From Deltaproteobacteria bacterium (GTDB taxonomy: Bacteria > Desulfobacterota > Desulfobacteria > Desulfobacterales > Desulfobacteraceae): a stretch of DNA of 64,000 nucleotides. The notes under the pieces are model-generated. The model ran no database searches. It was given only the letters and a program-made list of their open reading frames with translations, and was not told the DNA's origin. This document shows positions 1 to 64,000 of the stretch, piece after piece (the stretch's first letter is position 1; each line of letters starts with the position of its first letter). The position numbers and the translations under genes are program-made. The stretch lies in the NCBI GenBank assembly GCA_013151635.1, contig JAADHV010000118.1, positions 1-64,000 on the forward strand, in the 5' to 3' direction.

Positions 1-854
1 ACGGACACGGCCTGCTTGATATTCATGGCAAGACAGGCAAATCCGGACCGCGGAAGTTCCATGGGAAGCTGGGGAATTCTCGACTCATGCCACCCGCCGG
101 TCACATTGATGACATCAGCACCGGCTTTTTCATAAACCCGGGCTATCTTTGGTGTTTCAGTATCCTTTGTACTCCCGGGCACAAAATCATTTCCCGCCAT
201 CCTGACACCAATGGGAAAACCGGGGCCAACCTTGTCCCGGATCATCTTGATAATCTGTTTTGGAAACCGTGTCCGGTTTTCAAAATTTCCGCCGTACTCA
301 TCTTCCCTTTTGTTTGTAAGAGGCGATAAAAACTGGGTAATCAGATATCCGGCAGACCCGATGATTTCAACCCCCTCAAATCCAGCCTTTTTTGCCCGCC
401 TGGCTGCACTGGCAAAGGCTTTTTGGACAGTTTGGATATCTTCAATGGTCATCTTTTTCGGTGTTGTTTTAGAGTATTTGGAAAATATGGCAGAAGGAGC
501 AATGGGCGTTTCATTATTGATCATGAAAGGATGGGTATAGGCCCCCCCGTGAAATAATTGGGTCCAGGGACTTGCACCATGGGCTTTGATCATATCAGTG
601 GCTTTGATAAATGAATCAATGGCTTCATCCTGGGCCAGTGACAGCGGCACAAACCCGGACCCGATAAAATCAATTCCCACAGGCCCGATGGTCACGATCC
701 CTGCACCGCCTTTTGCAATCTCATTATAGAAATTGTAATATTTATCATTCAGCTTTGTATCATAGGAATACAAAAGTCCGAGAGAGGGATAGGCAATCCT
801 GTTCTTAATTTCCAGCCGGTTAATCTTTATGGGACTGAACAAATTTGCATACAT
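1..854 (-). CDS. Old-yellow-enzyme family oxidoreductase (NADH:flavin / 2,4-dienoyl-CoA reductase type), 3' end outside window
   Basis: I translated this directly from the minus strand. It begins MYANLFSPIKINRLEIKNRI, the classic N-terminus of the FMN-binding TIM barrel shared by old yellow enzyme and 2,4-dienoyl-CoA reductase (FadH). Further matches are the QLFHGGAY stretch, SAGYLITQFLSPLTNKREDE (substrate and FMN loop) and GGNFENRTRFP. The ATG at 854 follows an AAGGA Shine-Dalgarno. The C-terminal half, where FadH-type enzymes carry an iron-sulfur cluster and an NADPH domain, is cut off by the window, so it cannot be told whether this is a short OYE or a long FadH-like enzyme. As the last visible gene of the acyl-CoA operon, a role in reducing an unsaturated acyl-CoA is likely but inferred. 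Confidence 0.85.
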   Translation of the reverse strand, partial: MYANLFSPIKINRLEIKNRIAYPSLGLLYSYDTKLNDKYYNFYNEIAKGGAGIVTIGPVGIDFIGSGFVPLSLAQDEAIDSFIKATDMIKAHGASPWTQLFHGGAYTHPFMINNETPIAPSAIFSKYSKTTPKKMTIEDIQTVQKAFASAARRAKKAGFEGVEIIGSAGYLITQFLSPLTNKREDEYGGNFENRTRFPKQIIKMIRDKVGPGFPIGVRMAGNDFVPGSTKDTETPKIARVYEKAGADVINVTGGWHESRIPQLPMELPRSGFACLAMNIKQAVS

Positions 855-982
855 GCTGCATCCTTGATTTATATGAAAGTCTTTGCAGTTCAAATCAGGA
901 CTTTCATGTTTTGTTGTGGGCAAACTCTGGCGAAATACCAGGTCTGCCAGTGGCAGTTTGTCTGTGGATATCCAAAAAGCGT

Positions 983-2134
983 CTATAATCCTGAAAATTT
1001 GGCGATCACGTCACACATCACTTCACTGGCACCTCCGCCAATGGCAATGAGTCTTGAATCCCTGTAAAATCTTGAAATTTTCATTTCATTCATCAGCCCC
1101 ATTCCGCCATACATCTGAAGGCACCCGTCTGCCACCTTTGTTAAAAGATCCCCGCTTTTCAGCTTTGCCATGGAAATCATCAAAGTTGCATCCTGGCCGG
1201 CCATTTTCATCCTCACAATATGATAGGCCAGCTGTTGGAGACATTCGATCTCTGTCAGCCATCTGGCAATCCTGTGGCGCAGCACCTGCTTTTTAATCAA
1301 TGGTTTTCCAAACACAATCCGTCCCTTAAGATACTCAATCGTATCCTTAATTATCTGCCTGGCCCAGACATAGGCCATGGGAATCACGCTGAACCTTTCA
1401 TGCTGGAACTGCATCATCTGCTGGATAAACCCTTCCCCTTCCTGTCCGATCAGATTTCTGGCCGGAATCCTCATATCATCAAAATAAAGCTCGGCAGTAT
1501 CAGAACTTCTCATCCCAAGCTTATCCAGCTTTTTGCCGACCTGAAACCCTTTTAAGTCTGTGGGGACTGCAAACAGGGAAAAGCTGTGGTATCCTGGATC
1601 GTCACTTGTTCTGGCCAAAAGGGTTAAAAAATCTGCCTGGGTGCCGTTAGTGATAAATGTTTTGCACCCGTTCAGGATATAATGATCGCCATCTTTTTTT
1701 GCAAAGGTTTTCAAGGCTGCCACATCTGATCCGGCATCAGGTTCGGTCACGGCAATGGCCGCAACCAGGTCGCCCTTGAGTGCAGGCTTAAGATAGGTTT
1801 CTTTCAGGTAATCAGACCCGAAATCATTAATGGCCGGGGTTGCCATATTGGACTGAACCGCAATGGCCATGGGGATGCCTCCGCAATTTATTTTTGCGAA
1901 TTCTTCAAGCACCACGGTTTCATACCAGTAATCAAGGCCTTCGCCTCCCCATTTCTCATCATAACGGATGCCAAGAAATCCTAAATCCCCCATTTTTTTA
2001 AACAAATCATGCAGGGGTGCAATCCCTTTTTCTTCCCATTCATCCACATACGGATTGATCTCTTTGTTCACAAAATCCTGCACTGCTTTTCTGACCAGTT
2101 CATGTTCCCTGGAAAAATACAAATTATTCCCCAT
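983..2134 (-). CDS. Acyl-CoA dehydrogenase
   Basis: 383 residues, the normal length for the short/medium-chain acyl-CoA dehydrogenase family. This cytoplasmic FAD flavoprotein forms the alpha,beta double bond of acyl-CoA and passes electrons to ETF. The middle carries the signature AVTEPDAGSDVAAL (FAD/substrate loop), followed by the beta-domain motif FITNGTQAD. Near the C-terminus GGGASEVM supplies the Glu at the usual catalytic-base position of many family members, and MYGGMGLMNE is the conserved helix before it. It sits 26 bp after the acyl-CoA ligase gene in the same direction, and so in the operon that also encodes enoyl-CoA hydratase and the carboxylase. Chain length or branching specificity cannot be read from the sequence; isovaleryl- or citronellyl-type substrates fit the context. 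Confidence 0.95.
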   Translation of the reverse strand: MGNNLYFSREHELVRKAVQDFVNKEINPYVDEWEEKGIAPLHDLFKKMGDLGFLGIRYDEKWGGEGLDYWYETVVLEEFAKINCGGIPMAIAVQSNMATPAINDFGSDYLKETYLKPALKGDLVAAIAVTEPDAGSDVAALKTFAKKDGDHYILNGCKTFITNGTQADFLTLLARTSDDPGYHSFSLFAVPTDLKGFQVGKKLDKLGMRSSDTAELYFDDMRIPARNLIGQEGEGFIQQMMQFQHERFSVIPMAYVWARQIIKDTIEYLKGRIVFGKPLIKKQVLRHRIARWLTEIECLQQLAYHIVRMKMAGQDATLMISMAKLKSGDLLTKVADGCLQMYGGMGLMNEMKISRFYRDSRLIAIGGGASEVMCDVIAKFSGL

Positions 2135-2160
2135 ATTTTATTTTCCTTTTTAAAACCTGT

Positions 2161-3522
2161 TTATTTCATGCTCTTTTTTTTAATTTCCGCAGCTCTCAGA
2201 TCCTTTCTCAACACCTTGCCCACATTTGTTTTTGGCAGTTCATCAATGAATTCAACCTGGGTGGGAAGCTTGTATGTGGCAAGCTTTTGTTTGCAATGGT
2301 CAATCATCTCTTTCTGGGTGGCCCGCTCACCTTTTGCAAGCACGACAAACGCCTTGACCTGCTCCCCCCATGTGGGATGGGGCACACCGATGGCACAGGC
2401 TTCCTGGACCTTGGGATGTTCAAACAGCACTTCGTCTATATCTCTTGGGTAGACATTATAGCCGCCTGAAATGATCATATCTTTGATCCTGTCCACTATA
2501 AAAAAATATCCGTCTTCATCCATATACGCGACATCACCGGTATGCAGCCATCCGTCTATAATGGTTTTATCGGTTTCTTCAGGCATATTCCAATATCCCT
2601 GCATCACCTGGGGGCCTTTAACCACCATTTCTCCGGATTCCCCGACTGGCAGGTCTTTTGCCGGATCATTCAGATCCACAATTCTGCACAGGGTGTCAGG
2701 CAAAGGTATCCCAATGCTGCCCACTTTTCTTAAGCCGTTTTCAAAGGGGTTCACATGGGTGGCAGGACTGGATTCCGTCATACCGAATGCTTCGATAATG
2801 GTGGAACCGGTTTTTTCTTCAAACTCTTTGATCACCTCCACAGGAAGGGGCGCACTTCCTGAAACACATGCCTTGATGGAGGTAAGATCTGTTGCTGCAA
2901 GCTTTTCATGGTTTAAAATTCCGATAAACATGGTGGGAACAAGGGGGGCAAATGTGGGTTTGAATTTTTCCATGGCTTCCAAAAGAGGCGCAGGCTGGGG
3001 TTTGGGGACCAGGATATTGGACCATCCCTTGAAGATGGCAAAATTCATGGACACGGTCAGTCCCATAACATGAAAAAAAGGCAATGCCCCGATCATGACT
3101 TCATCCTTGTTCTCCTTGAATCCCGGGAGCCAGGCATCAATCTGCTGGGTTTGTTTGCTCAAGTTTCCATGGGTCAGCACCGCGCCTTTGGAAACCCCTG
3201 TAGTTCCGCCAGTGTACTGATACATGGCCACATCATTAAAAGTGATATCAGCTGTCTGGACTGATGGCGAATATTGTTTGATGACATCTTTCCATTTAAA
3301 AACATCATGAGAAGGCTTGACCCTGGCTGCCAGTTTTTTCTTTTTGGCCACCAGGGGAAATAAAAAATTTTTCGGAAAAGGAAGATAATCACCGATTGAC
3401 GTATACACAATTGTTTCAAGGAACTCATGAAGCAGGGTGTTCTCAAACTCGATGGATTCAGGAACACCGTCATCATAAAAACTAAGCCAGGGTTTGTCTT
3501 GGTATGTTTGGTTTTGTTTCAA
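2161..3522 (-). CDS. Long-chain-type acyl-CoA synthetase (AMP-forming), apparently lacking about 100 internal residues
   Basis: Adenylate-forming ligase that would activate a carboxylic acid to its CoA thioester. Visible motifs: P-loop YTGGTTGVSKGAVLTH, FGMTESSP, the GWLHTGDVAYMDEDGYFFI block, and a C-terminal GKVLRKDLR with the catalytic Lys. The start is probably the TTG at 3522, behind AAGGAG. The protein is 453 residues against roughly 550 for the family. The shortage is internal: residues 1-37 match the usual N-terminus up to LLHEFLE, then the sequence jumps to TIVYTSIGDYLPFPKN, which normally lies about 100 residues further on. The reading frame is kept across the junction (near 3410-3425). 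The missing part covers much of the N-terminal subdomain, so activity is doubtful; a true deletion and an assembly collapse both remain possible. Confidence 0.85.
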   Translation of the reverse strand: MKQNQTYQDKPWLSFYDDGVPESIEFENTLLHEFLETIVYTSIGDYLPFPKNFLFPLVAKKKKLAARVKPSHDVFKWKDVIKQYSPSVQTADITFNDVAMYQYTGGTTGVSKGAVLTHGNLSKQTQQIDAWLPGFKENKDEVMIGALPFFHVMGLTVSMNFAIFKGWSNILVPKPQPAPLLEAMEKFKPTFAPLVPTMFIGILNHEKLAATDLTSIKACVSGSAPLPVEVIKEFEEKTGSTIIEAFGMTESSPATHVNPFENGLRKVGSIGIPLPDTLCRIVDLNDPAKDLPVGESGEMVVKGPQVMQGYWNMPEETDKTIIDGWLHTGDVAYMDEDGYFFIVDRIKDMIISGGYNVYPRDIDEVLFEHPKVQEACAIGVPHPTWGEQVKAFVVLAKGERATQKEMIDHCKQKLATYKLPTQVEFIDELPKTNVGKVLRKDLRAAEIKKKSMK

Positions 3523-3573
3523 GCGTATCTCCTTTTTCCCAGGTTAAATGATTTTTTACATTCCTCCTTGCTT

Positions 3574-5358
3574 TTATGGCTTCAGACATTCAGGGATTTC
3601 AATTGTTTTTACCCGAAGGTATTCACCCAAAGTTTTTGCCTGGGGATCACTTCTCAAAGAAGCAGCCACCCCGTCCTCCAGCACTCCTTTTATATAAAAA
3701 TTAAGGGCGAAAAGATTGGGCAGCACATATCTTTCAATGTCAAATCCTGCTATGTCCGGAAGCAGTGCCTTTAATTTTTGTGTTGTTAAAAATTCATTTA
3801 AAAATGCAAACCCTTCCACATCTTTTGCCCACACGCCCAGATTGGCATTTCCCCCTTTATCGCCGGATCGTGTGGCAAAAAGCCTTCCAAACGCTATCCT
3901 GGCAGAAGGTCCTGGATGTGCAGCATCACACAAAGAGACTGCAGGTTCGCCATCTGACTTTGATTCGACATTTTTTGAATGTTCAACATTTTTTTGGAAA
4001 ATTTTAGTTTCAACCTTATGAACCTCGTCATTGACAACCACCTGTTGTTGAATATTTTTCAAAGAAACCAGGGCCGGCCAGTGCAGGATTGCAGGTGTTT
4101 CCCTGGTGGGCGGTCCTGTGAGGGTAAATCCCGGGATGGTGGAAAGTGCAGCCTCTATAATGGCAGAGGAAAACAGTTTTCCAACCTTTGTTTTGTCCTT
4201 GTCCATGACAGAAATTCTCAAATATGAAAATGCTTCCTCATTTGTTACAGGATCAGGGTTGCCGGATTTTATAAGCTTGACATCGGTCTTTGCAAACTGA
4301 TCTTTGCCGCCCATGAGGCCAAACACAATATTTTCAACAATGACTGCTTTTTTTTCAATATCAAGTCCGGTCAAAATGACAGTCATGCTGTTTTTAAACC
4401 CGGAAAGCGTGTTAATGCAGACCTTTGTGGTTTGGGTGGGAGGCTCTCCTTTAACGCCGGTAACCAATACCTGGTCATTTCCAAGGTCCTGGATGTTAAG
4501 GGTATCAAACCGGACCCTCACGTCCGGCGTAAGATACGAGGGCTCCCTGATTTCATATAAAAGCTGGGCTGTAACCGTTCCCTTTGATACAAGGCCCCCT
4601 GTCCCTTCATGCTTGGTAATGACAAAGGAGCCGTCTTCATGCATCCGGGCAATGGGAAACCCCAGGTTTTCATAGGAAGGGATCTCTTCCATGAATGAAT
4701 AGTTGCCACCTGTGGCCTGGGTTCCGCACTCAATAATATGTCCGGCTGCATAGGCTCCGGCAAGTTTGTCAAAATCATTTTCTTTCCAGTTGAATTTCCA
4801 GGCAGCCGGCCCCGAGACCAGGGCGGCATCAGCTATTCTTCCGCCCACCACAATATCAGCGCCTTGTTCGAGCGCCTTTGTGATCCCGAATCCGCCAAGA
4901 TATGCATTGGCAGTCAAGGGTTTGAGCCCTGACGCTTTTAAGTCGATATTTTTATCCAGGTGCCTGAAATCTTCACCTGATTTCTGGAGTTCTGAAAAAT
5001 TGGGCATCAGATCATCCCCCTGGATATAGGCAATGGTCGGGTTTAACCCTAAAGTACTGCTCAATGCTTTCAAAGCATTTGCCAGTCCGACCGGATTTAA
5101 TCCACCGGCATTGGCCACAATCTTTATGCCTTTATCAAGGCAGGTGCCCATGACCTGTTCCATCTGCAAAAGAAAAGTTGACACATACCCCTTGTCCGGA
5201 TCTTTTAATTTCATCCTGAACAGCAGTGCCATGGTCAGCTCGGCAAGATAATCACCCGTCAACACATCAATTTTTGGGCCTTCCACAAGTTCTTTTGCCG
5301 CACTGAGCCTGTCACCGTAAAATCCGGAACAATTTGCAATAATCAGTTTGTTTTCCAT
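3574..5358 (-). CDS. AtuA-family protein (acyclic terpene utilisation, DUF1446 type)
   Basis: 594 residues with the two parts usual for long AtuA-like proteins. The large N-terminal domain (about 1-450) starts LIIANCSGFYGDRLSAAKEL and contains the GGRIADAAL region and IECGTQATGGNYS. The smaller C-terminal domain (about 490-594) contains FATRSGDKGGNANLGVW. AtuA is needed for growth on citronellol/geraniol in Pseudomonas, and homologues occur in many acyl-CoA carboxylase operons, but the biochemical role is not established. Here it lies one base after the enoyl-CoA hydratase stop codon and just before the ligase gene, so it is translationally linked to the carboxylase operon. A role in branched acyl-CoA catabolism is inferred from this position. 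Confidence 0.88.
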   Translation of the reverse strand: MENKLIIANCSGFYGDRLSAAKELVEGPKIDVLTGDYLAELTMALLFRMKLKDPDKGYVSTFLLQMEQVMGTCLDKGIKIVANAGGLNPVGLANALKALSSTLGLNPTIAYIQGDDLMPNFSELQKSGEDFRHLDKNIDLKASGLKPLTANAYLGGFGITKALEQGADIVVGGRIADAALVSGPAAWKFNWKENDFDKLAGAYAAGHIIECGTQATGGNYSFMEEIPSYENLGFPIARMHEDGSFVITKHEGTGGLVSKGTVTAQLLYEIREPSYLTPDVRVRFDTLNIQDLGNDQVLVTGVKGEPPTQTTKVCINTLSGFKNSMTVILTGLDIEKKAVIVENIVFGLMGGKDQFAKTDVKLIKSGNPDPVTNEEAFSYLRISVMDKDKTKVGKLFSSAIIEAALSTIPGFTLTGPPTRETPAILHWPALVSLKNIQQQVVVNDEVHKVETKIFQKNVEHSKNVESKSDGEPAVSLCDAAHPGPSARIAFGRLFATRSGDKGGNANLGVWAKDVEGFAFLNEFLTTQKLKALLPDIAGFDIERYVLPNLFALNFYIKGVLEDGVAASLRSDPQAKTLGEYLRVKTIEIPECLKP

Positions 5359-5359
5359 G

Positions 5360-6154
5360 TTATTTTCCCTTAAACACAGGTATTCTTTTTTCTAAAAATG
5401 CAGAAATCCCTTCCTTTGCATCATTTGTTTTTGCCACTTTTGAAAGCTGCCCTGAAAGAAAATGAACCGCCTCATCAAAGGGCATGGATTCAACACTATT
5501 GAGAGCATGTTTTCCCAATTTCATTCCAATGGGGCTTTTCATGGACAGCGCTTTAAGAATTTTCCGGGTTTTTGGTTCAAAATCACTTTTGGGAAAAATT
5601 CTTGTAATCATCCCCATTTCAAGGGCCTCTTTTGCAGAAAGCCTCTGGCCTAAAAGCATCATTTCCATGGCTTTTTTTCGTAATACATTCCGAAAAATCA
5701 GGGCTCCGATCATCATTGGAAAAAGCCCTGCATTGACTTCAGGAGTCCCGAATTTTACATCGTCTCTTGCAAGGACAATATCGCAGGCCAGCATAAACCC
5801 GGTCCCGCCGGCCAGGCAGTGTCCGTTTATCCTGGCAAGCGTTGGTTTTTCAAACCAATAAATCCGGATTAAAAGATCTGCATAATTTTTAAAGGTTTCT
5901 TTTTCCTCTTTTGAACCTGTACCGATACCGCTCGAAAGGTCAGCTCCGGCGCAGAAAACGTGATCTCCTGCGCCTGTAATACAGACGACCTTGACATCAT
6001 CGTCTTGTTCAGCCATATCCAGTGCCCCAAGAAAAAGCCTGATCGCATTGGAACTGATGGTATTCTTCTGTTTTTCCCTGTTAATGGTGATATAACCGAT
6101 ACCATCCTTCCTGTTGTATAAGAGGTCCTTTTCCGTCACGTTTTTTTTGGCCAT
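5360..6154 (-). CDS. Enoyl-CoA hydratase/isomerase family protein
   Basis: 264 residues, the standard crotonase-fold length. The oxyanion-hole segments are visible: CAGADLSSG in the first half and HCLAGGTGFMLACDIVLA in the second, followed by FGTPEVNAGLFPM. Family members hydrate or isomerise enoyl-CoA thioesters. In leucine/terpene pathways the homologue (LiuC/AtuE) hydrates the carboxylated product of methylcrotonyl- or geranyl-CoA carboxylase, which agrees with its place directly after the biotin-carrier gene. The position normally occupied by one catalytic Glu (after NAGLFP) reads MMIG, so the precise reaction (hydratase, isomerase or lyase) is uncertain. Confidence 0.9.
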   Translation of the reverse strand: MAKKNVTEKDLLYNRKDGIGYITINREKQKNTISSNAIRLFLGALDMAEQDDDVKVVCITGAGDHVFCAGADLSSGIGTGSKEEKETFKNYADLLIRIYWFEKPTLARINGHCLAGGTGFMLACDIVLARDDVKFGTPEVNAGLFPMMIGALIFRNVLRKKAMEMMLLGQRLSAKEALEMGMITRIFPKSDFEPKTRKILKALSMKSPIGMKLGKHALNSVESMPFDEAVHFLSGQLSKVAKTNDAKEGISAFLEKRIPVFKGK

Positions 6155-6163
6155 ATATCCTCC

Positions 6164-6664
6164 TTAGTCTTTTTCAATGTCCACAAGAATATCAGCCGGC
6201 ATGACCTTGTCCCCCTCTTTTGCATTGATCCCGGATATAGTACCGTCAAAGGGTGCAAAAAGGGTGGTTTCCATTTTCATGGCTGAAACAATGACAAGGC
6301 CCTGGCCTTTTTTCACCCTGTCCCCGACCTGGGCCAGGACACAAATCACCACAGCAGGCATGGGCGAGGCAACGACCCTGGCATTGCTTGCAAAACTTTT
6401 TTCCCCGGACGAATTTTGTTCAACCAGGTCGGCATCCAGGACTTCATAGGACCGCCCCTTTATGATCACGGTTTTTGTGCCGCCATCATTCCAGACATAG
6501 GCGTTGAAATTCTGCCCGTCCACGTTGAGCAAAATATGGTAATCCGATATAGTCATAAACGATGCATTATAGGCCTTGCTTTTTGTCTGAACTTTTATGT
6601 TCTGATCGGAAATGACGGCATCTATTGATTTTTTTTCCTGGTTTACAATCAAATTGTATTCCAT
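6164..6664 (-). CDS. Biotin carboxyl carrier protein, stand-alone
   Basis: 166 residues. The last 70 form a biotinyl/lipoyl domain with the biotinylation motif SAMKMET (Lys130 is the expected biotin site) and the flanking PMPAVVI and VGDRVKKGQGL turns. The first ~95 residues resemble the BT/linker region that normally precedes the carrier domain in the alpha subunit of acyl-CoA carboxylases (VIIKGRSYEVLDAD). Here carrier and biotin carboxylase are separate genes, whereas the usual MCC/PCC alpha subunit has both in one chain. It lies between the biotin carboxylase and enoyl-CoA hydratase genes in the same direction. It would swing carboxybiotin between the two neighbouring enzymes. Confidence 0.9.
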   Translation of the reverse strand: MEYNLIVNQEKKSIDAVISDQNIKVQTKSKAYNASFMTISDYHILLNVDGQNFNAYVWNDGGTKTVIIKGRSYEVLDADLVEQNSSGEKSFASNARVVASPMPAVVICVLAQVGDRVKKGQGLVIVSAMKMETTLFAPFDGTISGINAKEGDKVMPADILVDIEKD

Positions 6665-6712
6665 TGTTTTCTCCTGTGATTCATCTTTTTACACCTGGTC
6701 ATTTCAAACCGG

Positions 6713-8200
6713 TTATAATTTCCAGTTCCCCAGCGTATCCCAGGGAGATGCGGTCTCTTTTGCACTGGAATATGAGTGAGCATTGGTCCTGGCTCCCCCC
6801 AGCGCATCTGCAATAAACGCGATCATTGCCACATCCGCAAGATCCCTGTCTGCTTTCCAGCCTGAAAAATGGGTCTCGATAAAATCAGTAAACACTTCAC
6901 TGTTCCTAAACGGCCTGGAATTTAAAACATCCATCATAAATTCAATGGGTGTTTTGACTCCCAGAACAATATAATCCTGCAGCGCTTTGATCATCTTGCT
7001 GACAGCCTGGTCCCGTGTCTGGGCATGGACAACCAGCTTGGACAGGATCGGGTCATAATCCACTGGAACTTCAAAGCCCTGATAGACCCCACAATCATTT
7101 CGGATTCCCGGCCCCGTGGGTTCTTTCATAAACCTGATTTTTCCCGGAGAAGGCAAAAAATCATGTTCAGGGTCTTCAGCATAAATTCTGCACTCAATGG
7201 CATGCCCCCTGGGCTGTATATCTTTCTGCCTGAGGCCCAGCTTCTTACCTGCCGCTATCTCGATCTGGTGTTTTACAAGATCCACACCTGTGGTCATTTC
7301 TGTAATGGGATGCTCCACCTGGAGCCGGGTATTGATTTCCAAAAAATAAAAATGATTCCCCTCATCCAGAAGGAATTCCACTGTTCCTGCATTTTCATAA
7401 TGTGATGCTTTTGCCGCCTTAACGGCAGCAGCCCCCATCTTATGCCGCAGTTCAGGTGTTAATGCCAGAGAAGGGGTTTCTTCGATGATTTTCTGATGCC
7501 TTCTTTGGATAGAACATTCCCGTTCAAACAGATGAATGGTGTTCCCATGCTTATCTGCAAGAATTTGAAATTCAATATGCCGGGCTTTGGAAAAAAATTT
7601 TTCAATATAAACTTCCCCGTTTCCAAAGGCCTTTAAGGCTTCCCGTGAGGCAGACGCCACAGCCTCCCCGATCTCTTCCGGGGAATTGACAATCCTGATG
7701 CCTTTGCCACCGCCACCAGCCGTGGCTTTTACCAGGACTGGATACCCGATTTTTTCAGCCGCATCCATCAACGCGATCATTTCAGTTTCACAATGAATCA
7801 AACCAGGCGTAACCGGAACGCCTCCAGCCACCATGATTTTTCTTGAAGTGATTTTGTCCCCTAGATTTCTGATCACCTCAGCTGTTGGACCGATAAACAC
7901 AATCCCTTCATCCCGGCAGCGCTGTGCAAACTCATGGTTTTCAGAAAGAAACCCGTATCCCGGATGAATGGCCTGGGCCTGGGTCTGTTTTGCCGCCGCA
8001 ATAATACCATCCATATTCAGATAGCTTAAAGAGGGTTCAGAAGGCCCGAGATAAATCGCTTCATCAGAAAAAATAACATGGCCTGCCTTTTGGTCGGCAT
8101 CCGAATATACGGCAACGGTTTTTATCCCCATGTCCCTGCAGGTATTGATAACCCTTAAGGCAATTTCTCCCCGGTTGGCAATCAAAATTTTATCAAACAT
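6713..8200 (-). CDS. Acyl-CoA carboxylase, biotin carboxylase subunit
   Basis: 495 residues with the whole biotin carboxylase/ATP-grasp fold. It begins FDKILIANRGEIALRVI, carries the glycine-rich ATP lid KATAGGGGKGIRIV, the EKFFSKARHIEFQ segment, RECSIQRRHQKIIEE and the catalytic EINTRLQVEHPITE block. It carboxylates biotin with bicarbonate and ATP. The chain stops soon after the C-terminal subdomain, so no biotin is carried on this protein; the carrier is the next gene downstream. Together with the carboxyltransferase upstream it makes a complete split carboxylase of the methylcrotonyl/geranyl/propionyl family. Confidence 0.95.
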   Translation of the reverse strand: MFDKILIANRGEIALRVINTCRDMGIKTVAVYSDADQKAGHVIFSDEAIYLGPSEPSLSYLNMDGIIAAAKQTQAQAIHPGYGFLSENHEFAQRCRDEGIVFIGPTAEVIRNLGDKITSRKIMVAGGVPVTPGLIHCETEMIALMDAAEKIGYPVLVKATAGGGGKGIRIVNSPEEIGEAVASASREALKAFGNGEVYIEKFFSKARHIEFQILADKHGNTIHLFERECSIQRRHQKIIEETPSLALTPELRHKMGAAAVKAAKASHYENAGTVEFLLDEGNHFYFLEINTRLQVEHPITEMTTGVDLVKHQIEIAAGKKLGLRQKDIQPRGHAIECRIYAEDPEHDFLPSPGKIRFMKEPTGPGIRNDCGVYQGFEVPVDYDPILSKLVVHAQTRDQAVSKMIKALQDYIVLGVKTPIEFMMDVLNSRPFRNSEVFTDFIETHFSGWKADRDLADVAMIAFIADALGGARTNAHSYSSAKETASPWDTLGNWKL

Positions 8201-8237
8201 TATCTGTGTTCCTGTTTTTTATTTTAAACCTTAAGGC

Positions 8238-9854
8238 CTACATTCTAAATACACCAAACCCATACTCCTGATCCCTGAGGGGAGCGTTCAGGGATGCAGA
8301 AATGGCCAGCCCCAATACATCCCTTGATTTTGCAGGGTCAACAATACCGTCATCCCACAGCTGGGACGTGCTGTAATAGGCATTGCCTTCTTTAAGCGCG
8401 GCCTCAATCACAGGTTTGTTTATAAAATTTATTTCTTCCTGGGTCATGCTTTTTTGGCCTGCTCTTTTGCGCTGGTCATTGGTAATGGAAATAAGCACGT
8501 CAGCGGCCTGGCTGCCTCCCATGACACCGATCTGGGCATTGGGCCACATCCACAGCAGCCTTGGTGAATAAGCCCTGCCGCACATGGCATAATTACCCGC
8601 GCCAAAAGAGGCACCCACAATCATGGTAAATTTGGGCACACTGCAGTTGGCAACTGCATTGACCATCTTATGCCCGTCTTTTGTAATCCCGGCCCGTTCA
8701 TAATCGCTTCCCACGATGAACCCGTTAATATTCTGCAAAAAAACAAGAGGAATTTTTCGCTTGTCGCAAAGCTGGATGAACTGGGTGGCTTTCTGGGCGC
8801 TCCTGGAAAAAAGAATCCCGTTATTGGCAAGGATACCCACAGGATATCCATGGATGTTTGCCCATCCCGTGACCAGGGTTTCACCATACATTTCCTTAAA
8901 TTCCAGGAACCGTGAACCATCCACAATCCTGGCAATCACTTCCCTGATATCATAGGGCTGGGAAAGATCCGGGCTGACAATACCATACAGCTCTTTTGCG
9001 TCATATATGGGTAATTCAGGCTCGGTCATTGAAAGCGTTGATTTTTCATTGCGCGGAAGATTTTTTGTTATTTTTCTGATAATCCTTATGGCATGGGCAT
9101 CATCCTGGGCATAATAATCAGACACACCTGAATCATTGCAGTGAAGCTCAGCTCCTCCTAGATCATTGGCCAGAACTTCCTCACCTGTAGCAGCTTTCAC
9201 CAGGGGTGGTCCGCCAAGGAAAATCGCGCCATGCTGTTTTACATGTACAATCTCATCACACATGGCCACTCCATAGGCACCCCCTGCTGTGCACAATCCC
9301 ATCACCCCGACAATCTGGGGAATGCCCATCTTTGATATTCTGGCCTGGTTAAAAAATATTCTTCCTCCATCATCGATATCCGGGAAGATTTCAGACTGAA
9401 GAGGCAGATAAGCACCTGCAGAATCCATAAGGGTAATTAAAGGCAGACGGTTTTCCATGGCAATGGCCTGGCACCTCAACGTTTTTTTAACTCCCATGGG
9501 ATATATGGCGCCGCCCTTAATCGTGGCATCATTGATAGAGATCAGGCATTCCTGGCCCTCAACCACGCCAATGCCGGCAATAAGCCCTGCTTTATGTATT
9601 TTCCCATCATACATATCCTTAGCTGCCAGAGGAGCGATTTCCAGAAACGGTGTGTTTTTATCAAGCAGCAGATCCAGCTTTTTTTTTGCCGGCAGCTTGC
9701 CTGACTCTTCATGCCGTTTCAAGGCTTTGGGGGACCGTTCATTAAAAGATTTGTCCAGCTCGTTTTCAAGATCTTTAACAAGGGCTGCCATCTCTTTATA
9801 ATTTTTCTGGTACTCCTCAGAACCCACATCAACTTTACTTTCAATTACATCCAT
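8238..9854 (-). CDS. Acyl-CoA carboxylase, carboxyltransferase subunit (methylcrotonyl/geranyl-CoA type)
   Basis: 538 residues from the ATG at 9854, which follows AAAGGATG; an upstream in-frame ATG at 9884 lacks a ribosome site. Both crotonase-like halves are present. The N half contains LITLMDSAGAYLPLQ and GGAYGVAMCDEIV followed by FLGGPPLVKAATGEEV, typical of the beta subunits of methylcrotonyl- and geranyl-CoA carboxylases. The C half contains GILANNGILFSRSAQKATQF and GASFGAGNYAMCGRAY. It transfers the carboxyl group from carboxybiotin to the gamma carbon of an unsaturated acyl-CoA. It is the first structural gene after the TetR regulator. Methylcrotonyl- and geranyl-CoA specificity cannot be separated by eye. 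Confidence 0.93.
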   Translation of the reverse strand: MDVIESKVDVGSEEYQKNYKEMAALVKDLENELDKSFNERSPKALKRHEESGKLPAKKKLDLLLDKNTPFLEIAPLAAKDMYDGKIHKAGLIAGIGVVEGQECLISINDATIKGGAIYPMGVKKTLRCQAIAMENRLPLITLMDSAGAYLPLQSEIFPDIDDGGRIFFNQARISKMGIPQIVGVMGLCTAGGAYGVAMCDEIVHVKQHGAIFLGGPPLVKAATGEEVLANDLGGAELHCNDSGVSDYYAQDDAHAIRIIRKITKNLPRNEKSTLSMTEPELPIYDAKELYGIVSPDLSQPYDIREVIARIVDGSRFLEFKEMYGETLVTGWANIHGYPVGILANNGILFSRSAQKATQFIQLCDKRKIPLVFLQNINGFIVGSDYERAGITKDGHKMVNAVANCSVPKFTMIVGASFGAGNYAMCGRAYSPRLLWMWPNAQIGVMGGSQAADVLISITNDQRKRAGQKSMTQEEINFINKPVIEAALKEGNAYYSTSQLWDDGIVDPAKSRDVLGLAISASLNAPLRDQEYGFGVFRM

Positions 9855-9967
9855 AGTGCATCCTTTTAAATTATATGCGCCCATACACGCTTGATAAGAT
9901 CAGTTCAAATGATTGACTTTTATTTTTTTAAAAATTTCATAGCAGCACTTTTAAAATTCAACAAATC

Positions 9968-10624
9968 CTATTTTTCGCTTGAAGACACCTGTCTTTTGAC
10001 TGGTCGTTGCAGACTCCAGTGACCCGGATCATTTTTTGTGTTCCAAATCCCCTGGATAATTGTATCAATCAAGGGATCTATAAGTTCTTCAAGGTTTTCC
10101 GGGTTTCCGGTCATTACCCAGTTGGTTACAAGATGTTCAATGGTCCCCAGGATCATTGAACGGATTAGATATGGATTAATATCTTCCTTGAACTCACCGG
10201 TTTCAATCCCCTGGTCAATCACCCTTGTAATCTGTTTTATTCCGGCCTTGATCGCAATATGGCCCTCAGTGTCTAAAAACTTTTTATTGTGCTTTAAATA
10301 CAACATGAGAACTGCGGCAAAGTCAGGGTTTTTCCGGTAGGAGTCAATAAATAGAAAAACAATGGCCCGAAGCTTATTGGCTGCCCCCTGTATTAATTTT
10401 AAATGAAACGCCATGGTATCAAAAAGCGTTTGCGAGGACTCAGCAGGGATTGAAAATAAAAGTCCCTCTTTGGTTGAAAAATATTCATAAATCGATGCTT
10501 CGGAAATTTTGGCCTCTTTGGCAATTTCCGATATGGTTGCCTCGTTGAAACCCCTTTGGGCAAACACTTTTGTCGCTGTATTAATGATCTTTTTTTTTCT
10601 GATTTCAATCTTGTTTAGTGACAT
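9968..10624 (-). CDS. TetR-family transcriptional regulator
   Basis: 218 residues from the ATG at 10624, preceded by AAAGG; an in-frame TTG two codons earlier is less likely. The N-terminal ~50 residues form the TetR helix-turn-helix: IINTATKVFAQRGFNEATIS, then IAKEAKISEASIYEYFSTKE. The remaining helical domain (about 60-190) would bind an effector, plausibly an acyl-CoA by analogy with FadR/PsrA/LiuQ-like TetR regulators of fatty and branched acid catabolism. It is the promoter-proximal gene of the minus-strand carboxylase operon, 113 bp ahead of the carboxyltransferase, so self-regulation with the operon is likely. Confidence 0.9.
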   Translation of the reverse strand: MSLNKIEIRKKKIINTATKVFAQRGFNEATISEIAKEAKISEASIYEYFSTKEGLLFSIPAESSQTLFDTMAFHLKLIQGAANKLRAIVFLFIDSYRKNPDFAAVLMLYLKHNKKFLDTEGHIAIKAGIKQITRVIDQGIETGEFKEDINPYLIRSMILGTIEHLVTNWVMTGNPENLEELIDPLIDTIIQGIWNTKNDPGHWSLQRPVKRQVSSSEK

Positions 10625-11046
10625 GGTCAAGCCTTTGTAAATTGATTTATCATTTATATCATATACCGGATATCTATTTAAATAGAGTGAGACTATTGTT
10701 TTGTCAACAAAAAAAATGTTTGGCTATAGAAATAGTGGCCCCTGTGCATAGGGAGAGCTTATTGTTGACAAATTGAAATTTTCGATGAGCAAAGACGCCG
10801 TCTATGAGAAAACAGATTTTCAGGACCTGCCACAAATTATGACAATAAGCTGATGGGCATCAATAATAAAACTGGCAGGTCAAAATCAAATCACAATTTC
10901 AATGCATTGCAGAAATTATGACATAGTGCATGTGAAAAAAAGCAGTGCCATAAGGCGGATGACTATATTACTGAAATATTAGCAGCTTAGAGGGTCCTGA
11001 GAGATGAATCCTCAGAACAGTTAAAGCAGCTAACGGGTCATATGCG
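10625..11046. other. Non-coding stretch upstream of the TetR operon, with possible decayed coding remnant
   Basis: No intact gene. Next to the TetR start lies a perfect 12-bp palindrome CTATTTAAATAG (10674-10685) in an AT-rich tract, a candidate promoter or operator region. An inverted repeat GACCTGCCA / TGGCAGGTC (10824-10832 and 10873-10881) and an 11-base direct repeat AAATTATGACA (10834 and 10913) are also present. One plus-strand frame ending at the TAG at 10987-10989 encodes CEKKQCHKADDYITEILAA, whose C-X4-C-H resembles a class III cytochrome haem site. An in-frame TGA at 10919-10921 and no start codon suggest at best a gene relic. Confidence 0.35.
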
Positions 11047-11376
11047 TCAACAAACGACAGCTTCAAACGTCGGCGTAATACCGCCTATGATGGGTTCATA
11101 ATATCGATATTCAGTTTTTTCGTTTGTTATTTCCTCTATCTGATTTTGGATGGCCAACCGTTGTTCACTATTCATCCATATACTCCAGTCTTCGACCCGA
11201 TTCCATGTACTGATTACAAGGTATTCACCATCGCGATCCAGGCTGGAAAAAGTTTGACCTGTTATATACCCTGGCTGGACAGTGGCTCTGGATCTGAGTT
11301 CCACAATCAGGGGCGCTAACTTTGCTGCGATTTCTTTGTCTTGCAAGGTTCGCCGAATAATAATACATATACTCAT
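11047..11376 (-). CDS. Antibiotic biosynthesis monooxygenase (ABM) domain protein
   Basis: 109 residues from the ATG at 11376, which follows an excellent AGGAGG site; the longer reading upstream has none. The small alpha/beta barrel of ABM-like proteins is suggested by the pattern IRRTLQDKEIAAKLAPLIVE, then PGYITGQTFSSLDRDGEYLV, then STWNRVEDWSIWMNSEQR. The W-x5-W-x8-R arrangement is common in such dimeric monooxygenase-fold proteins, which include quinol monooxygenases and haem-degrading enzymes. The function here is unknown. It lies about 150 bp downstream of nuoN on the same strand, but its own strong ribosome site and the gap suggest separate expression. Confidence 0.75.
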   Translation of the reverse strand: MSICIIIRRTLQDKEIAAKLAPLIVELRSRATVQPGYITGQTFSSLDRDGEYLVISTWNRVEDWSIWMNSEQRLAIQNQIEEITNEKTEYRYYEPIIGGITPTFEAVVC

Positions 11377-11528
11377 AACACCCTCCTTTTTAAAAATTAT
11401 GATTAGGCAATAATTCCGATGATGATTGAGGTGGGCTGCAAGATACAGATTATTTTCAGTCCGGTTCAAATACAGCATTTTGCCGAAAGCTGAATATGAA
11501 TTATTTTAGCAATTTATCTGACTCAATG

Positions 11529-13060
11529 TCAATGATTAACATCTTGGCTTACGGTTTTGGAGACGGTAAAAGGGATTGCACGAGACGCTTTTGTTGCAAC
11601 AGGCTGCCAGTAAACACCAAAGACCAGCACAGGGATGAGAAGAACAATTATAATCCAGGTATATATGAACGATGGAGTACAGGGGAATTGGGTATCTGAT
11701 TTTTCAAAAAACATGACTTTTACAATGGCAGCATAGTAATACAGGGCAATAACCGAGTTAAGGATACCCGCAACAGCAATGGCATAATAAAGGGTACCGC
11801 CTTTATCGATCAGGGCTGAAAAAAGATAGAATTTTGCAATGAATCCGGCAAACGGCGGGATACCGGCCAGCGACAAAAGAAAAATGCTTAAGGTAACTGC
11901 CAGAAACGGAGATCTGGAAGACAATCCAAAATAATCTTTTATATCCTCGCTGCCGGTTTCTTCTCGAATGGCAATAACAATGGCAAAGGCACCCAAGTTC
12001 ATAAAAAGATAAACAAGGGCATAAAAATTGACGGAGAATATACCGTACCGGCAGAGCTTATCGTGCTGACTCCCATGAGAAGATATCCGCAATGTGCAAT
12101 CCCTGAATATGCCAGAAGGCGTTTGATATTTTTCTGGGTAAGGGCACACAAATTGCCAAGGGTCATGGTAATAATACTAAGAAGGCCTAAGATCTGCGGC
12201 CAGGGAATATTGGCAACGACTTGATTCTCAAATACAAACCCGGTAAAGACAAACCGGATAAGAACGCCAATCCCTGCAAGCTTTGGAGCAATTGAAAGAA
12301 AGGCTGTAAAAGGTGTGGGAGCGCCCTCGTACACGTCCGGACTCCACATATGAAACGGGACCATTGCAATTTTGTATCCTATGCCGGCAAAGGTGAACAA
12401 AGATGCGCAAAGAACGGTCAGTTTCAGGCCGGGTGTGGCACCCTGGGTAAAGACGAGGATAAGACCCTGTTTAATCGCAGAAAGGTCAAGTGTTCCGAAA
12501 AGGCCATAAAAATAGGAAATGCCAAACAACATAATACCGGAAACAACCCCCCCGTAAACAGCGTATTTAAGGGCGGCTTCACTGGATCGCCTGTTTTGTT
12601 TTTTAAACCCTGTCAGCGCATAGGAAGTAATGGATACAAATTCAAGACTCAAATAAAGCATGAGAAGATTGACAGACGAAACAAAAAAGCACAGGCCCAG
12701 AGCGCAAGACAGCAGGATGATTGAAAATTCTGAAAACACATCGTCCTTTATTTCATAGGATTCATAAACACACAAAAAAACAAACAGCGTACAAATCAGG
12801 ACAATGAGCTTGAAAAACCCTGCAAAGGAATCATGACTGAGCAGCCCCTGGAATAATAATGCGGTGTTTTCATCAAGGGCCTGGATAGAGAAAATCGACA
12901 GGATCAGACCTGCAACAGCAACAACGGTAATGACAAGGCGGCTTTGTTTAAACTTTTCCCAGAAACTTGCGACAATGATCAGGACAATGACACCTGTCAG
13001 GACTAATTCCGGAATGACATAGGGTATGCTTTCAAAGGCGTTCATCCATCTATCCTGCAA
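11529..13060 (-). pseudogene. nuoN: NADH-quinone oxidoreductase subunit N, frameshifted
   Basis: Antiporter-like membrane subunit of complex I. The first 339 or so residues (from 13060) read well in one frame, including YLSLEFVSITSYALTGFKKQ, KIAMVPFHMWSPDVYEGAPT and KRLLAYSGIAHCGYLLMGV. That frame then runs into a stop at about 12000. The continuation SVNFYALVYLFMNLGAFAIV is in another frame and runs to 11529 with the usual C-terminal transmembrane segments. Joining the frames near 12031-12038 restores a protein of about 510 residues, normal for NuoN. A single missing base (or two extra) explains it. All other nuo genes are intact, so a sequencing or assembly error is at least as likely as a mutation. 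Confidence 0.88.
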
Positions 13061-14657
13061 AGGGGGAAATGGTTGAAATTAAAGTATGCAATGCCTTATT
13101 TACCAGGTTGAATACCGGCATTGGATAGACACCAAAAAGGATGGTGACAAATCCCAACGGATACAGCACTATCCTCTCGCGAGCATTCAAATCCTTTAGT
13201 CCATCCCATTTTATATTAAACTCTCCCAAAAACATCCTCTGGATGGTCCATAGATAATAAGCTGCCGTGATAATCATGGCTGTGGCCGATATAATGGTAA
13301 ACACCCTGAACACAGGGAACGCCCCCAACAGAACCAGGATTTCGCCGACAAACCCTGCAAGGCCCGGAAGTCCCATGGAAGCCATGAATGCTAATCCCAT
13401 AAGGCCTGTGTATTCGGGCAGTTTGGATGCCAGCCCGCCAAAGGCATATATGTCCCGGGTGTGGGCCCTGTCATAGATCACGCCTGCAATTAAAAAAAGC
13501 ATGGGAGAAATAAGACCGTGGGACACCATCTGGAACATGGCACCGGATATCCCCTGGGGTGTCAAAGCGGCAAACCCCAGAAGAACAAACCCCATGTGGG
13601 AAACAGATGAATAGGCAATGAGTTTTTTAAGATCTGTCTGGGCCATGCAGACATAGGAGGCATAGACGATATTAATCATGCCGAAAATGGCCATGCCCGA
13701 TGCAAAAAAAGATGTGGCTTCGGGGAAAAGGCCAAAGTTGAATCTTAAAATCCCGTATGCCCCGGTTTTAAGAAGGATGCCCGCAAGGATGACAGACACA
13801 GGGGTTGGGGCTTCCACATGGGCATCGGGCAACCAGGTATGGAAGGGAAATATCGGTATTTTAATGGCAAACCCGACAAAAAGACAAATCCAGACAAGCT
13901 TGGTAAAAGCAATGGCAAATATGGGGCTTGCATGGATAAAGGTTCCCTGTTTTGCCATTTGGGAAAGAAACACAATGTTAAAGGTATGATCTGCCAATGT
14001 GCCGTCTGCCAGAGTGACAGGAGTTGAAGTATAATAGATGGCGATCATGGCAAGCAGTATTAAAAGTGATCCCACCAGCGTATATAAAAAAAACTTGATG
14101 GCTGCATATTCTTTTCTTGGACCTCCCCAGATACCGATGAGAAAAAACATAGGTAACAGCATGATCTCCCAGAAAATATAGAACTGGAAAAAATCCAGGG
14201 AACAAAAAGTCCCCATCATACCGGTTTCAAGAAAAAGAAGCAGTACCATATATCCGGGTGTCATCTTTGATGTGAAATGATTTTCATTGTGCTCCCCCCA
14301 CCAGGGGACCGATGCAATGGCTGCAATAAGGGTGATAAATGCCGTGAGTATCACCATGGAAATATTAATACCGTCCAGTCCCAGAAAATATTCAATATTA
14401 AAACTTTTTATCCATACAAACCGGTGGATAAACTGGATGGATAAAGATTGAGGATCAAAGAATTTCCATAGGATCAGCGAAAGGATAAAAACTGCTGAAG
14501 TGCTGATAAGGCAAATGGTTCTAGTAATATTGTCGAAACGCTTTTTATCCAACTTGAACGGATAGCAGAGGGCAATACCGCACATAATAGCAACGACTCC
14601 GATCACAGGGATAAATACGATCCAGGATAGTAAAAAACTGGTTGTCTGATAGTTCAT
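13050..14657 (-). CDS. nuoM: NADH-quinone oxidoreductase subunit M
   Basis: 535 residues, about 14 transmembrane segments; an Mrp-antiporter-like proton-pumping subunit of complex I. Visible family features: GLDGINISMVILTAFITLIA near residue 95, the EIMLLPMFFLIGIWGG helix with the conserved Glu, FHTWLPDAHVEAPTPVSVIL with LLKTGAYG, and KKLIAYSSVSHMGFVLLG. It begins with an ATG at 14657 behind GGGAGG and overlaps the start of nuoN by 11 bases. Part of the continuous nuo operon. Confidence 0.97.
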   Translation of the reverse strand: MNYQTTSFLLSWIVFIPVIGVVAIMCGIALCYPFKLDKKRFDNITRTICLISTSAVFILSLILWKFFDPQSLSIQFIHRFVWIKSFNIEYFLGLDGINISMVILTAFITLIAAIASVPWWGEHNENHFTSKMTPGYMVLLLFLETGMMGTFCSLDFFQFYIFWEIMLLPMFFLIGIWGGPRKEYAAIKFFLYTLVGSLLILLAMIAIYYTSTPVTLADGTLADHTFNIVFLSQMAKQGTFIHASPIFAIAFTKLVWICLFVGFAIKIPIFPFHTWLPDAHVEAPTPVSVILAGILLKTGAYGILRFNFGLFPEATSFFASGMAIFGMINIVYASYVCMAQTDLKKLIAYSSVSHMGFVLLGFAALTPQGISGAMFQMVSHGLISPMLFLIAGVIYDRAHTRDIYAFGGLASKLPEYTGLMGLAFMASMGLPGLAGFVGEILVLLGAFPVFRVFTIISATAMIITAAYYLWTIQRMFLGEFNIKWDGLKDLNARERIVLYPLGFVTILFGVYPMPVFNLVNKALHTLISTISPFAG

Positions 14658-14675
14658 TATGAATAAACCCTCCCT

Positions 14676-16829
14676 CTAGTTGAAGAAGATATAATTTACA
14701 ATTACAAGAATCACCCCTCCTGCCAGCGCCACCCCAAGATAATGCCGAAGCCTGCCGGTCTGTATTTTAATCAGATTGGCACCTGCTGTAAAAACAGTAT
14801 TGGCTGTGGCATTGACCATCCCGTCCACACCTTTGCTGTCTGCGGTTCCTGCAACAGTCCCCACAAGTTTACCAGCAAATCCCGCAAAATTGACCAGGGC
14901 ATCAATGATATGCTGGTCAATCCAGTTGAAAATCAGTCTTATGGCCATGACAAGCTTAACCATGGTGATGTGATAAAGCTCATCAATGTAATACTTATTG
15001 TAAATCAGGCGATACACCCACCTGACAGGCTTACTTTCAAAAGACAGCAATCGGGTTGGCAAGCGGCTTTCAGCATCTTTGTAAAGATAAAAAGCAGCAT
15101 AAGCGCCAAGAAACGCCAACATAACGGACAATCCCGTCAACAGCCATTCAAGGGCATGTGATCCACGGGAAAAATGCAGCAAACCCCTTGAAGACTCAAA
15201 CACAGGTTCAAGGAAATGATGAAAAAGATTGGGCATATAAAAAATTTCCGGCATGTCTGAAAATCCGACAATAGCCGAGAAAAAAGCAAGCAAAAGCAAT
15301 ACATGGGTGATACTTTTTGGCGACTCTTTGGGCAAATTTGCGGGATCACCTCGAAAGACACCTGTGAATGTCATAAAATAGGAACGAAATATGTAATAGG
15401 CTGTGCAGAGGGCGGCCGCCATACCGATACCCCAGATAAGGATTCCCATGCCGGGATAAACCATATTCTGATTAATAAAGGCCCGGTACAAAATATCATC
15501 CTTTGAAAAGAATCCCGAGAAAAACGGGAACCCTGAAATGGCAATGCAGGCAATAAGATAGGCCAGGTTGGTTTTGGGCATATACAAAGACAGCCCTCCC
15601 ATTTTGCGCATATCCTGCTCGTGGTGACAGCCGATAATCACAGAACCAGCGCATAAAAACAGGCATGCTTTAAAAAAAGCATGGGTCACCAGATGAAATA
15701 TCCCTGCAGAATATGCCCCCACCCCCACCCCGATAAACATGAAACCCAATTGGCTGATGGTGGAATAGGCCAGAACTTTTTTGATATCATACTGAAAAAA
15801 CCCGATGGTGGCGGCAAAAAGAGCTGTCACAGCACCAAAAAGAGCCACCCAGGTCATGGCAAAGGGTGACAGTGCAAACAGAAAATGAAGCCGTGCCACC
15901 ATGTAAACACCGGCTGTGACCATGGTGGCAGCATGGATCAGGGCAGATACCGGCGTCGGGCCTGCCATGGCATCGGGAAGCCATACATAGAGAGGAATCT
16001 GTGCCGACTTGCCCATGGCCCCGATAAAAAGGGCAATGCAGATAAGGGTAACAGCCGGGATATTAAACAGCGTCTTGGCCACGAAAACCTGTCTTATGGA
16101 AACATCCTGAAGTGTTTTTTCAATGTCAGCAAACACCAAAGAGGCGTAGGAATTGGGTGCATGAATTGCACTCCCGGGTGTATAAACAGCACCACTGCCC
16201 GAAGAGATGGATGCCAGGGTCCAGAACAAAATAAAAATCCCGATAACAAATCCAACATCACCAATTCGGTTAACGATAAAGGCCTTGACACCGGCCTTTG
16301 CATTATTAACATCCTTGTACCAGAACCCTATGAGAAGATAGGAGCAAAGCCCCACCCCTTCCCAGCCAATGAACATGACCAAAAAATTATCTGCTAAAAC
16401 CAGAACCAGCATGGAAAACATAAAAAGGTTAAGATATGCAAAAAATCGCCAATACCCTTCATCATCCTTCATGTAGCCTGTGGAATAAATGTGAATCAAA
16501 GACCCCACAAAAGTGATAACAAGGCACATGACAGCGGAAAGAGGGTCCAGGATGAAAGCGACATCAACCTTAAGACTGCCAATGGACAAAAAAGTCCAGG
16601 CATTGGTATAAATCGCCAAAACAGAATCATCAGCAGCCAGTTTTATGAACCCGGCCAAGGAGAGCACAAAGGATGTCACAACCGTTGCAATGGCAACAAA
16701 ATGAATATAGAATTTGTCCAGCTTTGTTTGGATAACGGCACCGAAAAATCCGTTAATCATGGCTCCCAGCAAAGGCAGAAGCGGTATGAATATCAGATAA
16801 AATGAATTGTAATAAGACCCATTGGCCAT
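14676..16829 (-). CDS. nuoL: NADH-quinone oxidoreductase subunit L
   Basis: 717 residues, the largest membrane subunit of complex I, with about 15 transmembrane helices plus the long C-terminal lateral helix region (residues ~560-717). Motifs: LDPLSAVMCLVITFVGSLIH, GWEGVGLCSYLLIGFW, PLYVWLPDAMAGPTPVSALIHAATMVTAGVY in pieces, and KKVLAYSTISQLGFMFIG. It pumps protons in the antiporter arm. It follows nuoK with a gap of four bases and precedes nuoM, the canonical order. Confidence 0.97.
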   Translation of the reverse strand: MANGSYYNSFYLIFIPLLPLLGAMINGFFGAVIQTKLDKFYIHFVAIATVVTSFVLSLAGFIKLAADDSVLAIYTNAWTFLSIGSLKVDVAFILDPLSAVMCLVITFVGSLIHIYSTGYMKDDEGYWRFFAYLNLFMFSMLVLVLADNFLVMFIGWEGVGLCSYLLIGFWYKDVNNAKAGVKAFIVNRIGDVGFVIGIFILFWTLASISSGSGAVYTPGSAIHAPNSYASLVFADIEKTLQDVSIRQVFVAKTLFNIPAVTLICIALFIGAMGKSAQIPLYVWLPDAMAGPTPVSALIHAATMVTAGVYMVARLHFLFALSPFAMTWVALFGAVTALFAATIGFFQYDIKKVLAYSTISQLGFMFIGVGVGAYSAGIFHLVTHAFFKACLFLCAGSVIIGCHHEQDMRKMGGLSLYMPKTNLAYLIACIAISGFPFFSGFFSKDDILYRAFINQNMVYPGMGILIWGIGMAAALCTAYYIFRSYFMTFTGVFRGDPANLPKESPKSITHVLLLLAFFSAIVGFSDMPEIFYMPNLFHHFLEPVFESSRGLLHFSRGSHALEWLLTGLSVMLAFLGAYAAFYLYKDAESRLPTRLLSFESKPVRWVYRLIYNKYYIDELYHITMVKLVMAIRLIFNWIDQHIIDALVNFAGFAGKLVGTVAGTADSKGVDGMVNATANTVFTAGANLIKIQTGRLRHYLGVALAGGVILVIVNYIFFN

Positions 16830-16833
16830 TATA

Positions 16834-17169
16834 TTATTCTCTTAATGTGGTTAACTCTTCCATATCTATTGTTTTATTAAAATTGCGGTAAATGGCCATA
16901 ACGATGGCCAGGGCGACTGCACACTCAAGGGCGGCCAGCACTATACAAAACAAAGCAAACACATGACCATCAATCCCGCCTTGGAGCGACTGGCTTGAAA
17001 AATGGGCAAATGCTAAAAAATTGATATTGGCTGAGTTCAGTATCAGCTCCACCCCCATAAGGACACCCACGGCATTTCGCCTGGTGATCACGCAAAGGAT
17101 GCCGCATGCAAACAATAATGCACCAACGATGAGAAAATGAACAAGACTGGGTGTCATTTGGGGCATCAT
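16834..17169 (-). CDS. nuoK: NADH-quinone oxidoreductase subunit K
   Basis: 111 residues, three transmembrane helices, the usual length for NuoK. The second helix carries GVLMGVELILNSANINFLAF with the essential Glu, and the third carries a Glu in AALECAVALAIVMAIYRN. Its ATG overlaps the nuoJ stop as ATGA, indicating translational coupling. It belongs to the proton channel of complex I. Confidence 0.97.
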   Translation of the reverse strand: MMPQMTPSLVHFLIVGALLFACGILCVITRRNAVGVLMGVELILNSANINFLAFAHFSSQSLQGGIDGHVFALFCIVLAALECAVALAIVMAIYRNFNKTIDMEELTTLRE

Positions 17170-17687
17170 TTAGCATCTCCTTTTGAATTAATTTTATGCC
17201 TTGCAATCACAACAGCCCCCATGAGCCCGACAAGAATCAGGATGGAGATCACTTCAAAAGGGAGCAGCCACCTGCTTAAAAGAGAGTTCCCAATGGCAGC
17301 GGTGGTGGGGGAAAACTCTATGACATCTTTAATTGGCCACTGGCCGGATACGGCAATATAGATCAGGATGACGGCAAAACAACATGTAACAACAAACCCT
17401 GGTATAAACTGAACTGACCGGTTTGAAATCTTGACATCGGATATCCTTGAGGAAAGCATGACGGCAAACAGGATCAAAACCAGGGTACCCCCCACATAGA
17501 CCAGAACCTGGGTAGCTGCAATAAAGTCTGCCGATAAAAGGACAAAGAGCCCTGCGACACCTATAAACGTATACACCAGCGCAAAGGCGCACCTGACAAT
17601 ATTTTTCGATACGGCCACATATGCTGCGGACCCGACAACCATGACAGCCAGGAGATAGAACAAAACAGCATAGATGATAGTATTCAA
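17166..17687 (-). CDS. nuoJ: NADH-quinone oxidoreductase subunit J
   Basis: 173 residues with five predicted transmembrane helices. The family core AATQVLVYVGGTLVLILFAVM is visible at about residues 55-75. The likely start is a TTG at 17687 that overlaps the nuoI stop as TTGA, with AAAGGA upstream; there is no ATG at this place. It overlaps nuoK by four bases downstream. Membrane arm of complex I. Confidence 0.94.
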   Translation of the reverse strand: MNTIIYAVLFYLLAVMVVGSAAYVAVSKNIVRCAFALVYTFIGVAGLFVLLSADFIAATQVLVYVGGTLVLILFAVMLSSRISDVKISNRSVQFIPGFVVTCCFAVILIYIAVSGQWPIKDVIEFSPTTAAIGNSLLSRWLLPFEVISILILVGLMGAVVIARHKINSKGDAK

Positions 17688-18208
17688 AGAGCACGTCCTT
17701 TCATCTTCTGATTTACAATGGCACCGGAAAGATCTTTTAGAGTATTTTTTAAATCCGACCCCTTTGGCGGTTTGTAAAGTGCTATGGGTTTGTCAACAAA
17801 ACGAACAACCAGATTTTCAACATTTTGTGTAACAGCGTTGAAGAATTTTGTGTGATAAATGGCAGATGTTTTGCAATTTTCCGAGCAAAGCCCGCAGAAC
17901 ATGCATTTGGATATATCAATATCAAATCGTGTAAGAAATCTTTCTTTGGTTTCTTTGTCTTTTTCAAGACTGATGGCGATGCAGTCAACGGGGCATGTTT
18001 TTTCGCAGATCCTGCACCCGATACAAACCCTTGTATCCACCTGTAAAATTCCCCGGTATCGTTCGGAGAGCTGATCTTCCATGGGTTTTTCAAGTTTATT
18101 GGGGTATTGGATGGTACAAGGCCGCCTGAAAAGATAGCTTGCCGTAACAGCCATACCCTCTGCAATGGAATAAAGCGTTGTGCATATATTATTAAAATAC
18201 TGATTCAT
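17684..18208 (-). CDS. nuoI: NADH-quinone oxidoreductase subunit I (two [4Fe-4S] ferredoxin domain)
   Basis: 174 residues. It carries two cluster motifs, CIGCRICEKTCPVDC and CMFCGLCSENC, and the family block RYRGILQVDTRVCIGC. These clusters (N6a/N6b in complex I) pass electrons to NuoB. I chose the ATG at 18208 because GGAGG precedes it and it overlaps the nuoH stop as ATGA; a start eight codons earlier is open but lies inside nuoH. The second motif ends C-K where many homologues have C-P. As NuoEFG are missing, NuoI is a probable docking point for an alternative electron donor such as ferredoxin. Confidence 0.95.
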   Translation of the reverse strand: MNQYFNNICTTLYSIAEGMAVTASYLFRRPCTIQYPNKLEKPMEDQLSERYRGILQVDTRVCIGCRICEKTCPVDCIAISLEKDKETKERFLTRFDIDISKCMFCGLCSENCKTSAIYHTKFFNAVTQNVENLVVRFVDKPIALYKPPKGSDLKNTLKDLSGAIVNQKMKGRAL

Positions 18209-19452
18209 GGCAACCTCCAGAACGGATACCACAAGGATTTTCCTTTCAAATTTTCAAATGCCATTTTATCATTGAAATAATTAAACCTGACCCTTTGGAC
18301 ATATAAAAAACAAAACCCCAAACCGATCCCGGACATAATAAGACGCAGCAAGAGAGCAGCCAGGGTTTCCCAGGGAAATATCAGCATCCAGATCATTGTG
18401 CCAATGATAGCCGCAAGGCAAAACGGCACAAGATACGTCCAGCAGACCAGCGTCATTTGATCCACCCTGACCCGGGGAAGGGTCCATCTAAGCTGAATGA
18501 TGATAAAAACTACAATGGATGTTTTAATAACAAACACACCTGCACTTAAAAAAATGAGTAAAAAACTTTGGGACAGAGTCTCAATGGCTACAAATGGAAC
18601 CTGCCAGCCACCCAGATAGGCCAGAGTGACCATGGCACTGATCACCCAGAGGTTGGCCCATTCTGCCATGGGGAATATAAGAAACCTGAAACCTGAATAT
18701 TCTGTGTTGTAACCTGATACCAACTCGCTTTCCGCTTCGGGAAGGTCAAATGGAATCCGATTGCCTTCTGCCAGAGCGGATATGAAAAATATGACAAAGC
18801 AAACAAAAGTAAAAGGACTGTGAAACAGATACCAGTCCCACGGCATGCCGCCTTGGGCCTTGATGATGTCCTGTGTGGAAAGAGAACCTGTGAGCATGAT
18901 AACAGGAATCAGTGACAAGGCCGTGGGAATTTCATAGGAAATTATCTGGGCAGCAGATCGCAATGCCCCGAACAAAGCCCATTTGGAATTTGAAGACCAT
19001 CCCCCCATGATAATGCCCACCACCACAAGGGAGGTAATGGCAAAGATATAGTAAACACCGATGTTCAAATCAGCTGCCACAATACCGTAACCAAACGGCA
19101 GCGCCACAAAGGCTGCGAAAAGCCCTGAAAAAACAAAATACGGGGCTGCCCTGAAAAGAAACTTATCCGCCCTGTCCGGAACAAGATCTTCTTTTAAAAG
19201 AAGCTTGATGCCATCGGCCACCCATTGGAGAATGCCTTGGGGGCCTACAACATTGGGGCCGACCCTGGACTGTATTCTGGCTGCAATCCGCCGTTCAATA
19301 AAACTTGTGATACCGGCAAAATTGGCTGCAAAAAAAAGCAATACCCCGGCAACAAGGAAAACAAAAAGAACATACCATGCCAAAGAAAATTCCGACTCTT
19401 TTATGGGCGTTTTAAAAAGGAACAGGAACAGCAAATTGGCGTTTTCTTTCAT
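18205..19452 (-). CDS. nuoH: NADH-quinone oxidoreductase subunit H
   Basis: 415 residues from the ATG at 19452 behind AAAAAGGA; an in-frame start six codons earlier lacks a site. Eight or more transmembrane helices form the quinone-binding heel of complex I. Family blocks: ERRIAARIQSRVGPNVVGPQG near residue 55, ADGIKLLLKEDLVP, RIPFDLPEAESELVSGYNTE with the charged quinone-site loop, and LRWTLPRVRVDQM. The operon order nuoD-nuoH-nuoI, with no nuoE, F or G in between, is normal for the reduced 11-subunit version. Confidence 0.97.
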   Translation of the reverse strand: MKENANLLFLFLFKTPIKESEFSLAWYVLFVFLVAGVLLFFAANFAGITSFIERRIAARIQSRVGPNVVGPQGILQWVADGIKLLLKEDLVPDRADKFLFRAAPYFVFSGLFAAFVALPFGYGIVAADLNIGVYYIFAITSLVVVGIIMGGWSSNSKWALFGALRSAAQIISYEIPTALSLIPVIMLTGSLSTQDIIKAQGGMPWDWYLFHSPFTFVCFVIFFISALAEGNRIPFDLPEAESELVSGYNTEYSGFRFLIFPMAEWANLWVISAMVTLAYLGGWQVPFVAIETLSQSFLLIFLSAGVFVIKTSIVVFIIIQLRWTLPRVRVDQMTLVCWTYLVPFCLAAIIGTMIWMLIFPWETLAALLLRLIMSGIGLGFCFLYVQRVRFNYFNDKMAFENLKGKSLWYPFWRLP

Positions 19453-19506
19453 TGCAAATCCTTTTTCCACTGATTTAATTTAGCCGATTTATTGTATCGG
19501 TTTATT

Positions 19507-20658
19507 TCACCTGTCAATTTCAGGGGCAACCACATCCAGACTGCCGATAAGCGCGATAAGATCTGCCACCATCAGCCCCTGGCTGACCTTTTCCACAATG
19601 GACATGGCAGTAAATGATCCGGTTTTAATCTTGAGTCGGTATGGTCTGTCAGATCCGTCAGACAAAAGATACATCCCCATCTCCCCCCTGGCACTTTCAA
19701 CACAGGTGTAACATTCATTTTCCTTTATTTTCAATTTCCGTTTCACTTTTGCTTTGATATCACCCTTTGGTATTTGAGAAAGCGCCTGTCGAATGATGCT
19801 GCAGGATTCAGTCATTTCAAGAACACGAACAAAATACCTGTCATAGCAGTCTCCAAGGCTTCCTTTAAATCCTTTTCCTATGGGAATATTAAAATCAAAT
19901 TGATCATAAACCGAATAGGAAATAGTCCTTCGAATATCCATTTCAATGCCTGACCCCCTCAGGTTTGGACCAACCAGTCCAAAATTCACAGCATCAACCG
20001 GACTTATGATTGCCACGTTGGCCAGCCGTTTAATAAAAATCTCATTAAAGGAAATTAATCGATTGTATTCATCAATAATGGGTTCAAAATGATCCAGAAA
20101 TTTATAAATATCATCTGCAATCTGTTCGTTGATGTCCTGGGATACACCACCCACCCGCATATAGCTATAGGTGAGTCTTGCACCGCAGATGGACTCCATG
20201 ATATCGTTGATGCATTCTCTTTCCCTGATCCAGTGAACAAATGGGGTGGATGCACCGATATCTAAAGCCAAAGCACCTGTGGAAATAAGATGACTTGCAA
20301 TCCTGTTAAGTTCGCAGGCAATAACCCTTAAAAACTGTGCCCGTTCAGGAACCTCTATATCGGCCAGATTTTCCACGGCAAGCACATATACATGGTTGGC
20401 AAACATTGCTGCAAGATAATCAATACGGTCCGTAAAGGGGATAAAAGTGGTATAAGGGGTCTGTTCAGCCAGCTTTTCAATCCCCCGGTGAAGGTAGCCC
20501 ACATTTGGCAAAGCCTGGTGAATGACTTCACCGTCGGTGACAACAAGAAAATTCAGCACCCCATGGGTGGACGGATGCTGGGGGCCCATATTAAGGATCA
20601 TCTCCTCTTTAAAAGTATGGACCTGGGGTTTTAAGTGTTTCAGTTCGGTTTTCAGCAT
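19507..20658 (-). CDS. nuoD: NADH-quinone oxidoreductase subunit D
   Basis: 383 residues, related to the large subunit of NiFe hydrogenases and forming the quinone site with NuoB. It opens with [19 protein letters not shown] and contains [48 protein letters not shown] and [15 protein letters not shown], all conserved in NuoD. It is a separate gene from nuoC, not a NuoCD fusion. Confidence 0.97.
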
Positions 20659-20693
20659 TTGCCTGCCTTTTTTTGTGGCACCTGTATGATGAT

Positions 20694-21182
20694 TTAAGAT
20701 ACTCTATGCCTTGATGTCTCCATATCGTGATAAAATAATGGTTCTTCATAATCTTTTCTTAAGGGGTGGCCGACCCAGCCATCGGGCAGCAGGAGTCTTT
20801 TCATGTTGGAATGGTTGGTAAACTTAACCCCTAAAAGATCATAAATTTCGCGCTCAAACCAGCCTGCAGTTTTCCAGACACTTTCAATGGATTCAAGTTC
20901 GGGATGTTCCCGTCTGACAGATGTTTTTAATACCCAAAGCATCTTTTGTTTCATTGAAAACAGGTGATACACCATGGTGATCTGATTTTTTTCAGGGTAA
21001 TCAACCCCGCAAAGAGAAAAGAGAAAAGAGAACTTCAGCGCTGGATTGTACCGCATGAAAATACAAAGCGTCTGTATTAGCTCCGGGGCGACCTGGATAT
21101 AAGGATTTAAAGTATCGTCAAAATACAGCAGGGTATCTTTGCCAAAACGGTCGGCCAGGATATTGTATATTCTAAAACTCAT
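20694..21182 (-). CDS. nuoC: NADH-quinone oxidoreductase subunit C
   Basis: 162 residues from the ATG at 21182; another ATG at 21197 is possible, and both lie inside the end of nuoB. The conserved 30-kDa-subunit stretch [20 protein letters not shown] followed by [16 protein letters not shown] is present near the C-terminus. It is a peripheral-arm subunit that holds NuoD. The chain is short but complete for the stand-alone type. Confidence 0.94.
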
Positions 21183-21675
21183 TATCTCTTTCTCCATGAT
21201 TTTTAAGATAATTTTCCTTCATCATTATTTCTTGAATTTTCAAGACCCCTTCCATAAGAGCTTCGGGCCTTGGCGGGCAACCTGGCACATATACATCCAC
21301 GGGAATAACTTTATCAACGCCTTTGAGTACTGAATAACTATTTTGGAACAACCCGCCGCAATTGGCACAACTTCCCATGGACAACACGTATTTGGGTTCT
21401 GCCATCTGATGATATAAAAGTGCGATTCTTTCCGCCATTTTGTAGGTCACTGTTCCTGCAACAATCATGAGATCAGCCTGCCTGGGCGTGGACCGGAACA
21501 CGGAACCGATCCGATCCAGATCAGTTCTGGGCCCACCTGTCTGCATCAATTCTATGGCGCAGCAGGCTGTCCCGAACAAGAGATACCATATGGATGATTT
21601 TCTCATCCAGTTAATGACTTCATCCATTGTGGTCACAATCATATTTTTATCAGTAATTATAATACTTCCTTTCAT
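21172..21675 (-). CDS. nuoB: NADH-quinone oxidoreductase subunit B ([4Fe-4S] cluster N2)
   Basis: 167 residues. The ligands of cluster N2 are visible as the tandem cysteines in [11 protein letters not shown], then [16 protein letters not shown] and [12 protein letters not shown]. It passes electrons to quinone with NuoD. The ATG at 21675 follows AAAAGAAG and lies within the last codons of nuoA (26-base overlap), and nuoC starts inside its own 3' end, so translation is tightly coupled. Confidence 0.97.
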
Positions 21676-22078
21676 CTTCTTTTAAGGGTGAGGAATGATC
21701 CAGGTGTTTTTGCCAGTGAATATCATTGTTTCTCCAGACATACGCAAGCGCCAAGGCAATAAATAAGAGAAAAAAAAGAATTTCAATGACAGCGATACCT
21801 CCCTGGCCCTGACGTATCCACTGTTTCAGGACGACAACCACCGGGATGGTGACAGATATTTCCACATCAAATACGATAAATATTAAGGCCAGAATATAAA
21901 ATCTGGGGTTAAAATTAAACCAGGCTTCGCCGATGGGCCTTTCACCGCATTCGTAAATCGTTGCCTTTTCCAAATGTTTAACACTTGGTCTAAAAAACCT
22001 TCCCACGGTCAGGCAGGCAAATATAAACAGGCAGCCTAAAAGAATAAATGCGGTCACCAATGCATAATTAAACAGCAT
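21650..22078 (-). CDS. nuoA: NADH-quinone oxidoreductase subunit A
   Basis: 142 residues with three transmembrane helices. The conserved loop [20 protein letters not shown] and the helix [16 protein letters not shown] identify NuoA. The C-terminal tail ([19 protein letters not shown]) is longer than usual. It is the first nuo gene, 24 bp after the GAF-domain gene on the same strand, so the operon promoter probably lies upstream of that gene. Confidence 0.96.
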
Positions 22079-22102
22079 AGCTAAAACCCTTTACCATAAA
22101 TG

Positions 22103-23209
22103 TCATGCATCAACATCAAACCACTGATGAAAATCGGACATCAGATCATCATACTTTTTCTTTATGCCGGTATATGTTTTGGCATCCCTGATCGCCAGTG
22201 CACACTGTTCTCCCACTGCCATCATCAGGTTTAATTCATTATCAGAAAACTTATAGGGCCTATGGGTATACACCCTTAAATCCCCGATAATATTTTTGTA
22301 AATTATCAAAGGAACACTTAAAATGGATCCGATACCTTCCTTTACCGCAGCTTCCGGATATTGAAGGCGATCATCGTTTGTTGCATCAAAAACGGCAACG
22401 CACCTGCCTTGCAATACCTGGGAGATACTCCTCTGGGCCAGGACAGGTCCTTTATTCAGATAATCTTGGCTTAATCCATATGCTGCTTTGAGATGAAAGG
22501 TGTTTTGATTCTGATCCAAAAGCCTTATGGTACAGCCCTTGACACGAAGTTTATCTGTCACTACCGTAACGACTGAATCAAGGACTTTATCAAAATCCAA
22601 TGAAGAATGAACGGTTCGGGTCACCTCTTTTAATGTCGTGTTAAACACCCAGGTGAGAATCACATTGGTGGAAAATTGGGCAATGGTTTTCAGGGTCGTG
22701 ATCTCACACTGATTCAGAACCAGTTCCTTGTCATCATAGAGGTTCAACACCCCTACCACCTGCACACCCCGACGGAGCGCAATTGTGGCAAAAAATTTAA
22801 TCCCTTCACTGTCATAGCTTTTTTTACCGCCCAAACAGACAGGTTCTATAATTTTATCTGTTTTGATATCAGATATTTTTAAAGCGTTTAAAAAATTATC
22901 ATCTGTGACGGGTTGGAAGGTTTCAAGAAACCGGTGGCTCAAGCCTGAAGCCGCAATATTTTCAAATCGCATGGCCGGGTTGTTAAAAATCATGAATTGG
23001 CAGGACTTGACGGACATATCAAGACAGATGTCCTCACAGACAGTTTTCAAAAACGCCTGCATTTCCATGGGCAAATTAAACGCAGACATAATTTTTTCAA
23101 TCAGCAAAAGACAAGAATTGCAATCTTTGTCCATACTATCCGGGTTAATATAATCTTGGCCAATGCGATCTGGCACCCGATTCCCTGAATGATGAATTTT
23201 ATTGTTCAT
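22103..23209 (-). CDS. GAF-domain protein preceding the nuo operon
   Basis: 368 residues, cytoplasmic, no membrane segment. Residues ~40-190 look like a diverged GAF domain and residues ~195-345 are a clear one (VTDKLRVKGCTIRLLDQNQN, GIGSILSVPLIIYKNIIGDL, LMMAVGEQCALAIRDAK). There is no kinase, cyclase or DNA-binding domain. GAF domains bind small molecules, haem or Fe-S and sense redox or nucleotides. The C-terminal half resembles the GAF protein encoded divergently at 24079, including a final amphipathic helix (KKYDDLMSDFHQWFD). Being 24 bp before nuoA, it is likely cotranscribed and may regulate respiration. No ligand can be assigned. Confidence 0.85.
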   Translation of the reverse strand: MNNKIHHSGNRVPDRIGQDYINPDSMDKDCNSCLLLIEKIMSAFNLPMEMQAFLKTVCEDICLDMSVKSCQFMIFNNPAMRFENIAASGLSHRFLETFQPVTDDNFLNALKISDIKTDKIIEPVCLGGKKSYDSEGIKFFATIALRRGVQVVGVLNLYDDKELVLNQCEITTLKTIAQFSTNVILTWVFNTTLKEVTRTVHSSLDFDKVLDSVVTVVTDKLRVKGCTIRLLDQNQNTFHLKAAYGLSQDYLNKGPVLAQRSISQVLQGRCVAVFDATNDDRLQYPEAAVKEGIGSILSVPLIIYKNIIGDLRVYTHRPYKFSDNELNLMMAVGEQCALAIRDAKTYTGIKKKYDDLMSDFHQWFDVDA

Positions 23210-23541
23210 TAGCTATTTCCCTTGTTGAATAAAGTAATTTTTTAGCTAAAAAACAGGAGCAACCAAAAAAAATAGATTCGAATATGCATTGCGATTTTCC
23301 GGCATATAGTGAAATCAGCAGAAGTGTTCACCAGCAGAAGTGCTCAAATGATTATTTAAATACTAAAAGAGCCATTCTATATTGTCAAGTAATACTGAAG
23401 ACATCATGTTAATTTTCTTGACAGAATACACAAATATGATTTAATTTAAACATAAGCTCCTGTTTTCAAATCTCACATCTAATTTTCTCATTTTTCAGGT
23501 TCTTCCCATTTTTTAGCAACCCACAAAAAAAGGAGAACGAT
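23210..23541. promoter_or_regulatory. Divergent promoter region between GAF/nuo and usp genes
   Basis: 332 non-coding AT-rich bases separate the leftward GAF-nuo operon from the rightward universal stress gene, so both promoters must lie here. A perfect TTGACA is present at about 23418-23423 on the plus strand, but no convincing -10 element sits at 16-18 bases from it. No sigma-54 element, palindrome or terminator is evident. On both sides genes begin with good ribosome sites (AGGAG before 23542). Confidence 0.5.
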
Positions 23542-24003
23542 ATGGACAAAAACAAAATCTTATTTCCATATAATTTTACCGATATGGATAACAAAGCGCT
23601 CGATTTTATTATTCAAACCTATGTGCAGCACGAAAATTCGCAAATAACACTTTTCCATGCATACACCCCTGTTCCCGAGATTATTTTAAACAGAAACAGC
23701 GTTATGGAAAAGATGTCAAGCAACCTGCATTATCTTCGAAAACAGGTGATAGAGCAGGAAAGCAAGATGGTGGAAATCAAACAGCGCCTGTTGGATGGTG
23801 GATTTCACAGCAACCGGGTAAATTATTTATACGTGCCTAAAAAACGAGATCTTGCCAAAGAAATCATCATTTTGGCCAGAAACGAAGGATACCAGACAAT
23901 TGTGCTAACCCGGTCCGGAACTATAATTGGCTTCTTCAAGGCCAGTGTATTCAACAAAGTTGTGACAACACTTAAGAATATCAATATCACGATTATTACC
24001 TGA
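23542..24003 (+). CDS. Universal stress protein family (UspA-like)
   Basis: 153 residues, one Usp domain. It starts KNKILFPYNFTDMDNKALDF in place of the common ILVAVDGS pattern, and the C-terminal part holds IILARNEGYQTIVLTRSGTI, matching the usual A-x-x-x-x-x-D-L-I-V-x-G-x-x-G layout only loosely. The ATP-binding glycine signature G-2X-G-9X-G is not complete, so it may be a non-ATP-binding member. The middle contains a long charged helix. It is followed by a GAF-protein gene 75 bp downstream and faces the GAF-nuo operon. Confidence 0.8.
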   Translation: MDKNKILFPYNFTDMDNKALDFIIQTYVQHENSQITLFHAYTPVPEIILNRNSVMEKMSSNLHYLRKQVIEQESKMVEIKQRLLDGGFHSNRVNYLYVPKKRDLAKEIIILARNEGYQTIVLTRSGTIIGFFKASVFNKVVTTLKNINITIIT

Positions 24004-24078
24004 ACCCTCTAGTTTGGAATTTGAGTTTCTGCAAAGGCTTGGGGTTTTGAAATCAAAAAATAATCAAGGAGAATATAT

Positions 24079-24639
24079 ATGAGCATTGAAAACAAAATCG
24101 ACATTGAAATATTTAGAGTACTCAAAAGTGCCATGCAACCGTCTTCGGATATTGAAGACATGGGCCACCGTCTGGTTCAACTGCTGACAGGAGCACTGGA
24201 TATAAAGGGGTGCACATTGTTTGTGGCAAATCCGGACAATAAGGAACTTGAAATTTTAACCACCTTTGGCTTGAGTACCAATTACCTGGGCAAAGGAGCG
24301 ATCTCATCTCAAAAAAGCATTACCGCCATTTACAACAAAAAACCGGTTGTTGTTGAGGACACTTCAAACACCGATCTTTTACAATACCCGGAAGATGCAC
24401 AAAAAGAAGGCATAAAATCAATCATCTCACTTCCCGTTGTTTTTTCAGGCAGAGTGATTGGTGCGCTTCGTCTTTACAATCATCAATCCTGGGACGTATC
24501 GGTTTTTGATCTTGAAACATTGATGCTGTTTGCGGATCAGGTGGGCATGTCCATGATGTATACCCGCCTTTTAAACGCTTTTATGCTGATTAAAGATACT
24601 GTTGAAGATGTTCATAACATATGGATCGATTCCTATTGA
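24079..24639 (+). CDS. Single GAF-domain protein
   Basis: 186 residues preceded by AAGGAG. Residues ~20-165 form one GAF domain (LTGALDIKGCTLFVANPDNK, KEGIKSIISLPVVFSGRVIG, LMLFADQVGMSMM). It is clearly related to the C-terminal half of the GAF protein at 22103-23209: both share G-C-T, LQYPE-A-KEGI-SI-S-P and a similar end. No output domain is present, so it must act through a partner. Its position next to the usp gene suggests a shared stress or redox regulon, which is an inference. Confidence 0.82.
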   Translation: MSIENKIDIEIFRVLKSAMQPSSDIEDMGHRLVQLLTGALDIKGCTLFVANPDNKELEILTTFGLSTNYLGKGAISSQKSITAIYNKKPVVVEDTSNTDLLQYPEDAQKEGIKSIISLPVVFSGRVIGALRLYNHQSWDVSVFDLETLMLFADQVGMSMMYTRLLNAFMLIKDTVEDVHNIWIDSY

Positions 24640-24836
24640 TAACCTGCCGGTCCAATTAGATGAACATTTTGCTCAAAAACAATTCGTTTGGTCACGTCAA
24701 TTTTTAATGCAGCTTTAAAAAATGTTGCCATTTCAGGTGAATCAATAGAATTAGCTCGGCAAATTTCGATAACATGACTGTTGATCAGTTGCCTGGACAC
24801 CTCAGACGCCACTGGCTTAAAATCAAAAAAAGCCTG
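24633..24836 (-). pseudogene. Possible 3' remnant of an unidentified gene
   Basis: A minus-strand frame free of stops for 67 codons, bounded by TAA upstream (24837-24839) and ending in TAG at 24633-24635. It encodes a protein-like sequence (VSRQLINSHVIEICRANS followed by IDSPEMATFFKAALKID and VTKRIVFEQNVHLIGPAGYQ) but has no ATG near its beginning and no ribosome site. It overlaps the 3' end of the GAF gene by seven bases. I do not recognise the family. It could be the tail of a decayed gene or chance. Confidence 0.25.
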
Positions 24837-24957
24837 TTAAACGGTACTTGCAAACCATTCCCGGTTAAAAGGGAGGGTATGTCACCTTAACCCCTGAAGG
24901 CAAAAAAAATAGCTTTGGGAATAGAGCGTCGTCATATCTTTTTAAAAGATTTTTTCT
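24640..24957. other. Intergenic stretch between convergent genes
   Basis: 318 bases between the GAF gene and the convergent methyltransferase. Most of it is the possible gene remnant described at 24633-24836. Next to the methyltransferase stop the sequence ATCTTTTTAAAAGATTTTTT (24938-24957) is AT-rich and weakly self-complementary, but not a convincing terminator. Nothing else was seen. Confidence 0.4.
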
Positions 24958-25827
24958 TTAAGGATATTTCTCATCCACCTTCCAGACAGCCGTGGCAGTA
25001 AGACCCTTATGCGTCCTTAGTATACGGTTATTCTTTGATATCCCCTCAAGATATTGACGTATAATATTTTCAAGACCAGCATTCGTTTTTTTGCCAAGCT
25101 TTTTAAAAAAAGCCATTTGACGGGCAAATTCTTCTTCTTTCGTTGTTTTTTGCCCCCATTCAACAGTATCAAAGGTAATCTCGGGGAAAAAGCCCAAAGA
25201 GAACAAAAGATTTATCTTATACAAAATACTCTGGGGCTTGTCCTCAAGGGGTGTTTCCATAATCTTTTCCCAAAGGTCCGCGATAATCGGGTGATTTTTT
25301 TTTGCAGCCCAGCCCCTTATGGCACATCCCTTTTTTGAACATCCCATCATTTTAAAAAAAGCTTCCGGGCTTGCGACCCCCGGGGACATAAAAGCAATCA
25401 CAAGGTCAAACCTTTTCTCCCATCCTTTTTTTTGAATATCTATTTTATACCAGTCTTCTTCAAGAACAGTGATATTTTTTTCAAGATCAGGGGTGATATC
25501 CTGTTTAAACTTTTCAAGCATCCTCCTTGAAAAATCAAGGGCTGTTACCCGGGCCCCGTGTTTTGCAAGCTCAATTGCAAGCATGCCGGTTCCGCACCCG
25601 ATTTCAAGTACTTCCATGCCTTTAAACACAAGATTGCATCTTTTAAAAAGTTCAATCGTTTTTCCAATCTTTCTGTTCCGGACTTCTTTTTTATCCCGGT
25701 TATATGTAAAGGCCGCTTTATCCCAGTATTCAGGGCTGGAAAACCCCTTGTGAACATTATAAGTATCGCTGTTTTTATCTTTTTCCCACTCTTTGATCCA
25801 GAAATTCTTGTTAAAAATATTATCCAT
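24958..25827 (-). CDS. Class I SAM-dependent methyltransferase, unknown substrate
   Basis: 289 residues. The SAM-binding motif I is VLEIGCGTGMLAIELAKHGA at about residue 74, followed by motif II VTALDFSRRMLEKF and FDLVIAFMSPGVASPEAF at the motif III/IV position. The N-terminus starts FNKNFWIKEWEKDKN and contains SPEYWDKAAFTYN, a pattern seen in methyltransferases of anaerobes that often lie beside cobalamin-dependent methyl-transfer or metal-transport genes. The substrate cannot be told. It is 16 bp downstream of the RND permease gene in the same direction. Confidence 0.85.
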   Translation of the reverse strand: MDNIFNKNFWIKEWEKDKNSDTYNVHKGFSSPEYWDKAAFTYNRDKKEVRNRKIGKTIELFKRCNLVFKGMEVLEIGCGTGMLAIELAKHGARVTALDFSRRMLEKFKQDITPDLEKNITVLEEDWYKIDIQKKGWEKRFDLVIAFMSPGVASPEAFFKMMGCSKKGCAIRGWAAKKNHPIIADLWEKIMETPLEDKPQSILYKINLLFSLGFFPEITFDTVEWGQKTTKEEEFARQMAFFKKLGKKTNAGLENIIRQYLEGISKNNRILRTHKGLTATAVWKVDEKYP

Positions 25828-25843
25828 TATAATGTTTTTACCT

Positions 25844-28800
25844 TTATTTTACTATTTCCCGCATTGATGATCCTGGTTCTTCTGATAGTCTTTCATCATC
25901 CCCGGAAATAAAAATTCCCACCATATCATTGACGATCACATACAAAGAAGGAACGAAAACAAGGGTTAAAATGGTGGCAGCAATCAAACCAAAGCTTATG
26001 CTGACGGCCATTGGAATTAAAAACTGTGCCTGGAAACTTGTTTCTAGAAGAAGCGGGAAAAGCCCTGCAACAGTTGTAACCGAGGTCAAAAGTACAGGTC
26101 TGAACCTGTTTTGCCCGGCTTCAATTGCAGAGTCAAAAACCTTTGTTCCCTCCCTGACCTTGGAATTGATAAAATCTATTAAAATCAAAGAGTCGTTCAC
26201 CACTATTCCTGAGAGTGCAACAATTCCGAATATACTGATCATGGTGATATCAAGGTTCATGAAATAATGCCCTATAATTGCACCGATCAGGCCAAAGGGG
26301 ATGGCAGTCATAATTATCACCGGCTGAATATAGGACCGGAACTGGCTGGCCAGCAATAAAAACATTATCATTGCTGCAAGAGAAAATCCTATTTTCAGGC
26401 TGTTAATGGATTCCTCGGTTCTTTTGGCCTGGCCTTCAAGGTCATATGTCACCCCCGGGAACCGGTTGGCAAGTGTATCAAGGTAATTCTTTTTCAAGTC
26501 TTCAACAATTTGCCTTGCATTGGCAATATCCTCATTAATATCGGAGATGACCGTAATAATTCTTTTCCGGTCCACTCTCTGAATAGTTGAATAGCCCCTT
26601 TTCATCTCAATATCCGCCACCTGGTTTAAAGGGATTTGCCTGCCGTCACGGGTTCTGATCCTCAGTTCATCAATGCTGGATTCAGATTCCCTTTCTTTTT
26701 GGGAGTAGCGCACCATAACCTTGATATCATCTTTTCCCCTTTGAATTTTCAAAACTTCATCCCCGTAATAGGCCTGCCTGATCTGTGTAGCAATATCAGC
26801 CATGGTGATGCCAAGGGATCTGGCACCTTTTTTAATATGTATCCTTTTTTCCATTTTGCCCGGCCGAAAATTATCCGTGATATCAAAGGTCCCGGGATAT
26901 TTTCCAATCTCTTTTTTTAAATCTTTTGCCGCAAGCTGTAACTGGGCAAGGTTATCCCCCTTGAGCCGGATTTCTATCGGGTTTCCACCGGGCCCTCCTC
27001 CTATAATGGAAAAAGTAAGTTGTTCCGCCCCAAGAATATTCCCTGTCAACTCACGCCATTTTGCCGTTACTTCCGGGGCCGGGATATCAGGCCGCATTGA
27101 AGCCGGCACTATCTCAATCCAGTCTTCCCCGCAATGCCCGCCATATACGCCCGGTTTCCAATCCCTTCTGGGAATAATACCAATCTGGGAAAAATTGTTT
27201 ACAATAAGATCTTTTTTGCCGACCACCCTGTCCCTGAAAAAATCATTAAGCTCAAAAGCCCCTTTTTCAATTTGCTTAATGGTTTTTTCAGTAGTTTCAA
27301 AAGGCGTTCCCAAAGGATAAATAAGTTCTGAAATGATCCAGTTGCTGTCAGTTTTCGGAAAAAACACAAAAGGGACATGACCACCTGCCAGAAGCCCGAT
27401 GCTGATGATTAATATGCCAAACCCCATGGCAAGGGTAAAATACCTGTTTTTGACACAATATTTTAACAACGGAGTATAAGCTTTATGTATAAAGGCATCC
27501 AGGGATTTTTCAATTCTGTCCCTGATCCATTTATGCCCGTCCAGGATATCTTTTTTCACCCATTCCAGCCAGAAAAAACAAACCCGGTAAATCAATGCTT
27601 TATTTTTTTTCGGTGGGGTAAGCGCATGCTTTAAATGGGCCGGCAAAATAATAAAGGCTTCCATCAGTGATATTGCAAGAATGCAGATGACTGCCTGGGG
27701 CATGATAAAGATGAATTTGCCCATAATCCCCGCAATATGCATAAGAGGTGTAAATGCAACAATGGTTGTGGCAACTGCCATTACAACCGGCGCACCGATC
27801 TGGGCAATAGCATCAATCACCGCATCTTTTGCCGACTTGCCCGATTTATAGTGAGTATAGACATTTTCCCCGATAATTGTGGCATCATCCACCAGGATGC
27901 CAAGGGTCATGATAAATCCGAACAAGGATAACATATTAATGGATGCACCAAAATATTCAAGTATAAGAAAGGCGCCCATAAAGGATATTGGAATCCCGGA
28001 TGCCACCCAGAAAGCAATCCCGAGATCAAGGAACAAGGCCAGCACAATAAACACCAGCAATATGCCCTGGATGCCGTTTTTCAGCAAAAGATCAATCCTG
28101 TCCTGGACCATCTGGGCCATATCGAACCAATAACCAAGTGTGATACCCCGGGGAAGAAAATCCTTATGGGTTTTAATATAGTCTTTTACTGTTTTTGAAA
28201 TGGCAATGGTATCCTGGCTGTCCGTCCTTTTCACAACAATAAGGGCGGCAGGCTTCCCGTTAAACCTTGCCTTGATGTCTTTATCTTCAAACCCGTCGAT
28301 AACCTTTGCAACATCTCCAAGCCTGATGGTTGTCCCGTCCTTTCTTGTCACAACCGGGATCCGCTCAAACTCTTCACCGGAATACAGTTTTCCTTTTGCC
28401 CGTACCAGGAACTCCCCTCCTTTTGTCTTGATTTTACCTCCGGGCAAATCAAGGCTCCCTGTCTTCACAGCCGCCGCAACCTGGTCAAAAGACAGGTTGA
28501 ACCGCCTGAGGCTTTCTTCAGATACTTCAATGGAAATTTCATAGTTCCTGACCCCGATGAGATTTGCAAGGGAAATCGCATCCGTATCAACAAGGTCATC
28601 CCTGATTTTCTCGGCAGTATCGCGCAAAAGCTTTTCATCAACATCCCCATAGACAGCAAGATATATGGCAGGATCATTATTCTTGATTTCCATGGCAACA
28701 GGGTCTTCTGCTTTCTCTGGAAATGAATCGATCAGGTCTATCTCAGCTTTGACTTCATTAAGTTTTTCAGCGATATCCGTGCCTGCTTTGAGTTCCAATG

Positions 28801-29077
28801 TCACAGAACCATGCCCTTCAAGGGCAGTGGAATACATTGTTTTTACATCTTCAAGGCTTTTTAACTGTTCCTCGATTTTAATACAAATCCCTTCTTCAAC
28901 TTCCTCCGGCGATGCTCCCGGATATGTTACACCGATATTAATCATATCAAGAGAAAACTGGGGAAACATTTCCCTTTTCATGTTTAAGACCGTATACAGC
29001 CCTGCAACAATGAGAAAGACCATTATCAGGTTCACGCAAACCCTGTGTTCAACAGACCATTTACCCAGTGCTTTCAT
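25844..29077 (-). CDS. RND-family efflux permease (AcrB/HAE1 type)
   Basis: 1077 residues, the normal length for inner-membrane proton-driven RND pumps. Twelve transmembrane helices are expected: the first near residue 15, then blocks around 335-480 and 890-1060, with two large periplasmic loops. Recognisable parts are TYPGASPEEVEEGICIKIEE, the central helix region with FGFIMTLGILVDDATIIGENV (acidic proton-relay residues) and FGIVALSGIVVNDSLILIDF in the second half. The adaptor gene is immediately upstream (3 bp), but no TolC-like outer-membrane gene is in the window. Substrates are unknown; proteins of this subgroup export hydrophobic compounds. Confidence 0.95.
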   Translation of the reverse strand: MKALGKWSVEHRVCVNLIMVFLIVAGLYTVLNMKREMFPQFSLDMINIGVTYPGASPEEVEEGICIKIEEQLKSLEDVKTMYSTALEGHGSVTLELKAGTDIAEKLNEVKAEIDLIDSFPEKAEDPVAMEIKNNDPAIYLAVYGDVDEKLLRDTAEKIRDDLVDTDAISLANLIGVRNYEISIEVSEESLRRFNLSFDQVAAAVKTGSLDLPGGKIKTKGGEFLVRAKGKLYSGEEFERIPVVTRKDGTTIRLGDVAKVIDGFEDKDIKARFNGKPAALIVVKRTDSQDTIAISKTVKDYIKTHKDFLPRGITLGYWFDMAQMVQDRIDLLLKNGIQGILLVFIVLALFLDLGIAFWVASGIPISFMGAFLILEYFGASINMLSLFGFIMTLGILVDDATIIGENVYTHYKSGKSAKDAVIDAIAQIGAPVVMAVATTIVAFTPLMHIAGIMGKFIFIMPQAVICILAISLMEAFIILPAHLKHALTPPKKNKALIYRVCFFWLEWVKKDILDGHKWIRDRIEKSLDAFIHKAYTPLLKYCVKNRYFTLAMGFGILIISIGLLAGGHVPFVFFPKTDSNWIISELIYPLGTPFETTEKTIKQIEKGAFELNDFFRDRVVGKKDLIVNNFSQIGIIPRRDWKPGVYGGHCGEDWIEIVPASMRPDIPAPEVTAKWRELTGNILGAEQLTFSIIGGGPGGNPIEIRLKGDNLAQLQLAAKDLKKEIGKYPGTFDITDNFRPGKMEKRIHIKKGARSLGITMADIATQIRQAYYGDEVLKIQRGKDDIKVMVRYSQKERESESSIDELRIRTRDGRQIPLNQVADIEMKRGYSTIQRVDRKRIITVISDINEDIANARQIVEDLKKNYLDTLANRFPGVTYDLEGQAKRTEESINSLKIGFSLAAMIMFLLLASQFRSYIQPVIIMTAIPFGLIGAIIGHYFMNLDITMISIFGIVALSGIVVNDSLILIDFINSKVREGTKVFDSAIEAGQNRFRPVLLTSVTTVAGLFPLLLETSFQAQFLIPMAVSISFGLIAATILTLVFVPSLYVIVNDMVGIFISGDDERLSEEPGSSMREIVK

Positions 29078-29080
29078 GTT

Positions 29081-30382
29081 TTATTTCCCGTTGAGTTTAA
29101 TATTGAGTGCCATCCCCTCAAGGGCTCCGGGAAGTGGTGAAGAAATAATTTTATCTCCCGGGTCCAGTCCGCCGTTTATATAAATATTTTCTTCAAACTT
29201 TCTTAAAATATCCACTTTCTTCATTTTCAGATGGCCATTGTCTATTGTGTAAATAATATTATTTTGCTTTAACAGGTATCTTGGCAGCACGAAAATATCT
29301 TTATAAGTTTCTCCGATAATACTGCATTTAACAAATGTCCCCGGCTTTAAATCAAATATATCTTTTATTTTCACTTCAGGGTTCAGTATTTCAAGCGTCA
29401 TGGGCAATGTCCTGGTTTTTTCGTCAATTTTTGCCTTTACACGCGCCACTCTGGCATCCCACTCATATGATTTCAAACTGTCAAAATTGGCCACAACAAC
29501 TTTTGCGGCCGGGGTTCTCCCGTTTTTAAAAAAAGCTTCAATCCATTTCATTTTTTCCAGGGGAATTCTCACATCCACATCCAGACTGTCTTTTTGATAT
29601 ATCGATCCTATGACCTGACCCGGGTTGATATATTCCCCGGCTTCAGCAAACTTACCCAGAACCAGGCCATCAAAGGGGGATTCTATCCTGGTTTTTTCAA
29701 GGGCCAGGTCGGCTTTCTTAAAATCGACCAGTGCCATGGCAAGTGCAGCATTCTTCTGTTCCATTAAAGTATCGGTCAATAAAAGATTATTATTGATATT
29801 CTGCAATTGAATCCTTGCCTGTAAATATTGCTGTTCGGCTTTATCAAGTCTGGTTGTTGAAGCAAATTGATTTCTATTCAATGCTTTGATTCTCTTAAGT
29901 TCTTTTTTGGCAAGTTCCACATTGGCGCGGGAAAGCTCAATATCACTTTTAAGGTTTTCAATATTCTGCTTTAAGTTTTCAATATCTGTCTTTGCCTGGC
30001 GGACCCTGACTTGCCCTGTCTGGAGGCCGAGCTGATATGATCTTTGGTCAATCCTGATCAAAAGCCCGCCCTTATTAATCTTTCCGCCTTCAATAAAAGA
30101 CGGGTTCATATAATCAATTTTTCCTGGCACTTCTGCTGCAATCTTTACTAATTTTCTTGGTTTTACCGTTCCGAAAGCTTCCACGGTCATGACTTTTGAA
30201 ACAGGTGTTGCCACCATAACCTTGACACTTTGAGGCACTTTGCTGATTTGTTTTTTCTCGGGTTCTTTTTTTAAAGATATAAGCAATTTCGCCAATGCAA
30301 CTGCAATAGCCAGCACAATAACAACCCTTAAAAACCTCAAAAAAAATGAAGCGGCTTTTTTAACCCCTGATGATTTTTCCAT
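29081..30382 (-). CDS. RND efflux periplasmic adaptor (membrane fusion protein)
   Basis: 433 residues from the ATG at 30382; AAGGAG lies upstream at a rather long distance, and an in-frame start 19 codons earlier has no site. A single N-terminal transmembrane helix (about 18-36) anchors it. The lipoyl half-domains flank a long coiled coil (roughly residues 120-215, many K/E/L heptads), then a beta-barrel (DVDVRIPLEKM) and a membrane-proximal domain ending DPGDKIISSPLPGALEGM. It bridges the RND pump and an outer-membrane channel. Same operon as the permease. Confidence 0.92.
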   Translation of the reverse strand: MEKSSGVKKAASFFLRFLRVVIVLAIAVALAKLLISLKKEPEKKQISKVPQSVKVMVATPVSKVMTVEAFGTVKPRKLVKIAAEVPGKIDYMNPSFIEGGKINKGGLLIRIDQRSYQLGLQTGQVRVRQAKTDIENLKQNIENLKSDIELSRANVELAKKELKRIKALNRNQFASTTRLDKAEQQYLQARIQLQNINNNLLLTDTLMEQKNAALAMALVDFKKADLALEKTRIESPFDGLVLGKFAEAGEYINPGQVIGSIYQKDSLDVDVRIPLEKMKWIEAFFKNGRTPAAKVVVANFDSLKSYEWDARVARVKAKIDEKTRTLPMTLEILNPEVKIKDIFDLKPGTFVKCSIIGETYKDIFVLPRYLLKQNNIIYTIDNGHLKMKKVDILRKFEENIYINGGLDPGDKIISSPLPGALEGMALNIKLNGK

Positions 30383-30540
30383 AATCAGTATTTTTCTCCT
30401 TGCTGATATAAAAAACAGGTTTTCCCAAGTTTGATTCATTCATTCCATATATCAAGAATTTCGTTTTGAAAAACAATTATAATCAGTACTGCCGGGTTGG
30501 CACCCGCAAAAGGACGGACAGACAATTTTTTAAATTTTAC

Positions 30541-30840
30541 CTAATTTTTTACTTTGGCTTTTTTGGGGTCAGTATTTTTTTGTTCACTCTTTTTAACGGT
30601 TTTTTTCTTTGGGCTTATTCCCCGTAAAATAAGCAAAAGTTTATCCTTGTTTTCTGCCAGCAACAGGGAAATGGCTTCAAGTTGGTTTTCATTGAGCTTG
30701 ATTTTTGAACTTTCCAGGAATTCAAACAAATTGTCGGCAATATCAAGCATCTTATCATAGGCGTCTGCTTCTTTTTTTGTCGCAAATGTCATCTTTTCCT
30801 CTCCATTCCTGACAACAATATATTTTACGATTACAGCCAT
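30541..30840 (-). CDS. yebG: YebG family DNA-damage-inducible protein
   Basis: 99 residues. The N-terminal half closely follows E. coli YebG: M-A-V-x-V-K-Y-x-V-x-R-x-G-E-E-K-M-x-F, then ATKKEADAYDKMLDIADNL. The C-terminus is a Lys-rich tail (KKKTVKKSEQ, KKAKVKN), unlike the acidic tail of E. coli. YebG is a LexA-controlled SOS protein of unclear function. I see no E. coli-type CTG-N10-CAG LexA box in the short region before the start; other phyla use other boxes. The start follows AAGGAG, and a terminator of the metF operon lies about 45 bp upstream, so it has its own promoter. Confidence 0.88.
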   Translation of the reverse strand: MAVIVKYIVVRNGEEKMTFATKKEADAYDKMLDIADNLFEFLESSKIKLNENQLEAISLLLAENKDKLLLILRGISPKKKTVKKSEQKNTDPKKAKVKN

Positions 30841-30884
30841 TTTGTCTCCTTGGACTCATATTATTTTTTTTATAGTCTTAATAT

Positions 30885-30927
30885 AAAAAAGGATACAGGT
30901 AAAGGTTTTTCCTTTAAGCCTGTATCC
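30885..30927 (-). terminator. Rho-independent terminator of the hdrA-mvhD-metV-metF operon
   Basis: Reading the minus strand, GGATACAGG pairs with CCTGTATCC (9 bp), with an inner AAAGG/CCTTT extension around an AAAAA loop, followed directly by TTTTTT. It sits 27 bp after the metF stop codon and before the yebG promoter region. Confidence 0.88.
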
Positions 30928-30953
30928 TTTAAAAATCTAACAGCAGGGTGCGA

Positions 30954-31886
30954 CTATGCTTCGGGTCTTGGGTAGAGCCCTGATCTTTCTACTATTTCAG
31001 GAACTTTTTCTTCCCATTCTATGGCCATTATGTGAAATCCTGACACTCCGCTTACTTCTTTCAGTTCCTGGATATGCTCCACACAGATATCAATACCCTC
31101 CTGGGCCTGTTTATCTTTGGGGACGCCTGCCATGCGCTCGATCAGCTCATCCGGCACATCCATTCCCGGCACCCTGTTTTTCATATACTTTGCCATGCCA
31201 ACAGATTTCATAGGAGTCATGCCTGCCATGATAAAGGCTTTTTCAGTAAGCCCCCTGTCAGCGGCCCTTTTAACCCACTCTTTAAATTTATCCAGGTTAT
31301 AAATACACTGGGTCTGGATAAATTCAGCGCCGCTGGCGATTTTCTTGGCAAGACGGGGCACCCTTATTTCAAAAGGATCTGCAAAAGGATTAGCTGCCGC
31401 GCCAACAAATATTTTTGGCGGGCGTTTAATATCATCTCCACCTAAAAATTTTCCTTTATCCCGCATATAGCGAACAGTCTGCACCAATTGCATGGAATCA
31501 AGGTCATGAACATTCTGGCCTTGCGCACAATCACCAAAACTCTGATGGTCACCTGAAAGACAAAGCATATTCGGAATATCAAAAGAGGCAGCCCCCAGGA
31601 TATCACTTTGCAGGGCGACCCTGTTTCTATCCCTTGTTACCATCTGGAGGACCGGTTCAATTCCCATGAGTTTGAGATGCACGCATGCGGCAAGAGAAGA
31701 CATTCTGGTCATGGCAGTCTGGTTGTCTGTTACATTAACAGCATCCACATAGTCTTTAATTAAAAGACCTTTCCTTTTAACTTCCTCTGGGTCACTTCCC
31801 CTTGGTGGTCCGCATTCTGAAGTAACACCGATATGTCCTGCCTTTAGTATTTTTTCAAGGTTACTGGCCGTATTTAGATCACTCAT
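30954..31886 (-). CDS. metF: Methylenetetrahydrofolate reductase, flavin subunit
   Basis: 310 residues, TIM-barrel MetF. The N-terminal strand VTSECGPPRGSDPEEV carries the catalytic Glu position of E. coli MetF, followed by VNVTDNQTAMTRMSSLA and NMLCLSGDHQ, typical of the form found in acetogens and sulfate reducers. It reduces methylene-THF to methyl-THF (or the reverse) in the methyl branch of the Wood-Ljungdahl pathway. Its ATG overlaps the metV stop by four bases, and with MvhD/HdrA upstream the electron donor or acceptor is likely the Hdr-type complex and not free NAD(P)H. Last gene before a clear terminator. Confidence 0.95.
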   Translation of the reverse strand: MSDLNTASNLEKILKAGHIGVTSECGPPRGSDPEEVKRKGLLIKDYVDAVNVTDNQTAMTRMSSLAACVHLKLMGIEPVLQMVTRDRNRVALQSDILGAASFDIPNMLCLSGDHQSFGDCAQGQNVHDLDSMQLVQTVRYMRDKGKFLGGDDIKRPPKIFVGAAANPFADPFEIRVPRLAKKIASGAEFIQTQCIYNLDKFKEWVKRAADRGLTEKAFIMAGMTPMKSVGMAKYMKNRVPGMDVPDELIERMAGVPKDKQAQEGIDICVEHIQELKEVSGVSGFHIMAIEWEEKVPEIVERSGLYPRPEA

Positions 31887-32551
31887 ATTTTCACATCCTC
31901 CCTGGTTACGGTTCTCGGGCCGCCTGCCCTGTCAGTGGACCAATCCTTGACCGGGGCTAGTTTCTCATAATCATCCAGTTTATTCAATGCTTTTAACCTG
32001 TCTACAATAAGCTGCCAGGCACAGTCAACATCTTTGCTGATCTCGCATTTACCGTTTGTAGAGCCACCGCAGGGGCCGTTCATAACTCTTTTTGCACACC
32101 GTGAAACAGGGCAGATTCCACCTGTCCGGGCAAGAATGCATGAACCGCAGGCCTGGCATCTTTCCGTCCACAGGCCCCTGTCTTCATTCGCGCCCAGGCA
32201 TACTGTATTCACACCAGGGATTAAGGGCGTGGTCAGGTATTTTTCAGCAGTAAACTGGACCCCGACACCACAGGCAAGAGAGACAATTGCATCATAATCA
32301 TCAATATTTTTTCGAATCTCCTCTAAATACTCATGATCACACTGACGTTCAAGCGTTTTTTCCTCAATTACTTTTTCATTACCCCGGGCAATAAAATACA
32401 TCCTTAAAGCAGATGCCAGTATTTCAACTTCCTTTTTGCCGCCGGCTTCACAAACTGTCACGCATTCATTACACCCCAGGATCAGTATCCTGCCGAAATC
32501 CCTTACTTCCTCAATGATTTCTTCAATGGGTTTTTTTTTGACTATTATCAT
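31883..32551 (-). CDS. metV: MetV, zinc/iron-sulfur partner of methylenetetrahydrofolate reductase
   Basis: 222 residues from the ATG at 32551 behind GAGG; a start two codons earlier is possible. It contains the cysteine-rich parts known for MetV: ILGCNECVTVCEAGG near the N-terminus and CQACGSCILARTGGICPVSR plus KRVMNGPCGGSTNGKCEI near the C-terminus. MetV is the obligate partner of MetF in acetogens and lies between MetF and the electron-delivering subunits. Here it lies between mvhD and metF, which supports an MvhD to MetV to MetF electron path. Confidence 0.92.
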   Translation of the reverse strand: MIIVKKKPIEEIIEEVRDFGRILILGCNECVTVCEAGGKKEVEILASALRMYFIARGNEKVIEEKTLERQCDHEYLEEIRKNIDDYDAIVSLACGVGVQFTAEKYLTTPLIPGVNTVCLGANEDRGLWTERCQACGSCILARTGGICPVSRCAKRVMNGPCGGSTNGKCEISKDVDCAWQLIVDRLKALNKLDDYEKLAPVKDWSTDRAGGPRTVTREDVKI

Positions 32552-32590
32552 ATGCAAACCTCATATTGAGCTGTTAATTTTATTTAAGCT

Positions 32591-33034
32591 TTACGCTGCA
32601 TCTTTTTTTTGTTTTTGTTTTGCCACCCTAATGGGGCTTGGCCCTAGTTCTTTAATCTTAGCATCCATCTCAATGGAATACTGGGCAAATAAAGGGCCTT
32701 CGCCGGATGAAAGATTGTACATCTTCACGCGTTCTCCTCCTACACCGACCTTGTCAAGAATCTTTGCCGCCTGTTCAATCCGCTTTCTGGCCCTGAAATT
32801 TCCTTCATTATAGTGGCAGTCGCCTTCCATGCAGCCCACCACATATACGCCGTCAGCACCTTTTTCAAAGGCCCTCAAAATGTGAATAAGATCCACCTTT
32901 CCAGTACAGGGGACGCGGATTATCCTAAAATTTGCCGGGATTTTCAACCTCATGGAACCTGCCAGGTCCGCAGCCGAATACCCTCAGAAATTACAGCAGA
33001 ATGTCAAAATAACAGGTTGAAAGTCATTTTTCAT
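32591..33034 (-). CDS. mvhD: MvhD-type iron-sulfur subunit containing selenocysteine
   Basis: 147 residues when the in-frame UGA at 32984-32986 is read as selenocysteine. The start ATG at 33034 follows GGAGGGGG and overlaps the hdrA stop as ATGA. The sequence runs [16 protein letters not shown]-Sec-GYSAADLAGS; the family motif has Cys at the Sec position (CCNWC-Y). Later GCMEGDCHYNEGN holds the other conserved cysteines. MvhD normally links hydrogenase or another donor to HdrA through a [2Fe-2S] cluster. A conventional gene caller would start at the ATG at 32953 and lose the cysteine motif. No hydrogenase subunits (MvhA/G) are nearby, so MetVF is the likely partner. Confidence 0.92.
32954..32986 (-). 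promoter_or_regulatory. SECIS-like element after the mvhD UGA
   Basis: Fourteen bases after the UGA the minus strand folds as GGACC-TGGCA-GGTTCC: five pairs with one bulged U on the 3' side and a five-base apical loop containing GG. Distance, small loop with guanines and the bulged U fit bacterial SECIS elements that bind SelB. Based on visual folding only. Confidence 0.65.
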
Positions 33035-36000
33035 ATTACCCCCTCCAGCAAGGACTCTACCTTGCTGAGCAACTGATTATCTTCATACCAGTTCAGTTTA
33101 ATGGTTTTAGCAGGACATTCGGATGCACACACACCACATCCCTGACAAAGAGCAGGATCTATATAGCTGACACCCAATTCGTTTATAACCGGTACATTAT
33201 ATGGACATGACCTCACACAGACAAGGCAGGATGCACAATTTTCCTGGTTTACCTCTGCTGTTACCGCAGAAAGGGTCAATGACTCCTGGGAAAGGAATGT
33301 AGTTGCCCTTGATGCTGCCGCCATGGCCTGTGTAATGGTTTCAGTGATTAATTTTGGCCCGTGCGCCGTACCGCAGATAAAAATACCCTCTGTTGGTGCT
33401 TCAACAGGTCTCAGTTTCACATGGGCTTCCATGAAAAAGCCTTCTGCATTTCTGCCGGTTTTAATTATGGTTGCCAGTTCCTCGGTATCCGCGGCTTTAA
33501 CACCGGCGCTTAATACAACAAGATCGGCACTTGCTTCAACTTTCCGTCCCAGTACATGATCCGTGAAAATTACCGCCATTTTGCCGTTTTCACCATTGGT
33601 TACTTCAGGCGGGTTTTCAGGGTCAAACCGTGAAAAAATCACACCGAGATTTCTTGCTTTTGTATAAAATTCTTCAAGCATGGCATAGGTTCTTATGTCC
33701 CTGTAAAGAATAAATACATCCGTATTCTTGTTCCCTTCCTTTATGGCGATAGCATTCTTAACGGCATTCTGGCAGCAGATCCTTGAACAATTCGGATTCT
33801 GTTCATTTCTTGAACCAACGCACTGAATCATGATAACCCGATCCAGATCCCCGGCCTTTTTCTCCTCAATCATATCGGCAAGTTCAAGTTGAGTAACAAC
33901 AAGCTCACTTTCATTATACAAATATTCTTCGGGCTGATATTCTGTTGCACCGGTTGCCACAATCATGGCACCATGCTCAATCTTTCTTTCTTCCATTGAT
34001 GTGCCCACAAGGACTGTTGTATTAAAGTTGCCTTTATACCCTCCGAATCCCACAATTAATGCCTGCTTCAGAATTTCTATCTTATCATGATTTTCAACCG
34101 CATCTATAAGTTCTTTTACATAAGCCCTTATATCCTCTCCTTCAATGGTATGATAAAGCCTGTTTCCAAGGCCGCCCAGCCGGTTTTCCTTTTCAACCAG
34201 GGTAACTTTGTAGCCTTGATCCGCAAGCCCTTTTGCAGCAGTCATGCCGGCAACCCCGCCGCCAATAACCAATGCTTTATCAATGACCGAGATCCTTTTG
34301 TCATGCAAAGGCCCTAAAGTTGCAACCCTTGCCACGGCCATCCGAATCAGGTCTTTGGCTTTTGCAGTAGCTTTTTCAGGCTCGTGAAAATGCATCCAGG
34401 AATCCTGGTTCCTGATATTTGCCATTTCAAACAGGTATTTATTTAACCCGGCTTCTTCCAGGGTATCCATGAATATGCCTTCATGGGTTTTAGGTGTACA
34501 GGAAGCCACAACAACACGATTGAGCTTGTGTTCATCTATAAGTTCCTTAATGGAAACCTGGGTATCCTGGGAACAGGTAAAAAGATTTTCACCTGTATAA
34601 ACAACATTGGGAAGTGTCTTTGCATAATTTTCAACATCCTCAACATCAATCACCCCGGCAATATTAATGCCGCATTTGCAGATAAACACCCCGATTCTGG
34701 GCTCTTCACCCAGGACATCCCTTTCATCCGGCATGGCAAGTGTTTTTGTCTGCGTATGACGTGCCCCGGCAAGTTTTATCCCGGCAGCCGCGGCAGCCCC
34801 GCTTGCCTCGGTAACAGAAGAAGGAATGTCTTTGGGGCCCTGGAAAGAACCGGATACATACACTCCCGGCCGGGATGTCTGTAAAGGATTGAATGTCGGG
34901 GTTTTTACAAAATTATATTTATCCAGTTCAACACCTATTCTTTTTGCAAGTTCCACACTCTCTTCCGGGATGACAAGACCCACGGAAAGGATGACCATGT
35001 CAAAGACTTCCTCATGCATCTTACCTGTTTCGTCTGCATATTTTAAAATCAGGTTGTCGGTTCCAGGTTCTTCAATAACAGAATGTATCCTTGATTTCAC
35101 AAACCGCACGCCTTCCTGCTCTGCGGCCCTGTTATAATACTTTTCATAATCCTTGCCAAAGGTCCGCATATCCATATTAAATATGGCCGTGTCCAGCTCA
35201 GCTTCCGAATGTTCCTTTGCAATGGTTGCATCCTTTATGGCATACATACAGCAGACAGATGAACAATAGCCATTGCCGCACCTGTTGGTATCCCTTGAAC
35301 CGATGCATTGGAGCCAGGCAATTTTTCCAGGCTCTTTTTCATCTGAAGGCCGGACAAGATGGCCCATGGTCGGGCCGCCGGCACTTAAAATCCTTTCAAA
35401 CTCAAGGGATGTCATGACGTTTTTCGATCTCTTGTACATATAGATATCATCAAGCCCTGAAGGATCAAAGGTTGTGGCACCAGTGGTCATGATCACGGAT
35501 CCCACTTTCAGGTCTCTTATCTTTGGCTGTTCCTCATGGTTGACAGCTCCTGCAAGACAGGCATCAACACACTGGTAGCACTCAGAACAGATTCCGCAGG
35601 AAAGGCAGCGGGCAGCCTCTTTGTCAATAGCTTTTTTTGCAAGATCCAGGGTCACTTCCTTAAAATTACCTTTTCGTTCATCCATACTGATCTTGACAGG
35701 CTTTGCCCGTTCAATCCGGGGAACATCAAAAATATCAGGTTTTTCAAAATCCCAGGTTTTTTCCCGATTTTCTTTTAAATCTTTGTCATTAATAAACCGA
35801 TGCATGCTCTCGGCCGCGGTTTTCCCACTGGCAACAGCATCAACCACCGATTTAGGGCCGTAAAATGCATCACCGCCTGCAAATACCCAGTCAATCGGGG
35901 TCTGTAAAGTTACAGGATCCGCCTCAAGTCCGCCGGGCGGGGTTAACGCAATTCCTTCCCTGTCTGCAAACTCCAAAAGCCCCATCTGGCCAATGGCCAC

Positions 36001-37476
36001 TATAACAGTATCTGCTTCATAAGAAGTAAGCTTGCAATCATCGTATTGAGGGCGGAACCTCCCGTTTTCATCAAATACAGAGGTACATTCCTGGAACTCA
36101 ACTTCATCAAACTTTCCATCAATCCCGAGAAACCTTAAGGGCCCGAGGCTGTTAACAATTTTAACCCCCTCTTCAAGGGCTTCTTCAATTTCATAGTCCC
36201 AAGCAGGCATTTCATGGCGTTTTTCAAGGCAGACCATGGTTACATCATCCGAACCCAGCCTTCTGGCAGTAAGAGCCACGTCCACCGCCACGTTCCCGCC
36301 TCCGATCACCATGATCCTGCCGGTCAGTTTTCTGGCTTTCCCCATGGCAGCATCTCTCAGGAAATCAACTCCCTTAATGACACCTTCAAGGTCTTCCCCT
36401 TTGACTCCCAGGGCCCTGGAACCATGAAGGCCGGTTGCCATAAACAATGCGCTGTACCCGTCTTTTTTAAGACTTTCAAGGGTAATGTCCCTGCCAAATT
36501 CCACCGAGGTCCGGATATCAACGCCAAGCTTTTCAATTACCTCAATTTCCTTTGCCAGCCCGGCTTTGGGCAGCCTGTACTCAGGGATACCAACAGCCAT
36601 CATACCGCCTTTGACAGGCAATTTTTCAAATATGGTGACACTATACCCTTTTTGAGCCATGTAATAAGCGCAGGTCAGGCCGGCCGGGCCAGACCCCACA
36701 ACAGCCACTTTTTCATCGCGTTTTTCCGCAACCTCGGGAATAAATGTTTCATCGCTTTCAAGATCCAGATGTGCCAGGTACCTGTGAAGGTATTGGATGG
36801 CCAGGGGCTCGTCTGCATCTCCCCTTGTACATACTGATTCACAAGGGTGATGACAGACACGGCCGCAGGAGCCGGGAAACGGATGGTCTTTTTTAAACAA
36901 TTTCAGTGCTTGGGCATACTTTCCCTGGTTCATTAAGGCAATAAAGCCCTGGATACTCACATGGGCCGGGCAAGTGGCCTTACAGGGAGCCACAGACCGT
37001 TTGGAAATTCCATACCCGCCCGGTATGGCCTGTTCATACTGCTTAAAAATAGCTTTTCGCGGTGCAAGGCCCTCATTATGTTCACTGGGTATTTCCACAG
37101 GACAAACCTTGGTACATTCCCCGCATGAAGTACATTTCAATAAATCAACAAATCTTGGGTTCTCTTTTACACTTGCGGTAAAATTGCCTTCTTCTCCTTC
37201 AAGTCCAAGAAATTGTGTATTTGTCAACAACTCGATGTTCAGATGCCGGCCGACCTCGACCAGTTTAGGTGAGATAACTCACATGGTACAGTCATTAGTC
37301 GGGAACGTCTTATCCAGCCTTGCCATCATACCGCCAATGGCATAGGATTTTTCAACCAGATATACATAGTAACCTGAGTTGGCTAAATCTATGGCAGACT
37401 GCATCCCCGCGATTCCGCCGCCAAGGACCATGACAGAACCTGCAAGATCTTTTTTCAGTGTTGAATTCTGGGTCAT
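33031..37476 (-). CDS. hdrA: HdrA-like FAD/iron-sulfur electron-bifurcation subunit with GltD/NfnB-like insert, selenocysteine at residue 66
   Basis: One gene of 1481 residues if the UGA at 37279-37281 is read as Sec. The ATG at 37476 follows AGGAGG. Layout: N-terminal Rossmann start ([20 protein letters not shown]), then TFPTNDCTM[15 protein letters not shown], where HdrA has Cys or Sec; a [4Fe-4S] motif [12 protein letters not shown] at ~115; a glutamate-synthase-small-subunit/NfnB-like flavin domain at ~190-600 ([19 protein letters not shown]); a further Cys-rich motif at ~630; the rest of the first HdrA flavin domain to ~910; then a second HdrA module from ~925 ([26 protein letters not shown]) ending with two ferredoxin motifs at ~1414-1455. 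It would split electrons between high- and low-potential acceptors. HdrB/HdrC are absent here. Confidence 0.93.
37246..37281 (-). promoter_or_regulatory. SECIS-like element after the hdrA UGA
   Basis: Fifteen bases after the UGA the minus strand reads CTGGTC-GAGGTC-GGCCGG. The two outer hexamers pair (three G-C, one C-G and two G-U type pairs) around a six-base loop GAGGTC, very close to the GGUC-containing loop of the E. coli fdhF SECIS. Position and loop support Sec insertion. Based on visual folding only. Confidence 0.7.
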
Positions 37477-37530
37477 TTTTTAACCTCCTAACCTTCTTAT
37501 TATAGCTTAAGTTTAAAGCTATGAACCCTG
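37477..37530 (-). promoter_or_regulatory. Probable promoter of the hdrA operon
   Basis: On the minus strand a perfect TATAAT (37499-37504) lies 22 bases before the hdrA ATG, with AGGAGG between. It is bordered by an imperfect dyad AGCTTTAAACTTAAGCT. No good -35 hexamer is at 16-18 bases, so an activator may be involved, or transcription may use an extended element. Confidence 0.45.
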
Positions 37531-38076
37531 CCCGTTCAAAATTATCCCTTAAAAAACAGGCAATGGTATTGACAAAAAAGACTGATTATTGATTTTTCCC
37601 CAATTGATCATGCCTTATATGGTGTTCCGCTTTGATAAAAGGATGATTAATCAATGGTTTGCAAGAAGATATAAAAAAACCGGTTCTTACTTTGCCATGG
37701 GAAACATCTGTCTGATGCTTACCAGGATTAAAAACCGGTATTCTGAAATAAGCGTTTTCCGACCAACAATTTATTTTTGCCAGTCTATTTATATCAGTGC
37801 AAAATAGTTGCACAATAATGCTAAACCCTTCACATCTCAAGTAAAGCGGTATGGTTATATAGAACAAATCTATCACTATAATATTTCCAGCCCTTAAGTA
37901 GAAAAAAGGAGTTTTTTTGTCAAGTAATATTTCCAGCCTTGTATAGGAATTATAGGAATTTCGATTCCCTTTTAACCTGTGCCCATGCATGGGAAAATGA
38001 TGATATCATTGTATAATCAGGCGTTCACCCTGTTTTAACTTTTGCCACTTTTTTTTACAAATTCTGCATTTAGACC
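37531..38076. other. Non-coding region between the hdrA and dctP operons
   Basis: About 550 bases with no supported gene; short open frames on both strands (for example 37589-37807 plus) have no ribosome site and no recognisable protein. The 13-base sequence AATATTTCCAGCC occurs twice (37880-37892 and 37926-37938), with a related ATTCCAGCC at about 38086, and TAGGAATT is doubled at about 37944-37960. The meaning of these repeats is unknown. Confidence 0.4.
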
Positions 38077-38135
38077 TTGACATGTAATTCCAGCCAGGCT
38101 ATAGGTCTGACTTATAAATAAGTCAGACCTATAGC
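38077..38135 (+). promoter_or_regulatory. dctP promoter overlapped by a 38-bp perfect palindrome (candidate GntR/FCD operator)
   Basis: A perfect -35 box TTGACA (38077-38082) is followed after 17 bases by TATAGG (38100-38105). The inverted repeat GCTATAGGTCTGACTTAT / ATAAGTCAGACCTATAGC (38098-38115 and 38118-38135) has perfect 18-base arms with a 2-base centre, and covers the -10 element and likely start site. Each arm holds a GT-N3-AC core (GTCTGAC, GTCAGAC), the operator pattern of FCD-type GntR regulators, and such a regulator ends this operon at 42600. Repression by occupation of the -10 region is inferred. Confidence 0.65.
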
Positions 38136-38185
38136 TTAAGTAATGGTTTTTATTAAAAATTAATTCACATGGAAAAGGAGGGGAA

Positions 38186-39202
38186 ATGAAAAAGCTAATC
38201 AAATTTGGTGTTGTTCTATTCATTGGCATGGCATTTTTAATGGGTGCGGATCCTGCAATGGCGAAAAACATAGAATTGAAATTTGCCCATTTTATGCCAA
38301 CCACGCATGTCCAGCACATCAAAGTATTTGTGCCTTTTGCGAAAAAAGTTGCAAAACTTTCAAATGGTAAAGTCACCATCAAAATCTATCCGACAGGCCA
38401 GCTTGGAAACCCCAAAACAATGGTTGACTCCATCAGGATGGGAATCACGGATATTGGTTTTGTTCTGCCAAGCTACGTACCCGGAAGGTTCAAGAGAAGC
38501 TCCGTTTTTGAGCTTCCCTTTGTTTTCAACAGCGCAACACATGTAACAAAGGTATTTTATGATATTTATGATAAATACCTTTCTGAAGATTACAAGGATT
38601 TTAAGGTTCTGTGGGTCCTTTCGGCTCCTTTAAGCCAGGTCCATTCAGTTAGCCGGCCACTTGTTTCAATAGCTGATTTTAAAGGCAGAAAAATCAGAAG
38701 CGGGAATTCCATGGAATCCAAAGCAATTAAGCTCCTTGGCGGCAACCCCGTTGGCATGCCGATTTCAGAATTATCAATATCGCTTCAAAAGGGTGTTGTT
38801 GACGGATGCTTTACACCCTATGCCGCGCTCAAAAGCTATAAACTGATTGATGTTTCAAAATACATCACGGAATTTAATTTTTCAGGCGCTCTCATGTGTG
38901 TATTAATGAATAAAAAGAAATGGGATTCTCTTCCGGCAAGTGCGAAAAAAGTCATTGACCAGGTGGCAACCAGGGAATTCGGGCTTATGGCAGCAGGCGC
39001 CTTTGACCAGGAAGACCTGGAGAATAAAGAAGATGCACATCAAAGAGGAATAAAGTCATACAAATTATCCGATGCTGAGCGTAGTAAAATCAAAGAAAAA
39101 TTCAGTGTATTCTATTCTGAATGGGTAGGAAAAAACCAATCGAAAATACCAGCGCAAAAAATTCTTGATGCAATGCTTGAATCTGCAAAGAAAAATCAAT
39201 AG
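38186..39202 (+). CDS. dctP: TRAP transporter solute-binding protein, DctP family
   Basis: 338 residues with a Sec signal peptide (about 1-26: LIKFGVVLFIGMAFLMGADPAMA). The mature part is a DctP-type receptor: LKFAHFMPTTHVQHIKVFVP at the N-terminus, KIYPTGQLGNPKTMVDSIRM, GRKIRSGNSMESKAIKLLGG with the conserved substrate-binding Arg, and PISELSISLQKGVVDG. It binds an organic acid in the periplasm for uptake by DctQM. Strong GGAGGGG ribosome site. The substrate is unknown; a reductive-dehalogenase homologue in the same cluster suggests a halogenated or aromatic acid (inference). Confidence 0.95.
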   Translation: MKKLIKFGVVLFIGMAFLMGADPAMAKNIELKFAHFMPTTHVQHIKVFVPFAKKVAKLSNGKVTIKIYPTGQLGNPKTMVDSIRMGITDIGFVLPSYVPGRFKRSSVFELPFVFNSATHVTKVFYDIYDKYLSEDYKDFKVLWVLSAPLSQVHSVSRPLVSIADFKGRKIRSGNSMESKAIKLLGGNPVGMPISELSISLQKGVVDGCFTPYAALKSYKLIDVSKYITEFNFSGALMCVLMNKKKWDSLPASAKKVIDQVATREFGLMAAGAFDQEDLENKEDAHQRGIKSYKLSDAERSKIKEKFSVFYSEWVGKNQSKIPAQKILDAMLESAKKNQ

Positions 39203-39236
39203 GGAACACTTTATTTGCTTTTCAAATCAGATGTTT

Positions 39237-39270
39237 CAAAGACTGTTGCCAAATAGCGCAGCAGTCTTTG
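39237..39270 (+). promoter_or_regulatory. Strong intercistronic stem-loop between dctP and dctQ
   Basis: CAAAGACTGTTGC pairs with GCAGCAGTCTTTG (13 bp, one G-U) around an 8-base loop. No T-run follows, so it is not a classical terminator. Such hairpins after binding-protein genes commonly stabilise the upstream mRNA so that the receptor is made in excess over the membrane subunits. Confidence 0.75.
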
Positions 39271-39300
39271 GAACCAAGTCTTTATCAAGGAAATATAAAA

Positions 39301-39807
39301 ATGGCACATTTTAAAATTGATTCTCTTATTGAAAACCGGCTTTATCCCCTGGTAAAGCTTATAGACAAATTATCCTGGATCATGCTGTTTGCATTGATGA
39401 CAATGACAGCCATTGATCTTTTTTTAAGAAATTTCACCAATACGTCAATTCTAGGATCAGTGGAGCTTACGGAACTTATGATGGTCATTATAGTATTTTG
39501 TTCCCTGGCACAGTGCGAACTTGATAACGGCCACATCCGTATAGACTTGATCATGGACCATGCAGGCAAAAGAACCAGGGCCTTTGCCGATGTTTTCACC
39601 CAGGCCCTCTGTACGGTCATATTTGCACTGATGTCGCTGTCCATATTCAACCATTCAATAAACATGAAAGAATACGGTGAAGTAACAATGGATTTAAACA
39701 TACCCTTATATCCTTTTATTTTTATTGCATGCCTGGGATGCGTTGTCATGACCCTGGTTTTGTTCTCCAAAACAATTATCAATATTTTAAAGGCCGCAGG
39801 ATCATGA
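39301..39807 (+). CDS. dctQ: TRAP transporter small membrane subunit, DctQ family
   Basis: 168 residues with four transmembrane helices (about 22-42, 54-74, 95-115 and 135-160). The family helix LMTMTAIDLFLRNFTNTSILGS and VELTELMMVIIVFCSLAQCE are present. The ATG at 39301 follows AAGGA. Its stop overlaps the start of the dctM gene (ATGA). It supports the large DctM subunit in sodium-coupled uptake. Confidence 0.92.
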   Translation: MAHFKIDSLIENRLYPLVKLIDKLSWIMLFALMTMTAIDLFLRNFTNTSILGSVELTELMMVIIVFCSLAQCELDNGHIRIDLIMDHAGKRTRAFADVFTQALCTVIFALMSLSIFNHSINMKEYGEVTMDLNIPLYPFIFIACLGCVVMTLVLFSKTIINILKAAGS

Positions 39808-41108
39808 GCCCTCTCATTATCGGCATATCAGGAATCGCAGTTTTATTTATACTTCTTGCATTAAGGATGCAGATCGGGTTTGCAATGGCCACTGTCGGGT
39901 TTGGCGGCTTCCTTATCCTGGGTAATTTTGAGTCGGCTCTCGGTATCCTGGGCCTTGAACCGTTTCAGACATCTGCCAACTATACCTTGAGTGTCATCCC
40001 TTTATTCATGCTCATGGGTCAGTTTGCAACTCATTCCAAACTCGGGTCGGAAATTTATGATACCGGATACAAATGGATCGGTTTTTTACCAGGCGGCCTT
40101 GCCATGGCAACCATTGGTGCATGCGGGATGTTTGCCGCTATTTCAGGATCATCCCTGGCGACCGCAGCCATGTTCGGGATGATTGCCCTGCCTGAAATGG
40201 AAAAGCTTAATTATTCAAAAAGGCTTGCCACAGGCTGTATTGCGGCAGGTGGCACACTAGGAATTCTTATTCCACCAAGTTCTGTCCTGATACTTTATGG
40301 TATCCTGACGGAACAAAGCGTGGGAAGGCTTTTTATCGGTGGTATTCTTCCGGGGATACTGCTTTCTTTAATGTTTCTTGTCACCATATACATTATCACA
40401 AAAATAAAACCTGAAATGGGAAAACCAGGCCCTGAATTTACAATAAAAGAAAAAATTGTTTCCCTGAAAAACACATGGTCCATCTTTCTTTTATTCTTCC
40501 TTGTAATCGGGGGACTTTATACCGGATGGTTTACACCCACAGAAGCAGCAGGAGCCGGTGCATTCGGTGCATTCATAATTACATTGCTAAAAGGCCGCCT
40601 TACCTGGAAAACCCTTATGATGTCCTTAAAAGATGCGGCTTCTTCCACTGCCATGATATTCGGCATCCTCATAGGTGCCATGATTTTCCAGTATTTCATG
40701 ACCTTAAGCCAGATTCCGTCCACTCTTGCATCTGCAATCGTTGAAGCAGGATTTGGCAAATACCTTGTAATAGCCTTTATTATTACAGGGTTCATTATCC
40801 TGGGATGTTTCATGGAAGGGCTGTCCATCATGGTCCTGGCCGTACCCATTGTCTTTCCGATAGTTGTAAACCTTGGATTTGATCCGATATGGTTTGGCAT
40901 TATCATCACTCTTACAATGGAAATGAGCCTGATTACCCCGCCTGTCGGTGTGAACGTATTTGTATTGAGCGGCGTGGCAAAAGGCATCCCCATGTCCACC
41001 ATATTCAAAGGCATACTGCCTTTCTGGGTGGCTATGTTTATTTGTATTGTCATCCTGTTAATTTTCCCTGAAATTGTTACATTCCTGCCGAATACAATGA
41101 TGGGTTAG
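39804..41108 (+). CDS. dctM: TRAP transporter large permease subunit, DctM family
   Basis: 434 residues with about 12 transmembrane helices; the Na+-driven transport subunit. Features: GLEPFQTSANYTLSVIPLFMLMG, ATIGACGMFAAISGSSLATAAMFG, GTLGILIPPSSVLILYGILTEQSVG and near the end MEMSLITPPVGVNVFVLSGV, all typical of DctM/SiaM. The start was placed at the ATG overlapping the dctQ stop; a longer open frame upstream lies inside dctQ. Confidence 0.95.
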   Translation: MSPLIIGISGIAVLFILLALRMQIGFAMATVGFGGFLILGNFESALGILGLEPFQTSANYTLSVIPLFMLMGQFATHSKLGSEIYDTGYKWIGFLPGGLAMATIGACGMFAAISGSSLATAAMFGMIALPEMEKLNYSKRLATGCIAAGGTLGILIPPSSVLILYGILTEQSVGRLFIGGILPGILLSLMFLVTIYIITKIKPEMGKPGPEFTIKEKIVSLKNTWSIFLLFFLVIGGLYTGWFTPTEAAGAGAFGAFIITLLKGRLTWKTLMMSLKDAASSTAMIFGILIGAMIFQYFMTLSQIPSTLASAIVEAGFGKYLVIAFIITGFIILGCFMEGLSIMVLAVPIVFPIVVNLGFDPIWFGIIITLTMEMSLITPPVGVNVFVLSGVAKGIPMSTIFKGILPFWVAMFICIVILLIFPEIVTFLPNTMMG

Positions 41109-41144
41109 ATCTGTAAATATTTTGTTTCCGGAGCAAGTTTTACC

Positions 41145-42563
41145 ATGGACATACTTATTGGTTTAGTGTTGATACTGGATTTTTCCGCCATTGCCGCATG
41201 TTTGTATTTTGCCTTTGAATCCAAAAAAGAACAGGAAGTCCGTGCTTTCCGCAACGGTCTTGCAGGCGGGCTTATCTTTCTTTTTATGGGAACAGGGCTT
41301 TTCATTCCAATTATCAAAATCGGCGTTGTTCTCATTTTTACGATGGGGCTTATTTTCGGACTGGCCCTTCTCATCCCGGCAGAGCCTGATAATAAAGCAT
41401 TAAAAGGCACAAAAGGCCATCTTGCCGGGAAACCTGTCCGATTTGACGAAAGAGATACTGTTTTCTCAAGGTTCAGAAGCCTTGTCCCAGGTTCAAAACT
41501 TTATGACACCTATTATTCAAACCTGCATCCTGAAAAAGAAGAACAGGATGCAAAAAGAAGAACAAAAGGATTTATCGGCAAGCCGGGAAGCATTGACAAT
41601 GAATACCAGCCCAATGTTGCCATGATGCATGCTTCCTTTGCCATTCCACCCTTCCTGGGGCATTATGCTTTCAACGATCCTGATCCTGATGTACCAAGGG
41701 CAGAATTATCACCTGAAAAAGCATCGCATATAGTTAAAAATTTCACACGCCATATCGGGGCTGATATGGTCGGCATATGTAAAGTTGACCCTGACCTGGT
41801 TTATTCCCACAGGGGGGAGATCCACTATGGCAGACAGGAAGACTGGGGAAAAGAAATCAAGGATCTGCCGCCCTATGCTATTGTATTCTTAACTGAAATG
41901 AGCCACGGTCATGTCATGTCCGCCCCGCACACCCCAACGGTTGCCGAAAGCGCGCATCTCTATGCTAAAGGAGCATATTTAAGCACCCTTCTTGCAAAAT
42001 GGTTCTCATATATGGGGTACAAGGGGATTGCTGAAAATACAAGGAGCTACAATATTCCATTACCCCCGCTTGCAGTCGATGCAGGTCTTGGGGAAATCGG
42101 GCGCCAGGGCTATCTTATTGCTCCTGAAATAGGGGCAAGAGCCAGAATTTTTGCAGTTCTTACAGACATGCCGCTGGCGGTTGACAAGCCCATTTCAATA
42201 GGCGTTGAAAAATTCTGTCGCGCATGCAAAAAATGTGCAGACTCCTGCCCTTCCAAATCCATTCCCCAGGGGGAAAAGATTATTGTTAACGGATTCTCAA
42301 AATGGAAACTGGATGAGGACAGCTGTTATGGTTACTGGAGTAAAGTTGGGACCGATTGTTCCATATGCATGGCCATTTGCCCGTTTTCAAGGCCAAATAC
42401 TTTTTTGCATAAAATTGTCAGGCTGTTTGTTGCAAGGTCAAAAGTGGCACAGATGGTATTTCCTTATGTTGATAATTTTCTTTACGGAAAAAGATGGAAA
42501 CCCAAAAAGGTCATGGCATGGCTAAACTACAAAAAAGGATTGAATAAAGATGAAATATATTAG
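41145..42563 (+). CDS. Reductive-dehalogenase homologue with N-terminal membrane anchor
   Basis: 472 residues. Residues 3-22, 38-55 and 58-78 are three hydrophobic helices in place of the twin-arginine signal of respiratory RdhA proteins. The catalytic part has the corrinoid-domain signature (AVDAGLGEIGRQGYLIAPEIG, then VLTDMPLAVDKPISIGVEKF) and two cluster motifs: C358-x2-C-x2-C-x3-C-P and C394...C405-x2-C-x3-C-P, spaced as in RdhA. The positively charged loop after helix 1 and the region after helix 3 suggest that the catalytic domain faces the cytoplasm. No rdhB-like anchor gene is adjacent. It follows dctM by 36 bp. It may cleave a carbon-halogen bond of the TRAP substrate; another corrinoid-dependent reduction is possible. 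Confidence 0.85.
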   Translation: MDILIGLVLILDFSAIAACLYFAFESKKEQEVRAFRNGLAGGLIFLFMGTGLFIPIIKIGVVLIFTMGLIFGLALLIPAEPDNKALKGTKGHLAGKPVRFDERDTVFSRFRSLVPGSKLYDTYYSNLHPEKEEQDAKRRTKGFIGKPGSIDNEYQPNVAMMHASFAIPPFLGHYAFNDPDPDVPRAELSPEKASHIVKNFTRHIGADMVGICKVDPDLVYSHRGEIHYGRQEDWGKEIKDLPPYAIVFLTEMSHGHVMSAPHTPTVAESAHLYAKGAYLSTLLAKWFSYMGYKGIAENTRSYNIPLPPLAVDAGLGEIGRQGYLIAPEIGARARIFAVLTDMPLAVDKPISIGVEKFCRACKKCADSCPSKSIPQGEKIIVNGFSKWKLDEDSCYGYWSKVGTDCSICMAICPFSRPNTFLHKIVRLFVARSKVAQMVFPYVDNFLYGKRWKPKKVMAWLNYKKGLNKDEIY

Positions 42564-42599
42564 ATATAAGTCATCAACTCAAACCGGTATTAAAAATAT

Positions 42600-43292
42600 A
42601 TGCGGGCAAAAAAAATGAAAAGATTGTCTGAAAAAATAGTCGATGACATTAAAATAAAAATTCTAAAAGGCGAGTACCAGACAGGCGAACGTCTGCTTGC
42701 GGAACTAGATCTTGCAAAGTATCACGATGTAAGCCGCTCTGTGATCCGGGAATCTTTAAGGAACCTGGAAAGCTTAGGGCTTGTTAAGATCAAAAAAGGA
42801 CCAAAAGGCGGTATCTTTGCTTCTAAAAGCTACCATAAACCCATCAGCGATTCCTTAAAAGGGCTTGTGGATGCAGACAAGGTAACAAAAGACAATGTAT
42901 TTGACATAAGGCTTCTTTTAGAAACCCATGCAGCTTCCCAGGCAGCCGTTAATGCTGACATTGCAGATATTAAGTATTTAAAATCTTTATTGGTCATTCC
43001 CGGGGAAAGAAGAAAAGATGCAAAATGGCTTCAGGCTAACAGGAGCAAACTTCACTTAGGCCTTGCCAGAGCTTCTAAAAATCCGGTCCTGGAAGTTTTA
43101 ATGGAAAGCCTGATTGAGCTTTTGCGAGAATATTTTAAAGACTTCCATGATGTTGACTTTGAACAGGAGTCACTTATCAGCCACAAAATGATTATCAAAA
43201 GCATTGAGAAAAAAAATCCTGAAAAAGCAGGCAGTCTGATGAAAGACTATATTATCGGCATGAGGGATTTTATTAACCGTAACATGCCATAA
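42600..43292 (+). CDS. GntR-family regulator, FCD subfamily
   Basis: 230 residues. Winged helix at residues ~7-75: IKILKGEYQTGERLLAELDL, then HDVSRSVIRESLRNLESLGL and GPKGGIFA. The C-terminal all-helical FCD domain (~95-225) has the metal-binding pattern D...H...H (FDIRLLLETHAA, LHLGLARASKNP, HKMIIKSIEKKN), typical of regulators that sense small carboxylic acids. The start codon has no clear ribosome site; another ATG lies five codons later. Last gene of the TRAP/RdhA cluster, and the probable ligand of the palindrome over the dctP promoter. Confidence 0.92.
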   Translation: MRAKKMKRLSEKIVDDIKIKILKGEYQTGERLLAELDLAKYHDVSRSVIRESLRNLESLGLVKIKKGPKGGIFASKSYHKPISDSLKGLVDADKVTKDNVFDIRLLLETHAASQAAVNADIADIKYLKSLLVIPGERRKDAKWLQANRSKLHLGLARASKNPVLEVLMESLIELLREYFKDFHDVDFEQESLISHKMIIKSIEKKNPEKAGSLMKDYIIGMRDFINRNMP

Positions 43293-43318
43293 AAAACAAT
43301 ATGACAAGGCTTTTTTTA

Positions 43319-44608
43319 TCAATGCATTGCCTCTAATTCTTCATTACTTGCATTCCAGGGAGCTATTTTAAGCAGGAGCAACATACCCGGGATTGCAATT
43401 AACGCACACAGTATATAAAACACATCCCACCCGAAATATTTTGCCATATACCCTGTGGCCGAAGCTGCAACAACTCCCGGGACAGCCATTAAACTTGTCA
43501 GCAATGCATATTGGGTGGCAGTAAACCGTTTGTTGGTCTGTATGGCCATATAGGTTGCATATGCGGCCTGGCCAAGACCTGTGGAAAAAAATTCAAACCC
43601 TACAATGCAGCCCAGGATAACCTGTCTGTAATCCAACCAGGCCAGGGAATTGTGATCAATGAGAACCATGATGGCAAATAATGCCGTAGAAACCGACTGG
43701 AGTATTCCAAAAATCCATAAGGATCTTGCAATACCAAGGCGGATCATGATAGAGCCTCCTAAAATCACGCCTCCAAAAAGCCCGAACATCCCGATCCCTT
43801 TAACAATGATAAAATATTCCGTCTTGGAAAATCCCATTTTAAGTATAAAAGGGATGGTCATTGCCCCTGCCATGTTATCCCCTATTTTATACAAAAGGAT
43901 AAACAAAAGAATCAGGATGGCACTGTGACGTTTGAAAAACTCGATAAAGGGTTCTACGACAGCTTCTTTAATTGAAACCGGCGGTGCCACGTCAACCTGC
44001 GGTTCCGGAACCAAGAACGTGGTTAATATGCCAACCCCCATCATAAGTGCCAGGATGATATGAATGCTTGCCCAGCTTACATTTAATTCCGTGAGAAGCG
44101 AAAGCCCCACGGAGACATACATGCCAAGGCGCCATGCATTCATCCAGACACCTGTGCCAAACCCAAGTTCATCACTGGTTAAATATTCACGGCGGAATGC
44201 ATCCAGGGCAATGTCCTGGCTTGCGCCGAAAAAATTAATACATAATGCCGTTAATACAATCCAGAACAAAGACTTTGAAGGGTCAAACTGGCCAAGAGTT
44301 GCTATACTCAACATAAGCCCTATCTGGGCCATGAGTATCCATCCTCTCCGCCTGCCTAAAAATCTCGGCACATATCCGTCCATCAGCGGGGACCAGACAA
44401 ATTTCAAGGTATAAGGCAGTCCCAGGGCGGAAAAAAGACCAATGGTGGCAAGATCCACATTGGACTCTGTCATCCATAATTTTAATACGTCTCTGATAAT
44501 ATAATAAGGAAACCCGGAAGAGAATCCAAAAAAAAACATGGCCATCATTTTCCAGGACATCATGACCTTGATAATGTTCAAAAGAGAGCGCTCTGAGTTT
44601 TGTTCCAT
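43319..44608 (-). CDS. Major facilitator superfamily transporter, AmpG-like
   Basis: 429 residues with about 12 transmembrane helices. Features shared with AmpG muropeptide permeases: FGFSSGFPYYIIRDVLKLWM near the start, PYTLKFVWSPLMDGYVPRFL with the following GRRRGWI, and FGASQDIALDAFRREYL. AmpG imports anhydro-muropeptides for cell-wall recycling, but homologues also transport other solutes. It converges with the GntR gene; only 26 bases lie between the stop codons and no terminator hairpin is seen there. No other wall-recycling genes are nearby. Confidence 0.85.
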   Translation of the reverse strand: MEQNSERSLLNIIKVMMSWKMMAMFFFGFSSGFPYYIIRDVLKLWMTESNVDLATIGLFSALGLPYTLKFVWSPLMDGYVPRFLGRRRGWILMAQIGLMLSIATLGQFDPSKSLFWIVLTALCINFFGASQDIALDAFRREYLTSDELGFGTGVWMNAWRLGMYVSVGLSLLTELNVSWASIHIILALMMGVGILTTFLVPEPQVDVAPPVSIKEAVVEPFIEFFKRHSAILILLFILLYKIGDNMAGAMTIPFILKMGFSKTEYFIIVKGIGMFGLFGGVILGGSIMIRLGIARSLWIFGILQSVSTALFAIMVLIDHNSLAWLDYRQVILGCIVGFEFFSTGLGQAAYATYMAIQTNKRFTATQYALLTSLMAVPGVVAASATGYMAKYFGWDVFYILCALIAIPGMLLLLKIAPWNASNEELEAMH

Positions 44609-44644
44609 GGATTGTGATTCACATCCTGTATTATTTAATTTATC

Positions 44645-45487
44645 TTAAAAATGAATTTTCATATTGCACGGGACCGCAAACAAGTCAAGGGCCGAATTTT
44701 TCTTTTTCAGATCCGTCCTGCACTCTTTTATAATTCTATCCATATGCTCATCGGTCCTGTCCTGGTTAAGGTGAAACAACCCGAGTTTTTTAACATTGGC
44801 TTTTAACGCAAGCTCCAGTACATCCCGGATCGAAGAATGGCCCCAGCTTATTTTCCGTTTATATTCATCTTTGGTGTATTCCCCGTCATGGAACAAAAGA
44901 TCCGCATTCCGTGAAAAATTCAAGTAAGCATCATAACCCTTTCCTTCAGGGTGATCAAAGCCAAGCTCATTATCCGTCAGGAACACAAATGATTTTTTGT
45001 CTTCAATAAATTTATATCCCAGGCCACCGCCTGTATGGCTTGTGGAAATTGTTTCTACCTTGACAGAACCAATAGTAAAATTGCCGTTCAATACTTTTTC
45101 AAATTTGATGTCTGCTTTCAGATCTGTTAAACCAATGGGGAAAAAAGGCTGTTTCATAACTTCAGTTAATACATCCCGGGTACTGACGCCTGAAAATCTG
45201 CGATCCTGAATAAAAATTTTAACTTTTTTGAAAAGAAGCGGTCTGAAAAAAGCAATTCCCAGGATATGATCCCAGTGGGCATGGGTAAACAAAAGGTGAT
45301 ACCTGATTATATCTCTCCGGATAAGGCAATTGCCAAGGCTGCGGATACCTGTTCCCGCATCAATTATAATTGTTTCTCCTGATTTCGCAGTGATCTCAAT
45401 ACAGGTGGTATCCCCGCCGTACTTGCGGTATTGATCACCTGATACAGGTATAGATCCTCTTGAGCCCCAGCATTTAATATCCATCAT
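44645..45487 (-). CDS. MBL-fold metal-dependent hydrolase
   Basis: 280 residues. The metal-binding motif HAHWDH is at residues 69-74, followed by TSHTGGGLGYKF, VFLTDNELGFDHPEG, LLFHDGEYTKDEY and WGHSSIRDVLELAL. This set is typical of the cytoplasmic beta-lactamase-like group that includes phosphodiesterase/PhnP-like and RNase Z-like hydrolases. It starts KCWGSRGSIPVSGDQYRKYG, a signature of the GSRGS subgroup found in many Desulfobacterota, sometimes beside response regulators. The substrate is unknown. Confidence 0.85.
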   Translation of the reverse strand: MMDIKCWGSRGSIPVSGDQYRKYGGDTTCIEITAKSGETIIIDAGTGIRSLGNCLIRRDIIRYHLLFTHAHWDHILGIAFFRPLLFKKVKIFIQDRRFSGVSTRDVLTEVMKQPFFPIGLTDLKADIKFEKVLNGNFTIGSVKVETISTSHTGGGLGYKFIEDKKSFVFLTDNELGFDHPEGKGYDAYLNFSRNADLLFHDGEYTKDEYKRKISWGHSSIRDVLELALKANVKKLGLFHLNQDRTDEHMDRIIKECRTDLKKKNSALDLFAVPCNMKIHF

Positions 45488-45753
45488 TCTCCTGTATCAC
45501 AACAAAAATTCTTCGTCCACCAATAATTGTTTTTTTAAAAAGGCCAGCCTGCACTGAGGACTTCAATGTTTTGTTTTATGCTCATGTGTCTTTACACCCT
45601 TTCGGGTATTTGTTAACCATTTATAAAAATAGTTAAGGATAATCAAACTTTTTTCTTGTTCGCAGGTTGACAACACCGTTTATTTTGCTTAGGAAATTAA
45701 TACTGAAGTTCAATGTGTATGAAAACTATTTATAGAAAAAGGGGACAAAATAT

Positions 45754-47601
45754 ATGGCACAACTTATAGCTGACAGACGGGATGTTGATTTTGTTTTGCA
45801 TGAGCAGATCACAATGGTTGAAAATGAACTGTTTGAAGAATTTAACAAAAAAACAATAGACCTCATTGTTTCCGAAGCAAGGAACCTTGCCATAAAAGAA
45901 ATCCTTCCCACGTTTAAGGACGGGGATGAAATCGGGTGCAAATTTGAAAATGGAAAGGTTACGGTCCCGGAATCCTTTAAACGTGCCTGGAAAATCTATT
46001 GTGAAGGCGAATGGCTGGCCATGTGCGATGATCCCGAAGTTGGAGGCCAGGGGATGCCAAGACTTGTCGGGTGCGCTGCCATGGAGTATATGGTTGGGGC
46101 CAACTCGGCATTTATGCTCTACTACGGCATGACCCACGGTGCGGCAAAGCTTGTGGAAGCATTTGGCACTGAAGAACAAAAAAAGCTTTACATGAAAAAA
46201 ATGTTTGCGGGCACCTGGGGCGGAACCATGCTTTTAACCGAGCCGGAAGCAGGTTCTGATGTTGGTGCATTAACGACCACGGCAACAAGAAAAGAGGACG
46301 GCACCTATTCCATTCAAGGGTCAAAAATTTTTATTTCTTCCGGAGAACACGATCTGTGCGATAATATCATTCACCCGGTCCTGGCAAGAATTGAAGGAGC
46401 GCCGGCCGGAACCCGCGGCATTTCCCTTTTCCTGGTCCCCAAATATCATGTTAATGAAGATGGCAGTCTTGGTGATTTTAACAATATCGTGTGCACGGGC
46501 CTTGAGCATAAAATGGGAATTCATGGTAATGCCACGGCATCTTTGTCCCTTGGAGAAAAGGGTGAATGCATCGGCACCCTTTTGGGAAAAGAGAACAAAG
46601 GTATGCCCGAAATGTTCAAGATGATGAATGAAGCCCGTGCATTTGTTGGCATGCAGGGTTTTGCCGTGGCCTCGGCTTCATATATGTATGCCCTTGATTA
46701 TGCAAGGAACAGGGTCCAGGGAAGACATATTCTGGCAGGCAAAGACAAGGATGCACAGGATGTCACCATTATCCGGCACCCGGATGTAAAACGACAGCTT
46801 CTTAACATGAAAGTCTATACCGAAGGAATGCGGTCCTTGATTTATTACTACGGCAAGTGCTCTGATATTGTCCACACCACGGACGATGAAAAACTAAGAA
46901 GTGACACCAGTGCATTAATTGAAGTTTTAACCCCTATTGTTAAAGGATATATCACAGACAGGGCCCTGGAAGTCTGCTCCCATGGAGTACAGGTCTTTGG
47001 CGGATACGGTTATATCAGTGAATTCCCGGTTGAACAGCTCATGAGGGATTCAAGGATTTTCATGATCTATGAAGGCACCAACGGCATCCAGGCCATGGAT
47101 CTTATCGGCAGAAAACTTTCCATGAATAAGGGCGAAAGCTTTAAATATTTTATTGCAAAGATGAAAAAAACCGTTGAAGAGGCCAAAGACATTGAAGGTA
47201 TTGAGGACCTGGTTGAAAAAGTTGCCCATGCCATATCAAGGCTTGAAACCCTTGCCCTTGAAATCGGCTCAAGGGCAAGGTCAAAAAAAGCTTTGAACGC
47301 CTATGCCTTTGCCCATCCATTCCTTGAAGTAACAGGGGATGTCACCTTTGCATGGATGCATCTTTGGAGAGCCTCTATTGCCGCGCCCAAGCTTGCTGAA
47401 AAAGTTGGGAGCCTTGAAAAGGAAGCTGTTGCTGCAAAAGCTGCTAAAAACAAGGATGCGGCCTTTTATGCAGGACAGATTGGATCTGCTAAATTTTTTA
47501 TTCATACCCTTCTTCCCTCAGCTTATGGTAAGATGGATGCTATTCTGGAAGGAGACACCAGTGTGGAAGATATCTTAACTGTCTCTTTCGGATCAAAATA
47601 A
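45754..47601 (+). CDS. Large acyl-CoA dehydrogenase (about 600-residue type)
   Basis: 615 residues, longer than classical enzymes because of an N-terminal cap and a C-terminal helical extension, as in the DmdC/AcdA group. Key parts: LLTEPEAGSDVGALTT, HKMGIHGNATASLSLG, FVGMQGFAVASASYMYALDY, QVFGGYGYISEFPVEQLMRD and the catalytic-Glu segment MIYEGTNGIQAMDL. It dehydrogenates an acyl-CoA with ETF as acceptor. A TTGACA at 45667-45672 may be its -35 box, though the -10 is weak. It is followed 16 bp later by a phasin-like gene. Confidence 0.93.
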   Translation: MAQLIADRRDVDFVLHEQITMVENELFEEFNKKTIDLIVSEARNLAIKEILPTFKDGDEIGCKFENGKVTVPESFKRAWKIYCEGEWLAMCDDPEVGGQGMPRLVGCAAMEYMVGANSAFMLYYGMTHGAAKLVEAFGTEEQKKLYMKKMFAGTWGGTMLLTEPEAGSDVGALTTTATRKEDGTYSIQGSKIFISSGEHDLCDNIIHPVLARIEGAPAGTRGISLFLVPKYHVNEDGSLGDFNNIVCTGLEHKMGIHGNATASLSLGEKGECIGTLLGKENKGMPEMFKMMNEARAFVGMQGFAVASASYMYALDYARNRVQGRHILAGKDKDAQDVTIIRHPDVKRQLLNMKVYTEGMRSLIYYYGKCSDIVHTTDDEKLRSDTSALIEVLTPIVKGYITDRALEVCSHGVQVFGGYGYISEFPVEQLMRDSRIFMIYEGTNGIQAMDLIGRKLSMNKGESFKYFIAKMKKTVEEAKDIEGIEDLVEKVAHAISRLETLALEIGSRARSKKALNAYAFAHPFLEVTGDVTFAWMHLWRASIAAPKLAEKVGSLEKEAVAAKAAKNKDAAFYAGQIGSAKFFIHTLLPSAYGKMDAILEGDTSVEDILTVSFGSK

Positions 47602-47617
47602 ACATTGGGAGGAAAAT

Positions 47618-47920
47618 ATGTTTGACTATCTGAAAAAAAGCCTGTTAACAGGAGTAGGCCTGGCATTAAGATCCAAAAGCGAGATTGAAGACCTTGCCAA
47701 AGAGTTTGCGCAAAAATCCAAAATGAGCCAGGACGAGGCCAAAGATTTTTTAAATGAATGCCGGCAAAAGTATGAAGACGCAAAAGCAGATCTTGATAAA
47801 AAGATAGAAGAAACCATGGAAAAGATTTTATTAAAACTGGATCTTCCGTCAAAATCTGATATTAAGCAACTCAATGACAGGATTGATGATCTTACAAAAA
47901 AACTGTCTGATCAAAAATAA
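47618..47920 (+). CDS. Phasin-like coiled-coil protein
   Basis: 100 residues. The N-terminal helix FDYLKKSLLTGVGLALRSKS is followed by long charged helices (EIEDLAKEFAQKSKMSQDEA; KYEDAKADLDKKIEETMEKI) and a C-terminal short coiled coil DIKQLNDRIDDLTKKL. This matches the small PhaF/PhaI-like family often annotated as polyhydroxyalkanoate granule-associated or phasin. In organisms lacking PHA synthase they may act as membrane or lipid-associated scaffolds. It stands between the acyl-CoA dehydrogenase and UbiB-kinase genes. Confidence 0.75.
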   Translation: MFDYLKKSLLTGVGLALRSKSEIEDLAKEFAQKSKMSQDEAKDFLNECRQKYEDAKADLDKKIEETMEKILLKLDLPSKSDIKQLNDRIDDLTKKLSDQK

Positions 47921-47937
47921 GGTATTACCGGCCTTTT

Positions 47938-49638
47938 ATGCTGAGCATTAAAAATATTGGCAGGGTGAGCAAACGATACCGCCATTTGATCCGGTATCAG
48001 CAGATCATCGGCATCATTTTAAAGTACGGGTTTGAAAACATTATTGATGCCATGAATATCGACCGTTATATTGAATCAGGCCTTTTGCTTATCCCTTTTG
48101 TAAAAAAGCATGAAAAGGTTGAAAAACTTTCTAAAAACCAACGGATAAGAATGGCGCTTGAAGAACTTGGCCCGACGTTTATCAAGATGGGCCAGGTTCT
48201 TTCTTCCCGCCCGGACCTCATCCCGGTTGATCTTTTAAATGAACTTGCAAAACTGCAGGACCATGTTCCCTCCTTTGAATTTGAACATGTAAAAAATATT
48301 ATTGCATCTGAATTCGGAAGGCCCTATGACAAGGTCTTTGTTTCAATGGAAAAAACACCTTTTGCCAGTGCTTCCATAGGGCAGGTCCACAGGGCAAAAA
48401 TCAATAACAATGATCGGATTGCCGTGAAAATCCAGAGGCCCGGCATCAGGAAAACCATTGAGACAGACCTTGAAATCATGCTTCACTTAGCCTCAATCAT
48501 GGAAAATAATGTTGAGGAGGTTGCTCTTTTCAGGCCGGTCAGAATCGTGGAAGAATTTGCAAAAACCCTTGAAAAAGAACTTGATTACACCATTGAAGCA
48601 TCCAATATGCAAAAAATGGCAGGATTGTTCAAACACGATAAAACTATCCGTATTCCCAAAGTACATATAGAAGAATCCAGCGAGCGGGTTCTGGCCATGG
48701 AATACATCCATGGAATCAAGGCCGATGACATCCATGCAATCCAATCCGCTGGCCTTGATCCAAAACTCATCACCCGCCGGGGTGCCGACTTCATCATGAA
48801 GCAGGTGTTTGAACACGGATTTTTTCATGCAGACCCCCACCCAGGCAATATATTTGTCATGGGAAAAAACTGTATCTGCCCCGTGGACTATGGGATGACA
48901 GGATTCATCGACCAGACCACAAGAGAGGTATTTGTGGATATTATCCACAGTATTGCAACAAAGAATTTTAAACTTACTGCAATACTTTTATGCGAGCTTG
49001 CCGAATACGATATCCAGCCCGACCTTTCACAACTTGAAAAGGATGTGTCACGATTTGTATCAATGCACCTTTCAAAGTCATTAAAGGATATTAAAGCCAC
49101 CCGGATGGTGAACCTGTTTCTTGAATTGTGTGCCTTTCACAAGCTCCGGATTCCACCTGATTTTTTCCTGATGATAAAAGCGTTTATCGCCATAGAAGGA
49201 ATTGCAAGAAAACTTGATCCTGATTTTGATATGATTTCCCATGCCATCCCTTATGTAACCGCTGCAAAATATAAAAGATTCAAACCCTCAAGGATTGCAA
49301 GGGAATTTATGGGAATTGCAAGGGAATCCTATAAACTGCTTCAAATTTTCCCAACAGACATCCTTGAAATCATGCGCCTTGCAAAATCCGGGAACCTGTC
49401 GTTCAATATAAAAGTTGAAGGGCTTGATAAAATGTTGAATACCCAGGATCAAACCAGCAACAGGATTGCTTTTTCAATCATTATTGCGGCATTAATATTA
49501 GGATCAGCCGTTGTCATCAACTCTGAAGTTCCCCCTATACTCTTCGGGGTATCCGTGATAGGGATTGCAGGCTTTGTTGCTGCCGCCGTCATGGGCATAT
49601 GGCTTTTGATCGCTATCATCCGTAAAGGACGATTGTGA
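47938..49638 (+). CDS. ABC1/UbiB family atypical protein kinase
   Basis: 566 residues. The N-terminal extension contains the KxGQ-type motif (GPTFIKMGQVLSSRPDLIP), then ASIGQVHRA with the Ala-rich loop of UbiB/COQ8, AVKIQRPG (lysine), the ExD motif KELDYTIEASN, HADPHPGNIF as catalytic loop and VDYGMTGFI as the metal loop. Two C-terminal transmembrane helices (about 508-530 and 535-558) anchor it. UbiB proteins support quinone synthesis or lipid homeostasis through ATPase activity. It lies 17 bp after the phasin-like gene and is probably cotranscribed with it. Confidence 0.92.
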   Translation: MLSIKNIGRVSKRYRHLIRYQQIIGIILKYGFENIIDAMNIDRYIESGLLLIPFVKKHEKVEKLSKNQRIRMALEELGPTFIKMGQVLSSRPDLIPVDLLNELAKLQDHVPSFEFEHVKNIIASEFGRPYDKVFVSMEKTPFASASIGQVHRAKINNNDRIAVKIQRPGIRKTIETDLEIMLHLASIMENNVEEVALFRPVRIVEEFAKTLEKELDYTIEASNMQKMAGLFKHDKTIRIPKVHIEESSERVLAMEYIHGIKADDIHAIQSAGLDPKLITRRGADFIMKQVFEHGFFHADPHPGNIFVMGKNCICPVDYGMTGFIDQTTREVFVDIIHSIATKNFKLTAILLCELAEYDIQPDLSQLEKDVSRFVSMHLSKSLKDIKATRMVNLFLELCAFHKLRIPPDFFLMIKAFIAIEGIARKLDPDFDMISHAIPYVTAAKYKRFKPSRIAREFMGIARESYKLLQIFPTDILEIMRLAKSGNLSFNIKVEGLDKMLNTQDQTSNRIAFSIIIAALILGSAVVINSEVPPILFGVSVIGIAGFVAAAVMGIWLLIAIIRKGRL

Positions 49639-49684
49639 TAAGTATCTACCATCCCCAAAAGCGTTCTGCATAAAATTGTTTAAA

Positions 49685-50149
49685 TTACCATTTTGCATAG
49701 GGGTGTTTGATGAGATTTGAATTAAAATATCTTGGGTCTCCTGTCACTTCTTTGCCTGCCCATTCCGGCTTTTCAAACTTCTGGTCTTCTGATTCAAGTT
49801 CCACTTCTGCCACAATCAGTCCCTGGTTTTCCCCGAAAAACTCATCAATCTCCCAGGTTAATCCCTTGTAATCGACCTTATAGCGGTTCTTTTCTATAAT
49901 AGGTTTTTCAGCAAGATCATCCAACATGGCATTACATTCATTTTTCGGGATCTCGTACTCGTATTCAATTCTTGAGGCCCCCACGGTAATCCCCTTAATG
50001 GTCAAAAATCCTTTTCCGTTAACAGTGCGGACCCGAACGGTACGTTCCTTTGAACTGTTCAGGTATCCCTGGCGGAAATGAACTCCTTTTGCCATGCTGC
50101 GCCATTTTCCATCTTTAAGAAGAAATTTTCTTTCTATTTCCGTACCCAT
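49685..50149 (-). CDS. CYTH-domain protein (class IV adenylate cyclase/triphosphatase superfamily)
   Basis: 154 residues. The defining ExExK motif is EIERK at residues 4-8, with further CYTH strands RQGYLNSSKERTVRVRT, GFLTIKGITVGASRIEYEYE and LTWEIDEFFGENQGLIVAEVE, which carry the alternating charged residues of the tunnel. Bacterial members hydrolyse inorganic triphosphate or similar. It lies about 30 bp after cheD in the same direction. Which triphosphate it acts on is not visible. Confidence 0.9.
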   Translation of the reverse strand: MGTEIERKFLLKDGKWRSMAKGVHFRQGYLNSSKERTVRVRTVNGKGFLTIKGITVGASRIEYEYEIPKNECNAMLDDLAEKPIIEKNRYKVDYKGLTWEIDEFFGENQGLIVAEVELESEDQKFEKPEWAGKEVTGDPRYFNSNLIKHPYAKW

Positions 50150-50179
50150 AAAAATATTCCTTTGAATGCCGGGACCTTC

Positions 50180-50692
50180 CTACCTGTTGTCTGAATACGG
50201 ATACCAGTCAGACTCTCTCAAACGGTCCACCTTTAATATCACAATTTCATATGTTCCTGTATTAAAGACAATTTTCCTGCCAAGTTCGCCTCCTGTATCT
50301 TCTGAAATAATTTTAATTTTTTTTTCACCTAAAACATTTCTGGCGGTTTTCAGGTTGTCATGGCCGATATCTCTTTTAGAATATTCAGGGTTAAACGCAC
50401 CGCCAAATATCTGAGCTTCCAGGTTTAAAATATCCGACCCGTTAGCTGCCATCATTCGAACCAGGGTCATAACAGCAATATTGCCATACAGCGCTGTTGT
50501 TTTTTCCCGGGTTTGAATATATGGGAAACAAAAATGGTTCATCCCGCCTGTTTTAAGGAATCTGTCGTACAGGCTGACAGCTACGGATGATCCAAGCACC
50601 GTTGAAATTGTCGTGGGCCTGTCCGGCAGATATATAAAGCCGGGTCTCAAAAAATAATCTCTTGTAACAGGTTTTTCGTGGGCATGTGTCAT
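50180..50692 (-). CDS. cheD: CheD-like chemoreceptor deamidase homologue with Ser in place of the catalytic Cys
   Basis: 170 residues, complete CheD fold: VLGSSVAVSLYDRFLKTGGM then NHF, LEAQIFGGAF, and SEDTGGELGRKIVFNTGTYE. In characterised CheD the active site is the Cys in GLGSCVAV plus a His in the G-x-x-H motif. Here the Cys position is Ser36 (codon TCC), while His53 remains. CheD deamidates Gln/Glu sites of methyl-accepting receptors and binds CheC. With Ser the protein may be a binding-only module or have altered chemistry. No other che genes of the classical type are in the window, but the divergent neighbour operon contains a CheY receiver fusion. Confidence 0.85.
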   Translation of the reverse strand: MTHAHEKPVTRDYFLRPGFIYLPDRPTTISTVLGSSVAVSLYDRFLKTGGMNHFCFPYIQTREKTTALYGNIAVMTLVRMMAANGSDILNLEAQIFGGAFNPEYSKRDIGHDNLKTARNVLGEKKIKIISEDTGGELGRKIVFNTGTYEIVILKVDRLRESDWYPYSDNR

Positions 50693-50864
50693 TTTTATCT
50701 TTGTTCTTCATCGTTTCTGTGCTTAAAGTATTATCGTATTTTACTTGACGAATCAAGTAAGTTTCAAAACAGACACCCCGAATAACTTCTTTAAACTTGC
50801 GAAGTAAAAGAGCCTGTGCTAATAATAAGCACTTGATGTTATGGCAGATTTATAAGAGGTATTC
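50693..50864. promoter_or_regulatory. Divergent control region between cheD and the ABC/receiver operon, with inverted repeat
   Basis: 172 bases. A perfect inverted repeat TTACTTGA-CGAA-TCAAGTAA lies at 50741-50760; it could be an operator for a dimeric regulator shared by the two diverging units. A smaller stem GTGCT / AGCAC with a 7-base loop lies at about 50816-50832. No certain -35/-10 pair was found. Confidence 0.5.
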
Positions 50865-51815
50865 ATGAAGGATAATCCGTATTTTCGTATCGGGCATCTA
50901 AAAATTGTTGACCACCTTATCCTGGGAATTGCAGGTCTTCAACTTAAAAAAAATGGAATAAACCTTACACGTTCAACCCTTGAAACCTTTGCCATGAATT
51001 CATGGAATCAGGTCTGTGACGGTTTAAAAGAAGGGGATATCAACGGGGCCTTTATCACTGCACCTTTGGCAATGGATCTTTTTGCAGCAGGCCTTGATAT
51101 ACGGATTTTAATGTTTGCCCACAGATCCGGCAGCGTGATAGTCAAGAATAAAATATCCGGCACAAATAACATTGCCGGTTTCAAAGGCAAAACTTTTCTT
51201 GTTCCTTCGGAGCTTAGTATTCAAAATATGCTCCTCCACAAATTTTTATCTTCTGCCGGATTAAAATTCGGTACCCACGACGATATCAAGGCTGATGTAG
51301 TACGAGAAGTTGCAAACCCTTTTTTGATGACCGAAATGTTGTTGAATGATCAGGATCACGACATTGCAGGATTTGCCGTTGCAGAACCATTTGGCAGTGA
51401 AGCGGTTCAAAAAGGGATTGTACAAAAAGTCTTTACGTCGCATAGTTTGTGGAAAGACCATCCATGCTGTGTTTTTGTACTGGATGTGTCCCTTATAAAT
51501 AACTATCCTGAATCAGTAAAAGAAATCGTGGCTTTATTTATTAAAACCGGACAAGTCATTGAGGAGACCGGGGGCGATGCAGTTCTCCCTTTGGCACACC
51601 TGTTTTTCGACCAGGAAAAACAGGTAATCCGTCAAGCAATTTTAGAAAGTGATATAAGCTTTAACCCGGCCTTATTGGTACCGGACATTGAAGCCTTGAA
51701 TATTATCCGGGACTATATGACAGACTCAATGGGGGTCTTAAAAAAGAAAATCAATGTAAACAGTCTTGTGGATCGTTCTTTTATATTAGATGCAATATCG
51801 GAAACCAGCCATTGA
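50865..51815 (+). CDS. Substrate-binding-like protein without signal peptide (NrtA/SsuA/ThiY type fold)
   Basis: 316 residues. It starts directly with the first strand of the fold, FRIGHLKIVDHLILGIAGLQ, and has no signal peptide or lipobox, so it should stay in the cytoplasm. Family parts: GDINGAFITAPLAMDLFAAG, HDIAGFAVAEPFG and WKDHPCCVFVLD (H199-P-C-C). It is clearly related to the C-terminal part of the receiver fusion at 54621 (shared DH-LG, AP-AMDLFA, AGF-VAEP, HPCC), and more distantly to the exported protein at 52576. It may be a cytoplasmic sensor of the imported ligand. Its stop overlaps the start of the ATPase gene. Confidence 0.82.
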   Translation: MKDNPYFRIGHLKIVDHLILGIAGLQLKKNGINLTRSTLETFAMNSWNQVCDGLKEGDINGAFITAPLAMDLFAAGLDIRILMFAHRSGSVIVKNKISGTNNIAGFKGKTFLVPSELSIQNMLLHKFLSSAGLKFGTHDDIKADVVREVANPFLMTEMLLNDQDHDIAGFAVAEPFGSEAVQKGIVQKVFTSHSLWKDHPCCVFVLDVSLINNYPESVKEIVALFIKTGQVIEETGGDAVLPLAHLFFDQEKQVIRQAILESDISFNPALLVPDIEALNIIRDYMTDSMGVLKKKINVNSLVDRSFILDAISETSH

Positions 51816-52579
51816 AAATAGAAATTGAAAAACTGACAAAAATTTTCAATAAATCGAAAAAATCCGATCATGTCGTACTGAAAGACATCAGTTTTTCGAT
51901 TGATGATGGTGATTTTGTTATTATCCTTGGTGAATCCGGTTGTGGGAAGACTACCCTTTTAAATATGCTGGCAGGCCTTGAGCGCCCGACATCGGGAAAA
52001 ATTCATGTTGACGGGCAGGAAGTTAGAGGGATACACCCTTCCCGGTCCATGCTTTTCCAGCAGCCCACACTTATCCCATGGTTAAATGTAAAAGAGAATG
52101 TGGCTTATGGATGCAGATTGAGAGGGGACACAGAAAAACTTGATTACAGGGTCAATCAATTTCTTGAAATAATGGGAATTGCAGGATTTTCAGATGCAAA
52201 ACCCAGTCAACTGTCCCTTGGCATGGCCCAGAGGGCCTGCCTTGCCCGTGCCCTGGTCGGGCACCCGGATGCACTTTTACTGGATGAGCCATTTGCATCC
52301 CTTGATACCTTTACCCAGGCCCATATCCAGGAAGAGCTGGTAAACTTATGGCTTTCCGAACAATTTACCGCTGTATTTGTCACCCATGACATTGATGAAG
52401 CCATAAGGCTTGGGAACAAGATCATTCTTCTGGCAGGAGAGCCGGCCAATATAAAAGATATTTTTAAAATTAACGAAAAATACCCAAGAGACAGGAACAA
52501 CGTTAAATTCAAGGAGATACGCACAAAAATTCTTGAACGGTTTAAAAATTCATACCTGGCCAAAAGGAGTCTTTTATGA
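51812..52579 (+). CDS. ABC transporter ATP-binding protein (nitrate/sulfonate/taurine type)
   Basis: 255 residues, probably starting at the TTG at 51812, which overlaps the preceding stop codon as TTGA. Walker A is GESGCGKTT, the Q-loop FQQPTLIPWL, the signature LSLGMAQRACLARAL (Leu in place of the usual Gly of LSGG), Walker B DALLLDEPFASLD and H-loop VTHDIDEA. The sequence is of the SsuB/TauB/NrtD class. It energises the permease at 53741. Its stop overlaps the ATG of the exported binding protein (ATGA). Confidence 0.93.
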   Translation: MKIEIEKLTKIFNKSKKSDHVVLKDISFSIDDGDFVIILGESGCGKTTLLNMLAGLERPTSGKIHVDGQEVRGIHPSRSMLFQQPTLIPWLNVKENVAYGCRLRGDTEKLDYRVNQFLEIMGIAGFSDAKPSQLSLGMAQRACLARALVGHPDALLLDEPFASLDTFTQAHIQEELVNLWLSEQFTAVFVTHDIDEAIRLGNKIILLAGEPANIKDIFKINEKYPRDRNNVKFKEIRTKILERFKNSYLAKRSLL

Positions 52580-53754
52580 TGCAGGATCTAATAAAGCCCA
52601 ACTCAAGACGTCAATTTCTAAAAACTGTTGCTGCAGCCTGTTCAGGCCTGTTTCTTCCAGGCAGCGTCAAAGCCTTTGCAAAACCTGAAACCATTCGTCT
52701 GGGGTATCTCCCCATCACCGACGCAACACCTTTGCTTGTGGCCCACGGGCTTGGCTATTTTTCAGAAGAAGGACTTGCCGTTGACAGGCCGGTTATGGTA
52801 AGATCATGGAATATACTTATAGAATCATTCCTGGCAGGTAAATTTAACTTCACTCATATGCTCTTTCCAATTCCGGTCTGGATGAGGTTTAAACAAAAGG
52901 TACCGATAAAAGTGCTTGCCTGGGATCATACCAACGGGAGTGCTGTGACAGTGAAGGGCGATTCTGATATTTACAGTTTCAAAGACCTTGGCGGCAAACA
53001 GATTGCTGTCCCTTCCTGGTATTCCATGCATAACCTTATCATACAGATGGGTATCCGCTCACAGGGGTTAAAACCCGTGATAAAACCACAGTCGGTAAAA
53101 CTTAAAAAGCATGAGGTCAACCTGCTTATTCTTCCACCTCCGGATATGCCCACGGCCCTTTTAGGAAATAAAATTGACGGGTATATTGTTGCAGACCCGT
53201 TTAATGCCCTGGCCCAGATAAAATTTAATGCCAGGATCATGCGGTTTACAGGTGATATTTGGAAAGATCATCCCTGCTGTGTCATTGTTGCCAATGAAAA
53301 TTTCATAAATAAAAACAATATATTAATACAAAAAGCCATGAATGCAATTGTCCGGGCCCAGGACTGGTGTATCAAGAACCCCAAAGAAACCGCCCATCTC
53401 TTAAGCCGTGACGGCGAAGGGTATCTGCCTGTCTCAAAGACTGTCTTACTGAAAGTATTTGAAAATCCGGGGAAAAACGAAGTTAAACACCCGGACTGGA
53501 ATGTTGAAAGGATAGGATTCCAGCCATTTCCATTTCCTTCAGCTACAAAATTTATTATTGACCGGATGAAAAAGACCCTTGTGGAAGGAAATACTCTCTT
53601 TCTTAAAAAATTAGATACACAAAGAGCTGTCGAAAATCTTGTGGATGATACCTTTGTAATGAACACACTCGATGAAATGGGTGGTATTAAAAGATTTTGT
53701 AATTGTGATATTACCAAACCGTACACAAGGCAAGAAACTATTGAAATCAATTAA
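52576..53754 (+). CDS. ABC transporter substrate-binding protein with Tat signal
   Basis: 392 residues. N-terminus NSRRQFLKTVAAACSGLFLP is a twin-arginine signal, so this is the periplasmic receptor. The mature protein (IRLGYLPITDATPLLVAHGL, GYFSEEGLAVDRP) belongs to the NrtA/SsuA/TauA-like family; YIVADPFNALAQIKF and IWKDHPCCVIVANENFI (H232-P-C-C) follow. The HPCC segment is shared with the two cytoplasmic relatives in this operon. Residues ~340-392 contain an extra tail. Ligand unknown: nitrate, bicarbonate, sulfonate, aliphatic or pyrimidine-precursor compounds are known for the family. Confidence 0.92.
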   Translation: MMQDLIKPNSRRQFLKTVAAACSGLFLPGSVKAFAKPETIRLGYLPITDATPLLVAHGLGYFSEEGLAVDRPVMVRSWNILIESFLAGKFNFTHMLFPIPVWMRFKQKVPIKVLAWDHTNGSAVTVKGDSDIYSFKDLGGKQIAVPSWYSMHNLIIQMGIRSQGLKPVIKPQSVKLKKHEVNLLILPPPDMPTALLGNKIDGYIVADPFNALAQIKFNARIMRFTGDIWKDHPCCVIVANENFINKNNILIQKAMNAIVRAQDWCIKNPKETAHLLSRDGEGYLPVSKTVLLKVFENPGKNEVKHPDWNVERIGFQPFPFPSATKFIIDRMKKTLVEGNTLFLKKLDTQRAVENLVDDTFVMNTLDEMGGIKRFCNCDITKPYTRQETIEIN

Positions 53755-54571
53755 TCGATTCATTTACCGAGACCCCAAGCAGGCCGGGCTGAACGCTGTC
53801 TTTGGCAACCGTGATTTCGGCTGGAAGTTTGAAATAATAGGACTTATAGGTTTTATTTTGTTGTGGATGGCAGCGGCGCAATTTATTTTCACAAGGCATG
53901 AGTTTGTGCAATTCCATGGCTTTTTACCCGGCCCGACATTTAAGGCACTTTTGGCAGCCTCTCAGGAAAGCCGGTTCTGGGTATCAGTATTTGCAAGCCT
54001 GAAAAGAATCCTCATCGGGATATCCATTGCAGCTGTTATCGGTGTTCCCACAGGTATTTTAGTTGGTTTTTATCCAAGGCTCCGGAGCCTTTCATATTCT
54101 CCCATTCAGTTTGTAAGAATGATCAGCCCGCTGTCCTGGATGCCCATTGCATTGCTTTTATTTGCAAGTTTTGAGTCTGCTGTTTATTTTTTGATTGTAA
54201 TGGCCACAATTTGTCCTATAATACTGAATACAACGATTGGTGTTTTAAATATTAATCCCCAATGGATTAAAATGGCATTGAACCAGGGGGCAAGCAATTT
54301 TCAACTGATAAGAACGATTGTCATCCCGGCATCTCTCCCTTATATGCTGACGAGCCTCAGGCTGGCCCTGGGTGTAGCATGGATTGTACTTGTTCCGGCG
54401 GAATTTCTTGGTGTTTCAAGCGGACTTGGCTATTTGATAAACGATGCAAGGGATACCATGGAATATGATAAACTTATGGCAATGATTATTGCAATCGGTA
54501 TTCTGGGTTTTCTTTTGGACAGGATTATCCAGAAACTCCAGCATACGTTCAGTTGGTCATGGAATGAATAA
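53741..54571 (+). CDS. ABC transporter permease (nitrate/sulfonate/taurine type)
   Basis: 276 residues if it starts at the TTG at 53741, which is preceded by AAGG and overlaps the end of the binding-protein gene; an in-frame ATG at 53672 would give 299 residues with a non-hydrophobic extension. About six transmembrane helices. Typical SsuC/TauC parts: SLKRILIGISIAAVIGVPTG, SYSPIQFVRMISPLSWMPIA, the EAA-like loop ALNQGASNFQLIRTIVIPAS, and GVAWIVLVPAEFLG. It is the single membrane subunit, presumed to form a homodimer with the ATPase at 51812. Confidence 0.93.
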   Translation: MKSINRFIYRDPKQAGLNAVFGNRDFGWKFEIIGLIGFILLWMAAAQFIFTRHEFVQFHGFLPGPTFKALLAASQESRFWVSVFASLKRILIGISIAAVIGVPTGILVGFYPRLRSLSYSPIQFVRMISPLSWMPIALLLFASFESAVYFLIVMATICPIILNTTIGVLNINPQWIKMALNQGASNFQLIRTIVIPASLPYMLTSLRLALGVAWIVLVPAEFLGVSSGLGYLINDARDTMEYDKLMAMIIAIGILGFLLDRIIQKLQHTFSWSWNE

Positions 54572-54620
54572 TTTAAAATAATAATATACAGTTTATATAC
54601 AAACTTTAAGGAGTGTTTCT

Positions 54621-55994
54621 ATGGCGGTAAATCCAAACATTAAAATTGTTGTGGCCGATGACTCAGGAACCATGCGCATCATGTTCAAACAGATATTAAA
54701 CAAAGCCGGTTTTGAAAACCTTGTTATGGCTGTTAATGGTGTTGACGGGCTTGAAAAAGTAAAGGTGGAAAAACCCGATCTTGTCATCAGCGACTGGAAT
54801 ATGCCGCAAATGGACGGCCTTGAGTTCTTAATTGCATTAAGAAAGATGGATGATTTCAAAAATCTGCCGTTTATTATGGCGACCGCCCAATCTGATAAAG
54901 GGCAGCAAATCGCCATCATGGAAGCCGGCGGCAACGCCCATGTCCCCAAACCTTTTGATGAGGGACAGATAAGTCGCGCCATAGAAAAAGCCTTTTCAGA
55001 CGAAAAAGATGATGACAAGCCCAAACAAAAATCAAGACAGGTTATCGGAGGAAGGGTTGAACTTAATGTCGCCCATATCCAGATTACAGACCATCTGGCT
55101 TTGGGTGCCCTGAAACACAGGATAGAACAGGGTGATGTCGAACCTGAATATTTTGATCTAAGCACCAGCCTTAAGGCAGGGTGGAATCCCATACAGGAAG
55201 GCCTTGAAAACGGTGAACTCGACTGCGCCTTTGTACTGGCCCCTATTGCCATGGACCTTTTTGCCTATGATTCCCCGATCAAGCTTGTTTTATATGCTCA
55301 TAAAAACGGGAGCACCTTTATAAGATCCCGGCATTATGATCACAGGTTTGATTCCCTGCAAAGTTTCTACAAATATAAAGTTGTGGACATCCCGCATAAA
55401 ATGTCTGTTCACCATATGCTTGCCCACCAGTTTTTAAAGGAACTTGGTCTTAAACCCGGCGTCCCGGGGAAAAAAGCCATCAACGTTCGCTTCGAAGTTG
55501 TTCCCCCCGTTAAAATGCCGGGAATCATGAAAGACAATGAAGATGTGGCAGGATTTATGGTGGCCGAACCTGTTGCCACCAAAGCCATTGTAAATGAAAT
55601 CGGCAACCTTGAGTTTTACTCTGCCGGCCGGTGGGAAAACCATCCATGCTGTATTGTTGCCATGCAGGAAGACTTTATCCAGAAACACCCTGAAGCAGCC
55701 CAGGAATTTGTGTCCCTGCTCGTGGAAACAGGAGAATATATTGAAAACGATAAAATAAGGGCTGCGAGAATTGCCGTAAGTTTCCTTGACCCTAAAGGAA
55801 AGCTCGGGCTGAATCCGGAAGTTTTGAAAAACGTATTCTCCCAGCCTCAAGCTATCAGGTGGGACGGGCTTTTACCGGCAGCAGAAGATCTTGATAAAAT
55901 CCAACGATATATGTATGATGTCATGGAAATCGGCAAAATCATTGATCTTGATAAATTTATTGAAATCAGCTTTGCAAATGAAGCATATAGATAA
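54621..55994 (+). CDS. CheY-like receiver fused to a substrate-binding-protein domain
   Basis: 457 residues, preceded by AAGGAG. Residues 1-127 are a full receiver very close to CheY: acid pair D13-D14, phospho-acceptor D58 within SDWNMPQMDGLEFL, T88 and K110. A charged linker (DEKDDDKPKQKSRQ, ~127-140) leads to residues ~145-457, a complete NrtA/SsuA-like binding fold (VAHIQITDHLALGALKHRI, CAFVLAPIAMDLFAYDS, VAGFMVAEPVATKAIV, H341-P-C-C). No signal peptide or membrane segment: the ligand-binding fold is cytoplasmic. The partner proteins encoded around it (importer, signal-less binding protein, HPt) suggest that phosphorylation is coupled to intracellular ligand. It could be a response regulator with a ligand-binding output or a ligand-gated phosphate sink. 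Confidence 0.9.
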   Translation: MAVNPNIKIVVADDSGTMRIMFKQILNKAGFENLVMAVNGVDGLEKVKVEKPDLVISDWNMPQMDGLEFLIALRKMDDFKNLPFIMATAQSDKGQQIAIMEAGGNAHVPKPFDEGQISRAIEKAFSDEKDDDKPKQKSRQVIGGRVELNVAHIQITDHLALGALKHRIEQGDVEPEYFDLSTSLKAGWNPIQEGLENGELDCAFVLAPIAMDLFAYDSPIKLVLYAHKNGSTFIRSRHYDHRFDSLQSFYKYKVVDIPHKMSVHHMLAHQFLKELGLKPGVPGKKAINVRFEVVPPVKMPGIMKDNEDVAGFMVAEPVATKAIVNEIGNLEFYSAGRWENHPCCIVAMQEDFIQKHPEAAQEFVSLLVETGEYIENDKIRAARIAVSFLDPKGKLGLNPEVLKNVFSQPQAIRWDGLLPAAEDLDKIQRYMYDVMEIGKIIDLDKFIEISFANEAYR

Positions 55995-56013
55995 TTTTTA
56001 GATGGGGGTTTCA

Positions 56014-56568
56014 ATGAAAATTACTGACCCGGATGTTATTAAAAACGGTGAAAAGGACCTGATCGAAGCAGTAAAGGACGATCTTGACCTTGATGCAGTC
56101 AAGGAAGTTTTAAAAAAAAGGATTTCCTCAACTTCTCTTTCCTCTAATGGTGGTGAAATTATTGTCCACAAAAACAAAATTGCCTTTAGACTGGATTTTG
56201 ATTTGAATCTAAGCGGCAGCCTTATGTTTGACAGGCAAGGCAATTACATTCCTGAAACAGATGAACAAAATTTTGTATCCGAGGACTTGGATCTTGATGA
56301 TATAAATATCAGTCAAACCCTGGAAGAAGCAAGTCCGCAGACATCCATGGATGATACCAGTGACACACAGGTTGAAGAGGAAGAAAGCCTTGATGAAAAC
56401 GAGCTGGAGCAGCCCCTCGACAGTCTGAACGAAGAACTCGATATAGGGCTGCCTGAATATGATCTTGAGGACGAACTTGACCAGGAAAGTGACGATCTGA
56501 TTGATGATGACATCAATGATATCCTGAAAGAAAGCCAGGATTTCTGGGAACAAAAAAAAGATTCATAA
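56014..56568 (+). CDS. Acidic protein of unknown function in the receiver/HPt operon
   Basis: 184 residues from the ATG at 56014 (behind GGGGG; an ATG at 56002 would add four residues). Residues ~1-85 look folded: KITDPDVIKNGEKDLIEAVK, then an amphipathic helix, and a beta-rich part (GGEIIVHKNKIAFRLDFDLN, SGSLMFDRQGNYIPE). Residues ~90-184 are extremely acidic with Asp/Glu runs and DL-DD-I repeats, probably disordered. I do not recognise a family. It lies 8-20 bp after the receiver fusion and about 30 bp before the HPt gene, so it belongs to the same unit and may be a scaffold or adaptor. Confidence 0.75.
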   Translation: MKITDPDVIKNGEKDLIEAVKDDLDLDAVKEVLKKRISSTSLSSNGGEIIVHKNKIAFRLDFDLNLSGSLMFDRQGNYIPETDEQNFVSEDLDLDDINISQTLEEASPQTSMDDTSDTQVEEEESLDENELEQPLDSLNEELDIGLPEYDLEDELDQESDDLIDDDINDILKESQDFWEQKKDS

Positions 56569-56599
56569 TATTGTCCCACCATAAAGGAGTATTTGCATC

Positions 56600-56956
56600 A
56601 TGCCGGAAAATGACAATAGCAATGAAGTTATCAATATCAAAGAATTAAACGAAATCATGGATGATGATACGGAACTCATCCATGAATGCTTTGTCGATTT
56701 TATTCAGGAATGGCCAAAGCTATATGTTGAAATCAAAGGCGCTGTCCTTGAAAAAGACACCCACAAATTAGATGAATCCTCCCATAAGCTGAAAGGAACA
56801 TTAAGATATCTTGCAGCCGGTGCAGCAGCGGATGCGGCATATGCGCTTGAATCAGCCGGGAAAAAAAATGATCTGGAAGGTGTGGAAAAAAAACTTTTAA
56901 CCTTGAAAAACGAATGTCAAAGATTAGTTGACTATATTAACAATTTTAATCAATAA
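56600..56956 (+). CDS. Histidine phosphotransfer (HPt) domain protein
   Basis: 118 residues, a stand-alone HPt four-helix domain. The phosphorylatable His is H62 in ESSHKLKGTLRYLAAGAAAD, matching the AHxLKGxxxxLG consensus; the first helix pair is LIHECFVDFIQEWPKLYVEI. AAGGAG lies upstream. Stand-alone HPt proteins shuttle phosphoryl groups between receivers. The only receiver in this operon is the binding-protein fusion at 54621, so that is the obvious partner; the kinase is not encoded here. The gene converges with nth. Confidence 0.9.
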   Translation: MPENDNSNEVINIKELNEIMDDDTELIHECFVDFIQEWPKLYVEIKGAVLEKDTHKLDESSHKLKGTLRYLAAGAAADAAYALESAGKKNDLEGVEKKLLTLKNECQRLVDYINNFNQ

Positions 56957-56975
56957 TCTTTTATTTTTGATGATT

Positions 56976-57611
56976 TTATACCTTTCCTTTTGCCTGGCAG
57001 ATTTCAAATAGCGGACAAACCTCACAAAGCGGTTTTTTTGCATCACAGATTTCCCTGCCAAAATAAATAAATTGCAGGGACAAATCACTCCAGGCCGTCT
57101 CAGGTATGATCTCCATTAATTCATACTCAACTTTCACAGGATCAAGGCCTTGTGTAAGCCCAAGCCGCCCGGCAATTCTTAGAACATGGGTATCCACAAC
57201 TATCGTCTGGTGGCCAAAAGCCGCAGATAAAACAACATTGGCAGTCTTTCTGCCCACTCCCGGCAATTTTATAAGTTTGCTGATATCTTCTGGCACAACC
57301 CCCTTATATTCCCCGAGCAATGCTGTGGCACATGCTTTAATGTTTTTAGCTTTATTATTATAAAAGCCTGTGGAATAAATTATTTTCTTAATCTTATCCA
57401 GAGGGGCCATGGCCAAAGCCCCGGGGTCAGGGTATTTTTCAAACAGTTTTTTTGATACCTTATTGACCTGGCGATCCGTACACTGGGCTGACATAATGGT
57501 GGCAATGAGCAGTTGAAAAGGCGTTTCATGTTCAAGCTGGGTCTTGACATAAGGGTATCTGTCTTTTAATATTTCAAGAATTGTTTTTATTTTTGATGCA
57601 CTTAGTTTCAT
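56976..57611 (-). CDS. nth: Endonuclease III
   Basis: 211 residues from the ATG at 57611, the family length; the frame is open further upstream but overlaps the divergent gene. Helix-hairpin-helix and catalytic Lys in LPGVGRKTANVVLSAAFG, catalytic Asp in VVDTHVLRIAGRLGL, and the C-terminal [4Fe-4S] loop C-x6-C-x2-C-x5-C (CDAKKPLCEVCPLFEIC). It removes oxidised pyrimidines from DNA by glycosylase/AP-lyase action. It diverges from the thiouridylase-like gene with 13 bases between starts. Confidence 0.96.
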   Translation of the reverse strand: MKLSASKIKTILEILKDRYPYVKTQLEHETPFQLLIATIMSAQCTDRQVNKVSKKLFEKYPDPGALAMAPLDKIKKIIYSTGFYNNKAKNIKACATALLGEYKGVVPEDISKLIKLPGVGRKTANVVLSAAFGHQTIVVDTHVLRIAGRLGLTQGLDPVKVEYELMEIIPETAWSDLSLQFIYFGREICDAKKPLCEVCPLFEICQAKGKV

Positions 57612-57624
57612 AAAGCGACTATAT

Positions 57625-58626
57625 ATGAAAATTGATAAAATCTCAAGACAGGTTAAAGGCCTTGGCCTATGTTCCGGAGGGCTGGACAGTATCATGTCCG
57701 CCCTTCTGCTCAAAAGCCAGGGGATCGACATAACCTGGATTTGCTTTGAAACTCCATTTTTTTCATCCAAATCATCCGAAAAAGCCTCGCAAGCAACCGG
57801 TATTCCACTGATAACGCTTGATATAACTGATGATTATATGAAAATGATGAAAAACCCCAAGGCCGGATTCGGGAAAAACATGAATCCATGCATGGACTGC
57901 CATGCTTTAATGTTTTCAAAGGCTGGTGAAGTCTTAAAAGCCAGAAACTTTCATTTTTTGTTCAGCGGGGAGGTATTAGGCCAGAGACCTAAATCCCAGA
58001 ATAGAAATTCATTGAGATATGTTGAAAAAAATTCAGGCTTTGACGGACAGATTTTAAGGCCTTTATGTGCAAAACTATTACCTGAAACCCCTGTTGAAAA
58101 AAACGGCCTGGTGGACAGGGAAAGACTCATGGATATTTCCGGCCGGTCAAGAAAAACCCAAATGCAGATGGCCCGTGACTTTGGAATTAAAGACTTTCCT
58201 TCGCCTGCCGGAGGCTGTCTTTTAACGGACAAAGTTTTCTCTAAAAGACTGAAAGACCTTATGGACAATCAAAAAACCATTCATAAAAGACATCTGTATT
58301 TCTTAAAACAGGGAAGACATTTCAGGCTGGATTCAAAAACAAAAGTAATTGTGGGAAGATCTCAGAATGACAATAAAAAACTGCTTGAATATTTTGATAA
58401 AAATAAAGATATTTTAATAAGACATGCCGGTATGCCGGGGCCTGATGTGGTCCTTACAGGAAAATTCAGCCATGAAAATATTCAAAGAGCGGCCATGATA
58501 TGTGCTGGTTACACTAAATCGCTACCCGGAAAAAATGCAGATATAAAAGTGTTGCATAATAATACTGAAAATATCATCAGCGTCAAAACTGTCAAAGCCC
58601 TTGAATTTAAAAAATTAATGATATAA
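57625..58626 (+). CDS. ThiI/MnmA-like PP-loop protein with C-terminal NFACT-R-like domain
   Basis: 333 residues. The PP-loop ATP-pyrophosphatase motif is GLCSGGLDSIMSALLLKSQG, with NPCMDCHALMF and FSGEVLGQRPKSQN matching tRNA thiolation enzymes of the ThiI/TtuA/MnmA superfamily; GGCLLTDKVFSKRLKDL is also typical. The C-terminal ~100 residues (RHFRLDSKTKVIVGRSQNDN, DVVLTGKFSHENIQRAA) resemble the RNA-binding NFACT-R domain. Likely a tRNA sulfur-insertion enzyme; the nucleotide modified is not known. The two cysteine sites (C90-x2-C93 and the one in GGC) may be the catalytic or cluster ligands. Confidence 0.85.
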   Translation: MKIDKISRQVKGLGLCSGGLDSIMSALLLKSQGIDITWICFETPFFSSKSSEKASQATGIPLITLDITDDYMKMMKNPKAGFGKNMNPCMDCHALMFSKAGEVLKARNFHFLFSGEVLGQRPKSQNRNSLRYVEKNSGFDGQILRPLCAKLLPETPVEKNGLVDRERLMDISGRSRKTQMQMARDFGIKDFPSPAGGCLLTDKVFSKRLKDLMDNQKTIHKRHLYFLKQGRHFRLDSKTKVIVGRSQNDNKKLLEYFDKNKDILIRHAGMPGPDVVLTGKFSHENIQRAAMICAGYTKSLPGKNADIKVLHNNTENIISVKTVKALEFKKLMI

Positions 58627-58628
58627 AA

Positions 58629-58657
58629 CCCCCCTTAAAGCAGGGCTTCAAGGGGGG
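58629..58657 (+). terminator. Bidirectional terminator-like hairpin
   Basis: CCCCCCTT pairs with AAGGGGGG (8 bp) around a 13-base loop, between the convergent thiouridylase-like and response-regulator genes. On the minus strand it is followed by TTTT; on the plus strand no long T-run follows. Confidence 0.7.
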
Positions 58658-58683
58658 TACACATTTAAAAAAAAGGATTGAGT

Positions 58684-59169
58684 TTAATAATAAATCATCT
58701 TTTCCCAGAATTCTTTTTCATCCTTGTCCCAGTCAGGTCCGAATTTTTCTTCACAGAATAATGAAAGTCTCTTGTACCAGCTTGTCCAGGGATTTTTCCC
58801 TTCTTTTTTTGCCTTTAATACATCAACAAGAAATGCTTCAATATTAATCATTTCTTCTTTTGGTATATATGAGCAGGCACCGCCAAGATAGGATTTTTTA
58901 ATATTATCCGGGCTGAGTGCATGCGCTGTAAGCATCACTGTTACTACATTTTTTTTATTAGCGGTTTCCAACAGCTGATATCCGTCAACACCCATGATAT
59001 CAAGAACAGCTATATCAAATTCCCGGGTTTCAAGAAGATTGTTTGCTTCTTCAAAGGTCTTGGCCCTGACAGTCGAACACATATCGAGCAATTCTTCCAA
59101 AGAATCAAGAACATCTGGTTCATCATCAACAATCAGAACTTTTTTATTTTCCAGACTGATATTTGACAT
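58684..59169 (-). CDS. Response regulator, receiver domain with short C-terminal tail
   Basis: 161 residues. Receiver at 10-120 with D15/D16, phospho-acceptor D57 (FDIAVLDIMGVDGYQLL), T81 (VMLTAHALS) and K104 (SYIPKEEM). The C-terminal 40 residues (KNPWTSWYKRLSLFCEEKFG, PDWDKDEKEFWEKM) are aromatic and charged with no DNA-binding motif; this tail recurs in small receiver proteins of Desulfobacterota. It lies 215 bp after the PAS histidine kinase in the same direction and is its likely partner. Confidence 0.9.
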   Translation of the reverse strand: MSNISLENKKVLIVDDEPDVLDSLEELLDMCSTVRAKTFEEANNLLETREFDIAVLDIMGVDGYQLLETANKKNVVTVMLTAHALSPDNIKKSYLGGACSYIPKEEMINIEAFLVDVLKAKKEGKNPWTSWYKRLSLFCEEKFGPDWDKDEKEFWEKMIYY

Positions 59170-59384
59170 GTTTCCTTCCGATCAATTTAAGGTTATGGTA
59201 CAGGTCATAGTTAAGTTAAGATTACGGGCAATTCTTCCTGGGCTAAATGCTTTACATTTAAACGCCCTTTGCAATACTCTCTTATTATAAAACATATACG
59301 TAAAGATTCAATACCATATTTTTTAAAGGCGGGTTTAAAAACAATCTCAATTGCATAGTTTAACTTTACTTAAAAGACAAATTC

Positions 59385-61468
59385 TCATAGTTTTAATCGA
59401 ATGGAAAATTTAGATCCTGCCCCTTTATCGGAATCAATACTGATTTTTCCCCCATGATCCTTTACAATGATAAAATAGGAGACTGCCAGGCCCAGCCCGG
59501 TACCTTTTTCTTTTCCTTTTGTGGTGAAAAAGGGTTCAAACAACCGCTTTCTTGTTTTTTTATCCATGCCAGGGCCATTGTCCTCTATTTCAACGCATGC
59601 CATATCATCCGATTTATAGATCCTTAAATAAAACTTTGATTTTTTTTGGATTTCCTGCATGGCCTCGGCACCGTTTTTTAAAATATTCCAAAAAACCTGT
59701 TGAATCTTACTTTCGTCACAAAGAACAGCTGGTACACTTGTATCATAGTCCCGTATAATTTCGATATGCTTAAAATCATAATCTGTTTTCAAGTCATAAT
59801 CACTGCAAGCAATTTCTATTGTTTTATCCATAAGTTCCGATAACCGGTGTGGAATTTTCTTTGACTCGCTTTTCCTTGCAAACGACAGCATATTCCTAAT
59901 GATTTTTGCTGCGCGTTTACCTGAGTCATTGATGTTTTTTGCAAGACTTAGTATTTCACGTTTTTCCATGTAGGCATGTATGTCACCCATGCTTACCCCC
60001 ACTTGCCCTGCAACTTTTTTATTGGCGGGCAAACGGCTTGATAACCGGTTGGCCATAACCTGGGCGTTTTGCATCATGCCGGCCAGAGGATTATTTATTT
60101 CATGGGCCATCCCGGCTGCCAGACTCCCCACGGAAAGCATTTTTTCCGACTGAATCATCATTCCTTCAATATGCACCTGTTCTGTCACATCATCAATGCG
60201 GATAACCGCACCATCCACATTGTTACCGGAAAGGGGATAAACAGTCAGGTTCTCATAGCGGATCTCACTTTTATTCTCATTTGGTATCTTTGTCTCTTCA
60301 AGAATTTTGTTATTTTTTATTGCCTCTTTGATCTTTCCCATTTCATCATTAAGCCTTGGGAAAACCATTGATATATCCTGGCCCACAGCTTCCCGTGCTT
60401 TGAACCCGCGGTATATTGTTCCGCCTTGAAATTCCAATGGGTAACCTGGCCCTTCTTATTAATTCCAATCAATACAGATGGCATGGAATTAATAATATTC
60501 GATAAATAATTTCGAAGCCGGAAGACTTCTTTCTCGGCTTTTACATGCTGTGTAATATCCCTGACAACAGCCTGCAAAACGTATCGGCTGTTGATCTCAA
60601 CGCGAGTTAAGGTTACATTGGCATCAAACCCTCTTGCAAAAAGACCTGCGAACTTCCAGTAAAATCTTTGATTTTCCCCACCATAGGCACGGGTGATTTT
60701 TTCTTGAAATCCTTTCCGGGATCTCGAGCCATCCGGTTGAATTTCCGGGAAAAAATTAAAAATTGAATTCCCCAGCATATCCTCATGAGAACAATTAAAA
60801 ATTTTTAATGAAAACGCATTACAGTCGATCAGTCGATCATAGTCCATTAAAAAAAATGCGTCGCCTGCATTTTTGAATAAAGTTCTGTATTTTTCTTCAT
60901 TTCTCCTTGATTCTTTCTGGGCATTGATCAGTTTGGTCACATCCTGGAATGTTTCTATGGCCCCGATCACATTTGCATTGTCATCTGTCAGAGGGCACGC
61001 ATTGGCAAGAAGCCACATGCCGTTTCTGCCGAATCCCGGGAAAAAATCCTGGGATTCATATGCGCCTTCTTTCAGGGTTGATTTATGCAATGTAGTATAT
61101 TTAGTATTATTCTTATAATGGCTCCAAAATTTTTCTTCATCAGCACCATTAATGATCAAGTCTGCCATTACCGGTCGTTTTTTATTATAGAACGCCTGCC
61201 ATTGATTATTGGTTCCGATAATATCTTTGGCTTTAATTCCTGATATTTTTTCAAGGGTCTGGTTCCAGTAAATAACTTTATGGTCCTTGTCTAAAATAAA
61301 AGTGGGAATGGGATTGCCGTTTACTATGTTGACCAGCAGGTTCTGGGCGGACAAAAAATTTTTACGGGCGATTTCAAGCTGATTTTTTATTTGTAACTGA
61401 CGGGCTGCCTTTTTCTCCAATTGTTGAATCTTTAGTTTTAACTCTTTAATTGTTTTGCTTTCTTCCAT
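59385..61468 (-). pseudogene. PAS-domain sensor histidine kinase, frameshifted
   Basis: About 690 residues when two frames are joined. Start at the ATG at 61468 (GAGG upstream). After a coiled-coil N-terminus come three PAS domains (about 55-180, 195-320 and 325-430 by position) with no transmembrane segment, then HisKA (AAGMAHEINNPLAGMMQNAQ, phospho-His) and HATPase (N-box NILKNGAEAM, DNGPGMD, GTGLGLAVS). The break is in the third PAS: one frame reads HWNFKAEQYTAGS and the homologous continuation KAREAVGQDISMVFPRL is in the other, crossing near 60399-60410. One inserted or lost base in GCGGGTTCAAA explains it. It is a soluble kinase, so it senses a cytoplasmic signal. Confidence 0.88.
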
Positions 61469-61532
61469 GACTCCTCGAAATATAAAACACAAGTCAACAG
61501 ATTTAAAATTTAAAGTACCAAACTAGCGTGGC

Positions 61533-62573
61533 TTAAGGGATCAATTTTGCTTTCAACTGCCCGCATGCAGCCAGGATGTCATCTCCTTTGCTCTTTCTTG
61601 TAATTGCAGTGAGATCCCTGTCAAGTAAAATCTGTAAAAAATCACTGATTTCTTTTTTGGATGGACGCTTGAAATCACTTTTGACATGCTCGTTGAACGG
61701 GATCAGGTTTACCTTTGATTTAACTGGAGTTAAAAGTTTTACAAGCCTTAGAGCATCTTTTCCGGTATCGTTCACACCTTTGATCAAAATATACTCAAAG
61801 GTAATCTTGTTTCTTGGTTTCATATTAAAAGTCCGGCAGGCTTCCAACAACCTTTTTAAAGGATATTTTTTATTTACAGGCATTAAACGTGTCCTTGTCT
61901 CATCACAGGTTGCATTTAAAGATACAGCCAGGTTCACGCCGGTATCAAGGCCAAGCTGTGTGATTTCAGGAACAAGGCCGGAGGTGGAAACCGTTACCCG
62001 CCTGTCTGAAAACTTGAGCCCGTAATCACTGTCGGTAATAATTTTCAAAGCCTTTACAAGGTTTTTATAATTGGCAAGAGGCTCACCCATCCCCATGAAA
62101 ACTATATTGGAAAGTTTCAAAGGGTCTACACCCTTCCGGATAAGGTAATATCTTGCATCCCTTATCTGGGCAATGATCTCGCAGACTTCCAGGTTTCTTA
62201 TGAATCCGCCCTGTGCAGTCAGGCAGAACCTGCAGTTTTGAGCGCATCCCACCTGTGAAGACACACAAAGGGTAAAATGGTCTTTTTCAGGAATCAGGAC
62301 CGCTTCAATGTATTGCATGTCCTCAAGTTTTAATAAAAATTTCTCAGTCCCATCGCAAGAAACCAGGGTTTTGTCAAGAATAAGCCGTCTGATATAAAAA
62401 TGGTCTGCAAGAGTCCTGCGCAATTCCTTTGAAAGGTCGGTCATCTGTTCAAAGGCATCAGCCTGTCTTATGTATAGCCACTTGAATATCTGCCCGGCCC
62501 TGAAGGGCCGGATACCTTTATCCTCAAGCCAGTGGCAAAGGTCTTCCTTTGTAAAATCAAGTATATTTTCCAT
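61533..62573 (-). CDS. rlmN: 23S rRNA (adenine-C2)-methyltransferase RlmN
   Basis: 346 residues, radical-SAM methyltransferase acting on A2503 of 23S rRNA and A37 of some tRNAs. The cluster motif is C110-x3-C114-x2-C117 in VGCAQNCRFCLTAQ. Also seen: FRAGQIFKWLYIRQADAFEQ, NIVFMGMGEPLANYKNLVKA, VSLNATCDETRTRLMPVNKK, and the C-terminal Cys338 (DILAACGQL), which takes part in methyl transfer. It diverges from ffh. Confidence 0.96.
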   Translation of the reverse strand: MENILDFTKEDLCHWLEDKGIRPFRAGQIFKWLYIRQADAFEQMTDLSKELRRTLADHFYIRRLILDKTLVSCDGTEKFLLKLEDMQYIEAVLIPEKDHFTLCVSSQVGCAQNCRFCLTAQGGFIRNLEVCEIIAQIRDARYYLIRKGVDPLKLSNIVFMGMGEPLANYKNLVKALKIITDSDYGLKFSDRRVTVSTSGLVPEITQLGLDTGVNLAVSLNATCDETRTRLMPVNKKYPLKRLLEACRTFNMKPRNKITFEYILIKGVNDTGKDALRLVKLLTPVKSKVNLIPFNEHVKSDFKRPSKKEISDFLQILLDRDLTAITRKSKGDDILAACGQLKAKLIP

Positions 62574-62670
62574 GTATTTTTATCTTCTCAAATTTATTAT
62601 TTTCTTGACATATCACGGAATATATACTAATTTCAATGATTTGATTTGTTATTTTGAGGTTGGGCTCTTT

Positions 62671-63996
62671 ATGTTTGAAAATTTAAGTGACAGGCTTGAT
62701 TCGGTCTTTAAAAAACTAAAAGGTCACGGCACCCTGAATGAAAAGAACATTGAAGATGGTCTTAAACAGGTGCGGATAGCGCTGCTTGAGGCTGACGTCA
62801 ATTATAAGGTTGCAAAATCTGTTATTTCAGATATAAAGCAAAGGGCTCTAGGTCGGGAGGTGATGCAAAGCCTTACGCCCGGCCAGCAGGTCATAAAAAT
62901 TGTAAACGATGAATTTACCAGGATGATGGGATCTTCTCATCAGGGACTGAATCTTGACGGGAAGTCTTTGGGTTCTGTTATGCTCATCGGGTTGCAGGGT
63001 TCTGGTAAAACAACAACAGCCGGCAAACTTGCGCTTTACCTTCGAAAGAAAGGTAAAAAGCCGTTTCTGGTGCCGGCGGATGTTTACAGGCCTGCGGCAA
63101 TAGATCAGTTGAAAAAAATTGGAAAGCAACTGGATGTCCCGGTATTCCAATCCACAACTGGCATGAAGCCTTTAAAGATTTGCCAGGATGCGCAATTGGC
63201 AGCCAGGGAATCAGGATGTGACACCTTATTACTGGATACCGCTGGAAGACTGCATCTTGATGAAGAATTAATGGCTGAGCTTAAAAGTATTAAAAAAGGA
63301 ATCAATCCATCAGAAATCCTTCTGGTGGCTGATGCCATGACAGGCCAGGATGCGGTGAACATAGCCGGATCATTTGACAAAGCACTTGATCTTAGCGGAA
63401 TTGTGCTGACAAAAATGGATGGTGACGCCCGCGGCGGGGCTGCACTTTCCATAAAGGCTGTTACCGGAAAGCCGTTAAAATTCATTGGTGTGGGTGAAAA
63501 ATCAACAGCACTGGAGGCATTTCATCCTGACAGGATGGCTTCACGAATACTTGGCATGGGAGACACGCTTTCCTTTATTGAAAAAGCACAGGAAGCTGTT
63601 GACCAAAAAGAAGCCAAAGAGCTTGAAAAAAAATTAAGGAAGAATGCCTTTACCCTGGAAGATTTCAGAAACCAAATGAAATCGGTCAGGAAAATGGGCT
63701 CCATTAAAGACCTCATAGGAATGCTGCCCGGAATAAATAAAAAGCAGCTTAAAGGCTTGAATATAAGCGACAGGGAATTTGCCAGGATTGAAGCAATTAT
63801 TAATTCCATGACACCCGGGGAGAGGCGTATGCACTCTATTATCAAAGGGTCAAGGAAGAAAAGGATTGCTAATGGAAGCGGCACCTCGGTCCAGGATGTC
63901 AACAAGCTTCTTAAAAGCTATTCCCAGTCCATGAAAATGATAAAAAAATTTAATAAAGGCGGCATGCGATCATTAAAAAACATGCTGCCATTCTAA
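62671..63996 (+). CDS. ffh: Signal recognition particle protein Ffh
   Basis: 441 residues from the ATG at 62671 (MFENLSDRLDSVFKKLKGHG), the universal Ffh start; the frame stays open upstream but without homology. NG GTPase: GLQGSGKTTTAGKLA (P-loop), DTAGRLHLDEELM, TKMDGDARGGAALS. Methionine-rich M domain from ~330: FRNQMKSVRKMGSIKDLIGM, then MTPGERRMHSIIKGSRKKRI (signal-sequence and 4.5S RNA binding). It targets membrane proteins cotranslationally. The window ends with GGAG four bases after the stop, probably the ribosome site of the next gene. Confidence 0.97.
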   Translation: MFENLSDRLDSVFKKLKGHGTLNEKNIEDGLKQVRIALLEADVNYKVAKSVISDIKQRALGREVMQSLTPGQQVIKIVNDEFTRMMGSSHQGLNLDGKSLGSVMLIGLQGSGKTTTAGKLALYLRKKGKKPFLVPADVYRPAAIDQLKKIGKQLDVPVFQSTTGMKPLKICQDAQLAARESGCDTLLLDTAGRLHLDEELMAELKSIKKGINPSEILLVADAMTGQDAVNIAGSFDKALDLSGIVLTKMDGDARGGAALSIKAVTGKPLKFIGVGEKSTALEAFHPDRMASRILGMGDTLSFIEKAQEAVDQKEAKELEKKLRKNAFTLEDFRNQMKSVRKMGSIKDLIGMLPGINKKQLKGLNISDREFARIEAIINSMTPGERRMHSIIKGSRKKRIANGSGTSVQDVNKLLKSYSQSMKMIKKFNKGGMRSLKNMLPF

Positions 63997-64000
63997 GGAG

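Follow-up and report, generated by a model that had tools for sequence, protein, structure and literature searches.

The locus raises the question of why a CheY-like receiver should be joined, in a single chain, to a substrate-binding fold of the importer type, and which pathway such a protein serves. The gene lies within a 64,000-nucleotide stretch of a Desulfobacteraceae genome (the window, i.e., the whole stretch that was analysed), and its product is called REC-SBP here. The original prediction, made from the sequence alone, suggested a response regulator that reads an intracellular ligand, or a ligand-gated phosphate acceptor, encoded with the matching importer.

Domains, fold and conservation of REC-SBP

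Pfam placed Response_reg at residues 9-121 (E 4e-24) and NMT1_2 at residues 147-382 (E 2.3e-26) of REC-SBP, both over the gathering cut-off, and found no CheW domain in the window protein. An AlphaFold2 model with 45 aligned rows as input had a mean pLDDT of 89.2 and a pTM of 0.82. When the model was compared with solved structures by VIA-align, its binding part superimposed on 3un6 (Z 37.0, 2.0 Å over 287 residues), NrtA 2g29 (Z 35.3, 2.1 Å over 297 residues), CmpA (Z 34.5-34.9) and the cytosolic regulatory domains of CmpC and NrtC (8wm7, 9uai and 9uak; Z 32.7-34.3), while its receiver part superimposed on CheY3 3to5 (Z 22.5, 1.0 Å over 124 residues). The proposed fusion of a receiver to an NrtA/SsuA-like fold is borne out by both profiles and by these fits, and the binding part is predicted to form a complete NrtA-type fold. 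In line with the claim that a signal peptide is missing, REC-SBP starts with the receiver itself, so no room is left for one. The binding domain therefore has the fold and profile of the NMT1_2 class but not its periplasmic export.

The best solved relative of the binding domain, 3un6, is by its title the zinc-bound binding component of a Staphylococcus aureus importer; it differs in lacking a receiver and is only ~21% identical, with an aligned segment that keeps the vicinal CC pair and the H, M and AEP positions. A metal as the REC-SBP ligand, taken from that title, is only a guess. The SsuA-family, taurine and SaoX matches in NCBIfam were all sub-threshold; TIGR01728 reached 47.9 bits against a cut-off of 163.5, so no ligand name can be assigned from the NCBIfam subfamilies.

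The receiver is intact, as originally described: D14, D58, T88 and K110 were invariant in 45 of 45 aligned receiver rows, and residue 13 was D in 32 rows and E in 13. Residue 107, which we take to be the position of the CheY switch Tyr, was His in 32/45, Phe in 9/45 and another residue in 4/45 rows. In the binding domain, 66 positions were at least 95% conserved across 50 REC-SBP rows, and at 30 of these the same residue occurred in more than 80% of 41 Tat proteins, i.e., relatives of the exported binding protein encoded by the same operon. This agreement, which includes the HPCC motif, upholds the claim that the fusion is encoded with a matching importer. The shared positions include W188, H227, G230, S231, P258, S262, H264, P296, M299, P317, W338, H341, P342, C343 and C344, which by this sharing are likely to be ligand-site residues; ten of them (H227, P258, S262, P296, M299, W338, H341, P342, C343 and C344) stood at 1.00 over the 50 rows, and H264 and W188 at 0.98. 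REC-SBP and the Tat proteins differed at H158/A, H259/S and H269/Q.

These residues bear on whether the cytosolic fold is a relic, a protein-protein module that has lost ligand binding. In favour of a relic, the stand-alone cytosolic paralogues are looser (C343/C344 in 59%/56% of 41 rows, so that each is missing in about 40%, and H264 replaced by Q in 66%). In REC-SBP, however, the putative ligand-site residues are not lost, contrary to what would have refuted the original prediction. Over the 39 loci with all parts, the cytosolic binding domain had the highest mean identity to the window (86.0%), ahead of the receiver (80.3%), the ATPase (76.5%), the permease (72.8%) and the Tat protein (69.1%), and it was the best conserved of the four binding-protein and importer parts in 38 of 39 loci. 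We consider a relic very improbable.

The operon and its occurrence in other genomes

The genes on the plus strand run in the order stand-alone cytosolic binding protein, ABC ATPase, Tat-type binding protein, permease, REC-SBP, orf7 and Hpt (Table 1). Gaps are small or negative, with 4-base overlaps at 51812 and 52576 and 8 bases between REC-SBP and orf7. The N-terminal SRRQFLK of the exported protein is, we assume, a Tat-type motif. The permease is listed from its first in-frame start, and several homologues begin ~70 bases later. No terminator-like site turned up on the plus strand from 51214 to 57100 in a pattern scan, which says little because the terminator count of the scan was below that of shuffled sequence (5 versus 7.3). 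CheA and MCP genes are absent from the operon, and none of the operon proteins scanned with Pfam has an ANTAR or other DNA-binding match.

Table 1. Genes and domains of the REC-SBP locus (positions in the window)
Feature	Position	Strand	Evidence and remarks
Divergent CheD relative (CheD')	50180..50692	-	Pfam CheD 4e-19; GSS instead of GSC
Stand-alone binding protein without signal peptide (SBPcyt)	50865..51815	+	Pfam NMT1_2 5.5e-24; N-terminus
ABC importer ATPase	51812..52579	+	Pfam ABC_tran; TTG start, 4-base overlap with preceding gene
Exported binding protein, Tat-type N-terminus SRRQFLK	52576..53754	+	Pfam NMT1_2 5.7e-43
ABC importer permease	53672..54571	+	Pfam BPD_transp_1; first in-frame start
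REC-SBP fusion protein	54621..55994	+	457 aa, ATG start; Pfam, AlphaFold2, fold alignment
CheY-like receiver domain	54645..54983	+	Residues 9-121 (D13, D14, D58, T88, K110); Pfam and conservation
NMT1_2/NrtA-type binding domain	55053..55991	+	Residues 145-457, including H341-P342-C343-C344 (HPCC)
orf7	56002..56568	+	~90-aa N-terminal domain, acidic linker, C-terminal peptide DDDI.DILKES..FWE; no Pfam match
Hpt phosphotransfer protein	56600..56956	+	118 aa; Pfam Hpt 4.9e-10

Near the operon, the window also encodes a single receiver (58684-59169) and a PAS/HisKA kinase region (59385-61492) split over two overlapping frames, 59385-60437 and 60317-61492; this copy may be frameshifted, since its relative at L012 is one 586-aa frame. 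Elsewhere in the window, a 1399-aa ORF (33031-37230) carries repeated pyridine nucleotide-disulphide oxidoreductase and 4Fe-4S domains.

A scan of genome contigs identified 62 distinct loci in other genomes that encode a relative of the binding domain. Receiver and binding domain share one frame at all of them except L059, where the receiver lies in another frame, most likely through a MAG error; contig ends truncate the REC-SBP copies of L061 and L066. With 62 loci elsewhere encoding the family, the fusion is neither chance nor artefact, and an assembly join or frameshift as its source was ruled out by its recurrence in loci from other genomes. At E 1e-30, the binding-domain profile matched 63 of 86 genomes of the window's family and 28 of 395 in an even phylum sample. 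Judged by the length and position of the frame, 21 of these 28 genomes had a match of the REC-SBP type, namely 19 whose frames span 645-734 aa, the window genome itself and one with a cut frame (G078); the other seven had only stand-alone or exported relatives. Two occurrences outside the phylum, each on a single short contig, could be binning errors: L050, from a Spirochaetales MAG (3.8-kb contig), and L051, from a KSB1 MAG. In a genome-wide profile search, the L050 copy had one TAG inside the matched stretch, at its very end.

A tree of 82 rows was rooted on the Tat proteins and built by a quick method with support from SH-aLRT alone; long branches were flagged by the program in the exported and stand-alone rows. 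All 49 REC-SBP rows formed one clade (SH-aLRT 100), which was joined by the stand-alone cytosolic binding proteins (67 rows, SH-aLRT 100), with the other exported proteins outside. By this topology, the cytosolic branch probably had a single origin among exported binding proteins, and the binding domain probably acquired its receiver once. The window type (14 rows, support 90) was sister to a CheW-bearing group (35 rows, support only 81) that includes two rows labelled REC+SBP, L060 and the cut L061.

The window's own genome (L067:7478-8416 and 8424-9830) and L043 (9281-10594 and 10601-11539) each have a further stand-alone cytosolic binding protein, which forms a pair with a large protein; the large partner has weak MerR or Recombinase matches.

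Chemotaxis links among fusions and neighbours

CheW was the commonest extra domain on REC-SBP. Among 82 distinct binding-domain sequences in the loci examined, 49 were REC+SBP and 31 REC+SBP+CheW, the remaining two being one SBP+CheW whose receiver lies in a different frame and one REC+SBP+CheA-like; in the 395-genome phylum sample, all 20 frames of 645-734 aa, from 19 genomes, were REC-SBP-CheW. The CheA-like fusion (L064) comes from a genome with six family matches. The five others are a REC-SBP-CheW, two REC-SBP, a kinase with the order REC-DUF3369-HisKA-HATPase-REC-SBP (L151:521-3703), and a REC-SBP-HATPase_c_2-STAS protein (L152:3753-5996) that adjoins a CheA gene with Hpt, CheW and receiver.

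Gene order gave further links. At L043, REC-SBP closes a run of CheW, CheA, CheD, HDOD, CheX, CheB and CheD' genes; at L046 it is flanked by CheA-like genes; at L133, REC-SBP-CheW lies amid four MCP genes with CheW, CheB, CheA and CheD; and at L052 an MCP gene (MCPsignal 5.2e-44) stands directly upstream of the family gene. MCP, CheA, CheB, CheD and CheW genes were absent from the fetched flanks of 17 of the 20 REC-SBP-CheW genes of the phylum sample, only L114 and L133 having chemotaxis genes close by and L130 an MCP piece ~7.6 kb away. The neighbour counts are raw, so what carries the chemotaxis argument is the fusions together with L043, L046 and L133. The window genome itself encodes FliM and four CheA-type genes (H-kinase_dim in three, CheA-type domains in a fourth). 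Within a chemotaxis cluster at L141, CheW and MCP genes flank a gene (6884-7900) for an exported, Tat-type relative of the binding protein.

Of the loci in which no CheW or CheA part was recognised, 42/49 had a permease gene at most 400 bases upstream (at L042 the distance was 481 bases). An orf7 relative followed in 42 of the 47 with enough sequence, Hpt was found in 14/43, and CheD' occurred within 6.5 kb upstream in 22 of the 31 with that much sequence, being missing in 9. The importer genes directly upstream would suit a feedback role, in which the cytosolic binding domain, on sensing solute that has been imported, would inhibit or tune the ABC transporter while the receiver provides another input. 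A probable precedent exists in the C-terminal regulatory domains of NrtC and CmpC (9uak, 9uai, 8wm7), which are close in fold and are likewise cytosolic NrtA-type domains associated with an importer of this class; they differ in being fused to the ATPase and lacking a receiver, whereas the REC-SBP operon has its ATPase as a separate gene. The NrtC domain has been discussed as a possible nitrate sensor, and its truncation rendered uptake insensitive to ammonium (PMC6603209). Yet L043, L046, L049 and the REC-SBP-CheW genes read have no importer directly upstream (at L116, L117 and L127, ABC genes lie in other parts of the flank), transporters are not targets of CheW, CheA or STAS outputs, and no ATPase fusion occurred in the family frames read; importer feedback is in our view unlikely.

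CheD' shares the Pfam CheD profile with CheD but has Ser or Gly in place of the Cys of GSC, presumably the catalytic residue. Among 24 readable copies, the window's included, 23 had Ser after GS and one (L043) had Gly; L026 was unreadable there. Cys stood at this position in five of five other CheD genes (L041, L043:3928, L134:8582 of the window's own genome, L133 and L147), including the distant match of L041 (32% identity). With this Cys replaced, CheD' does not qualify as a CheD glutamine deamidase. At L043, the CheD' orthologue (6903-7502) directly precedes REC-SBP. For Bacillus subtilis, it has been argued that CheD matters more through its binding to CheC and receptors than through its enzyme activity (PMC3513319), which makes a catalytically dead CheD plausible as an adaptor.

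The AlphaFold2 model of orf7 was poor (pLDDT 60.7, pTM 0.20). Its acidic linker varies in length, and its C-terminal peptide is nearly invariant, resembling CheY-docking peptides, namely the start of FliM from the same genome (SQDEVDSLLDGLD) and also, we believe, the CheZ tail; by this resemblance it is possibly a receiver-docking tail. The tail pattern was present in 20/22 aligned orf7 rows and in 51/1210 control ORFs of the fetched loci, other or same. Of these 51, 34 were orf7-like by FW; the other 17 include one orf7 copy (L035) and at least one unrelated oxidoreductase (L131). The tail is conserved, yet it is weak as a functional argument. L049 has a distant orf7 copy in a different orientation. 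Altogether, the chemotaxis context, i.e., CheD', Hpt and the CheW and CheA fusions, is the strongest clue to function.

Known relatives and a proposed mechanism

CheV is an adaptor that combines CheW and a receiver in one chain. The REC-SBP homologues are similar in carrying receiver and CheW in one soluble protein, with a predicted phosphorylation site in the receiver (45/45 rows); they differ in that the receiver is N-terminal and separated from CheW by an entire binding fold, and CheW is missing from the window protein. Closest in idea to REC-SBP-CheW is CheWS of Treponema denticola, a cytosolic small-molecule sensor on CheW in the chemotaxis array, called by its authors the first characterised CheW-fused chemotaxis sensor (PMC10653840); its sensor is a CheR-like SAM domain, without receiver or importer operon. 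This pairing of sensor and CheW is absent from the window protein and present in its sister group. The same source mentions 30 undescribed CheW architectures (Fig. S10), among which REC-SBP-CheW may be found. In the literature searched, no title or abstract describes REC-SBP or REC-SBP-CheW, and the terms "substrate-binding" and "periplasmic" do not occur in the text of PMC10782961.

The original prediction took a cytosolic binding fold to be out of the ordinary; precedents are, however, the NrtC/CmpC domains and NasS, a cytosolic NrtA-like protein that holds the receiver-bearing NasT until nitrate releases it (PMC3795266). NasS-NasT and AmiC-AmiR resemble REC-SBP in that a relative of binding proteins reads an intracellular ligand in the cytosol and acts through a receiver-bearing partner; they are two proteins with an ANTAR RNA-binding output (PMC3795266), whereas REC-SBP is one chain with a predicted phosphorylatable receiver, chemotaxis-type neighbours and no ANTAR in the scanned operon proteins. 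A comparable circuit, in which the ligand-bound domain frees or masks the receiver and Hpt and a histidine kinase form a phosphorelay acting on gene expression rather than chemotaxis, would draw on the dissociation of NasS from NasT upon nitrate (PMC3795266), the Hpt gene of the operon, the kinase and single receiver nearby (58684-61492), the L151 kinase that ends in REC-SBP, and L152 with its HATPase_c_2 and STAS. It would be at odds with the scanned operon proteins, none of which has an ANTAR or DNA-binding domain, and with CheW as the commonest extra domain, and it would leave CheD' without a role; we regard it as distinctly unlikely. In none of NasS, CheWS and NrtC does a single chain unite a receiver, a binding fold and CheW. 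The REC-SBP fusion is real and conserved, and belongs with the cytosolic binding-protein sensors and the CheW/CheV-type adaptors. The original reading as an intracellular-ligand regulator stands as far as a soluble receiver/binding protein encoded with an importer is concerned; it overlooked the chemotaxis context.

On balance, and with modest confidence, we favour a role for REC-SBP as a soluble ligand sensor in the cytosol whose signal enters a chemosensory (CheA) pathway. Its binding domain would derive from a binding protein of the importer type and would read an imported solute in the cytosol, presumably the cargo of the importer in the same operon. CheA or the operon Hpt may donate phosphate to the receiver, which, once phosphorylated, would set the gain of the sensor or its contact with a partner, much as the CheV receiver is thought to do. 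In the sister group, the output would be the fused CheW, itself seen in the sequence, seating the sensor in the CheA array; in the window lineage, which has no CheW, contact may be made through the linked CheD', which without its catalytic Cys may retain receptor binding alone, and perhaps also through the docking-like tail of orf7. The cell could thereby adjust swimming, or another CheA output, to solute actually taken up.

More tentatively, and short of an even chance in our judgement, REC-SBP might be a portable two-key input module, its keys being phosphate and the intracellular solute, that plugs into CheW, CheA, a histidine kinase or anti-sigma/STAS and, in the window lineage, into a receptor-binding pseudo-CheD. 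This reading includes a new class of soluble chemoreceptor, with chemotaxis tracking import success and not outside concentration.

Chemotaxis is usually taken as sensing of the outside through membrane receptors. A family that keeps an importer-type binding domain in the cytosol, joined to a receiver and often to CheW, would link imported nutrient directly to the motor. As a catalytically dead CheD that accompanies the family, CheD' offers an independent handle that makes a receptor-binding, non-enzymatic role of CheD testable, and the genome of L064, with its six family matches on several outputs, allows the same input to be compared across outputs. If the module is indeed portable, the family would constitute a new class of soluble chemoreceptor.
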